Source: Comamonas sp. lk (GTDB lineage: Bacteria; Pseudomonadota; Gammaproteobacteria; Burkholderiales; Burkholderiaceae_C). Taken from it: a stretch of 47,557 bases of DNA. The stretch is from NCBI GenBank assembly GCA_945861345.1, contig CAMATX010000006.1, positions 1 to 47,557 of the forward strand, given 5' to 3'. Shown here in pieces: positions 1 through 47,557 of the stretch; position 1 is the stretch's first letter, and each line of letters begins with the position of its first letter. A program made the position numbers and the translations under genes. The notes under the pieces were generated by a model, which searched no databases, had not been told where the DNA came from, and saw only the letters and a program-made list of their open reading frames with translations.

Positions 1-1
1 G

Positions 2-1027
2 ATCCAAGGCGGCAAGGGGAACAATACCATCCTATTGGCAAGTCCTTGGAGCGCTTACATGGCCTCCATACAAACGCTCGGCGGCACGACAACTTTGACT
101 TTGCAGTCGACAGACGGAATCTCAGGAACCAAAACTTGTACCGGCGTAATAAGTTACCAATTCACTGATGCCATTTTGCAATTGGCAGCGGACATTGCCA
201 CCTTGAATACGCGCAAAGCGGGAAACTTTTTTGTAGGACAGGGATTAGGTTTTGGACGCATTGCAGGCACTGCAGGCACAGATACCGCCGTATTTACCGG
301 AATCTTGGCCGATTACACCATTTCATTTAGTTCGACAAAACAATTGGCTACGGTCTCGGATACTTCCTTGGGACGAAATGGAAGCAATGCACTAGTTAAT
401 TTTGAGCGCCTGCAGTTTTCGGATTTATCGATTAACCTTTCGACCCCAGTAATAGCCAGCTCTATTGCAAAGCCCAATTTGACACGAATAGAAGAGCTTT
501 ACGTCGCGTTTTTTAACAGAGTTCCAGACGCTGATGGGCTAGCGTATTGGGTACAACAGTTCAAGGGTGGACAAACTATCAATCAAATCGCTGCGCTTTT
601 CTATGACATAGGTATCCAGTACTCCACCCTTACAGGTTTTAGCGCCAGCATGAATAACACCGACTTTATCAACTTGGTATACAAAAATGTACTGGGACGC
701 AAAGACGGTGCCGATGCTGATGGTCTCAAGTATTGGAACGCCGAGTTAGGGGCAGGAGTCCAACGGGGCCAATTGGTGTCCACTATTTTGGATGCCGCAC
801 ATACTTTCAAAAATGATGCAACTTACGGCTGGGTCGCCAATTTGCTGGACAACAAAATAGCGCTCGCGCAAATCTTTGCCGTTAATTTAGCACTCAACTA
901 CAACACACCCGGCGAATCTATTACCCAGGGGATGAAAATTGCCGCGGCCGTAACCCCAACAGATATTCAAGCTGCAATTCAATTAATCGGCGTCCATGCG
1001 GACTCGGTTTTGCTTTATCAGAGTTAA
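2..1027 (+). CDS. DUF4214 domain protein, RTX-like, C-terminal part (5' truncated)
   Basis: The frame is open from base 2, so the gene begins before the window; the TTG at 35 is not a real start. The first residues read GGKGNNTI, which resembles one glycine-rich RTX calcium-binding repeat. The last half carries two DUF4214-type modules, with cores FFNRVPDADGLAYW and VLGRKDGADADGLKYW. DUF4214 modules are common in large secreted adhesins, S-layer proteins and RTX proteins that leave the cell through type I secretion. The exact role is unknown. A type I secretion operon starts about 12 kb downstream on the same strand, so this protein is a reasonable cargo candidate (inference). It ends 30 bp from the convergent glycosyltransferase gene, and its DNA is AT-richer than the housekeeping part of the window. 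Confidence 0.75.
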   Translation: MQGGKGNNTILLASPWSAYMASIQTLGGTTTLTLQSTDGISGTKTCTGVISYQFTDAILQLAADIATLNTRKAGNFFVGQGLGFGRIAGTAGTDTAVFTGILADYTISFSSTKQLATVSDTSLGRNGSNALVNFERLQFSDLSINLSTPVIASSIAKPNLTRIEELYVAFFNRVPDADGLAYWVQQFKGGQTINQIAALFYDIGIQYSTLTGFSASMNNTDFINLVYKNVLGRKDGADADGLKYWNAELGAGVQRGQLVSTILDAAHTFKNDATYGWVANLLDNKIALAQIFAVNLALNYNTPGESITQGMKIAAAVTPTDIQAAIQLIGVHADSVLLYQS

Positions 1028-1057
1028 ATATTCGGCGACAAATCCATGTGGGCCTGT

Positions 1058-2191
1058 TTAGGCGAAATTCGCCATCGATTCATAGACAGCAAGCGTCGCT
1101 TGTGCGCAAGCGCGCCAGGTAAATTGTTGGGCCCTAGAAAGTCCCAAGGTCTTTAATTGAAGGATCAAATTCTCGTTCTGGATCAAGGTTTGCATTGCAT
1201 TGGCAATCTCGGCCACATCCATCGGATTGACCAACAAGGCCGCATCGGCCGCAACCTCTGGAAGCGATGTGGTGTTGGAGGTGATCACTGGCGTTTGACT
1301 TGCAAACGCTTCAAGCACAGGCAAACCAAATCCCTCTGACAGTGAGGGGAAAACCAAAGCAGTGGCAGATTGCAAAAGGGCCCGTTTTTCCAAGTCGGAG
1401 ACGGCACCGATCCAATGAATAGGTTCGCGTCCGGCGGCATCTTGCATCATTGTGATGAGCTCCTGGCTATCCCAGCCATTTCTACCCACGATGACCAAGG
1501 GGAAAGCCTTGCGCATATATATGGGCAAAGATTGATGTGATTGGATAATTCGCAAAATATTTTTTCTAGGCTGCAATGTTCCAATAAAGAGAAAAAAACT
1601 CGTTGGCAGACCATACGTTTTCAAGACTTGCACAACATATTGACTGGATAAAGCCTCAAAATAGCGTTTATCCACTCCCAACGGTACGACGCTGATATTA
1701 CGTGGCGGGATATTGAAATGTTCTGAAATCTGCAATTTGGAGTATTCAGAGATAGTGACAATATGCTGCGCCCAAGAAGCAGTCTTTTTCCACAAAATAT
1801 TTTGAATAGGCCGCAATCGCGAATGAACCCACTCTGGATGGGCCAGCGGGATTGCGTCCATTAAGGTGGCCAACACAGGCGTTGCGCGAAGCCTAGGAAT
1901 CAAATGATCAGTTGCATGAAATAGATCGATTTTATTTGCGCCTCTAATGCGACCCGGGTGATCAACTCCTGTGAGGGCCGAGATTAGCGCGTTAGTGCTA
2001 AACCTGCTCCAATGCTCCGTTGTGAATCCCTGCAAAGTTTCAAGCTTCGCCTTTCCGAAAATGACAGGGTTAAGCTCACACCGCATCTGAACAAGCTCTC
2101 GCGACAATTCTTGGGTGTAATAGGCAATCCCATCAAGTTGACCCAATTGCAAACCCCTGGCAAGCACGCTGGCGCCAAATCCGACACGCAT
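1058..2191 (-). CDS. Family 4 glycosyltransferase (O-polysaccharide)
   Basis: A 377-residue GT-B fold glycosyltransferase of the GT4 family, expected to move a sugar from a nucleotide sugar onto a growing lipid-linked glycan at the inner face of the cytoplasmic membrane. The N-terminal acceptor half opens with MRVGFGASVL and a glycine-containing loop. The C-terminal donor-binding half has GTLQPRKN and the EX7E motif in SEGFGLPVLEA (Glu about 286 and 294). I chose the ATG at 2191 because it overlaps the upstream stop in a TAATG arrangement, which implies translational coupling; an in-frame ATG 21 bp earlier lies inside the upstream gene. It is the last gene of the minus-strand operon starting at wzm. 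Donor and linkage cannot be read from sequence; GDP-mannose or GDP-rhamnose is an inference from the neighbours. Confidence 0.85.
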   Translation of the reverse strand: MRVGFGASVLARGLQLGQLDGIAYYTQELSRELVQMRCELNPVIFGKAKLETLQGFTTEHWSRFSTNALISALTGVDHPGRIRGANKIDLFHATDHLIPRLRATPVLATLMDAIPLAHPEWVHSRLRPIQNILWKKTASWAQHIVTISEYSKLQISEHFNIPPRNISVVPLGVDKRYFEALSSQYVVQVLKTYGLPTSFFLFIGTLQPRKNILRIIQSHQSLPIYMRKAFPLVIVGRNGWDSQELITMMQDAAGREPIHWIGAVSDLEKRALLQSATALVFPSLSEGFGLPVLEAFASQTPVITSNTTSLPEVAADAALLVNPMDVAEIANAMQTLIQNENLILQLKTLGLSRAQQFTWRACAQATLAVYESMANFA

Positions 2192-3039
2192 TACGGTGTC
2201 TCCAGCATCCACTGCAGTGTTTGCAAAATAGTGTATTTCTCTTGTATACCGACTACCGCACGCAGTTTTGAAGGATCACCACAAAGTTTGTGAACTTCAC
2301 CCTCTCGCACAAACTCCGGATTATCTTTAGTTTCGATGCGGTGACCTGTAAGCGATTGCAACGCTTCAACCACGGAAATCAAGGTGTAGGAGTTTCCCGT
2401 GCATACGTTGTAAACCTCGCCCGGTTGGCCTTTTTCAAGCAAAGCAAAATACGCGTTACACACCATACGAACGTCGTTAAATTCACGCTCCACGTGCAAG
2501 TTTCCAAGTTCAACACTAGAAGCCTCGCGTTTGAAATGGTCAACCAGTTTAGGAATCAAAAATTGCGGAGCCTGTCCCGGCCCCGTGTAATTAAAGGGCC
2601 TGACAATAACTATGGGTAATCGGTCGGCATAGAGGTGCGCCACCTTCTCCATCGTTGCCTTGCTCATCGCATAATGGTTCGCCGGAGCAACAGTTTGGGA
2701 CTCCACGATGGGGTACGCCGCGCAATTTCCATAAATATTGGCACTACTTGCAAGGAGTACGCAGGAAGGAACGACCGGCAATGCAGAGAGCGCCGACAAT
2801 AAATTCATCGTGCCAACGACATTGACAGAATAAAAAGCAGTCTCGTCACCATGTCCGACAAAGCTGATGCCTGCCAGATGAACGACCGCATCCACCAAAT
2901 ACTGCCCAATTTCTGCCTCTAAGGCGGCGGCATCCGTGAGGTCAGCGCGAACGGGAACAATTGCATGGCCGGACCGTTGAGCCATGCTTGCAAACATACG
3001 GCCCGTGAACCCAGAGGCACCAGTAAGCAATATATTCAT
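2191..3039 (-). CDS. rmd: NAD(P)-dependent epimerase/dehydratase, probable GDP-6-deoxy-D-mannose reductase
   Basis: A 282-residue extended short-chain dehydrogenase. It shows the Rossmann motif TGASGFTG at residues 6-13, catalytic YAMSK (Tyr123, Lys127) and the upstream Ser98/99. The stretches VRPFNYTGPGQ and EREFNDVRMV are typical of the Rmd/GDP-4-keto-6-deoxymannose reductase group. Rmd reduces the Gmd product to GDP-D-rhamnose. A gmd gene lies about 38 kb away at 41071-42171, so the substrate should be available. The gene is TAATG-coupled to the following glycosyltransferase and lies 95 bp after the giant glycosyltransferase gene. A related 4-reductase or 4-epimerase activity on another nucleotide sugar cannot be excluded: the family call is firm, the substrate is moderate. 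Confidence 0.75.
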   Translation of the reverse strand: MNILLTGASGFTGRMFASMAQRSGHAIVPVRADLTDAAALEAEIGQYLVDAVVHLAGISFVGHGDETAFYSVNVVGTMNLLSALSALPVVPSCVLLASSANIYGNCAAYPIVESQTVAPANHYAMSKATMEKVAHLYADRLPIVIVRPFNYTGPGQAPQFLIPKLVDHFKREASSVELGNLHVEREFNDVRMVCNAYFALLEKGQPGEVYNVCTGNSYTLISVVEALQSLTGHRIETKDNPEFVREGEVHKLCGDPSKLRAVVGIQEKYTILQTLQWMLETP

Positions 3040-3134
3040 ATGCGACCCAAAAGCAATACCAGAACCGTAACGCAGCTCAATTTTTCACGGAAAAACGGAT
3101 TTTGCATAAACCTAAAAAATATTTCTCGCATAGA

Positions 3135-6100
3135 TTAACTTCGTGGCCCATTGAGTGCGCAATTTTTGAAATGTAGTGCCGCCAGCATGCCGGCCAAGCG
3201 AATACCAAGTTTGGAATAGCGATGGTCAGCCAACCAACGCGCATTGTCTTTCGCTTTTGCAACCATTGATGCATCTTCACCTTGAATTGCGCGCATCAAA
3301 GCATCTATGCCTTCAGAGATATGTTCAACCGAAGTGCCAGGCAGGAAATGGACAGCGTCACGAACATCGTCAAATATTCCTAAGGGCGTCACCGCTACGG
3401 CTACTCCGCTTGCAATTCCAAAACGCACCGCAGCACTGGCCGACTCCCCGGTCTTTTGGTAAGGAAACACAATCAAATCGGCATCTGAAAGGTAGCCAAG
3501 ACTCTGGGCATCGTCGAGATAATCAGTCCGCAAAACTATTTGATCTTGTGCATGTGTTGCCGCTATTTTGGTGCGCGCTTGCGCAATCGTCTCGGCCGAG
3601 ACAGGCGCAGGATATTGTGCATTCACCATAGTAAGTTCTAAAGATACTCCCGCGTCACGCAAACTGACTACCGCATCAATGAGTTCCAATAGGCCTTTAT
3701 GGGGTAAAAAATAACCATAACTGGCAATTCGAAATGGTCGATCAATGACCGCCTCTTTCGCACCAGGATGTCGCTCAATGATGCCAAGAGGCAATAGCAC
3801 GACATTCGCCACAAGGCCATACGTTTTGAGCCTATTTAAATCAGCGACGCTGTGAACAATCACTCTGTCACAGCGTTTTAAGGCGGCAACCAAATCTACA
3901 ATTTTTTTGTGTGATACCTGCATCGGATCGGTCGTTGAATGCATTTCCGTCACAACGGTACGCCCTGCATCGATTTGGCTATTTACAAAACCGGCCAATG
4001 CCAGTAAGTCAAAGAATCCATAATTAAACTGAATAACCAATATGTCAAAGTCCGCCGAATCAATGGTCGCCGCTAAATTGACCAGTGAGTCATCGTCTCC
4101 CTGATGCCAACAACGAACTACACGATCATCATCACCTGCCACCATAGCATCGGTGTGGCTGGCCAAAATTTGAACATCAGCAGGCATATGCTCGAGCATA
4201 TGCTGCGAATAACTTGCTATCCCGCACCGGGTATTCCAACTGCTCACCCAAGCAATACGCGGTTCATTTTTTTCCCCAACCAGTGTGAATTTACGTAATG
4301 CTTGTTCGGATCTTTGAGCCACCTGTTTCCATGTGAATTGGGCAAGCAACAGTTGACGGCCTGCGCCTGCGCGCTTTGCTCGCTCGCTGGCGGACGACTG
4401 GTGCACCTCGATTAGCTTGCGCGCTAAATGGTGCACATTAGGTTGTGCCCACACCGAGTCTGATAAATCAAAATGACTTTTCGTCTGAACAAAATCAAAC
4501 TCCACTAGCCATGCAGTTTCGCTGGTGCAGAAATCAAGTTGCCCGCTCCAGCCCGTAGTAATAACTGCCAATCCCGAAAGCATCGCCTCTGCCAGCGGCA
4601 AGCCAAATCCCTCTGCCTTACTCGGCGCAACGAGCGACTGACATTGGGCGTACAAAGACTTAAGCTGCGAGTCACTGTAGTCTGACTCAAGCACCAAAAC
4701 ATCAGGGAAATTAGCGTCAGTTGTTCGTATGTCACTTAACCATTGATGAATTTGATTGTGCGGATTTGGAAAGGTCTTGATCACCAGCGTGACATCGTCA
4801 CTGGCTCTAAAGGCCAAACCGTAGGCCCTAAGCAGTTCTTCAATGCCCTTTCGCGGAAAGCAAGATGAGACATGCAAAAACCGAAATGTCTTAGCTTGAA
4901 TCGTAAGCGTATCGCCCACTTCAACCCGCTCCCAATGATCTACACCTAAACCGGTCACAGCGATTGGCACACGGACACCACTATCCATCAACAACTTGGC
5001 TACGTGCTGGGACATCACGGTCATGCCGTCCAAATGTTCATTAAAGGCCTGCACCCAATCTGAAGGGAACCGGCTTTCCTCCCACCCGTAACAGTGAAGG
5101 AAGTTATGGCGGGCATCCATGTCAAGAACCCGCGGAGGATACATAAAACGGCTCAATACGTCAGCCTGGTTCGACCCCAAAGCCAACGCACGTTTGTGCA
5201 AATTCTTCAGGTCTTCGTTTGCTGCGAGGAATTTTGGATTGGCTGGGAAGTCGCCCCCGCCTTCGGCCGAATGCAATGCCACATCATGGCCAAGCGCGAC
5301 AAGCCCACGCGCGAATTCTCGGTTAACCAATGCCAAACTGTAGCTGCTGTCAAATGGACCCTCAATACGCCATAGTAATCGGGAGGGGAGTAGGTCAGTG
5401 CGCCGCAGGGAGGCAACCTCGCGCTCATTGCAGTCGATACAAGACGCGACGTTAACAAGCGTCTGATCGTTTTCTGCACCCCACTGTTTCAGGTTGGCCG
5501 CTACTTCTTTGACCAGTCTGGCATAGTCGTGTCGATAAATTTCGCTCAACGGACGCATCTCAGCGACAGCGTCGAGGCGCTTTTGCCACTCACATTCAAA
5601 TGCCCGCAAAGCGGTCTGGGCGCATAAGTTCCAAGAAAACATTTTTGACTGGGAAAGGCCATGGCTAACTAATTGTTCGCGAAATACACGATCTGTAAGT
5701 GCCTGCAATAATTTCTCTTTAATGGATTCGACGTCCAATGGATTAAACATCGCTGCCTCCAGTCCCATCACCTCCGGCAGACTGCTTGTATCGGAAGCAA
5801 TAACCACAGCGCCACACGCCATGGCCTCCAATGGAGGCAGACCGAATCCTTCGTGCCATGATGGAAAAACAAAAAGCCAACACAAGTTGTAGGCAGCAAC
5901 AAGCTCGTCATCTGACACAAAACCCGTGAATCGGACGTCGGCCAAGCTTAGATCATGCAACAGAGCGGTGCTGTTGACATGCTCAATTTCGATCTCGGAA
6001 AGCCTTCCTGCAAAAAGAAGCTGGTAGGCTTGCCGAATGTCTGCGGGTAATTGGGCAAAGGCCTCAATCAGTCGGGGGAGGTTTTTTCGATGGTCTGCTC

Positions 6101-6806
6101 CGCCGGTATATAAAATAAATGGCTTGCTGACTCTCCATTTATCCAATAACTGATGACGCCTCGCTTCATCGACGTGCTGTGGACGAAAGGATGAGTCGCA
6201 TGCTGCCGATATATTTATAATTTTATCGGAGGGAATCGCGAGATGTTCGATCGCTTCCCTCCTAGATGAATCAGAAATCGACAGGCACAGGTCAGCACGT
6301 TGCATTGCTTCGATTCGCTGCCTGTAATACGTTTCGTAGGCCGGGTGGGGCGTCAAGTATTGCTCTGGATTGAGCAGCGGTATAAAGTCATAAACCGTCG
6401 TGCAAACCAATGTATGGTGGTCAAGACAACCAACGGTGACAATCGCATTGTCGACATAGCCTTCAAACAAGCTACTTATTAAAACCACATCCGGTTGCAG
6501 GCTGGCAATAAAAGCCTCGCGCAGATACTCGGCGACATTTGCACGGCAGATATTGTCGATATCATTTACGTTTACCGGTCCGGGCGCTGTCCAGACCTTA
6601 ACGTGCTCGGCGGGAATGATTCCTTCGAATGCTTGGCGTATGGGTTCAATACTCTGGGCAAACAGCCCATTAAGAACCAAAATCACCTCATTCGGGCCGC
6701 GATTACGCGCTATGGCCTGGCTAAGAGACAGCGTGTACCTGCCGATACCACGAAAGCGACTGGCAGTTTGTGCACCTTGCATGTCAATGACAATGCGCAT
6801 AATCAT
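3135..6806 (-). CDS. Giant glycosyltransferase with three GT-B (GT4-like) domains
   Basis: A 1223-residue protein built from three consecutive GT-B glycosyltransferase units. Unit 1 is about residues 1-415, with the start MRIVIDMQGAQ and EX7E at Glu319/Glu327 (HEGFGLPPLEA). Unit 2 is about 475-840, with EX7E at Glu732/Glu740 (AEGFGLPLAEA). Unit 3 is about 849-1210, where the motif reads ESASAAVRF from Glu1121, so the second Glu is replaced by Phe1129. Multi-domain enzymes of this kind, such as WbdA of E. coli O8/O9, polymerise mannan repeats; in the Pseudomonas D-rhamnan locus the work is split over WbpX, WbpY and WbpZ. I infer that this protein builds the repeat of the ABC-exported homopolymer. 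Its ATG overlaps the methyltransferase stop (ATGA). Residues 420-470 look like a linker. Confidence 0.85.
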   Translation of the reverse strand: MIMRIVIDMQGAQTASRFRGIGRYTLSLSQAIARNRGPNEVILVLNGLFAQSIEPIRQAFEGIIPAEHVKVWTAPGPVNVNDIDNICRANVAEYLREAFIASLQPDVVLISSLFEGYVDNAIVTVGCLDHHTLVCTTVYDFIPLLNPEQYLTPHPAYETYYRQRIEAMQRADLCLSISDSSRREAIEHLAIPSDKIINISAACDSSFRPQHVDEARRHQLLDKWRVSKPFILYTGGADHRKNLPRLIEAFAQLPADIRQAYQLLFAGRLSEIEIEHVNSTALLHDLSLADVRFTGFVSDDELVAAYNLCWLFVFPSWHEGFGLPPLEAMACGAVVIASDTSSLPEVMGLEAAMFNPLDVESIKEKLLQALTDRVFREQLVSHGLSQSKMFSWNLCAQTALRAFECEWQKRLDAVAEMRPLSEIYRHDYARLVKEVAANLKQWGAENDQTLVNVASCIDCNEREVASLRRTDLLPSRLLWRIEGPFDSSYSLALVNREFARGLVALGHDVALHSAEGGGDFPANPKFLAANEDLKNLHKRALALGSNQADVLSRFMYPPRVLDMDARHNFLHCYGWEESRFPSDWVQAFNEHLDGMTVMSQHVAKLLMDSGVRVPIAVTGLGVDHWERVEVGDTLTIQAKTFRFLHVSSCFPRKGIEELLRAYGLAFRASDDVTLVIKTFPNPHNQIHQWLSDIRTTDANFPDVLVLESDYSDSQLKSLYAQCQSLVAPSKAEGFGLPLAEAMLSGLAVITTGWSGQLDFCTSETAWLVEFDFVQTKSHFDLSDSVWAQPNVHHLARKLIEVHQSSASERAKRAGAGRQLLLAQFTWKQVAQRSEQALRKFTLVGEKNEPRIAWVSSWNTRCGIASYSQHMLEHMPADVQILASHTDAMVAGDDDRVVRCWHQGDDDSLVNLAATIDSADFDILVIQFNYGFFDLLALAGFVNSQIDAGRTVVTEMHSTTDPMQVSHKKIVDLVAALKRCDRVIVHSVADLNRLKTYGLVANVVLLPLGIIERHPGAKEAVIDRPFRIASYGYFLPHKGLLELIDAVVSLRDAGVSLELTMVNAQYPAPVSAETIAQARTKIAATHAQDQIVLRTDYLDDAQSLGYLSDADLIVFPYQKTGESASAAVRFGIASGVAVAVTPLGIFDDVRDAVHFLPGTSVEHISEGIDALMRAIQGEDASMVAKAKDNARWLADHRYSKLGIRLAGMLAALHFKNCALNGPRS

Positions 6807-7969
6807 TCCCCCTGATCTGCAAGTGCTTTTTTCAAATCATCCCGGATTTCTAACCCGCGGGGCGAGAGCCTTGGGGAGGCGTCAATTCGCCCTTTGACAT
6901 GACTGGGTAAGTAAGCCTTTTGGTCACATAGCGAGGAAGACAGCCTTTTGAATAAAGCGCCTAAGCGCATGGCAAGCCCGTGTTCGGCGAGTAATCTTTT
7001 CTGAAAATTCAACCAGCGCAAAGGTTTGGTAATTCGCCAAGATCGGCTCATATACACCGTATTGAGTTGGGCAAGAAAATCCAAATGCATTTGCGACTTG
7101 GCTTCCTGTACCGCAATTGCCGCCCATTGCACCTTCATTTCGGCTCGCTCGGTCATTGCAACTGCCTGGATCATTTGGTCTTGAAGCATTTGCACATTTG
7201 CACGAAGCGTTTTCAACTGCAAACTTATATTGTGGTCGTAGCGATCGAGAAGCGTTTGCAATGAAAGCCCAAAGTCTTTTGCAAACCCAATGTTCCACAT
7301 ACTCAGAATTTCAGCGGGAGCGCTCTTTTGGGCTATCACTGCGTAGTCGGGACTTGCTCCGCTGATAACCTCTGCAAGCGTGGGTGCGAAGTTAGTTCGC
7401 AGTTGCGCCGACTCCTGCAAACGCACTAATTTGATACGCTGGAAACCGTGTAATCTTGGCAAGAATGACAGTAACTCAGGCGGCAATGGCTTCTGGTGCG
7501 TTGGATCGAGATAAAAATTGCGGGTCGCCACGATCAGGTTTTCAGGGTTTGGTGTTTCCATGATCAACAAACCGGCGGGCAACAAAACCCGCAATGCTTC
7601 GGTAATCAGTACTTGGAGCTGCTCAAATTGCAAGTGCTCCACCAAATGGAAAGCAGACACGATGGCCTGACTTTGATCAGCAAGCGTGGCAAGGTAATCC
7701 AGTGCATCACCCCGATGGACTCTGAAACCCCTTTCCCGGCAGGACTCCAACATACCTTCGTCCAAATCAACGCCATGCGGGGAAAAACCCATAGATTGCA
7801 TTTTTTCAATCCACTCCCCGCGTCCACAGCCTAAGTCGACTACTTCTGCCTTGGGCAAGGCTGTCACCAAAGGTTGAAGAAAATCATCGTAAACCTGAAG
7901 ACGCTCAGTAATCAATGCGCGCGCGCCTCTGAAGCTCGATTCAAATTCTGTGTAAAAACTGTCCGTCAT
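6803..7969 (-). CDS. SAM-dependent methyltransferase with C-terminal helical tail, WbdD-like chain terminator
   Basis: A 388-residue class I methyltransferase. SAM motif I VVDLGCGRGEW is at about residues 43-53, the acidic end of strand beta2 is GVDLDEG, and a later block reads METPNPEN followed by YLDPTHQKPLP, as in the methyltransferase module of WbdD. Residues about 240-300 are rich in Gln, Ala and heptad-like Leu/Met, which suggests a coiled coil. A SRSWRITKPLRWL segment follows; it is common at the ends of polysaccharide enzymes. In E. coli O8/O9 WbdD caps the O-chain by methylation and scaffolds the polymerase through a coiled coil. This protein has no kinase domain. It sits between wzt and the giant glycosyltransferase with ATGA overlaps at both ends, which supports a role in chain termination (inference). 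Confidence 0.8.
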   Translation of the reverse strand: MTDSFYTEFESSFRGARALITERLQVYDDFLQPLVTALPKAEVVDLGCGRGEWIEKMQSMGFSPHGVDLDEGMLESCRERGFRVHRGDALDYLATLADQSQAIVSAFHLVEHLQFEQLQVLITEALRVLLPAGLLIMETPNPENLIVATRNFYLDPTHQKPLPPELLSFLPRLHGFQRIKLVRLQESAQLRTNFAPTLAEVISGASPDYAVIAQKSAPAEILSMWNIGFAKDFGLSLQTLLDRYDHNISLQLKTLRANVQMLQDQMIQAVAMTERAEMKVQWAAIAVQEAKSQMHLDFLAQLNTVYMSRSWRITKPLRWLNFQKRLLAEHGLAMRLGALFKRLSSSLCDQKAYLPSHVKGRIDASPRLSPRGLEIRDDLKKALADQGE

Positions 7970-9186
7970 GATTCAATTTTTAGTGAAATAGGTAGCCAAT
8001 TTGAACCAACGAAGTTAACTTTATCCACGTTTATGACATTAAATACAACTGCCAGATCACGCCATTCATAGTTTTTATGCAGATGGTTTTCCTGCGAATG
8101 CAGCGCTATCGCAATGGAGTATGACCCAGGCCCTAGGTTGGCTACAAAGTCGATCACAAATAAGTGGACACCTCCTGCTGCGGCCGGTGCGATGACCTGG
8201 TCCAAGTAATAGGTGTTCGTGCCAAATATGGGCTGGCCCATCCTGTCCTTGATCATGAATCCCAGCACCAGGTCCGGTATCGACTGGTTCACCTGGGTGC
8301 GAACCGTCAAGACCAGCTTCTCCGCCACCGCTACCACGTCGGCTTCCTTGCCGCTGGTATGAAGCAAGGAGACATCGAGGATTTGCGCTTCGCCCGACCC
8401 GGAAATGGTTTGCACTTTACCGTCCGTTCGTTGGATGCGATGCACTGCAGTAGTTTGACGCTGCGCCAACATGGCGTTGTAATAGTCCATTACCGCTTCG
8501 GGTGGTCCCTCCATGGCGATCTGACCACTATTGAGCAAAATCGCCCTATCGCAAATGCTTTGAATAGCTACCTTGTCATGGCTAACCATCAGCAAGGTGG
8601 TACCTTGTTCACGAAAAGTCCGAATTCGATCAAAACTTTTGTGCTGAAAATAGTCATCGCCCACCGACAGCGCTTCATCGACGATAAGTATATCGGGGCG
8701 TATGGCTGTGGCAACGCTAAAAGCCAAGCGCATTTGCATACCACTGCTATACACCCGAACGGGCTGATCTATATAGTCTCCAATTTCGGCAAAGGATTCG
8801 ATCTCAGGCATGAGATCGTTCATTTGTGACGTACTGATTCCCAATAGCTGCCCAGCCATGATCGCATTTTGGCGCCCGGTAAAGTCCGGGTGAAAGCCGA
8901 TTCCCAGTTCCAGCAATGCAGCGACGCGGCCGGTCATTTGGACGCTGCCCACGGTGGCCTGGGTAGTTCCCGTGATGAGTTTAAGCAAGGTGCTCTTGCC
9001 CGCACCATTAATTCCGATGATGCCTACCGATTCACCAGGCCGGACTGAAAAACTAATGTCTCGCAAAACCCATTTCAGACGATGGCGGGCCACAGCCCCG
9101 AAAAGTAACCACTCAGTCAACCTCCCCCAGCGCCCCTGATATTGCTTATAGGCCTTGCCTAATGAATGGACGGTGATACTACCCAT
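7966..9186 (-). CDS. wzt: O-polysaccharide ABC transporter ATPase Wzt with carbohydrate-binding tail
   Basis: A 406-residue ABC ATPase that powers export of finished, lipid-linked O-polysaccharide across the inner membrane together with Wzm. The nucleotide-binding domain fills residues 1-240: Walker A GINGAGKST at 58-66, a YSSGMQMR signature near 146, Walker B ILIVDE at 166-171 and H-loop His203. Residues about 260-400 form an extra beta-rich domain of the kind that, in E. coli O9a Wzt, binds the modified non-reducing end of the glycan. Its presence, with a methyltransferase gene next door, points to termination-coupled export. The start ATG shares one base with the wzm stop (TGATG), and the stop overlaps the methyltransferase start (ATGA), so the genes form one operon. 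Confidence 0.93.
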   Translation of the reverse strand: MGSITVHSLGKAYKQYQGRWGRLTEWLLFGAVARHRLKWVLRDISFSVRPGESVGIIGINGAGKSTLLKLITGTTQATVGSVQMTGRVAALLELGIGFHPDFTGRQNAIMAGQLLGISTSQMNDLMPEIESFAEIGDYIDQPVRVYSSGMQMRLAFSVATAIRPDILIVDEALSVGDDYFQHKSFDRIRTFREQGTTLLMVSHDKVAIQSICDRAILLNSGQIAMEGPPEAVMDYYNAMLAQRQTTAVHRIQRTDGKVQTISGSGEAQILDVSLLHTSGKEADVVAVAEKLVLTVRTQVNQSIPDLVLGFMIKDRMGQPIFGTNTYYLDQVIAPAAAGGVHLFVIDFVANLGPGSYSIAIALHSQENHLHKNYEWRDLAVVFNVINVDKVNFVGSNWLPISLKIES

Positions 9187-9980
9187 CAGAGTTCATCCAC
9201 CATTTCACCGCTGTGGTTGTGAAACATTCGCCATCCCAGTGCGCACAGCACAGTACCCGCGACCAAGGGTATGCAAAGGGATGGCCAGTCCGCGATACCC
9301 TGCCCGATAAAAACGCTTTGGTATGCACGAATGAGCGGAAACATCGGGTTCAATACCATCCAGTTACGCGCTGCTTGCGGGAGAATGTCTGAGGGGTAAA
9401 CAATCGGTGTCAGCCAGAACCATAATTGCAAAAATATTCCAAAAAACTGTCCGACATCGCGAAAGAAAACATTCAATACGCCCAAAACTATACCCAGTCC
9501 GGAAGCCAACAGAAGTTGAATCACCAAAAGAGGCACCAGATACAGCAAGCTCCATCCTGGCCAGTTATTAGATAATATTAAAAATATCAAGAAAAGGCTC
9601 AAGATAATCGCGAAGTTGATGCAGGCATTGAATACCAAAATTACCGGCAAAGTTAACCGTGGAAAACTAATTTTCTTTAGAAAATTGGCGTTTTCAATAA
9701 ATATGTTTTGTCCACGAGTCACTATTTCGGTAAACAAGCCCCAGGTCAGCAATCCAGCGCACAGATAAATACTGTATGCGAATTGCGTTTCGGCTCCAGG
9801 TAATCTCGCTTTCATCACCTGAGAAAATATAATGGTGTAGACCATAATCATGGCCATCGGATTGACAATGGTCCAGGCTGCGCCAAGAACTGAATTTTGG
9901 TATTTCGTCTCAAATTCCCGCTTCACACTTCCAAAGATGAAGCCTCGATAATTCCACAAGGATTGCAGCGTCGAGCCCAT
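9186..9980 (-). CDS. wzm: O-polysaccharide ABC transporter permease Wzm
   Basis: A 264-residue ABC-2 type integral membrane protein, the normal length for Wzm. It has the typical N-terminal amphipathic stretch ending in SVLGAAWTIVNP and about six hydrophobic segments (for example near residues 42-58, 68-85, 112-135 and 143-170). The pair LWFWLTPIVYP and LNPMFPLIRAYQ near the C-terminus is characteristic of polysaccharide export permeases. It forms the translocation channel with Wzt. It is the first gene of the minus-strand O-polysaccharide operon (9980 down to 1058). The 235 bp to the divergent glycosyltransferase at 10216 should hold the promoters for both directions, though I see no clear consensus boxes there. 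Confidence 0.92.
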   Translation of the reverse strand: MGSTLQSLWNYRGFIFGSVKREFETKYQNSVLGAAWTIVNPMAMIMVYTIIFSQVMKARLPGAETQFAYSIYLCAGLLTWGLFTEIVTRGQNIFIENANFLKKISFPRLTLPVILVFNACINFAIILSLFLIFLILSNNWPGWSLLYLVPLLVIQLLLASGLGIVLGVLNVFFRDVGQFFGIFLQLWFWLTPIVYPSDILPQAARNWMVLNPMFPLIRAYQSVFIGQGIADWPSLCIPLVAGTVLCALGWRMFHNHSGEMVDEL

Positions 9981-10215
9981 GGTGTGCGCAGGTCAATTCG
10001 GTTCAGTGATTGGAAAATGTCTTGGGACGCATCATAAGGCGCCGGCTCGGGAGTTCGCCAAGATGCTCCGCTGCCGCCCTCCGAGCCGTCAATCACGGAA
10101 ATGCAAACTCAGCACGCTGGGTCTGAAGCAAAAATCTCTGACGGGCCCCATTTAGCGGTTTTTCATACCTGACTGCGGCGTATTGAAGCAAAATGGGGAG
10201 CAAAACTGCCTGACT

Positions 10216-11361
10216 ATGCGCGTTCTTCATATTTACCGGACTTATTTTCCTGAGACGCAGGGCGGAGCGCAGGAGTCAATTCGCCAGTTGTGCCTGGCGA
10301 CCCAAACTTTGGGGGTCGACAACACTATATTCGCCCTCGCCCGTCAACCCGAGCCCTCGGCCATGGGTTTGCCGGAGGGGCGGTTGGTTCGCGCCAAATC
10401 TTGGTTGGAAATTGCCTCCTGCGACATCGGCGCCTGGACGGCAATACAACGTTGCCGTGCAGCGGCGGCGCAAAGCGACATCATTCAGGTGCATTATCCC
10501 TGGCCTTTCGCCGACCTTATGCTGCCTTGGATCCGCAATCGCAAGCAGCCAGTGCTGGTGACCTACATCTCTGACATCGTAAGGCAAAATGATTTAGGGC
10601 TGGGGCAGCTCTATGCGCCATTGCGCCGTCGGCTCTTGGGTGCGGCAAAGCACATCGTGGCCTCCTCTCCCAATTACGAACGTAGCAGCACCGTTTTGCA
10701 GCAATACCGGCATAAGTTGAGCTACATACCGCACTGCATGGGGCCGGCGCCATCTGTAGACAATGCATCCATTGGACACTGGCATGCGCGATTTGGCACC
10801 GATTTTTTCCTTTTTGTGGGCGTGCTTCGCTATTACAAGGGGCTTGATTTTCTATTGCAAGCTGCCGCACAAGTAAAAGTTCCGATTGTCATTGTGGGCG
10901 AAGGCCCGGAGGGCGATCGCCTGCGCCAGGAGGCCCAAATCAATGGCCTGACCAATGTGCATTTCTTAGGCGCCTTGAACGACGAACACAAAAACGCCTT
11001 GTTTCGCCTTTGTCGTGCCGTAGTTTTCCCTTCCCACCTGCGCTCTGAAGCCTTCGGCATGGCTTTGCTAGAAGGCGCACGTGTCGGTAGGCCTTTGATC
11101 AGTTGCGAAATTGGTACTGGTACGACTTGGATCAATATAGACGGCGAAACAGGGCTGGTGGTTCCCCCAGCCGATGGTGCAGCCTTGGCCAATGCCATGG
11201 CGCGGCTCAGCGAGGATGCGGCGCTTTGCGCTCGTTTAGGAGAAGGAGCCAAAAGGCGTTGGCAGGAACGCTTTACGCCACAGGTAGTGGGCCAGGCGTA
11301 TTGCGATTTGTATGCTCAACTGTGCGGCGCGCGCCCCTCGCCGGCGCAGATTGCGCAATAG
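10216..11361 (+). CDS. Family 4 glycosyltransferase, divergent from wzm
   Basis: A 381-residue GT-B glycosyltransferase of family GT4. The N-terminus MRVLHIYRTYFPETQGGAQ is a classic acceptor-side start with the glycine-rich loop. The donor half has FVGVLRYYKGLDFLL, IVGEGPEGD and the EX7E motif in SEAFGMALLEGA. I prefer the ATG at 10216 over the TTG at 10183, because the 11 extra residues are uncharacteristic and the family consensus begins at MRVLHIYRTY; a GGGGAG stretch lies upstream but is rather distant. It is transcribed away from the wzm operon and ends 11 bp before the cyclase gene start. It probably adds a sugar, perhaps an adaptor or primer residue, to the ABC-exported polysaccharide. 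Donor and acceptor are unknown. Confidence 0.85.
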   Translation: MRVLHIYRTYFPETQGGAQESIRQLCLATQTLGVDNTIFALARQPEPSAMGLPEGRLVRAKSWLEIASCDIGAWTAIQRCRAAAAQSDIIQVHYPWPFADLMLPWIRNRKQPVLVTYISDIVRQNDLGLGQLYAPLRRRLLGAAKHIVASSPNYERSSTVLQQYRHKLSYIPHCMGPAPSVDNASIGHWHARFGTDFFLFVGVLRYYKGLDFLLQAAAQVKVPIVIVGEGPEGDRLRQEAQINGLTNVHFLGALNDEHKNALFRLCRAVVFPSHLRSEAFGMALLEGARVGRPLISCEIGTGTTWINIDGETGLVVPPADGAALANAMARLSEDAALCARLGEGAKRRWQERFTPQVVGQAYCDLYAQLCGARPSPAQIAQ

Positions 11362-11372
11362 GACTGCTCGGT

Positions 11373-13220
11373 ATGCCTGAACCGCTATTGCTGCGTTGGT
11401 CGATCCGCTGGGCCATTGGTATTGCAGCAATTGGCTTTGCAGCCTGGATCCAATGGCAATGCCCGCCGCAAATAGGCAGACTTGAGGCGTCACTACGCGA
11501 TGCCTATTTGCGCATGCAAGCCGATACCCGCCCGGAAAACCGCCTCGTAGTTATCGATGTGAACGAAGAGAGCTTGCAGCAGCTGGGCCCCTGGCCCTGG
11601 CCCCGGGCACGACTGGCCGACCTGGTCGAGGTGGCCATCGTCGATGGCGGTGCCCGCGCCATCGCCTTGGATATGGTGCTACCCGAGGCAGCGGACAGCC
11701 CGGGCGATCGGCGCCTGGCTGCCCTTGCTCAGCATGCGCCGCTGACCTTGGCCCAGGTCATGGATTTCAGCCCTCGAGAGGTTCCCAATCAGGTCGGCGT
11801 GCTCGCCGCCGGACACTCTCCCAAGGGTGACCAACGAGAGGTGAGGGCGCTGGGATACATTGCAAACCACGCTGGTTTGGCTAACGCGCGTTGCGTCGGA
11901 AACATTGGCTACCTGCCTGATACGGACGGCGTACTGCGCCAAACTCCAGCGCTCAGTAGTTACGAAGGCAGATACTATTTACCGCTGGCTGCGGCCTTGC
12001 TTGATTGCGTGGATCCCCACGCGCCACTGGCCCAGGGAGATCGGCAAGGCCTCTGGCGTATTCCCTTTGGCCATGCCATCCAATCCTATACCGTTCTATC
12101 AGCAGCGGATGTGCTGTCGGGAAAGGTTGATCTCTCACTAATTCAAGGGCGCTTTGTATTCGTGGGCTCGTCGGCACTAGGTTTGAGCGATCGGGTAGCC
12201 ACCCCCGTTGAAGCTCTCGCGCCGGGCATGTTCGTGCATGCCGAAGCCCTTTCGGGCCTGCTCGATATTTCCGAAGGTAAGGCGCGCCTGCCATGGGACG
12301 CTTCGGCGTGGATGTTGGCTTGGACCGCCCTGAGCGTGTCTGGCGCATTGCTAGCCATTGCGTCCCTGGCCGCTTGGCATGGCACTCTGGTACTTTTGGC
12401 GCTCATGCTGGGATGGTTGGCACTGGCAGGCGCAGGCGTAGCAATGCAGGCCGAGTTTGCGCTAATCGCCCCTCTGACCGCCTTTTTTGTGGTATTGATA
12501 GTGGCCATCCCTTACGAATGGTGGCAATCGCAAGGCAGGGCACGCCGGCTTGTTGCGACTTTTTCCCACTATGTAGCAAAACCGGTACTCGATGAAATAT
12601 TGCGCCTTGGCCTAAACCACAGCCTCACGCCCACGCTGCGGGAAGTTACAGTTCTCATCGCCGATATGGAAGGGTATACCCGCGCTACGTCTAACCTTTC
12701 ACTGACGCAGGCGGCGCGCCTCACCAAAGAGTTTCTGGGGTGTCTTACGACGCCTGTGTTGACCCAGGGCGGCACCCTGGACAAATACACAGGTGACGGA
12801 CTCGTGGCATTTTGGGGTGCACCAGTGCCTGCCAAGGACCACGCCGACCGGGCCGTACAAGCTGGGCTGGACATTTTGACAATGGTCGCTTATTGGAATG
12901 AACAGCGCTTGGCCCAGGGACAGACCGCGCTGCGGGTGCGCATCGGCATCGAAAGCGGGCCTGCGCTGGTCGGCGACCTGGGTACGCCATTTCGTAGCAC
13001 CTATACGGCGGTGGGGGACTGCATCAACTATGCCTCTAGGTTGGAGGCAGCGGCACGTGACCTACCTACCGATTTGGTGATTGGTCCGAACACCCAGGCA
13101 CTTTTGCAGCGCCACCCCACCCGATCTCTGGGGTCCATCAAGTTACGTGGCGTTGCTGCCCCTTTGGAAGTGTTTGCGCTGATCGCCCAGGGGGCCCCAG
13201 GCAGCAACACAGTTGATTAG
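11373..13220 (+). CDS. CHASE2-domain class III adenylate/guanylate cyclase
   Basis: A 615-residue membrane signalling enzyme expected to make cAMP (or cGMP) in response to an extracytoplasmic cue. An N-terminal membrane helix is at about residues 10-28. A CHASE2 sensor domain follows at about 40-280, with RLVVIDVNEESL, GPWPWPRARLADLV and FVFVGSSALGLSDRVATP. Three membrane helices lie at about 312-380, and the class III cyclase domain at about 425-600. Metal-binding aspartates are Asp431 (IADMEG) and Asp475 (YTGDG); Lys471 sits where adenylate cyclases carry the adenine-selecting lysine, and TAVGDCINYASRLE matches the Asn/Arg active-site helix. The start is the ATG at 11373, just after the previous stop; the open frame back to 11103 lies inside the previous gene. 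It precedes the type I secretion operon by 80 bp. Confidence 0.88.
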   Translation: MPEPLLLRWSIRWAIGIAAIGFAAWIQWQCPPQIGRLEASLRDAYLRMQADTRPENRLVVIDVNEESLQQLGPWPWPRARLADLVEVAIVDGGARAIALDMVLPEAADSPGDRRLAALAQHAPLTLAQVMDFSPREVPNQVGVLAAGHSPKGDQREVRALGYIANHAGLANARCVGNIGYLPDTDGVLRQTPALSSYEGRYYLPLAAALLDCVDPHAPLAQGDRQGLWRIPFGHAIQSYTVLSAADVLSGKVDLSLIQGRFVFVGSSALGLSDRVATPVEALAPGMFVHAEALSGLLDISEGKARLPWDASAWMLAWTALSVSGALLAIASLAAWHGTLVLLALMLGWLALAGAGVAMQAEFALIAPLTAFFVVLIVAIPYEWWQSQGRARRLVATFSHYVAKPVLDEILRLGLNHSLTPTLREVTVLIADMEGYTRATSNLSLTQAARLTKEFLGCLTTPVLTQGGTLDKYTGDGLVAFWGAPVPAKDHADRAVQAGLDILTMVAYWNEQRLAQGQTALRVRIGIESGPALVGDLGTPFRSTYTAVGDCINYASRLEAAARDLPTDLVIGPNTQALLQRHPTRSLGSIKLRGVAAPLEVFALIAQGAPGSNTVD

Positions 13221-13274
13221 GACAGATCTGAAATTTTGACAGGTCAGGCACCGTCGTTTTTCGAGCACGAAAAA

Positions 13275-13305
13275 TTCATATATGATATACTTGCTCATAT
13301 ATGAA
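13275..13305 (+). promoter_or_regulatory. Paired 10-bp palindromes over the start codon of the secretion operon
   Basis: Two identical self-complementary decamers TCATATATGA lie at 13276-13285 and 13295-13304, 19 bp centre to centre, about two helical turns. With one more base on each side they form a perfect 11-bp inverted repeat with a 9-bp spacer. The second decamer contains the ATG at 13301. A TATACT box at 13286-13291 could act as a -10 element, which would put the transcript start almost on the ATG. No Shine-Dalgarno sequence precedes this ATG, so a leaderless mRNA is possible. The layout is typical of an operator for a dimeric repressor or autoregulator; the ligand protein is unknown. 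Confidence 0.55.
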
Positions 13306-13942
13306 TACATCACTGCGCGTCCCGCTCAATGCGTCCCCAGAACAATCTCAGCGACTGCAAGCACTGCAGGCTTTGTTTGCGCAGGCGTGCAATGCATTGT
13401 CTCCCGTGGTTCAGCAGTCGCGCATTTGGAACCGAGTGGCCTTGCACCACTTAATGTATCGAACGCTGCGCGCCCGCTTTCCTGACCTTGGCTCGCAAAT
13501 GGTCTGCAATGCAATTTACTCGGTCTCGCGCACATCGCGGTTGGTCTTTCAGCACCCCGACAGTCCGCTCAACCTGACCAAACTGGGCGACAAGCCCCTG
13601 CCCCTGCTGCGCTTTACAGACCAGTGCCCGGTGTACTTTGACCGTCATACCCTGAGCGTTAAAGATGGCCAGTTGTCCATGTACACCCTGGACGGGCGAA
13701 TGCGCTTCGCACTGGCGCTCTCGCCCCAGGACGAGGCTAATTTCAAAGTGTATAAATTGCTCGAGATCGTGCTCTCTGGCAGCGATGCCAGCAATTACTG
13801 CCTCGCTTTCCAATTTAGCGATGCCTCGGTGTCTGCTGCTCCAGTGCTGGAAGACGCCCCCCCCGAGGCTACTGGCGAGCCTGCGCCACCCTCTGCGGGC
13901 GCTGCCCTGCCCGATTACGTTTTGGTCGAGGAGACCCCATGA
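13301..13942 (+). CDS. Truncated TnpB-like protein (IS200/IS605 OrfB N-terminal half, no RuvC)
   Basis: A 213-residue protein homologous to the N-terminal part of IS200/IS605 TnpB. The shared pattern is SPEQ (13-15), QACNALS (28-34), LHHLMYRTLRARF then LGSQMVCNAI (48-72), and YFDRHTLSVKDGQ followed by LSMYTLDGRM (112-134). In TnpB these blocks form the helical recognition and wedge domains that hold the guide RNA and DNA. Everything after them is missing: there is no RuvC DED motif and no zinc ribbon. The C-terminus (about 178-213) is instead Pro/Ala/Glu-rich. The stop overlaps the exporter ATPase start as ATGA, so the two are co-translated, and no transposon end or tnpA is seen. Function is unknown; a nucleic-acid-binding regulator of the secretion operon is my inference. 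It appears intact rather than decaying, since the frame continues cleanly into the coupled junction. Confidence 0.72.
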   Translation: MNTSLRVPLNASPEQSQRLQALQALFAQACNALSPVVQQSRIWNRVALHHLMYRTLRARFPDLGSQMVCNAIYSVSRTSRLVFQHPDSPLNLTKLGDKPLPLLRFTDQCPVYFDRHTLSVKDGQLSMYTLDGRMRFALALSPQDEANFKVYKLLEIVLSGSDASNYCLAFQFSDASVSAAPVLEDAPPEATGEPAPPSAGAALPDYVLVEETP

Positions 13943-15675
13943 ACCCCAATAACCCCCCCTCCGAGTTACGCACCGCCATCGGCGCGCTGAGCCCTTATTT
14001 CCGCCAAGCCGCCTGGTTCAGCGTATTTACCAATCTATTGGTCCTGGCGCCCTCAGGCTATATGTTGGAGGTCTACGACCGGGTGCTCAACAGCAGCGAC
14101 GTGATGACCTTGGCCATGCTGACCTTGCTGGTTTTGGGTGCCTACGCCCTGATGGAGGTGCTCGAGTGGGTGCGCTCGGAGGTGATGCACGAAGCCGCGG
14201 TGGATTTTGACAAGCAATTTAACCGCCGCATCTTTGACGCCATTTTCGAGGCCAACCTCAAACGCCTGCCCTTTGGCACCGCGCAGGCCATGAACGATTT
14301 CCGGTCAGTGCGCGACTTCCTGGGTGCACCCGTCCTCATGGCGATGATGGACGCGCCGATGTCACTGCTATTTTTGGTGCTTATTTTCATGATCAGCCCG
14401 GTGCTGGGCTGGGCCTCTGTGATTGCCGCGGTCGCCCAAACGCTGATCGGCTGGCTCAATGAGCGCAGCACCCAGCCGCCTTTGATGGCGGCCAACCGCA
14501 GCGCAATTGGCGCCCAGCAATACGCCGACAACACCTTGCGCAACGCCCAGGTCATCGAGGCTATGGGGATGCTTCGGGACATCCATAAACGCTGGTTCAA
14601 AAAGCAAGAAGAATTTCTGAACCTACAGGCTACCGCCTCGGACCATGGCGGTTTTTACCAGGCGCTCTCCAGATTTTTACAAAACACCATCAGCTCGGGC
14701 CTCTTGGGCCTGGGTGCCTGGCTCTTGCTAAACAACCAGCTCAATGGCGGCGCCTCGTACATGATCGTGGGCTCCATTTTGGGCGGGCGGGTGCTTGCGC
14801 CGTTGGGCCAATTGGTGGCGCAATGGCAAATGGTGGTCAATGTTCGCGTGGCCTACGCCCGACTTGACGCGGTTTTGAACGCGGTACCTGCTAAGCCCGA
14901 ATCCATGCAACTGCCCCCGCCCAGCGGGCAGTTGCTGGTCGAGCAGGTCATGGCAGGCGCCCCCGGCTCGCAGGTCGCTATCTTTCGCGGCGTGGCCTTC
15001 GCACTGAACCCCGGCGAAGTGCTGGCGGTGGTCGGGCCATCGGCCTCGGGCAAGACGACCTTGGCGCGTCTGCTGGTGGGCCTGTGGCCAGCGGCCAGCG
15101 GCAAGGTGCGCCTTGACGGCGCAGATATCTATAGCTGGGACAAAAACCACCTCGGCCCCTTCGTGGGCTACCTGCCCCAAGGCGTTGAATTGTTTGACGG
15201 GACCATCGCCGACAACATCGCCCGCTTTGGCGTCATTGATACCGCGCAGGTAGAGGCCGCAGCCAGGGCCGTTGGCCTGCACGAGCTGATCACGGCCTTG
15301 CCCAAAGGCTACGACAGCCAGGTTGGGCGCGATGGCGCGGTCTTGTCGGGCGGTCAGCGCCAACGCGTCGGCCTGGCCCGCGCGATTTACGGGCGCCCCG
15401 CCTTTGTGGTTCTGGACGAGCCTAACTCCAGCCTAGACGAACAAGGCGATGCCGCTTTGGCTGCCAGCATCGCCAACCTCAAGGCCAGCGGCACCACCTT
15501 TGTCGTCATGACGCACCGCACCAGCGTTTTGGGCGTCGCCGACAAGATGCTTGTGCTGCGCGACGGACAGCAACAAATGTTTGGCCCCCGCGACGAGGTT
15601 CTCAAAGCCTTGAATGAAGCAGCCACCAAGGCGCGAGCCCCGGCTGCAGGCGCCACAGCACCTGCAGCCGCCTGA
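13939..15675 (+). CDS. Type I secretion ABC exporter (permease-ATPase), first copy
   Basis: A 578-residue fused membrane-ATPase subunit of the PrtD/HasD type that energises direct export of unfolded cargo from cytoplasm to outside. About six membrane helices fill residues 25-305. The ATPase domain has Walker A GPSASGKTT at 366-374, signature LSGGQ at 469-473, Walker B FVVLDE at 489-494 with D-loop SLDE, and H-loop His526. All catalytic residues are present. There is no N-terminal C39-like domain, as expected for the PrtD group. A strong GAGGAG ribosome site lies before the ATG, which overlaps the stop of the TnpB-like gene. A second, similar exporter follows after 17 bp, so the two may work as a heterodimer. 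Confidence 0.92.
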   Translation: MNPNNPPSELRTAIGALSPYFRQAAWFSVFTNLLVLAPSGYMLEVYDRVLNSSDVMTLAMLTLLVLGAYALMEVLEWVRSEVMHEAAVDFDKQFNRRIFDAIFEANLKRLPFGTAQAMNDFRSVRDFLGAPVLMAMMDAPMSLLFLVLIFMISPVLGWASVIAAVAQTLIGWLNERSTQPPLMAANRSAIGAQQYADNTLRNAQVIEAMGMLRDIHKRWFKKQEEFLNLQATASDHGGFYQALSRFLQNTISSGLLGLGAWLLLNNQLNGGASYMIVGSILGGRVLAPLGQLVAQWQMVVNVRVAYARLDAVLNAVPAKPESMQLPPPSGQLLVEQVMAGAPGSQVAIFRGVAFALNPGEVLAVVGPSASGKTTLARLLVGLWPAASGKVRLDGADIYSWDKNHLGPFVGYLPQGVELFDGTIADNIARFGVIDTAQVEAAARAVGLHELITALPKGYDSQVGRDGAVLSGGQRQRVGLARAIYGRPAFVVLDEPNSSLDEQGDAALAASIANLKASGTTFVVMTHRTSVLGVADKMLVLRDGQQQMFGPRDEVLKALNEAATKARAPAAGATAPAAA

Positions 15676-15692
15676 TCCATGGAAACCCTCTT

Positions 15693-17426
15693 ATGAACCA
15701 AGCCCACTCCCCCACCCCCCGCAGCGCGCTGCGCACCACTTTGTGGAGCTTTCGCGGTGCATTCCTGAGCGTTGGCGGCTACAGCCTGGTTGCCAATTTA
15801 CTGATGCTCTCGCCGACCTTGTACATGCTCCAGGTGTACGACCGCGTGCTCCAAAGCCAAAGCGAACTCACGCTTTTGGCCATGTCGATGCTGACCCTGG
15901 CCATGTTTGCCGTGATGGCCGCCGCCGAGTGGATGCGCTCTCGCCTGCTCGTGCGCGCCGGCGTGGCGCTGGACGCGCGCCTGAGCACCCAGGTTTTTAA
16001 CGCAAGCTTTGACGCCTACCTCAACCAAACGGGCAACTCGCCCTCGCGTGCCTTTAGCGACCTGATTCAGGTGCGTCAATTCCTCACCGGCAATGGTATT
16101 TTTGCCTTCTTTGATGCGCCCTGGACGCCGATTTACATGGCGGTGCTGTTTTTCCTGCACCCCATGCTCGGCTGGTTGGGCATTGTCTTTGCGCTGGTGC
16201 AACTGGCCTTGGCCAAATTCGGCCACCAGGGCACGCTCGCGCCCAGCGAAGCGGCCACAGCGGCCAACACAGACGCTGGTATCTTTTTACAAAGCAAGCT
16301 GCGCAACGCTGAGGTAATCGAGTCCATGGGCATGCTGCGTAATCTGCAAAGGCGCTGGCTGCAACGCCATGATTTTGCGATGCAGCGCAGCGGCCAAGCC
16401 CAGCACGTGAGCCACCGCATCACCGCGATCAGCAAGTTTGTGCGGTACAGCCAGCAATCACTGGTACTTGGCGCGGGCGCTTTGCTCGTGATCCAGGGCG
16501 AGCTCTCCCCCGGCGGAATGATCGCAGCCAATGTGCTGATGACCCGCGCGCTGGCCCCCATCGACCTGATGGTGAGCAGCTGGCGCCAGTTTGCCGGCAT
16601 GCGGGCCGCTTTTGAACGGTTGGAAAAGCTGCTGGCCGATTACCCCGAGCGCGACCATCGCCTGCAACGCGTCGCCCCCAGCGGCGCCATCCATTTGCAA
16701 AACGCCGTCGCTACAGCGCCAGGGCGCAAAGAAGCCATCCTAAAAGACGTCAGTGTCAGCGCTCTGCCGGGCAGTGTCACCGTTATCCTGGGTCCCTCGG
16801 GCTCGGGAAAATCGACGCTGGCGCGCGTCATGGTGGGCATCTGGCCTGACGTTAGCGGCAATGTCTTACTCGACGAACTGCCCATCGCCTCATGGAACCG
16901 GGAGGAGCTCGGCCCGCATATCGGCTACCTGCCTCAAGACGTGGAGTTGTTTGAGGGCACGATTGCCGAAAACATCGCCCGCTTTGGCAGCAGTAACAGC
17001 GCGCCCATCATTGAAGCGGCCAAAGCCGCCGGTCTGCACGAGATGATTTTGCGCTTCCCCAAGGGCTATGACACCTCCACGGGCGAGGCGGGCAATCTGC
17101 TCTCGGGCGGGCAGCGTCAGCGACTCGGCTTGGCCCGAGCGATCTACGGCAATCCCAAGCTGGTGGTGCTGGACGAACCCAACGCCAACCTCGACGATGC
17201 CGGCGAGGCGGCCTTGCAGCAAACCGTGGTACGCCTCAAGGCCCAGGGCAAAACCGTGGTGCTGATCACCCACCGCCCAGGCGCCGTCGCGGTGGCAGAC
17301 CACCTGCTGATCCTCAACAACGGGCAGGTCCAAGCCCGTGGACCGCGTGATGCAGTAATTGCTGCGCTGCAAGCAGCGCAAAAGAACGCCGCTGCAGCGG
17401 CTCCGAGTGCGGCCTTGCCCGCTTGA
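15693..17426 (+). CDS. Type I secretion ABC exporter (permease-ATPase), second copy
   Basis: A 577-residue paralogue of the preceding exporter with the same plan: a membrane domain over about residues 25-305, then an ATPase with Walker A GPSGSGKST at 367-375, signature LSGGQRQR near 470, Walker B LVVLDE near 490-495 and H-loop His527. Landmarks such as YMLQVYDRVL, NAEVIESMGMLR and IGYLPQDVELFEGTIAENIARFG match those of the first copy, so the pair probably arose by tandem duplication followed by divergence. Both copies keep intact ATPase motifs, so neither is obviously a degenerate partner. Tandem PrtD-like genes followed by one adaptor and one channel suggest a heterodimeric inner-membrane pump, or two pumps sharing one exit duct. 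Confidence 0.92.
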   Translation: MNQAHSPTPRSALRTTLWSFRGAFLSVGGYSLVANLLMLSPTLYMLQVYDRVLQSQSELTLLAMSMLTLAMFAVMAAAEWMRSRLLVRAGVALDARLSTQVFNASFDAYLNQTGNSPSRAFSDLIQVRQFLTGNGIFAFFDAPWTPIYMAVLFFLHPMLGWLGIVFALVQLALAKFGHQGTLAPSEAATAANTDAGIFLQSKLRNAEVIESMGMLRNLQRRWLQRHDFAMQRSGQAQHVSHRITAISKFVRYSQQSLVLGAGALLVIQGELSPGGMIAANVLMTRALAPIDLMVSSWRQFAGMRAAFERLEKLLADYPERDHRLQRVAPSGAIHLQNAVATAPGRKEAILKDVSVSALPGSVTVILGPSGSGKSTLARVMVGIWPDVSGNVLLDELPIASWNREELGPHIGYLPQDVELFEGTIAENIARFGSSNSAPIIEAAKAAGLHEMILRFPKGYDTSTGEAGNLLSGGQRQRLGLARAIYGNPKLVVLDEPNANLDDAGEAALQQTVVRLKAQGKTVVLITHRPGAVAVADHLLILNNGQVQARGPRDAVIAALQAAQKNAAAAAPSAALPA

Positions 17427-17483
17427 GCCTTTTTTGATTTCTACCCAGACCCTGTTTCACCCTCAACTTTTGTCGGACCTGCC

Positions 17484-18866
17484 ATGACTACACCCCCCGT
17501 CAACCAACGCATCGCCTCCAAACTGGCCTCAGCGCACGGTGCACCCAGCGAAGCCACCCTCGTCTCCCCAGCCGATCACTTGCAGCCCGCACCTTCGGGA
17601 CGCGCAGGGCGCATTGGCGCTTGGACGTTGGGCGTAGGCCTAGTGGGCTTGCTGGTTTGGACAGCCATGGCGCCGCTCGATGAAGGCGTTCCCGGCCCTG
17701 GCCTAGTGGCCATCGACACCAAGCGCAAAGTCATCCAGCACCTCAGCGGCGGCCTTGTCAAAGAGGTGTTTGTGCGCGAGGGGCAAGAAGTCAAGGAAGG
17801 CGAACTGCTTTTGCGCCTGGACGAAGCCGCCTCGCGCGCCAACTTCGAAGCTGCGCGCCAACGCTACATCGGCCTGCGAGCCATGCAAGACCGTCTGCAG
17901 GCCGAGCAGCGCGGCCACAGCAGCATCAGCTTGCACCCCGACGTAGTGCAAGCGGCGCGCGATCCGCAGATTCAATTGGTGGTGGCCACCCAGCAGCAGC
18001 TCTTCGGTTCGCGCCGGGCCAGCCTGGGCGCCGACCTGCAAAGCATGCAGGAAAACATCGCCGGACAGGAAGGCATGATCTTGGCCTACGAAAACATGAG
18101 TGCCAATCGCAAGAATCAGTTGGCGCTGCTGACCGAAGAGCTCACTAACACCAAAGGCCTGGTCGCCGAGGGCTACGCCCCGCGCAACCGCCAGCTGGAA
18201 TTGGAGCGCCAAGTCTCCGAGATGGGCTCGGCATTGGCCGAACTGCAAGGCAATTTGACCCGTGCCAAGCGGGCCATCGCCGAGGTACGCCAGCGCATGG
18301 TGGCGCGCCAGCAAGAGTTCAACAAAGAGGTGGAGTCGACTTTGGCCGACGTGGGTCGCGAGGTCGAGGCGGACCAAGAGAAATACCGCGCCATCCAAGG
18401 CGATATGGGACGCTTAGAGATCAAGGCCCCGGCGGCCGGCCAGGTGGTAGGTTTGACGGTGCAATCCATTGGCGCGGTGATCGGTGCAGGCCAAAAGTTG
18501 ATGGACATCGTGCCCAAAGAACAAGCCTTGTTAATCGAGGCCAAGGTGGCGCCCCACCTGATTGACAAAGTCCGCACGGGTATCCCTGTCGATGTGCGCT
18601 TTTCGTCTTTTTCCAACACTCCGCAGTTGGTTGTTAAGGGCTCTGTGCAGTCCGTCTCGGGCGATCTCATCGTCGAGCAAAATGGCATGGCCTATTACCT
18701 TGCGCGCATCAGTATTACTGAAGAGGGCTTTAAAGCGTTGGGCGACCGGCAATTGCAATCGGGTATGCCGGTGGAGGTGATTTTCATCACCGGCAAGCGC
18801 TCAGTGCTGACCTACCTGCTACACCCCTTGATGAAGCGTATGGCCGCTTCCATGAAGGAAGAATAA
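17484..18866 (+). CDS. HlyD/PrtE-family periplasmic adaptor of type I secretion
   Basis: A 460-residue membrane fusion protein that bridges the inner-membrane exporter and the TolC channel. One membrane helix lies at about residues 43-63 after a short cytoplasmic N-terminus. A lipoyl half-motif follows (VIQHLSGGLVKEVFVREGQEV, about 83-103). A long Glu/Gln/Arg-rich alpha-hairpin spans about 115-300 and the second lipoyl half starts near 310 (LEIKAPAAGQVVGL). The C-terminal beta-barrel region contains PVDVRFSSF and SGMPVEVIFITGKRS, and the tail YLLHPLMKRMAASMKEE is typical of the family. The gene lies 57 bp after the second exporter and 2 bp before tolC. I see no terminator in the gap, so it belongs to the same operon. 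Confidence 0.93.
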   Translation: MTTPPVNQRIASKLASAHGAPSEATLVSPADHLQPAPSGRAGRIGAWTLGVGLVGLLVWTAMAPLDEGVPGPGLVAIDTKRKVIQHLSGGLVKEVFVREGQEVKEGELLLRLDEAASRANFEAARQRYIGLRAMQDRLQAEQRGHSSISLHPDVVQAARDPQIQLVVATQQQLFGSRRASLGADLQSMQENIAGQEGMILAYENMSANRKNQLALLTEELTNTKGLVAEGYAPRNRQLELERQVSEMGSALAELQGNLTRAKRAIAEVRQRMVARQQEFNKEVESTLADVGREVEADQEKYRAIQGDMGRLEIKAPAAGQVVGLTVQSIGAVIGAGQKLMDIVPKEQALLIEAKVAPHLIDKVRTGIPVDVRFSSFSNTPQLVVKGSVQSVSGDLIVEQNGMAYYLARISITEEGFKALGDRQLQSGMPVEVIFITGKRSVLTYLLHPLMKRMAASMKEE

Positions 18867-18868
18867 GT

Positions 18869-20236
18869 ATGAAGAAGACCTCTGCCCCCGAACTTCAGCG
18901 CGCAAACGCCCTGTGCAAACATGCCACAGCGCTTGCGCTTTTGGGCGTGTGCGGCTTAGCTCCCGCCATGGACTTGCTACAAGCCTATGAAGCAGCCCGC
19001 CAAAACGACCCCAATATTTTGGCTGCACGCGCAGCTGCCGACATTGGCCGCGAGCGCCTGCCTCAAGCCTTGGCGCAACAAATGCCCAACGTATCGTTCA
19101 GCGCGCAGTACGGCAAAAACCGGTTGGCCAGCACCTCGCCCAATTTTCTGGGGGTGGACCAGACTATCAACACCGAGTACCCCAGCACCAGCCAAACCCT
19201 GACTATTCGCCAGCCGATTTACCGCAGCTACCTGTTAGCGCAAACTCGCCAGGCCCAGGCCCAGTTTGAAGAGGCCGAGGCCACTTTGGCCCAAGAGGAG
19301 CAAAATCTGCTAGCCCGAGTTACCGGCAGCTACTTGGAAGCTCTGCTGTCCCAAGAGCAACTCGAACTGGTGCTGGCCCAACGCGCCGCCAACACCACGC
19401 AACTGGATATCGCCCGCAAAGCCTTTGCTGCAGGCGCAGGCACCCGTACCGACATTGATGAGGCCCAGGCCCGCCTGGACAGCACGCTGGCCCTGGAAAT
19501 CGAGGCACGCCAAAACAAGGCCTACACCTTACGCCAGTTAGAACAATTGACCGGCAGCCCAGCGGGCGTGCTGGCGCGCCTGAATTTGGCTAATTTCACG
19601 CTGGCCGACCCGCAACCGGCCGACTTGGACACCTGGATTGCCCGGGCCGAGCACAGCAGCCCCCAGCTACTCAGCCTGCAAGCCCAGCTGGAAACCGCGC
19701 GCCAGGAAGTGGACAAAGCCAGTTCCGGCCACGAGCCGACCTTGGACGCCACGCTCCAATGGACCAGCAGCGCCAGCGAAAACGTCTACAACGTCCGCAA
19801 CAGCTACACCAACGCGAGCGTCGGCGTGCAGCTCACGATTCCGATTTACGGCGGCGGCTATACCAGCTCCCAGGTGCGCCAAGCCCTGGCCCAGCAAGAG
19901 CGTGCCAGCCAGGCGCTGGAGGCCGGACGGCGCGATCTGGGCATGCGGGTTTTCCGGGAATTGCGTGGCGTGACCGAAAACATCCCCAAGGTGCGCGCAC
20001 TGGAAAAAGCCCTGAGCTCGGCCGAGCAGCTGATTGTGTCCAACCGCAAGTCCTTCCAGGCCGGCACCCGCACGGTGATCGACATCCTGAACGCCGAACA
20101 GCAGCGCTTTTTGGTACTGCGGGATTTGGCGCAGGCGCGTTATGTGTACCTGAGCGCGCGGATCCGTTTGCTGTCTTTGGTCGGCGAGGCCGATTTGGGT
20201 GCCTTGAATGCCATCAACCATATGTTTGGCCCCTGA
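18869..20236 (+). CDS. TolC-family outer membrane channel of type I secretion
   Basis: A 455-residue outer membrane factor. It starts with a long signal sequence whose hydrophobic core is about residues 19-32, with a likely cut after Ala33, just before MDLLQAYEAARQNDPNIL, the usual TolC mature start. Two OEP repeats follow: alpha-hairpins with NLLARVTGSYLEALLSQEQL and AGTRTDIDEAQARLD in the first, and SVGVQLTIPIYGGGYTSSQVRQA and AGTRTVIDILNAEQQRF in the second. The trimer would form the outer-membrane and periplasmic exit duct for the upstream pump. A GGAAG ribosome site precedes the ATG. This is the last gene of the operon, followed by a strong terminator at 20263-20296. Confidence 0.93.
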   Translation: MKKTSAPELQRANALCKHATALALLGVCGLAPAMDLLQAYEAARQNDPNILAARAAADIGRERLPQALAQQMPNVSFSAQYGKNRLASTSPNFLGVDQTINTEYPSTSQTLTIRQPIYRSYLLAQTRQAQAQFEEAEATLAQEEQNLLARVTGSYLEALLSQEQLELVLAQRAANTTQLDIARKAFAAGAGTRTDIDEAQARLDSTLALEIEARQNKAYTLRQLEQLTGSPAGVLARLNLANFTLADPQPADLDTWIARAEHSSPQLLSLQAQLETARQEVDKASSGHEPTLDATLQWTSSASENVYNVRNSYTNASVGVQLTIPIYGGGYTSSQVRQALAQQERASQALEAGRRDLGMRVFRELRGVTENIPKVRALEKALSSAEQLIVSNRKSFQAGTRTVIDILNAEQQRFLVLRDLAQARYVYLSARIRLLSLVGEADLGALNAINHMFGP

Positions 20237-20262
20237 GGTCGGCGCTTCTTTGGTTGCAAGAA

Positions 20263-20296
20263 AAAAGCCCTGGAACTTTGCAGTTCCAGGGCTTTT
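20263..20296. terminator. Bidirectional intrinsic terminator between tolC and tRNA-Arg
   Basis: A perfect 15-bp inverted repeat (arms 20263-20277 and 20282-20296) encloses the loop TTGC. The arms end in AAAA on the left and TTTT on the right, so the hairpin has a U-tract in both directions. It can end the type I secretion transcript on the plus strand and the tRNA-Arg transcript on the minus strand. Confidence 0.9.
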
Positions 20297-20300
20297 CAAT

Positions 20301-20377
20301 TGGTGCGGCTGGCAGGAATCGAACCCACGACCCCTTGGTTCGTAGCCAAGTACTCTATCCAGCTGAGCTACAGCCGC
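20301..20377 (-). tRNA. tRNA-Arg (anticodon ACG)
   Basis: Read on the minus strand, the 77-nt sequence folds as a cloverleaf. The 7-bp acceptor GCGGCTG pairs with CAGCCGC, the D-arm includes GCTCAGCTGGATAGAGT, and the anticodon stem CTTGG/CCAAG encloses the loop CTACGAA with ACG at positions 34-36. The T-arm contains GGGTTCGATTCC. Discriminator A and an encoded CCA lie at 20301-20304. A34 would be deaminated to inosine by TadA so that the tRNA reads CGU, CGC and CGA. It lies alone, 4 bp from the shared terminator. Confidence 0.96.
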
Positions 20378-20537
20378 TAAGCGTTCAATTCTAGCATAGG
20401 CCGCTTCTGATACCGCTACGCGGCGACCTTAAGGCTGGCAGGCAGTCCTGTACGGTCGGTGACATACGCGCCAATTCCGTCAAGGGAGTGATCTCTACAA
20501 TAATGCGCTCCACCACCCCGTTTAAGAAGGAAATGCT

Positions 20538-20834
20538 ATGAGCCTGGAATCAATGACCGAATCGATGCGCGCAAAAATGGGCGCTGACAGCGGCCTGGAT
20601 GCAACCCTGAAATTTGACTGCGGTAGCGATGGCGTTATCGTTTTGGACGGTGTCTCTAAGCCCAACAGTGTTTCCAACACCAACCAAGACACCGACTGCA
20701 CCATCCTCATCAGCCTGGAAAACCTGCAAGCCCTGCTCGACGGCGAACTCAACGCCGTGACCGGCTTTATGAGCGGCAAACTCAAGGTCGAAGGCGACAT
20801 GAGCGTCGCCATGAAACTGCAAAGCGTGGTCTAA
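20538..20834 (+). CDS. SCP2 sterol-binding domain protein
   Basis: A 98-residue stand-alone SCP2 domain, a small alpha/beta fold with a hydrophobic tunnel that binds lipids or acyl-CoA. The family pattern is clear in CTILISLENLQALLDGELNA and TGFMSGKLKVEGDMSVAMKL. There is no signal peptide, so it should be cytoplasmic. An AAGGA ribosome site lies 6 bp before the ATG at 20538. It is a single-gene unit between two tRNA genes, closed by its own terminator. Such proteins are widespread in Burkholderiales and often lie near lipid metabolism genes, but the ligand here is unknown. Confidence 0.88.
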   Translation: MSLESMTESMRAKMGADSGLDATLKFDCGSDGVIVLDGVSKPNSVSNTNQDTDCTILISLENLQALLDGELNAVTGFMSGKLKVEGDMSVAMKLQSVV

Positions 20835-20840
20835 ATAAAA

Positions 20841-20870
20841 AAAGCCCCCGCCTTCACAGCGGGGGCTTTT
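20841..20870 (+). terminator. Intrinsic terminator after the SCP2 gene
   Basis: An 11-bp perfect stem with a GCCCCCGC/GCGGGGGC core (arms 20841-20851 and 20859-20869) and a 7-nt loop. It is flanked by an A-run on the left and TTTT on the right. It lies 7 bp after the SCP2 stop and could also stop transcription coming from the minus-strand tRNA. Confidence 0.9.
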
Positions 20871-20876
20871 CGCACT

Positions 20877-20953
20877 TGGTGGGCCCACCAGGACTTGAAC
20901 CTGGGACCAAAGGATTATGAGTCCTCTGCTCTAACCAACTGAGCTATAGGCCC
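20877..20953 (-). tRNA. tRNA with CAT anticodon, probably tRNA-Ile2 (lysidine type)
   Basis: The 77-nt minus-strand cloverleaf starts GGGCCTATAGCTCAGTTGG and ends in an encoded CCA at 20877-20879. The anticodon loop is CTCATAA inside the stem GAGGA/TCCTT, giving anticodon CAT. The acceptor stem has C4-G69 and C5-G68, the pairs by which E. coli TilS recognises tRNA-Ile2 and separates it from elongator tRNA-Met. I therefore favour Ile2 with C34 changed to lysidine, reading AUA. Elongator tRNA-Met remains the alternative; initiator tRNA is excluded because the 1-72 pair is a normal G-C and the three G-C pairs in the anticodon stem are absent. Confidence 0.85.
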
Positions 20954-21229
20954 GGCGCGCCGATTCTAGCGTCTCACCCCCATTCAGCCCGCTTCACTAC
21001 CATGCAACAAATTCAACAAAAATAACAAATAAATTGTCTTTTTTGTTATTTTCGCCTTATACTTAATGAAGTTCAGCCCACCGGCGAATCTTTCGCTGTG
21101 ACCTTGGGCCGGGACTTCGTTGGCAGCGCTCCTCTGTGAAGGCCGCTGAAAAAAATGCAGGGCCCCTTGGCGACCGATCCTTCGGGATCCCTCGCCAAGG
21201 CGGCATCTGTTAATGATGCCCTGAGCCCC
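20954..21229. other. Intergenic region with an AT-rich inverted repeat and a long UUCG hairpin
   Basis: This 276-bp gap between the CAT tRNA and the hemW stop holds no convincing gene. An AT-rich inverted repeat has perfect 11-bp arms AAAATAACAAA (21019-21029) and TTTGTTATTTT (21042-21052). A second structure at 21165-21200 has a 9-bp outer stem CCTTGGCGA/TCGCCAAGG and a 5-bp inner stem GATCC/GGATC. They are separated by a CC/CC internal loop and capped by TTCG, the very stable C(UUCG)G tetraloop in plus-strand RNA. The hairpin lies about 30 bp past the hemW stop, and a T7 run follows on the minus strand some 15 nt later, so it may serve as a hemW 3'-end structure. Confidence 0.5.
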
Positions 21230-22471
21230 TTAGGCAGCGTCGAGAAAAATACCTTGTAAATCCGACAAAAAGTCAAAACCTTTGACAGTGGGGCGCACGT
21301 GCACAGCATCGCGGGTAACTAAGCCCTTGGCTTGGGCTTGAGCCAAAGCCTTCTCAATCGTGCTCAGCGGCAGACCGGTGCGGTCACGAAAAGCTTGTAA
21401 GTCAAAGCCATCGCGCAGACGCAGGGCGTTGAGCATGTACTCAAAAGGCAAATCGGCACGGCGCACATCCTGGTTTTCGGCCAGCGCCCGGCCTTGCGCA
21501 GCGCGCTGCAGGTACAGGCGCGGATCGCGCAGGCGGCTTTGGCGCACCACGCGGTGGGCAAAACTGAGCTTGCTGTGCGCACCCGCGCCCAGCCCCAGGT
21601 AGTCGCCAAACTGCCAGTAATTAAGGTTATGCAAGCAGCGGTGTCCCGCACGCGCATAGGCCGACACCTCGTAGCGCTCCAGTCCAGCCAGGCCAGTCAG
21701 CTCGGTGATGCGGTCCAGCATGGCGTAAGCCGTGTCGTCCTCGGGCAGCGCCGGTGGGAACTTGGCGAAATAGGTGTTGGGCTCGATGGTCAGGTGGTAA
21801 ATCGAGAGGTGCGGCGGCGCAAAGTCCAGCGCCTGGTGCACATCGGCCTCCAGCTGCGCCATGCTTTGCCCGGGCAAGGCGTACATCAGGTCCAGGTTAA
21901 AGGTGGCAAAAGAGCGCGCCGCCTCCTCGAGGGCGGCACGCGCCTGCGCGCCGTCATGGACCCGGCCCAAGGCCTGCAGGTGCGCGTCGTTAAAGCTTTG
22001 CACGCCAATGGACAAGCGCGTCACGCCCGCTTGCGCAAAAGCGCGAAAGCGGTCCCGCTCAAAGGTGCCTGGGTTGGCCTCCATGCTGATTTCGCAGTCG
22101 GGGGTCAGGGGCAGACGGGCGCGCACAGCGCTGAGCAAGCGGTCAATTTCTTGCGGCGCAAACAAGCTGGGCGTACCACCCCCCATAAAAATACTGTGCA
22201 CCGGTCGGCCCCACACCAGCGGCAAGGCGGCCTCCAAATCGGCGATCAGGGCATCGACATAGGCGGCCTGCGGCAATTCACCCGGCGGTGCAGCATGCGA
22301 GTTGAAGTCGCAGTAAGGGCATTTGCGCAAGCACCAGGGCAGGTGCAAGTACAGCGACAAAGGCGGTAGGGCCGGCAGTTGCAACACGCCGGGGCGCATG
22401 TTGTGCGCCAGGTCGTTGGCCTGGGCGTGTACGTCTTGCGCAGGTTGGGCCTGCAGCGCGATGGTTTTCAT
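21230..22471 (-). CDS. hemW: Radical SAM haem chaperone HemW
   Basis: A 413-residue radical SAM protein of the HemN/HemW group. The iron-sulphur motif CLRKCPYC places Cys47, Cys51 and Cys54. It is followed by Asp-Phe where true coproporphyrinogen dehydrogenase HemN has the extra cysteine, which supports HemW, a haem-inserting chaperone, over HemN. MGGGTPS, SIGVQSF and NLDLMYALPGQS are standard family blocks, and the C-terminal HemN domain contains GLGAGAHS. The ATG overlaps the rdgB stop as ATGA, so the two are coupled. The order rph-rdgB-hemW on one strand is usual in Burkholderiales. Confidence 0.93.
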   Translation of the reverse strand: MKTIALQAQPAQDVHAQANDLAHNMRPGVLQLPALPPLSLYLHLPWCLRKCPYCDFNSHAAPPGELPQAAYVDALIADLEAALPLVWGRPVHSIFMGGGTPSLFAPQEIDRLLSAVRARLPLTPDCEISMEANPGTFERDRFRAFAQAGVTRLSIGVQSFNDAHLQALGRVHDGAQARAALEEAARSFATFNLDLMYALPGQSMAQLEADVHQALDFAPPHLSIYHLTIEPNTYFAKFPPALPEDDTAYAMLDRITELTGLAGLERYEVSAYARAGHRCLHNLNYWQFGDYLGLGAGAHSKLSFAHRVVRQSRLRDPRLYLQRAAQGRALAENQDVRRADLPFEYMLNALRLRDGFDLQAFRDRTGLPLSTIEKALAQAQAKGLVTRDAVHVRPTVKGFDFLSDLQGIFLDAA

Positions 22472-23073
22472 GCGCCGAACCAGCGCTCGCGGATCAGCGC
22501 GCGCATGGCTTGGGCAGCGCGGCCTCGGTGGCTGTGGGCGTTTTTGACCTCAACAGGCAATTGGGCAAAAGTCTGGCCGAATTGAGGAATCCACATCACC
22601 GGGTCAAAGCCAAAACCGTTGCTGCCGGCGCGGGTACGCGCAATCTCACCGACCACGCGCCCCACGGCAATAAGCGGCTCGGGGTCCTGCGGCGTGCGCA
22701 CCGCCACCAGGGTGCTAACCAGCGCGGCACGCCGTTCACTCAGGCCTTCCATCTGGGTCAGCAAAGCGATGACGTTACTGTCATCACCTTTAGGCAGTCC
22801 AAATTGGGTGGAGTAGTAGGCGGTGTCGACGCCGGGCAACCCGCCAAAAGCGTCCACGCACAGACCGGCATCGTCGGCCAGCGCGGGCAGGCCGGTGTGT
22901 GCGGCGGCGTTGCGCGCCTTGGCCAGCGCGTTTTCGACAAATGTGCGGTGCGGCTCCGGGCATTCGGGGACGCCCAGGTCGCCTTGGCGCACCAGGGTGC
23001 AGTCCAGGTCGGCAAACATGGCTTGCAACTCGGCGAGCTTGCCCTGGTTGTTGGAGGCGAGAACGATGTGCAT
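22468..23073 (-). CDS. rdgB: dITP/XTP pyrophosphatase RdgB (Ham1 family)
   Basis: A 201-residue house-cleaning enzyme that hydrolyses non-canonical purine nucleoside triphosphates (dITP, ITP, XTP) to the monophosphate, keeping them out of DNA and RNA. Family motifs are SNNQGKLAEL at residues 7-16, DDAGLCVDAFGGLPGVDTAYYS in the middle (metal and base binding) and GFGFDPVMWIPQFGQTFAQL then HSHRGRA near the end. The length is normal. It lies 15 bp after rph and is ATGA-coupled to hemW, forming the middle of a three-gene minus-strand operon. Confidence 0.95.
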   Translation of the reverse strand: MHIVLASNNQGKLAELQAMFADLDCTLVRQGDLGVPECPEPHRTFVENALAKARNAAAHTGLPALADDAGLCVDAFGGLPGVDTAYYSTQFGLPKGDDSNVIALLTQMEGLSERRAALVSTLVAVRTPQDPEPLIAVGRVVGEIARTRAGSNGFGFDPVMWIPQFGQTFAQLPVEVKNAHSHRGRAAQAMRALIRERWFGA

Positions 23074-23088
23074 CGGCCAGCGCCAGCC

Positions 23089-23832
23089 TTAAGCCGCTGG
23101 CAGCGCCTGGGCCAGCGCTTGTTGCTGCAGCGCCATGAGCTCGACGATGCCTTTTTCGGCCAGGTTGAGTAAAGCGTCCATTTCCGCGCGGGAGAAAGCG
23201 GCGCCTTCAGCGGTGCCCTGCACTTCCACAAAATGGCCGGCGCCGGTCATGACCACATTCATGTCCGTATCGCAGGCGGAGTCCTCGGTGTATTCCAAAT
23301 CGAGCAGAGGCGTGCCCTGCACAATGCCCACCGAAATGGCCGCCACCGGCCCCACAATCGGCGACTGGCTGATCTTGCCTTGCGCCAGCAGGCGGTTGAC
23401 GGCGTCTTGGGCGGCGACAAAAGCGCCGGTAATGGCCGCCGTGCGCGTGCCGCCGTCGGCCTGCAAAACATCGCAATCGAGCGCGATGGTGCGTTCGCCC
23501 AGGGCCTTGAGGTCAAACACGGCGCGCAAGGAGCGTCCGATCAGGCGCTGGATTTCCTGGGTGCGGCCGCTTTGCTTGCCTTTGGCGGCCTCGCGGTCGC
23601 TGCGGGTGTGGGTGGCACGCGGCAGCATGCCGTATTCGGCCGTGACCCAGCCTTCGCCACTGCCACGTTTGTGCGGCGGCACTTTTTCTTCGACGGAGGC
23701 GGTACACAAGACCTTGGTCGCGCCAAACTCAATGAGCACCGAACCTTCGGCATGCACGGTATAGCCGCGTGTGATGCGCACCGGGCGCAAAGCATGGGCG
23801 GCGCGCGCGCCGCTTCGAATGAAAACAGACAT
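23089..23832 (-). CDS. rph: Ribonuclease PH
   Basis: A 247-residue phosphorolytic 3'-5' exoribonuclease that trims tRNA precursors. The N-terminal block [20 protein letters not shown], the RNA-contacting stretch with [19 protein letters not shown], and [17 protein letters not shown] are diagnostic. The phosphate-binding [11 protein letters not shown] and the [19 protein letters not shown] strand complete the active site. Full length, unlike the frameshifted copy in E. coli K-12. A GAGG ribosome site lies 8 bp before the ATG. First gene of the rph-rdgB-hemW operon, 54 bp after the PP2C phosphatase gene. Confidence 0.96.
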
Positions 23833-23886
23833 GAGTGAACCTCAGGGGATGAAACATCGGCAAGGCCATCTGCACGCAGTATGGCG

Positions 23887-24627
23887 TCAGACCAGGCCCG
23901 CATTATCGGGCTCTTCCCAGGCCACGGTGATGAGCGTCGCGTTGTCGTTATGGGCGCCGCCGCGCTGCAAAGCCAGCTCCATCAGTCCTGCTGAGGCGTC
24001 AGCCACATTGTGTTTACTCATCCACTGCACGATGTCGGCCTCGCCGACCGAGCCCCACAAGCCGTCAGAACATAGCAGCAAGCGGTCTCGAAAATGCAGT
24101 GGCGCCGGGTCTGATACGTCTACAAAAGGGGCATCCGACGCGCCCAGGCAGTTGTACAAGGTATGGCGGCTAACGCCTTCGCCCTCGCCTGACGCACTGC
24201 CACGCATGAGCATGGAATGGTCGGTGGTCTGCATGAAAACATCCTCGTCACGCACAAGATACATCCGTGAGTCGCCACAATGGCCCACATAGACTTGGTG
24301 GTCCTGGATGATGGCAATGACCATGGTGGTGCTCGGCGTATCGACCATGCTGTGCCCCATGGCATACGCGACCAGGTTTTGATGGGCCGCCATCATGGCA
24401 TCGCGCATGAAGGAGGGCACGTCGTGCAAGGTGGGCTTGGCCTGCTCATGGAACATGGACATCACCACCTGCAGGCCCAACTGCGATGCCACCTCACCCG
24501 CAGGGTGTCCGCCCAAACCATCTGCGACGAGAAAAATAGCAGCACCCTGGGTATAGGTGTAGCCCGCCCTGTCCTCGTTTTTTTTGCGTCCGCCGATACG
24601 ACTTAGCTGAAAGACCGAAAATTTCAT
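23887..24627 (-). CDS. PP2C-family Ser/Thr protein phosphatase
   Basis: A 246-residue PPM/PP2C phosphatase without added domains, expected in the cytoplasm. Metal-binding motifs are present in order: NEDRAGY near residues 17-23, VADGLGGHPAGE near 34-45, the CGDSRMYL strand in the middle, LLLCSDGLWGSV, and the final HNDNATLITV. It should remove phosphate from Ser/Thr targets, most likely including those of the kinase encoded 6 bp upstream. Pairing a PP2C with a protein kinase in one operon is a common bacterial module, and the pair next to rph is usual in Comamonadaceae. Targets are unknown. Confidence 0.92.
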   Translation of the reverse strand: MKFSVFQLSRIGGRKKNEDRAGYTYTQGAAIFLVADGLGGHPAGEVASQLGLQVVMSMFHEQAKPTLHDVPSFMRDAMMAAHQNLVAYAMGHSMVDTPSTTMVIAIIQDHQVYVGHCGDSRMYLVRDEDVFMQTTDHSMLMRGSASGEGEGVSRHTLYNCLGASDAPFVDVSDPAPLHFRDRLLLCSDGLWGSVGEADIVQWMSKHNVADASAGLMELALQRGGAHNDNATLITVAWEEPDNAGLV

Positions 24628-24633
24628 AGGCGT

Positions 24634-25641
24634 TTAGGCGTCCGGGGCAAACATCGACGGTCGCGCGCTGCGCTGCCCGATCAGGCGGCTCATGGCCGAA
24701 GGGAAAGCCAGAGCTGGTGCGGCAGAGGAATCGGCCTTGGTCACCTCTCCCATCAGCATTTTTTGCACTGCAAACACCGAATGCGGACGGCTTTGGGGGT
24801 TCAAGGCCATGCAGGAAGTAACCAGATCGACCAGGCTGTCCGAATAAGTGGCGCGCAAAGACACCAGTTGCTGGCGCAGTTGTTCGGGACCGTCAGAGCG
24901 GGCCATGTCGGGCGGCGGATGCCCCGTCATACAAGAAAAAATACAGGCACCGATCGCAAAAATATCCGTCCACGGGCCGATAGCGTTGCCGTGCTTGCGC
25001 ATTTCCGGACCCGAAAAACCGGGGGTGAACATGGGCTGCAAAAACTTGCCGTCTTTGTGCAGCACATTGCGCGCCGCGCCAAAATCGATCAATACCGCCC
25101 GGTCGTCGTCGGTGATGAATATATTGGCCGGTTTGATATCCAAATGCAGCATGGTGTGCTGGTGCACCACACGCAGGCCGCGCAGCACCTCGTCAAACAG
25201 GGAGCGGATAGTGCTTTCCCGAAAAACCTTGGGTTGCTTGAGCGAGGCAGCCACCATGATGTACTGCTGCAAGGTCGAGCCTTCCAGGTAGTTCATCACC
25301 AGATACACAGTGTCGTTTTCCAACAAAAAGTTGAGTACGCTCACCACGCTGGGGTGCACGATTTGGGCCAGAGCCCGCCCCTCCTCCAAAAAACAGCGCA
25401 AACCCATGCGGTACAAAGCACGCATTTCGCGGGGCACGACCACTTCGGCATTGCCGTTTTCACGCGATGCCAAGGCGCCGGGTAGGTATTCTTTGACAGC
25501 CACTTCCTGTCCGGTAGGACTGATGGCGCGGTACACAATGCCAAAACCGCCCGAGCCAATCTTGTTAACAATGCGGTAGCCGCCGACAACTTTGCCGGGA
25601 ACGAGGGCTGCGGGTTGCGAACGGGCGCTATCCTTGGTCAT
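24634..25641 (-). CDS. Ser/Thr protein kinase (Hanks type), soluble
   Basis: A 335-residue eukaryotic-like protein kinase. The glycine loop IGSGGFGIVYRA starts at residue 28. Lys50 lies in VAVKEYLP and the alpha-C Glu is probably Glu87 or Glu88. The catalytic loop HLDIKPANIF contains His166, Asp168, Lys170 and Asn173. The DFG motif IDFGAAR contains Asp186, followed by a GFSGPEM activation-segment end. The catalytic loop has Leu instead of the common Arg before Asp, so it is a non-RD kinase that may not need activation-loop phosphorylation. No transmembrane or PASTA segment is visible. Transcribed with the PP2C gene and divergent from yicC. Confidence 0.92.
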   Translation of the reverse strand: MTKDSARSQPAALVPGKVVGGYRIVNKIGSGGFGIVYRAISPTGQEVAVKEYLPGALASRENGNAEVVVPREMRALYRMGLRCFLEEGRALAQIVHPSVVSVLNFLLENDTVYLVMNYLEGSTLQQYIMVAASLKQPKVFRESTIRSLFDEVLRGLRVVHQHTMLHLDIKPANIFITDDDRAVLIDFGAARNVLHKDGKFLQPMFTPGFSGPEMRKHGNAIGPWTDIFAIGACIFSCMTGHPPPDMARSDGPEQLRQQLVSLRATYSDSLVDLVTSCMALNPQSRPHSVFAVQKMLMGEVTKADSSAAPALAFPSAMSRLIGQRSARPSMFAPDA

Positions 25642-25754
25642 CTTGCTTTAATCGGATTGCCTCGCACAATGCTGTGCTCCCGCCATAGGTGGCGAGCCGG
25701 GATGAGAAGCCGGTTATTCTTGGGCCCTCCACTGCCATGCCCAAGGATTATTCG

Positions 25755-26672
25755 ATGCAAGTTTACAGTATGACCGGCTATGCCAGTGTGCAAAGTCAGG
25801 GCGCGCAGGCGGCGCAGGATGCGAGCCAAGCCGGTGCAGCCAACGTTCGGCTGGGACTTGAAATCCGCTCGGTCAACAGCCGCTTTCTGGACTTGTCGTT
25901 TCGCCTCCCGGATGATTTGCGCGCCTTTGAGCCACCACTGCGCGAACTGATCACCAAAGCCCTCAAGCGCGGCAAGGTGGAAGTGCGGGCTGTTTTCGAA
26001 ATCAGCCGCAGCCAGGGCGTGGCCGCACCCAACCCCGCGCTGCTAGAAAGCCTGCGCTTGGCGCAAGAACAAGTCACCCACTGGCTGCCCGGCGCAAAGG
26101 CGCTGAGCGTGGCCGATGTGCTGCGCCTGGCCGGCAACGATCAAGGCGGCCCGCAAGACTGGAGCGAACAGCTCATGCCCTTGGCCCGCGAAGCGGTACA
26201 GGCGCTTTTGGAGGCCCGGCGGCGCGAGGGCGAGCGCCTGGGCCACATGCTCTTAGACCATATCGAGCAACTACGCACGCTGGCCAGCCAGGCCACGCCG
26301 CTGGTGCCCCAAGTCGTGGAGCAGCAGCGCCTGCGTTTTATGGATAAGTGGAAAGAGGCCTTGGCACTGAGTGCGGGCAGCGTCAGCGCCGAAGCGGCCC
26401 AGGACCGGGCGCTGACCGAGGCCACCGCCTTTGCCATCCGCATAGACGTGGCCGAGGAAATCACCCGCCTGGGCGCACATCTTGACGAGCTCGCCCACCT
26501 GATCAACAAGGGCGGCGAGATGGGCAAACGCATGGATTTCCTCATCCAAGAGCTGCACCGCGAGGCGAACACCATGGGCTCCAAATCAGCCGCGCTGCCG
26601 CTCACCCGCATCTCAGTGGACATGAAGGTGCTGATCGAGCAAATGCGCGAGCAGGTCCAGAACATAGAATGA
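25755..26672 (+). CDS. yicC: YicC-family endoribonuclease
   Basis: A 305-residue YicC protein, a family shown in E. coli to act as an endoribonuclease. The N-terminal signature is MTGYAS, then [20 protein letters not shown] and REXXXKXXKRGKVEV; the C-terminal DUF1813-type end contains [23 protein letters not shown] and [22 protein letters not shown] chose the ATG at 25755 because AAGGA at 25743-25747 is a good ribosome site and homologues begin just before SMTGYA; the frame stays open back to a GTG at 25689. Gmk follows after 28 bp, a conserved pairing. The divergent kinase start lies 113 bp upstream. Confidence 0.92.
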
Positions 26673-26700
26673 CCGGCCAACCAACGCCCTAGCCTGCCCT

Positions 26701-27321
26701 ATGGAGTACCCCGGAAACCTCTTCGTTGTTGCTGCCCCCAGCGGGGCGGGCAAGTCCAGCCTGGTGCGCGCGCTCCAGGAACTGGACTCGCATGTGCAGC
26801 CCTCGGTCTCGCATACCACGCGGGCGCCACGCGGCCAGGAAAAGCACGGGCGGGAGTACTTTTTCATCTCCGAACCCGAGTTTGACGCGATGGTACAGGC
26901 CGACGCCTTCGTCGAATGGGCCCATGTGCACCAGCACCGCTACGGCACCTCCAAGACCGCCATCGCCCAGCGCATGGCCCAGGGCGCGGACGTGATTTTG
27001 GAGATCGATTTCCAGGGCGCCATCCAAATCAAGAAGGCATTTGCCAATGCGGTGTGCATATTCATCCTGCCACCGAGCTGGGAGGAGCTGCGCGCCCGCC
27101 TGGAGCGACGGGGCGAGGACAGCGCCCAGACCATCGAATTGCGCATGAAAAACGCGGCTCTTGAGGTGGCGCAGGCCGCAAAATTCGACTTCGTTATAAT
27201 CAACGAGTTATTTGACCGCGCGCTTTTTGACCTCAAAGCGATTGTGCACGCGCAGCGGCTCAAGTTTGCCGCCCAGGCGCGCAGCCGGGCAGACACCTTC
27301 CAAGCGCTCAACATCCCCTAG
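26701..27321 (+). CDS. gmk: Guanylate kinase
   Basis: A 206-residue nucleoside monophosphate kinase that converts GMP to GDP with ATP, feeding GTP and (p)ppGpp pools. The P-loop APSGAGKSS lies at residues 12-20. The GMP-binding part has [21 protein letters not shown] and [29 protein letters not shown] and [18 protein letters not shown] form the rest of the core and the lid. The length is normal. The ATG at 26701 has only a weak ribosome site, so translation may depend on yicC, 28 bp upstream. RpoZ follows after 17 bp. Confidence 0.96.
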
Positions 27322-27338
27322 TTTTTCCGGAGAATTTC

Positions 27339-27542
27339 ATGGCCCGTATCACCGTCGAAGACTGCCTGGAGCAGATCCCCAACCGTTTCCAACTGGTGCT
27401 GGCCGCCACCTACCGTGCGCGCATGCTCAGCCAAGGCCACACACCCAAGATTGAGAGCAAGAACAAGCCCGGCGTGACCGCGCTGCGCGAGATTGCAGCA
27501 GGCAAAGTTGGTATCGAGATGCTCAAGAAAGTGCCGCTCTGA
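27339..27542 (+). CDS. rpoZ: RNA polymerase omega subunit
   Basis: A 67-residue omega subunit that helps fold and hold the beta' subunit. The sequence [20 protein letters not shown], then [11 protein letters not shown] and [16 protein letters not shown], is the textbook RpoZ pattern. A CGGAG ribosome site lies 7 bp before the ATG. It ends the yicC-gmk-rpoZ operon at a strong terminator. In most betaproteobacteria spoT/relA follows rpoZ; here it does not, and a convergent acyl-CoA operon begins instead. Confidence 0.96.
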
Positions 27543-27557
27543 AGCGCTTTCGCCCAC

Positions 27558-27585
27558 AAAAAAAGGCCCCGAGGGGCCTTTTTTT
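27558..27585. terminator. Intrinsic terminator after rpoZ, shared with the convergent acyl-CoA operon
   Basis: A GC stem GGCCC/GGGCC with a CGAG tetraloop (27565-27578), preceded by seven A and followed by seven T. It is symmetrical, so it can end the rpoZ transcript on the plus strand and the acyl-CoA operon, whose last stop is at 27610, on the minus strand. Confidence 0.92.
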
Positions 27586-27609
27586 ACGCCTGTCTGTAGC
27601 GCGGCACCA

Positions 27610-28107
27610 TCAAGAGACGATGTAGGCTGCGCAACCCGTGGAAAGCAAAGTGCCGTCTGGGCCACAAAACTCCATGCGCGTGGAGGCCACCCGCGAGCCC
27701 AGGCGCAAGACCTCGGCGCGCAAATCGAAATATTCGCCAATGCCGGGGCGCAAATAGTCAATCCGCAGGTCGATGGTGCCCAGATTGGCAAAGCGGCGCA
27801 GACGCTGGCCGGGCGCCTCGTCCATATGGCGGGCGCCGATAGCGGCCATCACGGCCAGACCGCCCATGGCGTCCAAGCCGGCGCTGATCACGCCGCCATG
27901 GATGCGGTTGTAGGCAAAGTGGCCCACCAAGTCGGGTTTCATCTGGATGCGGGCGCAGGCCAGGCTGGGGCCGATCGCAGTAATTTCCAAACCGAGTACC
28001 CGGTTGAAGGAGATCATTTCCTCAAATATTTTTTTCAGACCGCTGACGAATTCAGCTTCGAAAACAACGGGCGAGACAGGTGCTGGGGGTTCGGCGGGGG
28101 CATTCAT
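27610..28107 (-). CDS. Hotdog-fold thioesterase (PaaI-like)
   Basis: A 165-residue single hotdog domain. The core RIHGGVISAGLDAMGGLAVM carries the HGG motif and the long central helix, followed by NLGTIDLRIDYLRPG on a beta strand, both typical of acyl-CoA thioesterases of the PaaI/YbgC-like superfamily. It should hydrolyse an acyl- or aryl-CoA; the substrate is unknown. Last gene of the minus-strand operon that also encodes an acyl-CoA dehydrogenase, a crotonase-fold enzyme and a larger thioesterase, 17 bp downstream of the crotonase gene. Confidence 0.85.
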   Translation of the reverse strand: MNAPAEPPAPVSPVVFEAEFVSGLKKIFEEMISFNRVLGLEITAIGPSLACARIQMKPDLVGHFAYNRIHGGVISAGLDAMGGLAVMAAIGARHMDEAPGQRLRRFANLGTIDLRIDYLRPGIGEYFDLRAEVLRLGSRVASTRMEFCGPDGTLLSTGCAAYIVS

Positions 28108-28124
28108 AAGCAGATTTTCAGACT

Positions 28125-28898
28125 TTACAGCTTGGCAAAGTCGGGTTTGCGCTTTTCCAGGAAGGCCGAGAACGCTTCTTTGGAATGCGGGCTTTGCAGC
28201 AAACGCGCAAATGCGGCGCCCTCTTCGTCCATTTGCGCGAGCAGCGCAGGCGCTTGGCCTTGCTTCATCAGGCGCTTGGTTTGCATGAGCGCGGGCAGCG
28301 GCTTGGCGGCCAGTTTGAGTGCCTGCCGGCGCGCCAATGCGCTGACCTCGGAGGGCGGCACGATGCGGTTAACTAGCCCCATCTCCAGCGCTGCCTCGAC
28401 CATGATCGGCTCGCCCAGCAGCAAGGCCTCGGCTGCGCGGTGGTAGCCCATTAACTGGGGCGCCAGCAGGCTGGACGCGGCTTCGGCGCACAGGCCCAGA
28501 TTGACAAAAGGCATAGAAAACGCCGCGTTGTCGCCCGCATAGACCAAGTCGCAGTGAAACAACATGGTGGTGCCCACGCCCACGGCCGGTCCGCAGACGG
28601 CGCCAATCAAGGGCTTGGGAAAGGTCACCAGACCGCGCAAAAAGCGCGTCACCTGCGCATGGGCCGAGTCAATAGAAGGGGCGCGCTGCAAAAAGTCGGC
28701 GATGTCATTGCCGGCGCTAAAAATCGTCTCATGGCCTTGCAGCACCAGCGCGTGGACCGATGGATCGTCGGCAGCGGCCAGCATGGCGTCAGCGCACAGC
28801 CCATACATCTCCTGGGTAAAGGCGTTTTTCTTGTCCACCCGGTTCAGGGTCAGGGTCATGACGCCCTCGGAGCTGTCTTGCAATACGTCGTGGTTCAT
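28125..28898 (-). CDS. Enoyl-CoA hydratase/isomerase family protein, isomerase-like active site
   Basis: A 257-residue crotonase-fold enzyme. The CoA-binding oxyanion loops are FSAGNDIADF and CGPAVGVGTTMLFHCDLVYAG. At the two positions where enoyl-CoA hydratases have catalytic glutamates, this protein has Thr (VGVGTT) and Phe (MPFVNLG). A Glu appears a few residues later in LGLCAEAASS, as in the ECI2/Eci1 type of delta3,delta2-enoyl-CoA isomerase. I therefore favour shifting of double bonds in unsaturated acyl-CoA over hydration. The gene lies between two thioesterase genes of the acyl-CoA operon. Confidence 0.85.
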   Translation of the reverse strand: MNHDVLQDSSEGVMTLTLNRVDKKNAFTQEMYGLCADAMLAAADDPSVHALVLQGHETIFSAGNDIADFLQRAPSIDSAHAQVTRFLRGLVTFPKPLIGAVCGPAVGVGTTMLFHCDLVYAGDNAAFSMPFVNLGLCAEAASSLLAPQLMGYHRAAEALLLGEPIMVEAALEMGLVNRIVPPSEVSALARRQALKLAAKPLPALMQTKRLMKQGQAPALLAQMDEEGAAFARLLQSPHSKEAFSAFLEKRKPDFAKL

Positions 28899-28928
28899 AG
28901 TGGGGGCGGGGGTGGATGCCGATACGGC

Positions 28929-29768
28929 TTATTCTTTGAAGTACACCAATTGGTGCGTGGTGACCAGCGGTACGCCGGCCTCGCTCCAGAGGCAGCCGCT
29001 TTGGTCAAAAAATCCATTGCGAAACACCTGGCCACGGGCCTGCGCCAGCACATAGCCGCCGCCCACCTGGGCCAACTGCGCGGCGTCGGCATGGAAATAC
29101 ACCGTCATGGACACCGTGCCCGCCGGCACATGGCGCGGGCGGCGCAGCCAGACGCGGGGGTAAAAAATATCGGCAACAGCGGCCAAGCCTGCAAAGTCCA
29201 TGGCCCGACCGGCGCTGTCGCGCACCCACAGCTGGCTCAGACTGGCCGTCTCGGGCGGTAGGCTGTTGGGCTGTCCGTCCCAGACCTGGGGCATAGCGCC
29301 GTCCATGGCGCGCATTTCGTAGCGGGAAAACCATTCCACCGCACGCGGCATCTGCACCACAGGCACCTGGTGCGGCGGGGCGACAGCCGGCATGGGCATG
29401 TCGTTCATGGCAAAGGTTTCGCGCCGCGCCGCTGTCAGCGCCGTGCCCGTGAGCACACAGGCCGTGCTGCCGTCGGCTTGCGCCTGGGTAATCTCAAACA
29501 CCCAGTGCTGCGTGGAGCGTTTGGTGCGGGCCGCACGCAAATGCAGCACATACGGCCCCAAGGCAATACCGGCCACATAGTTGACTGTGAGCGAGAGCGG
29601 CTGACCCAGACATTGGGCATGATCGGTGATGGCGCGCACCACCGTCGCCGCAGTGATGCCGCCAAAGGGTCCGACCATATTGGCCCACGCTGGTGTGGCC
29701 GCGCCCAGCAAACTGCCGTCCGCCTGGGCGCTCAGTTGCAGCGCCGCATCAAAGGGATGCAAGGACAT
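28929..29768 (-). CDS. Acyl-CoA thioesterase, double hotdog (TesB-like)
   Basis: A 279-residue protein with two hotdog halves, resembling the 4HBT_3/TesB-like thioesterase group. The first half holds GATPAWANMVGPFGGITAATV and SLTVNYVAGIALGPYVLH. The second half holds the DSAGRAMDFAGLAAVADIFYPR block and VSMTVYFHADAAQLA. No signal peptide is visible, so it should act in the cytoplasm on medium or long acyl-CoA. It is the third enzyme gene of the TetR-led operon, 15 bp after the DUF2147 gene and 30 bp before the crotonase gene. The substrate is not determined. Confidence 0.82.
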   Translation of the reverse strand: MSLHPFDAALQLSAQADGSLLGAATPAWANMVGPFGGITAATVVRAITDHAQCLGQPLSLTVNYVAGIALGPYVLHLRAARTKRSTQHWVFEITQAQADGSTACVLTGTALTAARRETFAMNDMPMPAVAPPHQVPVVQMPRAVEWFSRYEMRAMDGAMPQVWDGQPNSLPPETASLSQLWVRDSAGRAMDFAGLAAVADIFYPRVWLRRPRHVPAGTVSMTVYFHADAAQLAQVGGGYVLAQARGQVFRNGFFDQSGCLWSEAGVPLVTTHQLVYFKE

Positions 29769-29783
29769 GAATACCTTCTCGTT

Positions 29784-30227
29784 TTACTCAACCCGAACCC
29801 AGGTCTGGGTGCGGCCCAGCATAGGTGTTCCGACATAGCCGCGCACCTGCAATTTTTTGCCGGCTTCGGTAGGGGTCAATAACAGGCGGTAATTGGTGCC
29901 GTTGTTCGGGTCGAGAATGTACCCGCCTTCCCACACGTCTTTACCTTCGGCTTTTTTGCCGCCACGGATGATTTCCATACCAATTTTTGGCTTGCCTTTG
30001 CGGTCATCGCTGCACTTCTCGCAATTGGGTTCCGGATCGGCCACAGCTTCCAGGCCGCGCACGACCACGCCTGAGAGATCACCCGCCGCATTGGCAGTGA
30101 TGCGCACCTCGGCTTTGGGTTTGCCAGTTTTGTCATCAATGGTGTTCCATAAGCCGATGGGCGTCATCTGCGCCATGGCGTTGGTGCCCAAAGCCAGGAG
30201 GAATGCGGCTACTGTTAGTTTTTTCAT
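29784..30227 (-). CDS. DUF2147 periplasmic protein
   Basis: A 147-residue secreted protein. The signal peptide MKKLTVAAFLLALGTNAMAQ should be cut after Ala19. The mature part matches DUF2147: GLWNTIDDKTGKPKAEVRI, a central Cys pair in NCEKCSDDRKGKP, GMEIIRGGKK, and a GYILDPNNGTNYRLLL then LQVRGYVGTPMLGRTQTWVR end. The fold is a small beta-barrel, and molecular function is unknown for the family. Its place inside an acyl-CoA catabolic operon, 40 bp after the acyl-CoA dehydrogenase gene, is seen in related genomes (from memory) but does not reveal a role. Confidence 0.88.
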   Translation of the reverse strand: MKKLTVAAFLLALGTNAMAQMTPIGLWNTIDDKTGKPKAEVRITANAAGDLSGVVVRGLEAVADPEPNCEKCSDDRKGKPKIGMEIIRGGKKAEGKDVWEGGYILDPNNGTNYRLLLTPTEAGKKLQVRGYVGTPMLGRTQTWVRVE

Positions 30228-30267
30228 ATCTGTCTCTTTCTAGTGGATCAGTGGATGGGGGAATCTA

Positions 30268-32064
30268 TCAGGCCAGCGCAGCCTCGGTGTCCATCAGCAC
30301 GCTGCTGCCCTGGCGGGCGGTTTGCATCAGGCTGGTGGTTTCGGGAAAGAGCTTGGCAAAGTAAAAGCGCGCCGTCTGCAATTTTGCCTGGTAGAAGGGA
30401 TCGGTGTTGCCAGCGGCAATCTCACGCAAAGCCACTTGCGCCATGCGCGCCCAGAAGTAGCCAAACACCCAGTGACCGGCCACGCGCAGGTAGTCCACCG
30501 CTGCGGCGCCGACCTCGTCGGGGTTTTGCATGCCTTTCATGGCGATGTCCATAGTGAACTGCGTCATTTGCTGGCCCAACTCGGCCACGGGGGTGATGAA
30601 AGGTTTCATGGCCTCGTTGCTGGCCTCGGCTTGGGCCAGGTCCATGACCAATTTGCCGAATTTGCGCAGTGTGGCGCCGTTGTTGCCCAAAATCTTGCGG
30701 CCCAACAGGTCTAAAGACTGGATGGTGTTGGTGCCTTCGTAAATCATGTTGATGCGGGCATCGCGCACATATTGCTCCATGCCCCATTCCTTGATAAAGC
30801 CGTGGCCGCCAAACACCTGCAGGCAGCCCGAGGTGGCAATCCAGCCGTTGTCGGTGATAAAAGCTTTCACGATGGGGGTGAGCAGGGCCAGCATTTCGCC
30901 GGCGTCTTTGCGCACCTGTTCGTCGGGGTGAGAGTGCTCTTTTTGCAAGAGCATGGTTCCAAAGGCCTGCAGGGCGCGGCCGCCCTCAGCATAGGCTTTG
31001 GCAGTCAGCAGCATTTTGCGCACATCCGGGTGCACGATGATGGGGTCGGCGGCCTTGTCCTTGGCCTTGGTACCCGAGAGCGAGCGCATCTGGATGCGGT
31101 CCTTGGCGTAGGCCAGGGCGTTTTGGTAGGCCACCTCGGTCAGGCCCAGCGACTGGTTGCCCACGCCCAGGCGGGCGGCATTCATCATGACAAACATGCC
31201 GTTCATGCCTTTGTTGGGCGCGCCCACCAGGGTGCCAACGGCGCCGTCCAGCACCATTTGGCAGGTAGCGCTGCCCTTGATGCCCATCTTGTGCTCCAGG
31301 CCGCCGCAGTAAATGCCATTGCGCTCGCCCAGGCTGCCATCGGCATTGACCAGGAACTTGGGCACGATAAACAGGCTCACCCCTTTGATACCGGGGGGCG
31401 CATCGCTCAGGCGGGCCAGCACCAGGTGCACGATGTTCTCGGCCATGTCATGCTCGCCGGCGCTGATAAAGATTTTGTTGCCAGTGATGCGGTAGCTGCC
31501 GTCGGGCTGCGCTTCGGCGCGTGTGCGCATCAAGCCCAGGTCGGTGCCGCAGTGCGGCTCGGTCAGGCACATCGTGCCGGTCCACTGGCCACTGACCATT
31601 TTTTCCAGGTAGATGGCTTTTTGCGTATCGGTGCCGTGCGTCGCCAAAGAGGCATAGGCGCCGTGCGTCAGGCCGGGGTACATGGTCCAGGCCTGGTTGG
31701 CGCTGTTGAGCATTTCATAAAAGAATTGATTCACCACCAACGGCAAGCCCTGTCCGCCGTAGGCCGGGTCGCTGGACAGCGCCGGCCAGCCGCCGGCGAC
31801 GTATTGCGCATAAGCCTCTTTAAAGCCTTTGGGCGTGGTCACTTTGTGGCTGACTGGGTCGAGGTGGCAGCCCTCCTCATCGCCGCTCATATTGAGCGGG
31901 AACAGCACCTCGGAGGCGAACTTTCCGCCCTCTTCGAGCACGGCGTTGATGGTCTCCACATCCAAATCGGCATGCGCGGGCAGGGTCTGGAGTTCATCGA
32001 CAACGTGCAGCAACTCGTGCATCACAAACTGCATGTCGCGCAAGGGCGGGGTGTAGCTGGGCAT
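30268..32064 (-). CDS. Acyl-CoA dehydrogenase, large DmdC-like type
   Basis: A 598-residue flavin-dependent acyl-CoA dehydrogenase with the extra C-terminal domain of the DmdC/3-methylmercaptopropionyl-CoA dehydrogenase-like group. Visible landmarks are the N-terminal MPSYTPPLRDMQFVMHELL, the FAD/substrate stretch TMCLTEPHCGTDLGLMRT, HKMGIKGSATCQMVLDGAVG, and the catalytic base Glu443 in MIYEGTNTIQS. The enzyme introduces the alpha-beta double bond in acyl-CoA and passes electrons to ETF. AGGAG lies 8 bp before the ATG. It lies 71 bp after the TetR gene, which probably controls it. Many homologues annotated as DmdC are general fatty acyl-CoA dehydrogenases, so the substrate is open. Confidence 0.93.
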   Translation of the reverse strand: MPSYTPPLRDMQFVMHELLHVVDELQTLPAHADLDVETINAVLEEGGKFASEVLFPLNMSGDEEGCHLDPVSHKVTTPKGFKEAYAQYVAGGWPALSSDPAYGGQGLPLVVNQFFYEMLNSANQAWTMYPGLTHGAYASLATHGTDTQKAIYLEKMVSGQWTGTMCLTEPHCGTDLGLMRTRAEAQPDGSYRITGNKIFISAGEHDMAENIVHLVLARLSDAPPGIKGVSLFIVPKFLVNADGSLGERNGIYCGGLEHKMGIKGSATCQMVLDGAVGTLVGAPNKGMNGMFVMMNAARLGVGNQSLGLTEVAYQNALAYAKDRIQMRSLSGTKAKDKAADPIIVHPDVRKMLLTAKAYAEGGRALQAFGTMLLQKEHSHPDEQVRKDAGEMLALLTPIVKAFITDNGWIATSGCLQVFGGHGFIKEWGMEQYVRDARINMIYEGTNTIQSLDLLGRKILGNNGATLRKFGKLVMDLAQAEASNEAMKPFITPVAELGQQMTQFTMDIAMKGMQNPDEVGAAAVDYLRVAGHWVFGYFWARMAQVALREIAAGNTDPFYQAKLQTARFYFAKLFPETTSLMQTARQGSSVLMDTEAALA

Positions 32065-32135
32065 GGGGATAACTCCTGTTAAAAATCAAATACGGATAAC
32101 GGTTCGGGCGGGGTGGTGCAGAGGCAAGCTGTGGC

Positions 32136-32804
32136 CTAGTGGCTTGCGCCCCGGACCGTGTTGCGCTCCAAAATACTGTCAAACCCCCGGTTGGCGCGCG
32201 CCAGCGATTCGGGTTTTTGCAAAAAGCGCGCCTCGTAATGCAGCGCCAGAATCAGACCGTGGATCTCAAAAGCGATTTGCGCCGGGTCAGCCTGCACCTG
32301 CAGGTGACCGCATTCCTGCGACTGCACCACGGCGCGGTAAAAGGCCTGCTGCCACTTTTGCACCGAGTCGGCCAAGGCGTCGCGCACCGGGCCAGGGCGG
32401 TCGTCAAACTCCACGGCGCCGCTGATGAAGATGCAACCAGACTGAATTTCGACGGCGACGCGCTTCATCCAGTTATCAAACAAGGCGCGCAGGCGCGGCA
32501 GGCCACGCGGCTGGAGCAAAGCGGGGTAAAAAATCTCTTGTTCAAAGCGCACGAAATACTCGCCAATCACCGAAATCTGCAGCTCCTCGCGCGAGCCAAA
32601 GTGGGCGAACACGCCCGATTTACTCATGTGCATCACTTCGGCAAGCAGGCCGATGCTCAGGCCTTCGAGGCCCAATCGCGTGCTCAGGCTGACAGCTGCC
32701 TCGACGATGGCCTGCTTGGTTTGCTGGCCTTTGTGCATGGCGCGGCTCAAAGGCTTGGCCGATTCGCTATCCACAGGGGGCGCTTGCAGGGCGGAAACAG
32801 ACAT
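32136..32804 (-). CDS. TetR/AcrR-family transcriptional regulator of the acyl-CoA operon
   Basis: A 222-residue TetR-type repressor. The helix-turn-helix spans about residues 28-72, with TKQAIVEAAVSLSTRLGLEGLSIGLLAEVMHMSKSGVFAHFGSREEL split over its three helices. The C-terminal ligand domain has RLRALFDNWMKRV and GCIFISGAVEFDDRPGPVRDAL, as in regulators that bind acyl-CoA or similar ligands. The gene is first in the acyl-CoA operon. A near-perfect palindrome lies 11-34 bp before its ATG, suggesting autoregulation and control of the genes downstream. SlmA, a TetR relative often found near argB, was considered but does not fit the sequence. Confidence 0.9.
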   Translation of the reverse strand: MSVSALQAPPVDSESAKPLSRAMHKGQQTKQAIVEAAVSLSTRLGLEGLSIGLLAEVMHMSKSGVFAHFGSREELQISVIGEYFVRFEQEIFYPALLQPRGLPRLRALFDNWMKRVAVEIQSGCIFISGAVEFDDRPGPVRDALADSVQKWQQAFYRAVVQSQECGHLQVQADPAQIAFEIHGLILALHYEARFLQKPESLARANRGFDSILERNTVRGASH

Positions 32805-32814
32805 AGGACGGTGT

Positions 32815-32838
32815 AAAAAAGTACGACCGTGCTATTTT
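32815..32838. promoter_or_regulatory. Candidate operator for the TetR regulator
   Basis: Arms AAAAAAGTACG (32815-32825) and CGTGCTATTTT (32828-32838) flank a 2-bp centre and match as an inverted repeat with two mismatches; the core is AGTACG-AC-CGTGCT. Size, symmetry and position 11 bp before the TetR start fit a TetR dimer-of-dimers site. No experimental support is available from the sequence. Confidence 0.5.
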
Positions 32839-32873
32839 GCACTATTTGCAACCACCCAAGAACCGTCAGGGTC

Positions 32874-33755
32874 TTAGGAGGAGCGAATCATGGTGCCAAA
32901 AGCCTGCTCGGTCAGGATTTCGAGCAACAGCACGTGTGCCACCCGACCGTCAATGATGTGCACCGCTTTGACCCCGCTTTTGGCAGCGTCCAGGGCGCCA
33001 CTGATTTTGGGCAGCATGCCGCCAGAGATCGTACCGTCGGCAAACAAGGCGTCAATCTGGCGGGCGCTGAGCTCAGTGAGTAACTCGCCGTCTTTGTTGA
33101 GCACGCCGGTGATGTTGGTCAGCATCATCAGCTTTTCGGCTTGCAGCACCGTGGCCAGCTTGGCAGCTACCACGTCGGCGTTGATGTTGTAGCTCTCGTT
33201 GTCCTCGCCAAAACCGATGGGGCTGATGACGGGGATGAACTCATCGTCCTGCAAAGCTTTGACCACGCTGGGGTCGATGCTGACGATGTCGCCCACCTGG
33301 CCGATGTCGTACTCGATCTGCGGGTCCTTGTTATCGACCATTTTGAGCTTTCGAGCGCGGATCATTGCACCATCGCGCCCGGTCAGGCCCACCGCCTTGC
33401 CGCCGGCCTGGTTGATCAGGCCCACGATGTCTTGCTGCACCTCGCCGCCGAGCACCCATTGCACCACCTCCATGGTCTCGGCGTCGGTGACGCGCATACC
33501 CTGGATAAACGAGCCGGTTTTGCCAAGGCGTTTGAGGGCATTTTCGATTTGCGGCCCGCCGCCGTGCACCACCACCGGCTTGATACCCACCAGCTTGAGC
33601 AGCACCACATCCTGGGCAAATGCGGCCTGCAAGGCCGGGTCGGTCATGGCATTGCCACCGTATTTGATGACCATGGTTTTGCCGTGGTACTTGCGAATGT
33701 AAGGCAAAGCCTGGGCCAGGATGTCGGCCTTGTCTTGGAAGGAAGGAATGGGCAT
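32874..33755 (-). CDS. argB: Acetylglutamate kinase
   Basis: A 293-residue enzyme of arginine synthesis that phosphorylates N-acetyl-L-glutamate with ATP. The start of the amino-acid-kinase fold is seen in [12 protein letters not shown], the glycine loop in [12 protein letters not shown], substrate binding in [17 protein letters not shown] and the ATP site in [19 protein letters not shown] chose the ATG at 33755; an upstream TTG at 33770 would add five residues and overlap the epimerase/dehydratase stop. It follows the WbpM-like gene within 11 bp on the same strand, an unusual link between arginine synthesis and polysaccharide genes. It is 69 bp upstream of the TetR gene. Confidence 0.95.
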
Positions 33756-33766
33756 GGCAGCGAGAT

Positions 33767-35659
33767 TCAAGGGCTAGCAACAGGGGCTGCTTGCAAGGCG
33801 CTAAAGCCTTGCACACAAGCGGCCAGCACCGCCCGTATTTGGAAATCATCCTCGGCGACAGCGGCGGCACGCAAGGCGCTCAAATGGTCCTGCAAAACGT
33901 CCCAAGGCAACATATCTTCGTGGGCTTTCATGATTCGCGGATGGAGGGTGCTTTGCGGATTGTCGCCGATCAGCAACTCCTCGTAGAGTTTCTCGCCCGG
34001 GCGCAGGCCAGTGATGGCGATCTCGATATCGCCGCTGGGGTTCGCCGAGTCGCGCACCGCGAGGCCAGCCAACTGGACCATGCGGTGGGCCAAGTCCAGG
34101 ATCTTGACCGGTTCGCCCATGTCCAGGACAAACACGTCGCCGCCCTGGCCCATGGCGCCGGCCTGCAGCACCAGTTGGGCCGCCTCGGTAATGGTCATGA
34201 AATAGCGGGTGACCTCCGGGTGGGTCACGGTCAGTGGCCCGCCCGCAGCCAACTGCTGCCGGAAAAACGGCACCACGCTGCCGCTGCTGCCCAACACATT
34301 GCCAAAGCGGACCATAGAAAAACAGGTGCTGCCTGGATCGCTATGGCGCTGGGCCAGCGCCTGCAACACCAGCTCGGCCATGCGCTTGCTGGCGCCCATG
34401 ATGTTGGTGGGGCGCACCGCCTTGTCGGTGCTGATCAGCACAAAACGGCCCACTTGGGCCTCGAGCGCGGCGGCGGCCACCGATAGAGTGCCGAAAACGT
34501 TATTGAGCACGCCCTGACCGGGGTTGAACTCCACCAGCGGCACATGCTTATAGGCCGCCGCGTGGTAGACGGTGGCGGGACGGTGGTGCAGGCACAAGGC
34601 CTTCATGTGGGCGCTATCGCTCACACGGGCCAAAACGGGCACCAGCGCGATATCGGCCAGCGCACCCGAGCGCAGCGCCAATAATTCTTGGTGGATGCTG
34701 TAGAGCGCAAACTCGCTGTGGTCCAGCAAGACCAGTGTTCGGGGACGCTGGGCAAAAATTTGGCGTGACAGTTCGCTTCCAATGCTGCCGCCTGCGCCGG
34801 TGACCATGACCACCTGCCCGGCGATGTCCTGGGCCAGCAAATCGGCGCGCGGGGGCACCGGATCGCGCCCGAGCAGGTCTTCGATGTCCAGTTCCCGAAA
34901 ATCCTGGACCTTGACGCGTCCACTGGCCAAGTCCTGCATGCTTGGCAAGGTGCGCACGTGCACCGCAAGCGCCTTGAGCGCATCGACCACAGCCTTACGC
35001 CGCTCGCGCGTGGCGCCGGGGATGGCCAGCAAAATATCGGTCACGCCCTCGCGGGCAATGCGTTCGGCCACAGTGCTGGCGGGCCAGACGGGCACGCCGT
35101 TGATGCTGCGCCCGCATTTGGCTGGATCGTCGTCCACAAAGCCCACCAGCGTGAATTGGCGCGATACCGCCAGGGCCACAGCGGTTTGCACGCCAGCCGT
35201 GCCCGCACCAAAAATGAGCAAGCGGCCGGCGCCGTTCTCTGCGCTGCGCCCCATACCCGCCAGCCAAAAACGTGCCATGGCACGGCTGGTAGCCACCAAA
35301 ATCAAAAATACCAAGGGCTGCAAAATGCCTAAACTGCGCGGCACCATGGTCCACTGAACGCTGACCAACACCGCACTGAGCGCCAGGGCGTAGACGCCCA
35401 CCGCTTTGGCCGTCGCAATCAAGGCGGCCTGCCCGGTATACCGAAACACGGCCCGGTAGAGCCCGAAATGGATAAATACCGGAATGGCCAGGCAAGGCGC
35501 CATCACATAAACACGTAACTGCAAGGCATCGGGTATGTGCAAAGTATCTAGGCGCAGAGAAAAGGCCACCCATGTGGCCAGCACCGAGAGCACCAGGTCC
35601 AGCCCGATCACCACCAGTTGTTTGGCGCTGCGCGGCCAATCCAGTACCTGTAACTGCAT
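33767..35659 (-). CDS. Membrane nucleotide-sugar 4,6-dehydratase, WbpM/CapD-like
   Basis: A 630-residue WbpM/PglF-type enzyme that converts UDP-GlcNAc to UDP-4-keto-6-deoxy-GlcNAc. Four hydrophobic helices lie in about residues 8-130. An N-terminal Rossmann unit follows ([17 protein letters not shown] near 148), then the catalytic dehydratase unit ([13 protein letters not shown] near 288, [30 protein letters not shown]). As in the large WbpM group, Met replaces the usual catalytic Tyr three residues before Ala-Ser-Lys. I chose the ATG at 35659; 33 more residues upstream are open but atypical. With the WbpV-like reductase and the phosphoglycosyl transferase at 36-37.7 kb it suggests UDP-QuiNAc or UDP-FucNAc synthesis (inference). 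It lies just beyond the H-NS terminator. Confidence 0.92.
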
Positions 35660-35689
35660 GGTGGGTCGATACCTTTGAAAACCTAGAGC

Positions 35690-35721
35690 AAAAAAATAGG
35701 CGGGCGATAAATCGCCCGCCT
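35690..35721 (-). terminator. Intrinsic terminator of the H-NS gene
   Basis: On the minus strand a perfect 10-bp stem AGGCGGGCGA/TCGCCCGCCT (35698-35721) with a TTTA loop is followed within one base by seven T. It lies about 60 bp after the H-NS stop and separates that gene from the dehydratase gene. Confidence 0.88.
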
Positions 35722-35782
35722 GCCTGCACGTGCCGCGATCGGATGCATGTACATACACCCTCGGCCGTTGCGGGAGCGCGCC

Positions 35783-36145
35783 TTAGCTGGCAGTCGCAGG
35801 GCTGACCGCAAAGGATTCTTTGCTTTGGCCTTGGGCGACCAAAGCAGCCAGCCATTTGGGCGTCAGGCCACGGCCAGACCAGGCCTCACCGTTGGGGCCG
35901 CGGTACTTGGCCGCCACGGGCGTACCCGATTTGCGCGATGCTTTGGGCGCCTTGGGTGCTTTCACTTTGGCCACGCGGCCGGGTTTTCCGGCCTTGCGGG
36001 TTTGAATATCTTTAACGGTAATTCCAAAGGCTTGCATCTTGGCCTGAATCTCTTTGACCGTGGCTGCAAATTCCTTGGTTTTGATGTCTGAAGCCTGTTT
36101 TTGCAGCTTTTCAATTTGACTTTGAATATCTACCAGATTACTCAT
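35783..36145 (-). CDS. H-NS-family nucleoid protein
   Basis: A 120-residue H-NS-like DNA-binding protein of the betaproteobacterial type. The N-terminal coiled coil for dimer and oligomer formation is MSNLVDIQSQIEKLQKQASDIK through about residue 50. A Lys/Ala/Pro-rich linker covers about 50-78. The C-terminal domain YRGPNGEAWSGRGLTPKWL carries the SGRGLTP loop, equivalent to the TGQGRTP minor-groove motif of H-NS. Such proteins silence AT-rich, often acquired DNA. It has its own promoter and terminator, although it lies inside a polysaccharide locus. GGAG lies 9 bp before the ATG. Confidence 0.93.
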   Translation of the reverse strand: MSNLVDIQSQIEKLQKQASDIKTKEFAATVKEIQAKMQAFGITVKDIQTRKAGKPGRVAKVKAPKAPKASRKSGTPVAAKYRGPNGEAWSGRGLTPKWLAALVAQGQSKESFAVSPATAS

Positions 36146-36164
36146 AATGCGAAACTCCTATAAA

Positions 36165-36176
36165 TGTGGTGCCACA
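36165..36176. promoter_or_regulatory. Palindrome at the H-NS transcription start
   Basis: TGTGG-TG-CCACA is an inverted repeat with perfect 5-bp arms, directly downstream of the -10 box and where the transcript should start. It could be a repressor site or a start-site-proximal element. No regulator is identified. Confidence 0.35.
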
Positions 36177-36205
36177 ATTATAATGCGATTGGGGATTAAT
36201 GTGAC
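36177..36205 (-). promoter_or_regulatory. Sigma-70 promoter of the H-NS gene
   Basis: On the minus strand the -10 box is a perfect TATAAT (36177-36182), 17 bp from a GTCACA -35 box (36200-36205) that matches four of six consensus bases. The predicted transcript starts near 36170, giving a leader of about 25 nt with GGAG. The -35 box lies between the end of the sugar transferase gene and this gene. Confidence 0.65.
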
Positions 36206-36765
36206 ACATCTTTTCGGGCAATTACCTTGATCCCTGTCAAACATAAAATCTTTAAATCTAACAAAAACGATTTTTTCAGTAAATACTCATAGTCCAATGC
36301 CACTTTTTGTTCCAGGGGTAATTCGTCGCGCCCGTTGATTTGGGCCCAGCCGGTCAGACCCGGAACCAGTGCGTCAATACCTTTGGCTGAACGCATGGCC
36401 ATCAAATCGTGCTGGTTAAATAGCGCAGGACGCGGTCCGACAAAGCTCATGTCTCCAGTAAGGATGCTCCATAACTGTGGCAGCTCGTCCAAACTGCTTT
36501 TGCGCAAAAATGGGCCGATCGGGGTTAATACCGATTCTGGGTTCATTAGTAAATGGGTTGCCAGCGCCGGCGTACCCAATCTCATACTGCGAAATTTGGG
36601 CATTTTGAATATTTTGTTATTTTTGCCAATTCTGTCAGACCAATATAAGGCCGGGCCGGGTGAGCTCATACGCACGGCCAAGGCCAATATCAGCAAGGGT
36701 ATTAGCAATAACACACCCAGTATGAGGCTGAGCACAAGATCAAATAAACGTTTAATCCAACTCAT
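36196..36765 (-). CDS. Small phosphoglycosyl transferase (PglC-like) that starts glycan assembly
   Basis: A 189-residue monotopic phosphoglycosyl transferase with one N-terminal membrane segment (RLFDLVLSLILGVLLLIPLL, about residues 5-24). Typical motifs are SSPGPALYWSDRIGKN, FKMPKFRSM, the catalytic Asp-Glu in SSLDELPQL, and MSFVGPRP. It moves a sugar-1-phosphate from a UDP-sugar to undecaprenyl phosphate at the membrane. I chose the ATG at 36765 because it overlaps the epimerase stop as ATGA; the open frame upstream to 37056 lies inside the epimerase gene. The neighbouring WbpV-like and WbpM-like enzymes suggest a QuiNAc-1-phosphate or FucNAc-1-phosphate substrate. Only the catalytic C-terminal module is present, without the WcaJ-type membrane part. 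Confidence 0.9.
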   Translation of the reverse strand: MSWIKRLFDLVLSLILGVLLLIPLLILALAVRMSSPGPALYWSDRIGKNNKIFKMPKFRSMRLGTPALATHLLMNPESVLTPIGPFLRKSSLDELPQLWSILTGDMSFVGPRPALFNQHDLMAMRSAKGIDALVPGLTGWAQINGRDELPLEQKVALDYEYLLKKSFLLDLKILCLTGIKVIARKDVSH

Positions 36766-37673
36766 AGTGCCGATACTGCATGCTGCAATCCCTCGTCGAT
36801 GGAATTGGACGGAGTCCATGCCAATAATTTTTCGGCTTTGGAAATATCCACTTGCAAATTGCCACACAGGCGATCGACCGCTGCACTGCGCCCCAACAGG
36901 CGGCCCGCCAAGCGCAGCCAAGGCATAGGCACCGAAAAGGTGCGTGAAGGGCATCCTAAAGCCTGTGCCATATGCCCGATCAACTGTGCAGTGGAGATAT
37001 CCTTTCCATCGCTGACCAAAAACGTCTGGTTGGCAGCGGCCGGGTGGTGGCAGCACAGGTTGATAAATTCGACCAAATTGTCCAGCCCCAGCAGGCTGCG
37101 TCGGTTATCGACCGCGCCCAGCGGCAGCGGCCAACCAGCCCGAACCGCGCGCAGCAGCGCGGCGAAATTGGCCTTGACCCCCGGCCCATAGACCAAAGGC
37201 GCGCGAATGATGACCAACTCCAAGCCAGTTTCTCGGGCGAGCGCATCCAAGGCCAGCTCGGCCTCCCATTTGGATTGTCCATAGGCATCCTCGGGTGCGG
37301 GCGTATCTGCCTCATTGAGCGGATGGCCGGGCGCACTGTGCTCACCAAGCACTTTGACCGAGCTAAGAAACACCATGCGCTTGACCCCGGCCTCCACGGC
37401 GCAGCGGGCAAGGCGAACGCTGGCATGGACATTGGCTTGCCGGAAAGCCTCCAAGGGGTCGGCCGCACTTTCGCGCATGACATGAACCCGCGCGGCCAGG
37501 TGAACCACGGTGCCCGCGCCGGCCAAAGTGTGGTGCCAATCCAAGCTTGGGTCACGCAGGGACATGGCGCAGGCCGATGGACCCCAGTGCGCCATCAGGG
37601 CGCGGCCCACAAAGCCGCTGGCGCCGGTGATCACAAGCGGGGCCGCGCACTGGGCCGCAGCGGTGGCGCTCAC
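36762..37673 (-). CDS. NAD-dependent epimerase/reductase, WbpV/WreQ-like
   Basis: A 303-residue extended short-chain dehydrogenase. The Rossmann motif TGASGFVG lies at about residues 16-23, and the catalytic YGQSK at Tyr131/Lys135 with Ser near 104. LAARVHVMRE and KRMVFLSSVKVLGE are hallmarks of the WbpV group, which reduces or epimerises 4-keto-6-deoxy-HexNAc sugars. The start is a GTG at 37673, overlapping the glycosyltransferase stop as GTGA. The longer open frame to 37889 would run into that gene and adds no recognisable sequence. Its partner dehydratase is WbpM-like (33767-35659). The product is probably UDP-QuiNAc; a UDP-hexose 4-epimerase role is the alternative. Confidence 0.86.
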   Translation of the reverse strand: MSATAAAQCAAPLVITGASGFVGRALMAHWGPSACAMSLRDPSLDWHHTLAGAGTVVHLAARVHVMRESAADPLEAFRQANVHASVRLARCAVEAGVKRMVFLSSVKVLGEHSAPGHPLNEADTPAPEDAYGQSKWEAELALDALARETGLELVIIRAPLVYGPGVKANFAALLRAVRAGWPLPLGAVDNRRSLLGLDNLVEFINLCCHHPAAANQTFLVSDGKDISTAQLIGHMAQALGCPSRTFSVPMPWLRLAGRLLGRSAAVDRLCGNLQVDISKAEKLLAWTPSNSIDEGLQHAVSAL

Positions 37674-38416
37674 CAGGAGAATTCCCGCGCTTTCATGGGG
37701 TAACGCAGCAGCAGTTGCCACCAGCTGCTGGAAATATGGTTTTCCCGGCAGGCGCGCAGCATCTCCCGGTTGAGCCGCCAACTGGCCGCAAAGCCACTGG
37801 TGCTGGCCCCGCCAGTGCGCATGCGCGCGAGCACTTGGGGCACATGGCGGTGGAGCAATCCGGTGTTTTTGAACACGCGGGCGATCCATTCAAAGTCACC
37901 GGCGATACGGTAATCCGTCTTAAAAACACCAAAACGCACAAACAGCGAGCGCTTAACGAACAACGCGGGGTGCGCTGGCTGCCAGCCCCGGGCAATACCG
38001 GCCGTGGCGAAATGGCTGGAGTCATAGCGCCGAAATACTTTGTCGGGCCGCTGAGGCTTGAAATACTCGACATCGCCATACAGCGCGTCCAGCTTCTCGG
38101 CTTGCATTAGCTGCATCGCACTCTCAATGACCTGGGTGTCCAAGTAGTAGTCGTCGGCGTTCAAAAATGCCACTATCTCCCCGGTGGCCAGGCGCAAACC
38201 TTTGTTCATGGCGTCGTATATGCCCGCATCCGGCTCGGAGATGCAATGGGCGATGCGCTGCGAGTTGGCGCCAATCACCTGCAAGGTGTTGTCGGTGGAG
38301 GCGCCGTCAATAATGATGTGCTCAATGTCGGGCCAAGTTTGCTGCGCCACCGAGCGCACGGCCGCACCGACGGTTTCGGCGCAGTTGTAGCAGACAGTAA
38401 TGACGCTGATCTTCAT
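37670..38416 (-). CDS. Family 2 glycosyltransferase
   Basis: A 248-residue GT-A fold glycosyltransferase of family GT2. The nucleotide-binding start MKISVITVCYNCAETVGAAV is followed by HIIIDGASTDNTLQV and the metal-binding region FLNADDYYLD (the DXD-like block); IAGDFEWIAR is in the catalytic pocket. It belongs to the colanic-acid-type WcaA/WcaE-like cluster and has no membrane segments. It should add one sugar to the undecaprenyl-linked glycan started by the downstream phosphoglycosyl transferase. The stop overlaps the epimerase GTG start. The 210 bp upstream to the flippase gene hold no gene or clear signal. Confidence 0.88.
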   Translation of the reverse strand: MKISVITVCYNCAETVGAAVRSVAQQTWPDIEHIIIDGASTDNTLQVIGANSQRIAHCISEPDAGIYDAMNKGLRLATGEIVAFLNADDYYLDTQVIESAMQLMQAEKLDALYGDVEYFKPQRPDKVFRRYDSSHFATAGIARGWQPAHPALFVKRSLFVRFGVFKTDYRIAGDFEWIARVFKNTGLLHRHVPQVLARMRTGGASTSGFAASWRLNREMLRACRENHISSSWWQLLLRYPMKAREFSW

Positions 38417-38626
38417 GGGTCTAGCCTACCACTATAGACAAACCCCAGCGGGAGTTCTGCCCCCAAATACCCCGCCCAAACCCGCAAAATCTCCCTAAAT
38501 CAGGCCATCGTGCGCCATTTGCCAGGACCACCGCCGGTACGGTAAACCGATTTTCAGCGCCGGCCATCCGCGCCTTTTTGGGTCAAGGCACGCTTACCCG
38601 CTACCGTCAGGGAACCGCGATACCGC

Positions 38627-40051
38627 TTAATGGACGCGATGAAGCTTGCTGTCCATCGGCCGACCGTGTGCGATGGATTGGATTTTGGGCAGAAATACAT
38701 ATCCGTAAGCGATCAGGTGCGTGAGCAGGTACACCAGCGCCGTGCACAGAGGCACGGCAATCAGCCCCCACTGGCCCACGGCCCAGACTTTAAGCGGAAG
38801 CAAAACAGCGCAAAACACCACCACCACCACCGTTTGCTCACGCACAACGCCCGCGCCATTCAAAAACATGGCTAAGGCGCCGCCTAGGCATTCCAGGACG
38901 GTCCAGAGCGCACAGGCGGCAAACAAGGCCATGGGCACCAACACCTTGCCGCCAGTCCAAAAGTCGATCACCGGCGCGCTGACCAGGCTGAGCAAGGCGG
39001 CCCCCATGAACGCGGCACCGGTAGTGAGAAGCAAACTCCAGCGCAGCGTTTTGCGCACAAAAGCGTGGTCGTCCCGCGCCAGTGCGTCGGCGTACGCCCC
39101 CCAAAACGGCGTATTGAAAATGGCAAGAGGTTGGGACACCAGCAGCAAAAGGCGCTGCGCCACGCCCAGCACCGCCACCTGCGCGGCGCCTAAGAGGCTA
39201 GAGACAATCAGAGCGTCGGCGCCCGTGGCAATCATGCCGCCCACTTGCAGCAAAAAAAACAAACCGCCGTCGCGCCATAAGCCGGGTACGACCTGCGCAG
39301 CGTGGGTCGCCCACCCTTTCAGGCGCAAAAGTCCGCTGCGATGCAGTATCACCAGCAAGCCCAGGCTGGCCATGGTCTGCATACCAAAGCTAACCAGCAC
39401 CAAGGTGGCAATATTGGCCTGGGCCTTGGCGGCAAGGCCTAGGCCGATCAGCGCCAACACCGATCCGGCGGCGGCGCTAGCGTGCGCCAGATAGGACTTT
39501 TGTAAGCCGGCGAAAATCCCATTCAGGGCAGAATTGAAGATGCCGATGGCAAAAAACAGCCCAAATACGGCGGCTGCATTTCTGGTTTCCTCCACCAAGA
39601 GCTTGTTTGCGCTACGCAATACCAGGTCCCAAGGCAGGTAGTGAAGCACGAGTTGGAGCAAGGTGCCCGCAACCAGCGCAATCAGGGCCATGAAACCTAG
39701 GCCGCCAGAAACCAGCTTGGACAGCGAAGCACTGGACCCTTGGGCATGCGCGAACGCCACCTGGTTGGTCAAGGCATTTCCCACGCCCAGCCCCAAAAAA
39801 GCGAGCACAAAGGACAGACTGGAAATCAGCATCCAGGCGCCAAGCCGGTCGGGGCCCAGATAAGGTGCGGTCAGGCTGACACTTAAAACCATTACCGCCA
39901 GCGCCAGCGCCTTGTTGCCGGCGTTGGCCAGCATGGCCAGCAGGGCCCGCCGATAGCGTTCATCAGCGCGCCCCTGTTCGCTGTGGGTGTCAAAAGCCCC
40001 CGATCGCAGTAGGCTGAACGCTTTACGCAGCAATGCGATGGGGGAACTCAT
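38627..40051 (-). CDS. Wzx-type polysaccharide flippase
   Basis: A 474-residue integral membrane protein of the MOP/Wzx superfamily with about 12-14 hydrophobic segments, beginning at ANAGNKALALAVMVLSVSLTAPYLG. That block and GLGVGNALTNQVAFAHAQG are typical of O-antigen and teichoic-acid flippases. It should carry undecaprenyl-linked repeat units across the inner membrane. I chose the ATG at 40051 (MSSPIALLRKAFSLLR); the open frame to 40204 is a read-through into the fcl gene region. There is no Wzy polymerase in the window, so it must lie elsewhere or the unit is used for another glycan. It follows fcl by 38 bp. Confidence 0.88.
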   Translation of the reverse strand: MSSPIALLRKAFSLLRSGAFDTHSEQGRADERYRRALLAMLANAGNKALALAVMVLSVSLTAPYLGPDRLGAWMLISSLSFVLAFLGLGVGNALTNQVAFAHAQGSSASLSKLVSGGLGFMALIALVAGTLLQLVLHYLPWDLVLRSANKLLVEETRNAAAVFGLFFAIGIFNSALNGIFAGLQKSYLAHASAAAGSVLALIGLGLAAKAQANIATLVLVSFGMQTMASLGLLVILHRSGLLRLKGWATHAAQVVPGLWRDGGLFFLLQVGGMIATGADALIVSSLLGAAQVAVLGVAQRLLLLVSQPLAIFNTPFWGAYADALARDDHAFVRKTLRWSLLLTTGAAFMGAALLSLVSAPVIDFWTGGKVLVPMALFAACALWTVLECLGGALAMFLNGAGVVREQTVVVVVFCAVLLPLKVWAVGQWGLIAVPLCTALVYLLTHLIAYGYVFLPKIQSIAHGRPMDSKLHRVH

Positions 40052-40089
40052 CCCAGCGCACAGACTGACGGGGCCCGCATAGCGTGAAA

Positions 40090-41067
40090 TTAAAACTGCG
40101 CCCGCAGGCCAGTGACCATGTCGCGGTAGGCCAGGGCCAAGCCCGCATCTAAATCGACATGGGGGCTCCAGCCCAAGGCGTTGAGGCAGCGGCTGTCCAT
40201 CCATTTGCGTGGCGCGCCATCGGGTTTGCTGCTGTCAAACACGATCGCCCCTTGGTAACCCACGGCCCGCTTGACCGACTCGGCAAGCTGGGCAATCGTC
40301 ACATCACTGCCGTAGCCCACATTGATGTGGCTTTGCATCGGCTTGGTCCGCGCCCGGTAAGTGGCCGCGGGCAGTTGCATGACAAAGACGCTCGCAGCGG
40401 CCATGTCATCGACGTACAAAAATTCACGCCGGGGGTTGCCGGTGCCCCAAATGAGCACATCAGGTGCGTTGGCCAATTTGGCCTCGTGAAAGCGACGAAT
40501 CAAAGCCGGAATAACGTGGCTGTTTTCGGGGTGGTAGTTGTCCCCCGGGCCGTACAAATTGGTGGGCATGACGCTGCGGTAGTCGTGGCCGTATTGGCGG
40601 TTGTAGCTCTCGCACAACTTGATGCCGGCGATTTTGGCGACCGCATAAGGCTCGTTGGTGGGCTCCAGCGGACCGGTAAGCAAGGCGTTTTCAGACATGG
40701 GTTGATGCGCCTGGCGCGGATAAATACAACTACTACCCAGAAATAGAAGCTTGTTGACACCATGCAAATGGGCCGCATGCACCACATTGGCTTGCACCAT
40801 CAGGTTGTCGTAGATGAAATCAGCCGGGTAGGTGTTGTTGGCGTGAATGCCACCAACTTTGGCCGCCGCGAGGTACACCTGCGTGGGCCGCTCCTGGTCA
40901 AACAAGGACTGCACTGCCGCCTGGTTACACAAGTCCAACTCGGCGTGGGTTCGGGTGATGAGCTGCTCCGGGCGAAGACCTTGGGCCAGTAATGCACGCA
41001 CGATGGCACTGCCCACCATGCCGCGGTGACCCGCTACAAATATTTTGTCTGTGCTGCTAAAGGGCAT
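40090..41067 (-). CDS. fcl: GDP-L-fucose synthase
   Basis: A 325-residue bifunctional 3,5-epimerase/4-reductase that turns GDP-4-keto-6-deoxy-D-mannose into GDP-L-fucose with NADPH. The Rossmann loop is [14 protein letters not shown] near residues 11-24. [22 protein letters not shown] and [16 protein letters not shown] are fully characteristic, and catalytic Tyr/Lys sit in [37 protein letters not shown] follows. The length is normal. It lies 3 bp after gmd in the manC-gmd-fcl order, the standard GDP-fucose pathway arrangement. Confidence 0.96.
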
Positions 41068-41070
41068 CGC

Positions 41071-42171
41071 TTATTCCGTGCTGATGTGCACGGCAAAGCC
41101 GTGTTGCTTGAGCAAGACGTGCTTTTGCGCTTCACGCAAGTCGCTGGCGACCATTTCTTGGATCATTTCGTCGAGGCTCGTTTCGGGCACCCAACCTAGT
41201 TTATCCTTGGCTTTGGTCGGATCGCCCAGTAATGTCTCTACCTCAGCGGGTCGGAAAAAGTGGGGGTCAATACGGACGACCACCTGGTCATCCCACGAGC
41301 CAGTCTCGTTAATTCCACTGCCGCTCCAAATAATTTTCTTCCCGATCGCTTCGGAGGTTTTCTCTATGAACTGCCGCACCGAATACTGCACGCCCGTAGC
41401 AATTACGAAATCGTCGGCCGTCGCTTGCTGCAACATCATCCACTGCATTCGCACGTAGTCCTTGGCATGGCCCCAGTCGCGCAAGGAATCGAGATTGCCC
41501 ATATATAGACAGTTTTCCAAGCCCAGACTGATGTTTGCCAGACCTCGCGTGATTTTTCGGGTGACGAAAGTTTCGCCGCGACGTGGACTTTCGTGGTTGA
41601 ACAATATGCCGTTACAGGCGAACATGCCATAGGCTTCCCGATAGTTGACCGTGATCCAATACGCATACATCTTTGCCACTGCATAGGGACTGCGTGGATG
41701 AAATGGTGTAGTTTCCTTTTGCGGAGTTTCTTGCACGAAACCGTAGAGCTCACTAGTGCTAGCTTGGTAAAAACGGGTTTTTTTCTCCAAACCCAGAATC
41801 CGGATCGACTCTAGGATGCGCAAAGTTCCTATAGCATCGACATCGGCGGTGTACTCTGGACTTTCAAAACTCACAGCCACATGGCTTTGCGCGCCGAGAT
41901 TGTAAATTTCATCCGGCTGGGTTTCTTTGATGATGCGCAGTAAATTGCTGGTGTCCGTCAAGTCGCCGTAGTGCAGGACCAGGCGGTTATCGGTTTGGTG
42001 GGTGTCGTGAGAGAGGTGGTCCAGCCTTTGTGTATTAAAGGTACTAGCCCGACGCAACAGACCATGAACCACGTAGCCCTTTTCAAGCAAAAGCTCTGCG
42101 AGGTATGAGCCATCTTGGCCAGTAATGCCCGTAATTAAAGCGACTTTGGGATTCATAAGTGATATTTTCAT
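41071..42171 (-). CDS. gmd: GDP-mannose 4,6-dehydratase
   Basis: A 366-residue dehydratase that makes GDP-4-keto-6-deoxy-D-mannose from GDP-mannose. Motifs are [74 protein letters not shown], catalytic [12 protein letters not shown], and the GDP-binding [16 protein letters not shown]. The ATG at 42171 overlaps the manC stop as ATGA; a second in-frame ATG at 42156 is also possible and neither has a strong ribosome site. Its product is the common precursor of GDP-L-fucose (Fcl, next gene) and GDP-D-rhamnose (the reductase at 2191-3039). Confidence 0.97.
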
Positions 42172-43601
42172 TTTCTACCGTAATTGTCTTCGAAGCGCAC
42201 GATGTCGTCCTCGCCGAGGTAGTCACCGCTTTGTACTTCGATGATCTCTAGCGCCACCTTCCCGGGATTTGCGAGGCGGTGCTTTTGACCTAATGGAATA
42301 AAAGTACTCTGGTTTTCACCAACGATCAGCACCTGGTCTCCGACAGTAACTTCGGCCGTGCCTTTAACCACCACCCAGTGTTCAGCCCTGTGATGGTGCA
42401 TTTGTAAAGAAAGGCTAGCCCCAGGCTTGACGCTAATTCGCTTGACCTGATGCCGCGGCCCGTTATCTACACTGTCATACCACCCCCAAGGACGAGCTAC
42501 ACGGCGGTGATGCAGCGCCTGCACGGCGTTAAGGGCTTGCAGCGCCACAACCACCTCTTTGACCGATTCGGCCTGCGCCGCATCAGCCACCAGCAAAGCA
42601 TCCGGCGTATCGATAATGAATAGCTTGCGCGTACCCAGTGCCACCACGGGGCGAGAGCCTGAAGCGTGGATATAGGTGTCCGACGCCTTAAGGTGGTGCG
42701 CATATGCGAGCTCACCGCCAGCGCGGTTGCCCTGCGCATCGGCGCTGGCTAGGTCCGCCACTGCATTCCAACTACCAACATCACTCCAAGCACCATGAAA
42801 CGGTAGCACCACGACCGCGTCATACGGCTCCATGACGGCGTAATCAATACTTTGGGAGCGGCAGGCGGCAAAAACGCCGGGCTCGGGCCGGTAAAACAGC
42901 TGTTCACCGACGGCATCTGCCTGCACCTGCGCCCAGGCAGCCACACAACTGGCATGGATATCGGCCGCGTGCCGCTGTAAAGCAGCTAGAAGTACGCCGG
43001 CTTTGCACAAGAAGATGCCAGCGTTCCATAAAACTTGCCCGCCCAAAAGCAGTTCCTGCGCCACCTGGGCATTGGGCTTTTCGATAAAGCGCGCCACCGC
43101 AAAGGCACCGTCGGGGCGGGCCTCGCCCTGAGCAATATAGCCATAGGCCGTGCTGGGAAAGCTCGGAAAAACGCCAAAAGTAACGATGGCGTCACTGTCC
43201 CGGGCTGCGGGTACACCTTGGCGCACCATGGTGGCAAATGCAACTGGGTCAGGAATGTGGTGGTCGGCCGGGCAAAAAAGCAGCAAGTCATCGGGCTGCG
43301 CGGCCAGGGCTCCCAGCGCCATAGCGGCAGCGGTATTGCGCGCCACCGGCTCCAATATCACTTTGCCGCCCCAACCGGCGTCCGAAAGGGTCTGCGAGAC
43401 CAGAAACCGATGGTCCTCGGAAGCGACGCAGACCATGTCGCCAGACGTTATCGGCCCCAAACGCTCAATCGTCATGCGCAACAGACTTTTGTCACCGAGT
43501 AGCGGAGCAAACTGCTTGGGCAGACTTTTGCGGCTGAGCGGCCACAGCCGGGTGCCGGATCCGCCGCACAAAACGACAGAGCTGATAGTGGGTAGGGTCA
43601 T
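42168..43601 (-). CDS. manC: Mannose-1-phosphate guanylyltransferase / mannose-6-phosphate isomerase
   Basis: A 477-residue bifunctional type II enzyme of the AlgA/WbpW/ManC family. The N-terminal nucleotidyltransferase has [23 protein letters not shown] and the sugar-binding [14 protein letters not shown]. The C-terminal cupin isomerase has [20 protein letters not shown], the metal-binding [17 protein letters not shown], and [10 protein letters not shown]. It makes GDP-mannose from mannose-1-phosphate and can produce mannose-6-phosphate from fructose-6-phosphate. A phosphomannomutase (ManB) is not in the window. First gene of the manC-gmd-fcl-wzx run and divergent from the DUF1840 gene, 100 bp away. 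Confidence 0.95.
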
Positions 43602-43701
43602 AGGTCAGGGAGAAACTGCGCCCAGGGCGCCGATGGCGGATTATCGGCGACCTTGCAAACCCTATGACCGCAAAAGGCAAGTACCGTTATGCTGGCGGTC
43701 T

Positions 43702-44025
43702 ATGCTCTACAAATTCAAATCTAAAGCCAGCGGCGACCTGATCATGATGGAGGCCGATGGACAAAGACTGCTCAAAATCATCGGCAAAACCGAGATGCGC
43801 CAGGGTATTTTGCTGCCCCAAGACATCCCGGCCGCAATTGCTGCATTGCAAGATGCCGTGGCCCAGGAAGACGCGGCGCGCTTGACGTATTCCACAAAAC
43901 AACCTGCTGACGAAGCGCCCTCGGCCTGGGCCCAGCCGATCAGCTTGCGCCAGCGCACTTTGCCCTTTATGCAGATGTTGCATCGCTGCCAAGACGCGCA
44001 AAGAGAAATTACCTGGGGCGTCTGA
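43702..44025 (+). CDS. DUF1840 protein
   Basis: A 107-residue cytoplasmic protein of DUF1840, a family mostly of betaproteobacteria. The N-terminal block MLYKFKSKASGDLIMMEADG then LLKIIGKTEMRQGILLP and the end PFMQMLHRCQDAQREITWGV match the family. The ATG at 43702 fits this start; the open frame runs back to 43150, antisense to manC, and is spurious. Function is unknown. It is a single-gene unit, divergent from manC and convergent with the Bug receptor gene. Confidence 0.85.
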   Translation: MLYKFKSKASGDLIMMEADGQRLLKIIGKTEMRQGILLPQDIPAAIAALQDAVAQEDAARLTYSTKQPADEAPSAWAQPISLRQRTLPFMQMLHRCQDAQREITWGV

Positions 44026-44037
44026 GTCCTTTCAGGC

Positions 44038-44062
44038 AAAAAAATGCCGCATAAAGCGGCAC
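44038..44062 (-). terminator. Intrinsic terminator of the Bug receptor gene
   Basis: On the minus strand GTGCCGC-TTTAT-GCGGCA is followed directly by seven T (A7 at 44038-44044 on the plus strand). It lies 35 bp after the receptor stop. It has no U-tract in the plus direction, so its use by the DUF1840 transcript is doubtful. Confidence 0.8.
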
Positions 44063-44096
44063 TTTCCAAACCAAGCGCTCAAATCGCGCTTTGGCT

Positions 44097-45068
44097 TTAG
44101 TCGATATAGACCTTGGCGGCCGCAATCACCGGGCCCCATTTGGTAATCTCGGCAGCTACAAAGCGTTTGTGCTCAGCAGGCTCCACGCGCTTGTCATTGA
44201 TGATGACTGCGCCCAGCGCCTCTTGCTTTTTCACGAAATCGGGGTCTTTGAGGGCGATTTTCAAAGCATTGTTAATTTTGGCGACCACATCGGCGGGGGT
44301 GCCTTTGGGGGCGTACAAACCGTGCCAGATAGTGACTTCAAAGCCTTTAAGTCCGTCTTCCTGCAACGTAGGCACGTCTTTGAGCACGGGTGTTGTCAGG
44401 CGCTTGGCGGTCGTTACGCCATAGACATTGACCTTTTTGGCTTCGATCATCGGGGTGGTATTGGTGGTCTGGTCGCACATGATGTCAATTTGTCCGCCCA
44501 TCAGGTCGGTCATCGCAGGCGCCGTGCCTTTGTAGGGAATCGAGGTCATGTCAATTTGCAGCGCATTTTGGAACATCAGGCCGCACAGGTGCGATGCCGA
44601 GCCGACGCCCGCATTGCCCAAATTGATCTTGCCTTTGTTGGCATTGAGCCACTCGCGCAATTCCTTCATGTTTTTCGCAGGCAAGGTGGGCCGCGTGATC
44701 ACCGTCATGGGTACCTCATTTATTAAGCCCAGGTACTCAAAGTCGCTTTCCACTTTGAAAGGCATATTGCGCAGCAAATTGGGCATGCTGGCCATGGCGA
44801 TATGGTTGAGCATCAAGGTATAGCCGTCGGGATTGGCGCGCGCTACTTTGGCCGATCCAATGGAGCTACCAGCGCCCAATACGTTTTCAATCAAAATGGT
44901 GGCATCGCCCAAGGGCTTGCGCATGGCTTCGGCCAAATCGCGGGCAACGCGGTCGGTCGGGCCGCCGGCGACAAAGGGCACAACGATGGTGACCGGCTTA
45001 GAGGGAAAGGTATCGGCATGGGCCGATAGAACGAGAAGGCCGAGGGCCGCGAGCAAGAGTTTTTTCAT
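44097..45068 (-). CDS. Bug-family tripartite tricarboxylate receptor (periplasmic binding protein)
   Basis: A 323-residue periplasmic solute receptor of the Bug/TctC family, very abundant in Burkholderiales. The signal peptide MKKLLLAALGLLVLSAHA is cut before DTFPSKPVTIVVPFVAGGPTD. Further landmarks are IENVLGAGSSIGSAKVARANPDGYTL, LGNAGVGSASHLCGLMF and WHGLYAPKGTPADVVAKINNAL. It should bind a carboxylate and hand it to a TctAB-type transporter, which is not nearby; orphan Bug proteins are usual. I chose the ATG at 45068 because GGAG lies 6 bp before it and the signal peptide starts there; a frame extension to 45089 exists. It follows the PaaK-like gene by 143 bp. Confidence 0.93.
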   Translation of the reverse strand: MKKLLLAALGLLVLSAHADTFPSKPVTIVVPFVAGGPTDRVARDLAEAMRKPLGDATILIENVLGAGSSIGSAKVARANPDGYTLMLNHIAMASMPNLLRNMPFKVESDFEYLGLINEVPMTVITRPTLPAKNMKELREWLNANKGKINLGNAGVGSASHLCGLMFQNALQIDMTSIPYKGTAPAMTDLMGGQIDIMCDQTTNTTPMIEAKKVNVYGVTTAKRLTTPVLKDVPTLQEDGLKGFEVTIWHGLYAPKGTPADVVAKINNALKIALKDPDFVKKQEALGAVIINDKRVEPAEHKRFVAAEITKWGPVIAAAKVYID

Positions 45069-45211
45069 GGAAGTCTCCAACTGGGTCAAAACGACAGTCT
45101 AGCCGCAAATGGACCCGTGCGCCTGAGGGCAAACCCTCTTGGCCCCTGCATTGCAAGGGCCTTGATCTGGCGCAATACCCGCGCTCCAAGACCTCCATGC
45201 GGGCCAAGTGC

Positions 45212-46465
45212 TTATTGGTAGCTGCGCGCGTCCTCAATGACCTTGCCGTCGTTGGGCAGCGAACCCGGCGCGGCCAATTCCACGCTGGCACGCAGCTTGG
45301 TCACCTCGCGCACCACATCGCGGATACGCTCGGGCAGGCCTTCAGTGACGCTGCTGCTCTCGACCTTGAGCGTCATCTCGTCCTGCGCCATGGCGCCGCT
45401 GACGACCAACCGGGCGCGAAGCACTTCCGGGAAACGGCGCACGATGTCAGCCACCTGCTTGGGGTGAACAAACATGCCGCGTATCTTGGTGGTCTGGTCA
45501 GCCCGCCCCATCCAGCCCTTAATGCGCTGGTTGGTACGCCCGCTGGGGCAGGGACCGGGTAGAAATGCCGACAAATCGCCGGTGCCAAAGCGCACCAGCG
45601 GGTAGAGGGCGCCTAGGCTGGTCACGACGATCTCGCCGACCTCGCCCTCGGGCACCAGGTCGCCGGTGCCGGGACGCACGATTTCTACGATCACGCCCTC
45701 ATCGAGCACCAAACCCTCGCGCGCCTCGGTTTCATAGGCGATCAAGCCGACATCGGCTGTGGCATAGGCCTGGTAGGCCGCCACACCGCGCTCGGCCAGC
45801 CAGTCGCGCAGCGAGGGCGGGAAGGCCTCCCCCGAGACCAGGGCCTTACGCACGCTGGGCAGGGCCACGCCCATCTCGGCGGCTTTTTCCAAAATGATCT
45901 TCAAAAAGCTGGGCGTACCGATGTAACCGGCAGGCTGCATCTCGGCCATGGCGCTCACTTGCTGCTCGGTCTGGCCGGTGCCACCGGCAAACACCGTGCA
46001 GCCCAGGGCATGGGCGCCGGTTTCCATCATGGACCCGGCCGGGGTGAAGTGGTAGCTAAAGCAGTTGTGTATCAGCTCGCCCGAGCGAAACCCTGCGGCA
46101 AAAATTGCGCGCGCCATACGCCAATAGTCGGGCGTGCGGCCCTCTGGCTCGTAAATCATGCCCGGGCTGGCGAACACCCGGGGCATGGCCGCTCCAAACC
46201 CCAGTGCGCTAAAGCCGCCGAAGACGCTGCCGCCGGCCGCACGGCTGGCCTTTTGCAGGTCTAAGAGCTCTTGTTTGCGCAACACCGGCAGCGCAGCCAA
46301 AGCCGCGCGCGTGTGTACCTGTGCCGCATCAACATCCGCCAGCGATTGGGCCAATGCCGGCGCATGGGCCTTGGCGTGGGCGATTTGGGCGGGCAGCGCC
46401 TGCATCCAGGCCGCTTCGCGCTGCTCTGGGCTGCGCGTCTCCAGCGCGTCGTAGTGGTTTGACAT
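45212..46465 (-). CDS. PaaK-like acyl/aryl-CoA ligase with altered P-loop
   Basis: A 417-residue adenylate-forming protein related to phenylacetate-CoA ligase PaaK. Typical blocks are LPVLRKQELLDLQ, the GFRSGELIHNCFSYHFTPAGSMMETGAHALG region, GYIGTPSFLKIILEKA, LVSGEAFPPSLRDWL, YATADVGLIAYE, and the C-terminal GWMGRADQTTKIRGMFVHPKQV hinge. The usual Ser/Thr/Gly-rich phosphate loop (SSGTTG) is replaced by FASPGMIYEPEGR. It lies 15 bp after livF, so it is probably in the same transport operon and may activate the imported acid to its CoA ester, although the substrate is unknown. Confidence 0.85.
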   Translation of the reverse strand: MSNHYDALETRSPEQREAAWMQALPAQIAHAKAHAPALAQSLADVDAAQVHTRAALAALPVLRKQELLDLQKASRAAGGSVFGGFSALGFGAAMPRVFASPGMIYEPEGRTPDYWRMARAIFAAGFRSGELIHNCFSYHFTPAGSMMETGAHALGCTVFAGGTGQTEQQVSAMAEMQPAGYIGTPSFLKIILEKAAEMGVALPSVRKALVSGEAFPPSLRDWLAERGVAAYQAYATADVGLIAYETEAREGLVLDEGVIVEIVRPGTGDLVPEGEVGEIVVTSLGALYPLVRFGTGDLSAFLPGPCPSGRTNQRIKGWMGRADQTTKIRGMFVHPKQVADIVRRFPEVLRARLVVSGAMAQDEMTLKVESSSVTEGLPERIRDVVREVTKLRASVELAAPGSLPNDGKVIEDARSYQ

Positions 46466-46480
46466 GGTGTTTCCTTGGAA

Positions 46481-47293
46481 TCAAGCCAACCAGCGCTTGC
46501 GCCGTTTGTAGCTCTTCACATCCTTAAAGCTCTTGCGCTCTCCGCCGCCCACGCCCAGGTAGAACTCCTTGACATCTTCGTTGTTAGCCAGGTCTTTGGC
46601 GGCGCCATCCATCACCACCCGACCCGACTCCATGATGTAGCCGTAGTCGGCATAGCGCAGCGCCATATTGGTGTTTTGTTCAGCCAGAAGAAAAGTAACT
46701 TTTTCTTTTTGGTTCAGGTCTTTGACAATCTCAAACACCTCTTCCACGATTTGCGGTGCCAGACCCATAGAAGGCTCGTCGAGCAAAACCATGGTCGGGC
46801 TGGCCATCAGCGCGCGCCCGATGGCGCACATTTGTTGTTCACCGCCCGAGGTATACGCCGCCTGGCTGGTACGCCGCGTTTTCAGGCGTGGGAAATAGGC
46901 ATAGACTTTTTCCAAATTGCCCGCGATTTCTGCCTTGCTCTTGCGCGTGTAGCTACCGGTGAGCAAGTTTTCTTCGATGGTGAGGTGGGCAAAGCAATGG
47001 CGCCCTTCCATCACCTGCACCACGCCACGTTGCACCAGATCAGCCGGCGTGAGGTTCTCGATGCGCTCACCACGCAATTCGATACTGCCCTTGGTGACCG
47101 CCCCGCGCTCGCCTTTCAACAAATTAGAAACCGCCCGCAAAGTCGTGGTTTTGCCGGCACCATTGCCGCCCAAAATGGTGACGATGGCGCCTTGTGGCAC
47201 CTGCAAGGAAACGCCCTTGAGCACCAAAATCACATGGTTGTAAATGACTTCAATGCCATTGACATTGAGGACGATAGAGGGGGCTTCAGCCAT
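46481..47293 (-). CDS. livF: Branched-chain amino acid-type ABC transporter ATPase LivF
   Basis: A 270-residue LivF-type ATPase. Walker A is GGNGAGKTT at residues 42-50, the signature TSGGEQQMCAIGRAL lies near 147-161, Walker B MVLLDEPSMGLAPQIVEEVF follows, and the H-region NTNMALRYADYGYIMESGRVV ends the domain. The C-terminal tail WLA with KSYKRRKRW is longer than in E. coli LivF (237 aa). It works with LivG, LivH and LivM, which are outside the window, and with the binding protein encoded upstream. Such HAAT transporters import branched-chain amino acids, urea or aromatic and dicarboxylic acids; the PaaK-like ligase next to it hints at an organic acid. Confidence 0.93.
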   Translation of the reverse strand: MAEAPSIVLNVNGIEVIYNHVILVLKGVSLQVPQGAIVTILGGNGAGKTTTLRAVSNLLKGERGAVTKGSIELRGERIENLTPADLVQRGVVQVMEGRHCFAHLTIEENLLTGSYTRKSKAEIAGNLEKVYAYFPRLKTRRTSQAAYTSGGEQQMCAIGRALMASPTMVLLDEPSMGLAPQIVEEVFEIVKDLNQKEKVTFLLAEQNTNMALRYADYGYIMESGRVVMDGAAKDLANNEDVKEFYLGVGGGERKSFKDVKSYKRRKRWLA

Positions 47294-47312
47294 AGTGGAA
47301 ATTCCCGTTAAA

Positions 47313-47370
47313 CCTGGGGAAAGAGCGTGCCAGGACGCTCTTTCCCCAGGCCACTCTGGACGAGTGGCCT
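47313..47370. other. Two adjacent stem-loops between the binding-protein gene and livF
   Basis: The first is a perfect 16-bp stem (47313-47328 with 47335-47350) with a 6-nt loop. The second is a 9-bp stem AGGCCACTC/GAGTGGCCT (47348-47356 with 47362-47370) that shares its first bases with the first. Neither has a U-tract, so they look more like 3'-end stabilisers or a processing site than a terminator. They lie 26 bp after the binding-protein stop and 20 bp before the livF start, inside one transcription unit. Confidence 0.7.
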
Positions 47371-47395
47371 AGGTGCTTGTAAAAGCGGTGAACGA

Positions 47396-47557
47396 TCAGG
47401 TCTGGCAGTCCTTGGCATCGCGACGGGTCAGCTTTTTCTCGGCGGCGTATTTGTCAGCATATTGACGCACCAGCGGCTTAATGATGGAGGTGTCTGCCTC
47501 AATCCAATCCGATGCGTACTGCCATTTTTTGCCGTCCCAAGTATGGATGCGGGCAGA
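47396..47557 (-). CDS. ABC transporter substrate-binding protein, C-terminal end (5' truncated by window)
   Basis: The last 53 codons of a minus-strand gene that enters from the right edge. The translation reads SARIHTWDGKKWQYASDWIEA, then IIKPLVRQYADKYAAEKKL and ends in RRDAKDCQT before a TGA at 47396-47398. This matches the end of periplasmic branched-chain amino acid-type binding proteins with a C-terminal Cys-containing tail. It is followed by two stem-loops and livF, which fits the HAAT transporter order. Only the tail is visible, so substrate and signal peptide cannot be judged. Confidence 0.78.
   Translation of the reverse strand, partial: SARIHTWDGKKWQYASDWIEADTSIIKPLVRQYADKYAAEKKLTRRDAKDCQT

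Follow-up and report, generated by a model that had tools for sequence, protein, structure and literature searches.

The window analysed here is the whole stretch of 47,557 nucleotides of Comamonas sp. lk contig CAMATX010000006.1. It contains a gene, here called TnpB-N, which is the first of an operon of type I secretion genes and which lies downstream of a CHASE2-cyclase gene (Table 1). The five neighbouring genes scanned are the cyclase and the secretion genes, and no tnpA was found among them. The stop codon of TnpB-N overlaps the ATG of the first exporter ATPase at 13939 (ATGA), and the coupling of the two genes read in an earlier note on this DNA is thus confirmed. The true start of the cyclase is probably downstream of the position given in Table 1. 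Among the loci L002-L023, several of which are short, a match to this cyclase was observed only in the close relative L002. Directly upstream, ABC-type polysaccharide export and glycosyltransferase genes were recognized by eye at 3135-11361 of the window.

Table 1. Features of the TnpB-N locus (positions in the window)
Feature	Position	Strand	Remarks
CHASE2-cyclase gene	11103-13220		ends 80 nt 5' of TnpB-N
Left half-site, TTCATATATGA	13275-13285	+	abuts the -10-like box; commonest family form TTCATATAGGA
-10-like hexamer TATACT, between the arms	13286-13291	+	9 nt before the ATG
Right half-site, TTCATATATGA on the minus strand	13295-13305	-	overlaps the start codon
TnpB-N gene, encoding the WED and REC part of TnpB; no RuvC, no zinc ribbon	13301-13942	+	213 aa, ATG start
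REC helix, residues 64-84, with GSQMVCN	13490-13552	+	predicted fold, hhalign, conservation
Pro/Ala/Glu-rich linker, residues 176-200	13826-13900	+	pLDDT <50 at 178-199; conservation
Conserved C-terminal stretch, residues 201-211 (AALPDYVLVEE)	13901-13933	+	conservation; modelled strand 207-210
First type I secretion ABC permease/ATPase, PrtD family, ATGA-coupled	13939-15675	+	TIGR01842, E 1e-196
Second PrtD-family ABC permease/ATPase	15693-17426	+	TIGR01842, E 1.5e-200
HlyD-type periplasmic adaptor	17484-18866	+	TIGR01843, E 4e-106
TolC-type outer membrane channel	18869-20236	+	TIGR01844, E 3.9e-88

The protein stops at residue 213 and matches 0 Pfam families; as the earlier note had read, RuvC and the TNB zinc ribbon (PF07282) are both absent from its sequence and from the Pfam scan. 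The same note described a Pro/Ala/Glu-rich tail. This holds for residues 176-200, whose mean conservation is 0.70, but not for the tail as a whole, which is closed by the stretch 201-211 with a mean conservation of 0.91 and with P204, Y206 and V209 invariant in 18 rows. One may speculate that this last stretch is secretion-signal-like.

Searches with the single TnpB-N sequence against Pfam, NCBIfam, PHROGs and the PDB (0 matches) missed the link to TnpB. An 18-row family profile run against the PDB gave Replication protein E1 as its best row at E 0.51, a chance level, and this candidate was rejected. The link was nevertheless established by a search of genomes with the profile and by the fold. 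The matches of the 18-member profile in the genomes include open frames of 395-548 aa (E 1e-37 to 2.5e-6), of which L034, L036, L037 and L039 carry both PF07282 and PF01385 (PF01385 being below the cut-off in L037) and L044 carries PF01385 only. The predicted fold of TnpB-N (pLDDT 84.7, pTM 0.81) is that of a TnpB/Cas12f WED-REC lobe: at E<=0.1, Foldseek returned 29 rows, all of them Cas12, TnpB or Fanzor chains, with ISDra2 TnpB (8exa) at E 3.9e-5 and a VIA Z of 10.9, and the model resembles Cas12f, ISDra2 TnpB, ISFba1 TnpB, Cas12k and Fanzor chains. An hhalign comparison of the family and its sister TnpBs with four canonical TnpBs gave a probability of 94 and E 1.2e-7. These results agree with one another and with the homology to the N-terminal part of TnpB claimed in the earlier note. 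In a tree of 40 chosen rows, in which long branches were flagged by the program (L053, L036 and L037, L038, L039), the 19 family rows form one side of a branch among the TnpBs with a support of 99/98. Profile, fold and tree show that TnpB-N is derived from TnpB, and the tree is consistent with a single event, in line with the separate domestication suggested before. In the genome of the window itself, no PF01385 match was found at E<=1e-8.

In a database search limited to proteins of 0.55-1.75 times the query length, 4650 proteins match TnpB-N at E<=1e-3, and none of the best 120 has a Pfam domain. Within the same taxonomic family, 200 genomes were searched: 16 have a near-complete gene, and three further ones give short matches only. 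The dN/dS ratio is 0.05-0.18 over seven pairs, with dS partly saturated. A type I secretion ABC gene, the exporter ATPase, lies directly 3' of TnpB-N in 23/23 loci (L001-L023, including the window; two of the contigs, L005 and L008, come from one genome), with a four-base overlap of the ATGA type in 17 of them, and by eye the same arrangement was seen in L066 and L069-L072, which belong to other taxonomic families. The homologues are therefore full-length, exporter-linked and under purifying selection, and not the decaying fragments at random positions which, by the earlier note, would have refuted its reading.

Several side observations were made in these loci. Serralysin-like, RTX/DUF4214 and trypsin-like proteins, perhaps secreted cargo, are encoded beside the operons at L006:15069-16592, L070:1923-3116 and 10363-11577, and L066:1-897. 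L066 (G738:C3) also contains, at 6905-7504 on the minus strand, a divergent stand-alone TnpB-N (43% identity) that precedes a PrtD-like gene, as judged by eye, and has the single palindrome TTCATATATGAA at its start. Finally, L025:1450-1758 (minus strand), L026 and one similar frame encode proteins of about 80-105 aa that resemble the REC helices only (36-38% identity over 62-77 residues) and perhaps constitute a REC-only family.

The TnpB-N gene is preceded by a 31-nt inverted repeat at 13275-13305, which the earlier note had not mentioned. It reads TTCATATATGA-N9-TCATATATGAA, encloses a -10-like box and extends over the start codon. The box matches TATAAT at 5 of 6 positions and is the best hexamer of the stretch, chosen without a chance control; a sigma-70 scan of 13000-14100 revealed no complete promoter, and the box is taken as a putative one. 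The arm TTCATATATGA occurs in its own genome at 13275-13285 and 13295-13305 only. The full repeat occurs there once, and no match with <=3 mismatches was obtained in 100 shuffles. By eye, no Shine-Dalgarno sequence could be recognized; the operon mRNA is thus probably leaderless, and the repeat would act as DNA.

Across the family the half-site is TTCATATANGA, in which position 9 is variable. The letter at this position is identical between the two arms in 21/21 pairs (T/T in 2, A/A in 2, G/G in 17). Paired arms were found in 20 of the 26 loci compared: in 15 loci they converge, 9-23 nt apart (L014 has a further pair with a gap of 28), and in five (L004, L005, L008, L010 and L011) they are everted and abutting. 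The six unpaired loci comprise a tandem pair (L009), one site (L013, L015), one palindrome (L023, L066), and one site with a weaker one (L029). In the 15 convergent loci a -10-like hexamer lies between the arms, 7-14 nt before the ATG, with 4-6 of 6 matches (again the best hexamer, without a chance control), and in most of them the right arm includes the start codon. In five loci the -10-like box comes after both arms. Control at the RNA level, in which the repeat would form an mRNA hairpin that hides the start codon and is bound by TnpB-N, would suit the arms that match each other across a loop of varying length, as in a stem-loop, and the right arm that holds the start codon, and TnpBs do bind RNA; we regard it as very improbable, since a -10-like box between the arms places the left arm outside the mRNA, and since both arms can also precede the box. 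A rigid dimer is unlikely too, because the spacing and the orientation of the arms vary and six loci are unpaired. This variable geometry suggests that the half-sites are bound separately, perhaps by units tied together by the linker and the C-terminal strand.

The presence of the half-site was compared with that of the gene. With at most one mismatch, TTCATATANGA was found within 330 nt upstream of the gene in 26/29 family loci and in 0/425 random, mostly coding, 345-nt stretches of the same loci; L071, L032 and L072 have no half-site even at two mismatches. The strict inverted repeat was detected in 9 of the 200 genomes, once in each, all nine being among the 16 that bear the gene and none among the 184 others (Fisher 1e-11, genomes taken as independent), and a reversed-pattern control gave 0/200. 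Among 30 loci with relatives of the first exporter (PrtD1), the half-site was present in 16/16 with a near-complete gene (in L115 only at one mismatch) and in 0/13 without the gene (Fisher 1.5e-8), these 16 loci partly overlapping the 29 family loci; the remaining locus has a gene fragment at a contig edge and no half-site. Two of the 13 gene-free loci encode exporters 65% identical to that of the window. As the right arm overlaps the start codon, its absence from loci without the gene is trivial, and the left arm alone provides the independent test. In the 15 other gene-bearing genomes, 24/24 exact TTCATATAGGA sites are at the TnpB-N promoter; the exact form is absent from two of the 16 gene-bearing genomes (G025 and G024).

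These data bear on the idea that TnpB-N belongs to the secretion machine as a structural or chaperone-like part, anchored there by its C-terminal stretch, and that an unrelated regulator binds the repeat. The four-base overlap with the exporter gene, the conservation of the C-terminal stretch and nine positions that are fixed differently in the TnpBs and in the family would all be compatible with such a part. We consider it unlikely, because related exporters do without TnpB-N in the 13 gene-free loci, which also lack the repeat, and because the half-site tracks the gene, opens with TCAT and is shared by several related TnpBs at their start.

The half-site is not fully specific to TnpB-N. The window contains 8 half-sites in all at no more than one mismatch, as compared with a shuffle mean of 0.74, and four of them, each with one mismatch, lie outside the promoter (3035, 6260, 31714 and 40808). 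The sole exact TTCATATAGGA of the genome of the window (L140, G000:C1:1102-1112) covers the start codon of a gene for a 368-aa AAA ATPase (PF13191) and is possibly a second target, possibly a chance occurrence. A relative of this ATPase, 89% identical, in G048 has no half-site, and among 21 copies a half-site covers the start in two only, the exact one of this genome and one with one mismatch in L172, which comes from a genome, G032, that has no TnpB-N gene. A general start context of leaderless genes was also considered as the origin of the half-site; it is ruled out by this leaderless-looking ATPase gene, of which 19/21 copies lack the half-site.

In transposons that encode TnpB, the TAM is the sequence immediately 5' of the left end. 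The half-site begins with TTCAT, which is followed by ATANGA. In IS copies with related TnpBs, TTCAT stands immediately before the left end in 6/7 cases in G218 and in 2/3 cases in G346, with different flanks before it; the two of G346 are the copies with a readable left end, and the exceptions are L036, without an intact left end, and L045, which reads N there. TTCAT itself comes from these more distant TnpBs. In the nearer TnpBs L133, L134 and L137, comparison of copies places the beginning of the shared left end at TCAT, after A, T and C, and by eye the motif is ATCAT in L136, TTCAT in L138 and GTCAT in G247. The shared core is thus TCAT, since the preceding base varies (NTCAT). Descent of the 5' end of the half-site from the target motif of the IS may be proposed on this basis; the likeness is short, and the chance of a 4-mer falling somewhere in an 11-mer was estimated by us at about 6%.

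The half-site also occurs in the nearer TnpBs themselves, which come from six viral-contig loci and one plasmid locus. With at most one mismatch it covers the start codon of tnpB in 5/6 of the viral-contig loci (L133, L134, L136, where it is exact, L137 and L138) and is absent from that of L135, and in G247 it lies at the start with two mismatches. No half-site was seen, partly by eye, at the start of the TnpBs of L036/L043, L037, L038, L039 and L139. Several IS TnpBs already have the ATAGGA part at their start codon; a left arm was found in the domesticated family alone. In 339 genomes of the class, a search with P0131 at E<=1e-60, run without a positive control, yielded no nearer TnpB. By eye, the tnpB promoters of L133, L134 and L137 look leaderless, with TTGACT near -36, about 17 nt, TATTCT and the half-site over the start codon.

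According to the accessible part of PMC10097598, the TAM is read in ISDra2 by Y52, S56, K76, F77, Q80, T123 and N124. The register of the REC helix given by MAFFT was judged wrong twice and was replaced by hhalign, which pairs Q80 with C69, and by helix continuity, which places K76 at S65 and F77 at Q66. The comparison is limited to these three contacts, the placement of Y52, S56, T123 and N124 being uncertain. G64, S65, Q66 and C69 are identical in 121/121 family rows (top hits) and in 120/120 nearest TnpBs; alanine replaces S65 in L007 and L053, and the more distant TnpBs vary at these positions. The modelled helix 64-84 is likely the equivalent of the TAM-reading helix of ISDra2. In all, 31 positions are at least 95% fixed and identical in the family and in the sister TnpBs (P0122-P0241). 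The mean net charge of REC is +5.2 in the family versus +2.2 in the TnpBs, and that of the second half of WED is -2.1 versus +1.9. The latter change is a sign that guide-RNA binding has probably been lost, which would make direct reading of DNA more likely than a TldR-like mode.

A TldR reduced to a minimum has also to be weighed: TnpB-N would hold a short guide RNA made elsewhere, and the half-site would consist of a TAM (TTCAT) and a 6-nt seed match (ATANGA). Such a division into 5 plus 6 nt is compatible with the requirement of TldR for seed nucleotides 1-6 beside the TAM, as described in the accessible part of PMC13418256, and the variable letter falls within the would-be seed. The lack of RuvC and zinc ribbon speaks against it, all the more as the guide scaffold of ISDra2 rests on WED and RuvC (PMC10097598, accessible part) and the second half of WED in TnpB-N is no longer positively charged. 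The ATGA overlap with the next gene leaves no 3' room for an omegaRNA, and ATAGGA is already present at the start codon of several IS TnpBs, whose guides derive from variable flanks. A Rfam scan of 12500-21000, which excludes little, found only two tRNAs above threshold. Altogether this guided mode appears improbable.

We consider it reasonably probable, from these sequence comparisons, that TnpB-N is a guide-free, TAM-reading autoregulator of the type I secretion operon that it heads, and that it most likely acts by repression. The evidence is most simply read as autoregulation by the protein alone, because the TAM-recognition lobe has been kept, the nuclease and probably the guide have been lost, and the half-sites lie at the promoter of the gene itself, the first of its operon. 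Starting from an ancestral TnpB, the RuvC half would have been lost and the lobe made up of WED and REC would remain. The half-sites, just 5' of most family genes and usually around a -10-like box, would have inherited their TTCAT from the target motif of related IS copies. TnpB-N may bind them through its REC/WED cleft and would then block RNA polymerase, keeping the operon silent as long as no signal lifts the block; such a signal might act by way of the flexible linker and the conserved C-terminal stretch, or of the coupled exporter. The half-site at a second copy of the ATPase gene, the TnpBs without a half-site and the four one-mismatch sites of the window weigh slightly against this autoregulator and against the more tentative proposal given below. 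The role in regulation of the operon that the earlier note had suggested gains support from the promoter repeat, while the DNA binding which it implies is putative.

The same autoregulator could instead be an activator that recruits polymerase from the left half-site to promoters devoid of a good -35. The lack of a complete sigma-70 promoter in the scan of 13000-14100 would fit this mode, as would TTGACT near -36 (by eye) in L133, L134 and L137, close to the position of the left half-site in the domesticated family. It seems to us quite unlikely, because in many loci the right half-site overlaps the start codon and the presumed start site, and an operator over the start site is in a position typical of repression.

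More tentatively, and as a proposal that may well fail, the TAM/PAM-reading lobe of TnpB or Cas12 could act alone, with neither guide RNA nor nuclease, as a protein-only transcription factor whose operator goes back to the ancestral TAM (TCAT plus ATAGGA). In the parent clade, some TnpBs would control themselves through a site at the start codon, to which domestication would have added a second site by the -10 box and the secretion operon. Single WED-REC units on half-sites, tethered by the flexible linker and the C-terminal strand, would account for the variable spacing of the arms.

No description of the TnpB-N family was found in a literature search, most subscription papers being outside its scope. 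As far as the accessible text of PMC13418256 describes them, the known TnpB exaptations, the TldRs, keep a guide RNA. If the proposed reading is true, TnpB-N makes the TAM-reading lobe a usable stand-alone DNA-binding domain. It then offers a path by which RNA-guided recognition could have evolved into recognition by protein alone, and a small natural system in which the encoding of TAM specificity can be tested. A group of operons for type I secretion would moreover have its regulator named, and some IS TnpBs would be suggested to control their own promoter.

TldR is the nearest known kind to TnpB-N: in both, a TnpB has been exapted from its transposon and tied to a non-transposon gene, whose transcription it is thought here to control. 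In TldRs the RuvC domain is inactivated and the protein works together with a guide RNA (PMC13418256, accessible part), whereas TnpB-N is without RuvC altogether, has TAM-like half-sites as its presumed target and gives no sign of a guide. With the TnpBs of IS200/IS605 elements (ISDra2 and the sister set P0122-P0241) it shares the WED-REC lobe, but it lacks RuvC and the TNB zinc ribbon and stands alone in a secretion operon. Cas12f also has WED-REC protomers; TnpB-N differs from it by the absence of the nuclease half, and the identity in the VIA rows is 9-14%. Classical autorepressors have a palindromic operator over the -10 box and the start site. TnpB-N resembles them by the inverted repeat at its own promoter and by its place as first gene of the operon, but it would use the WED-REC cleft rather than a helix-turn-helix or ribbon-helix-helix, on arms that vary in spacing and orientation.
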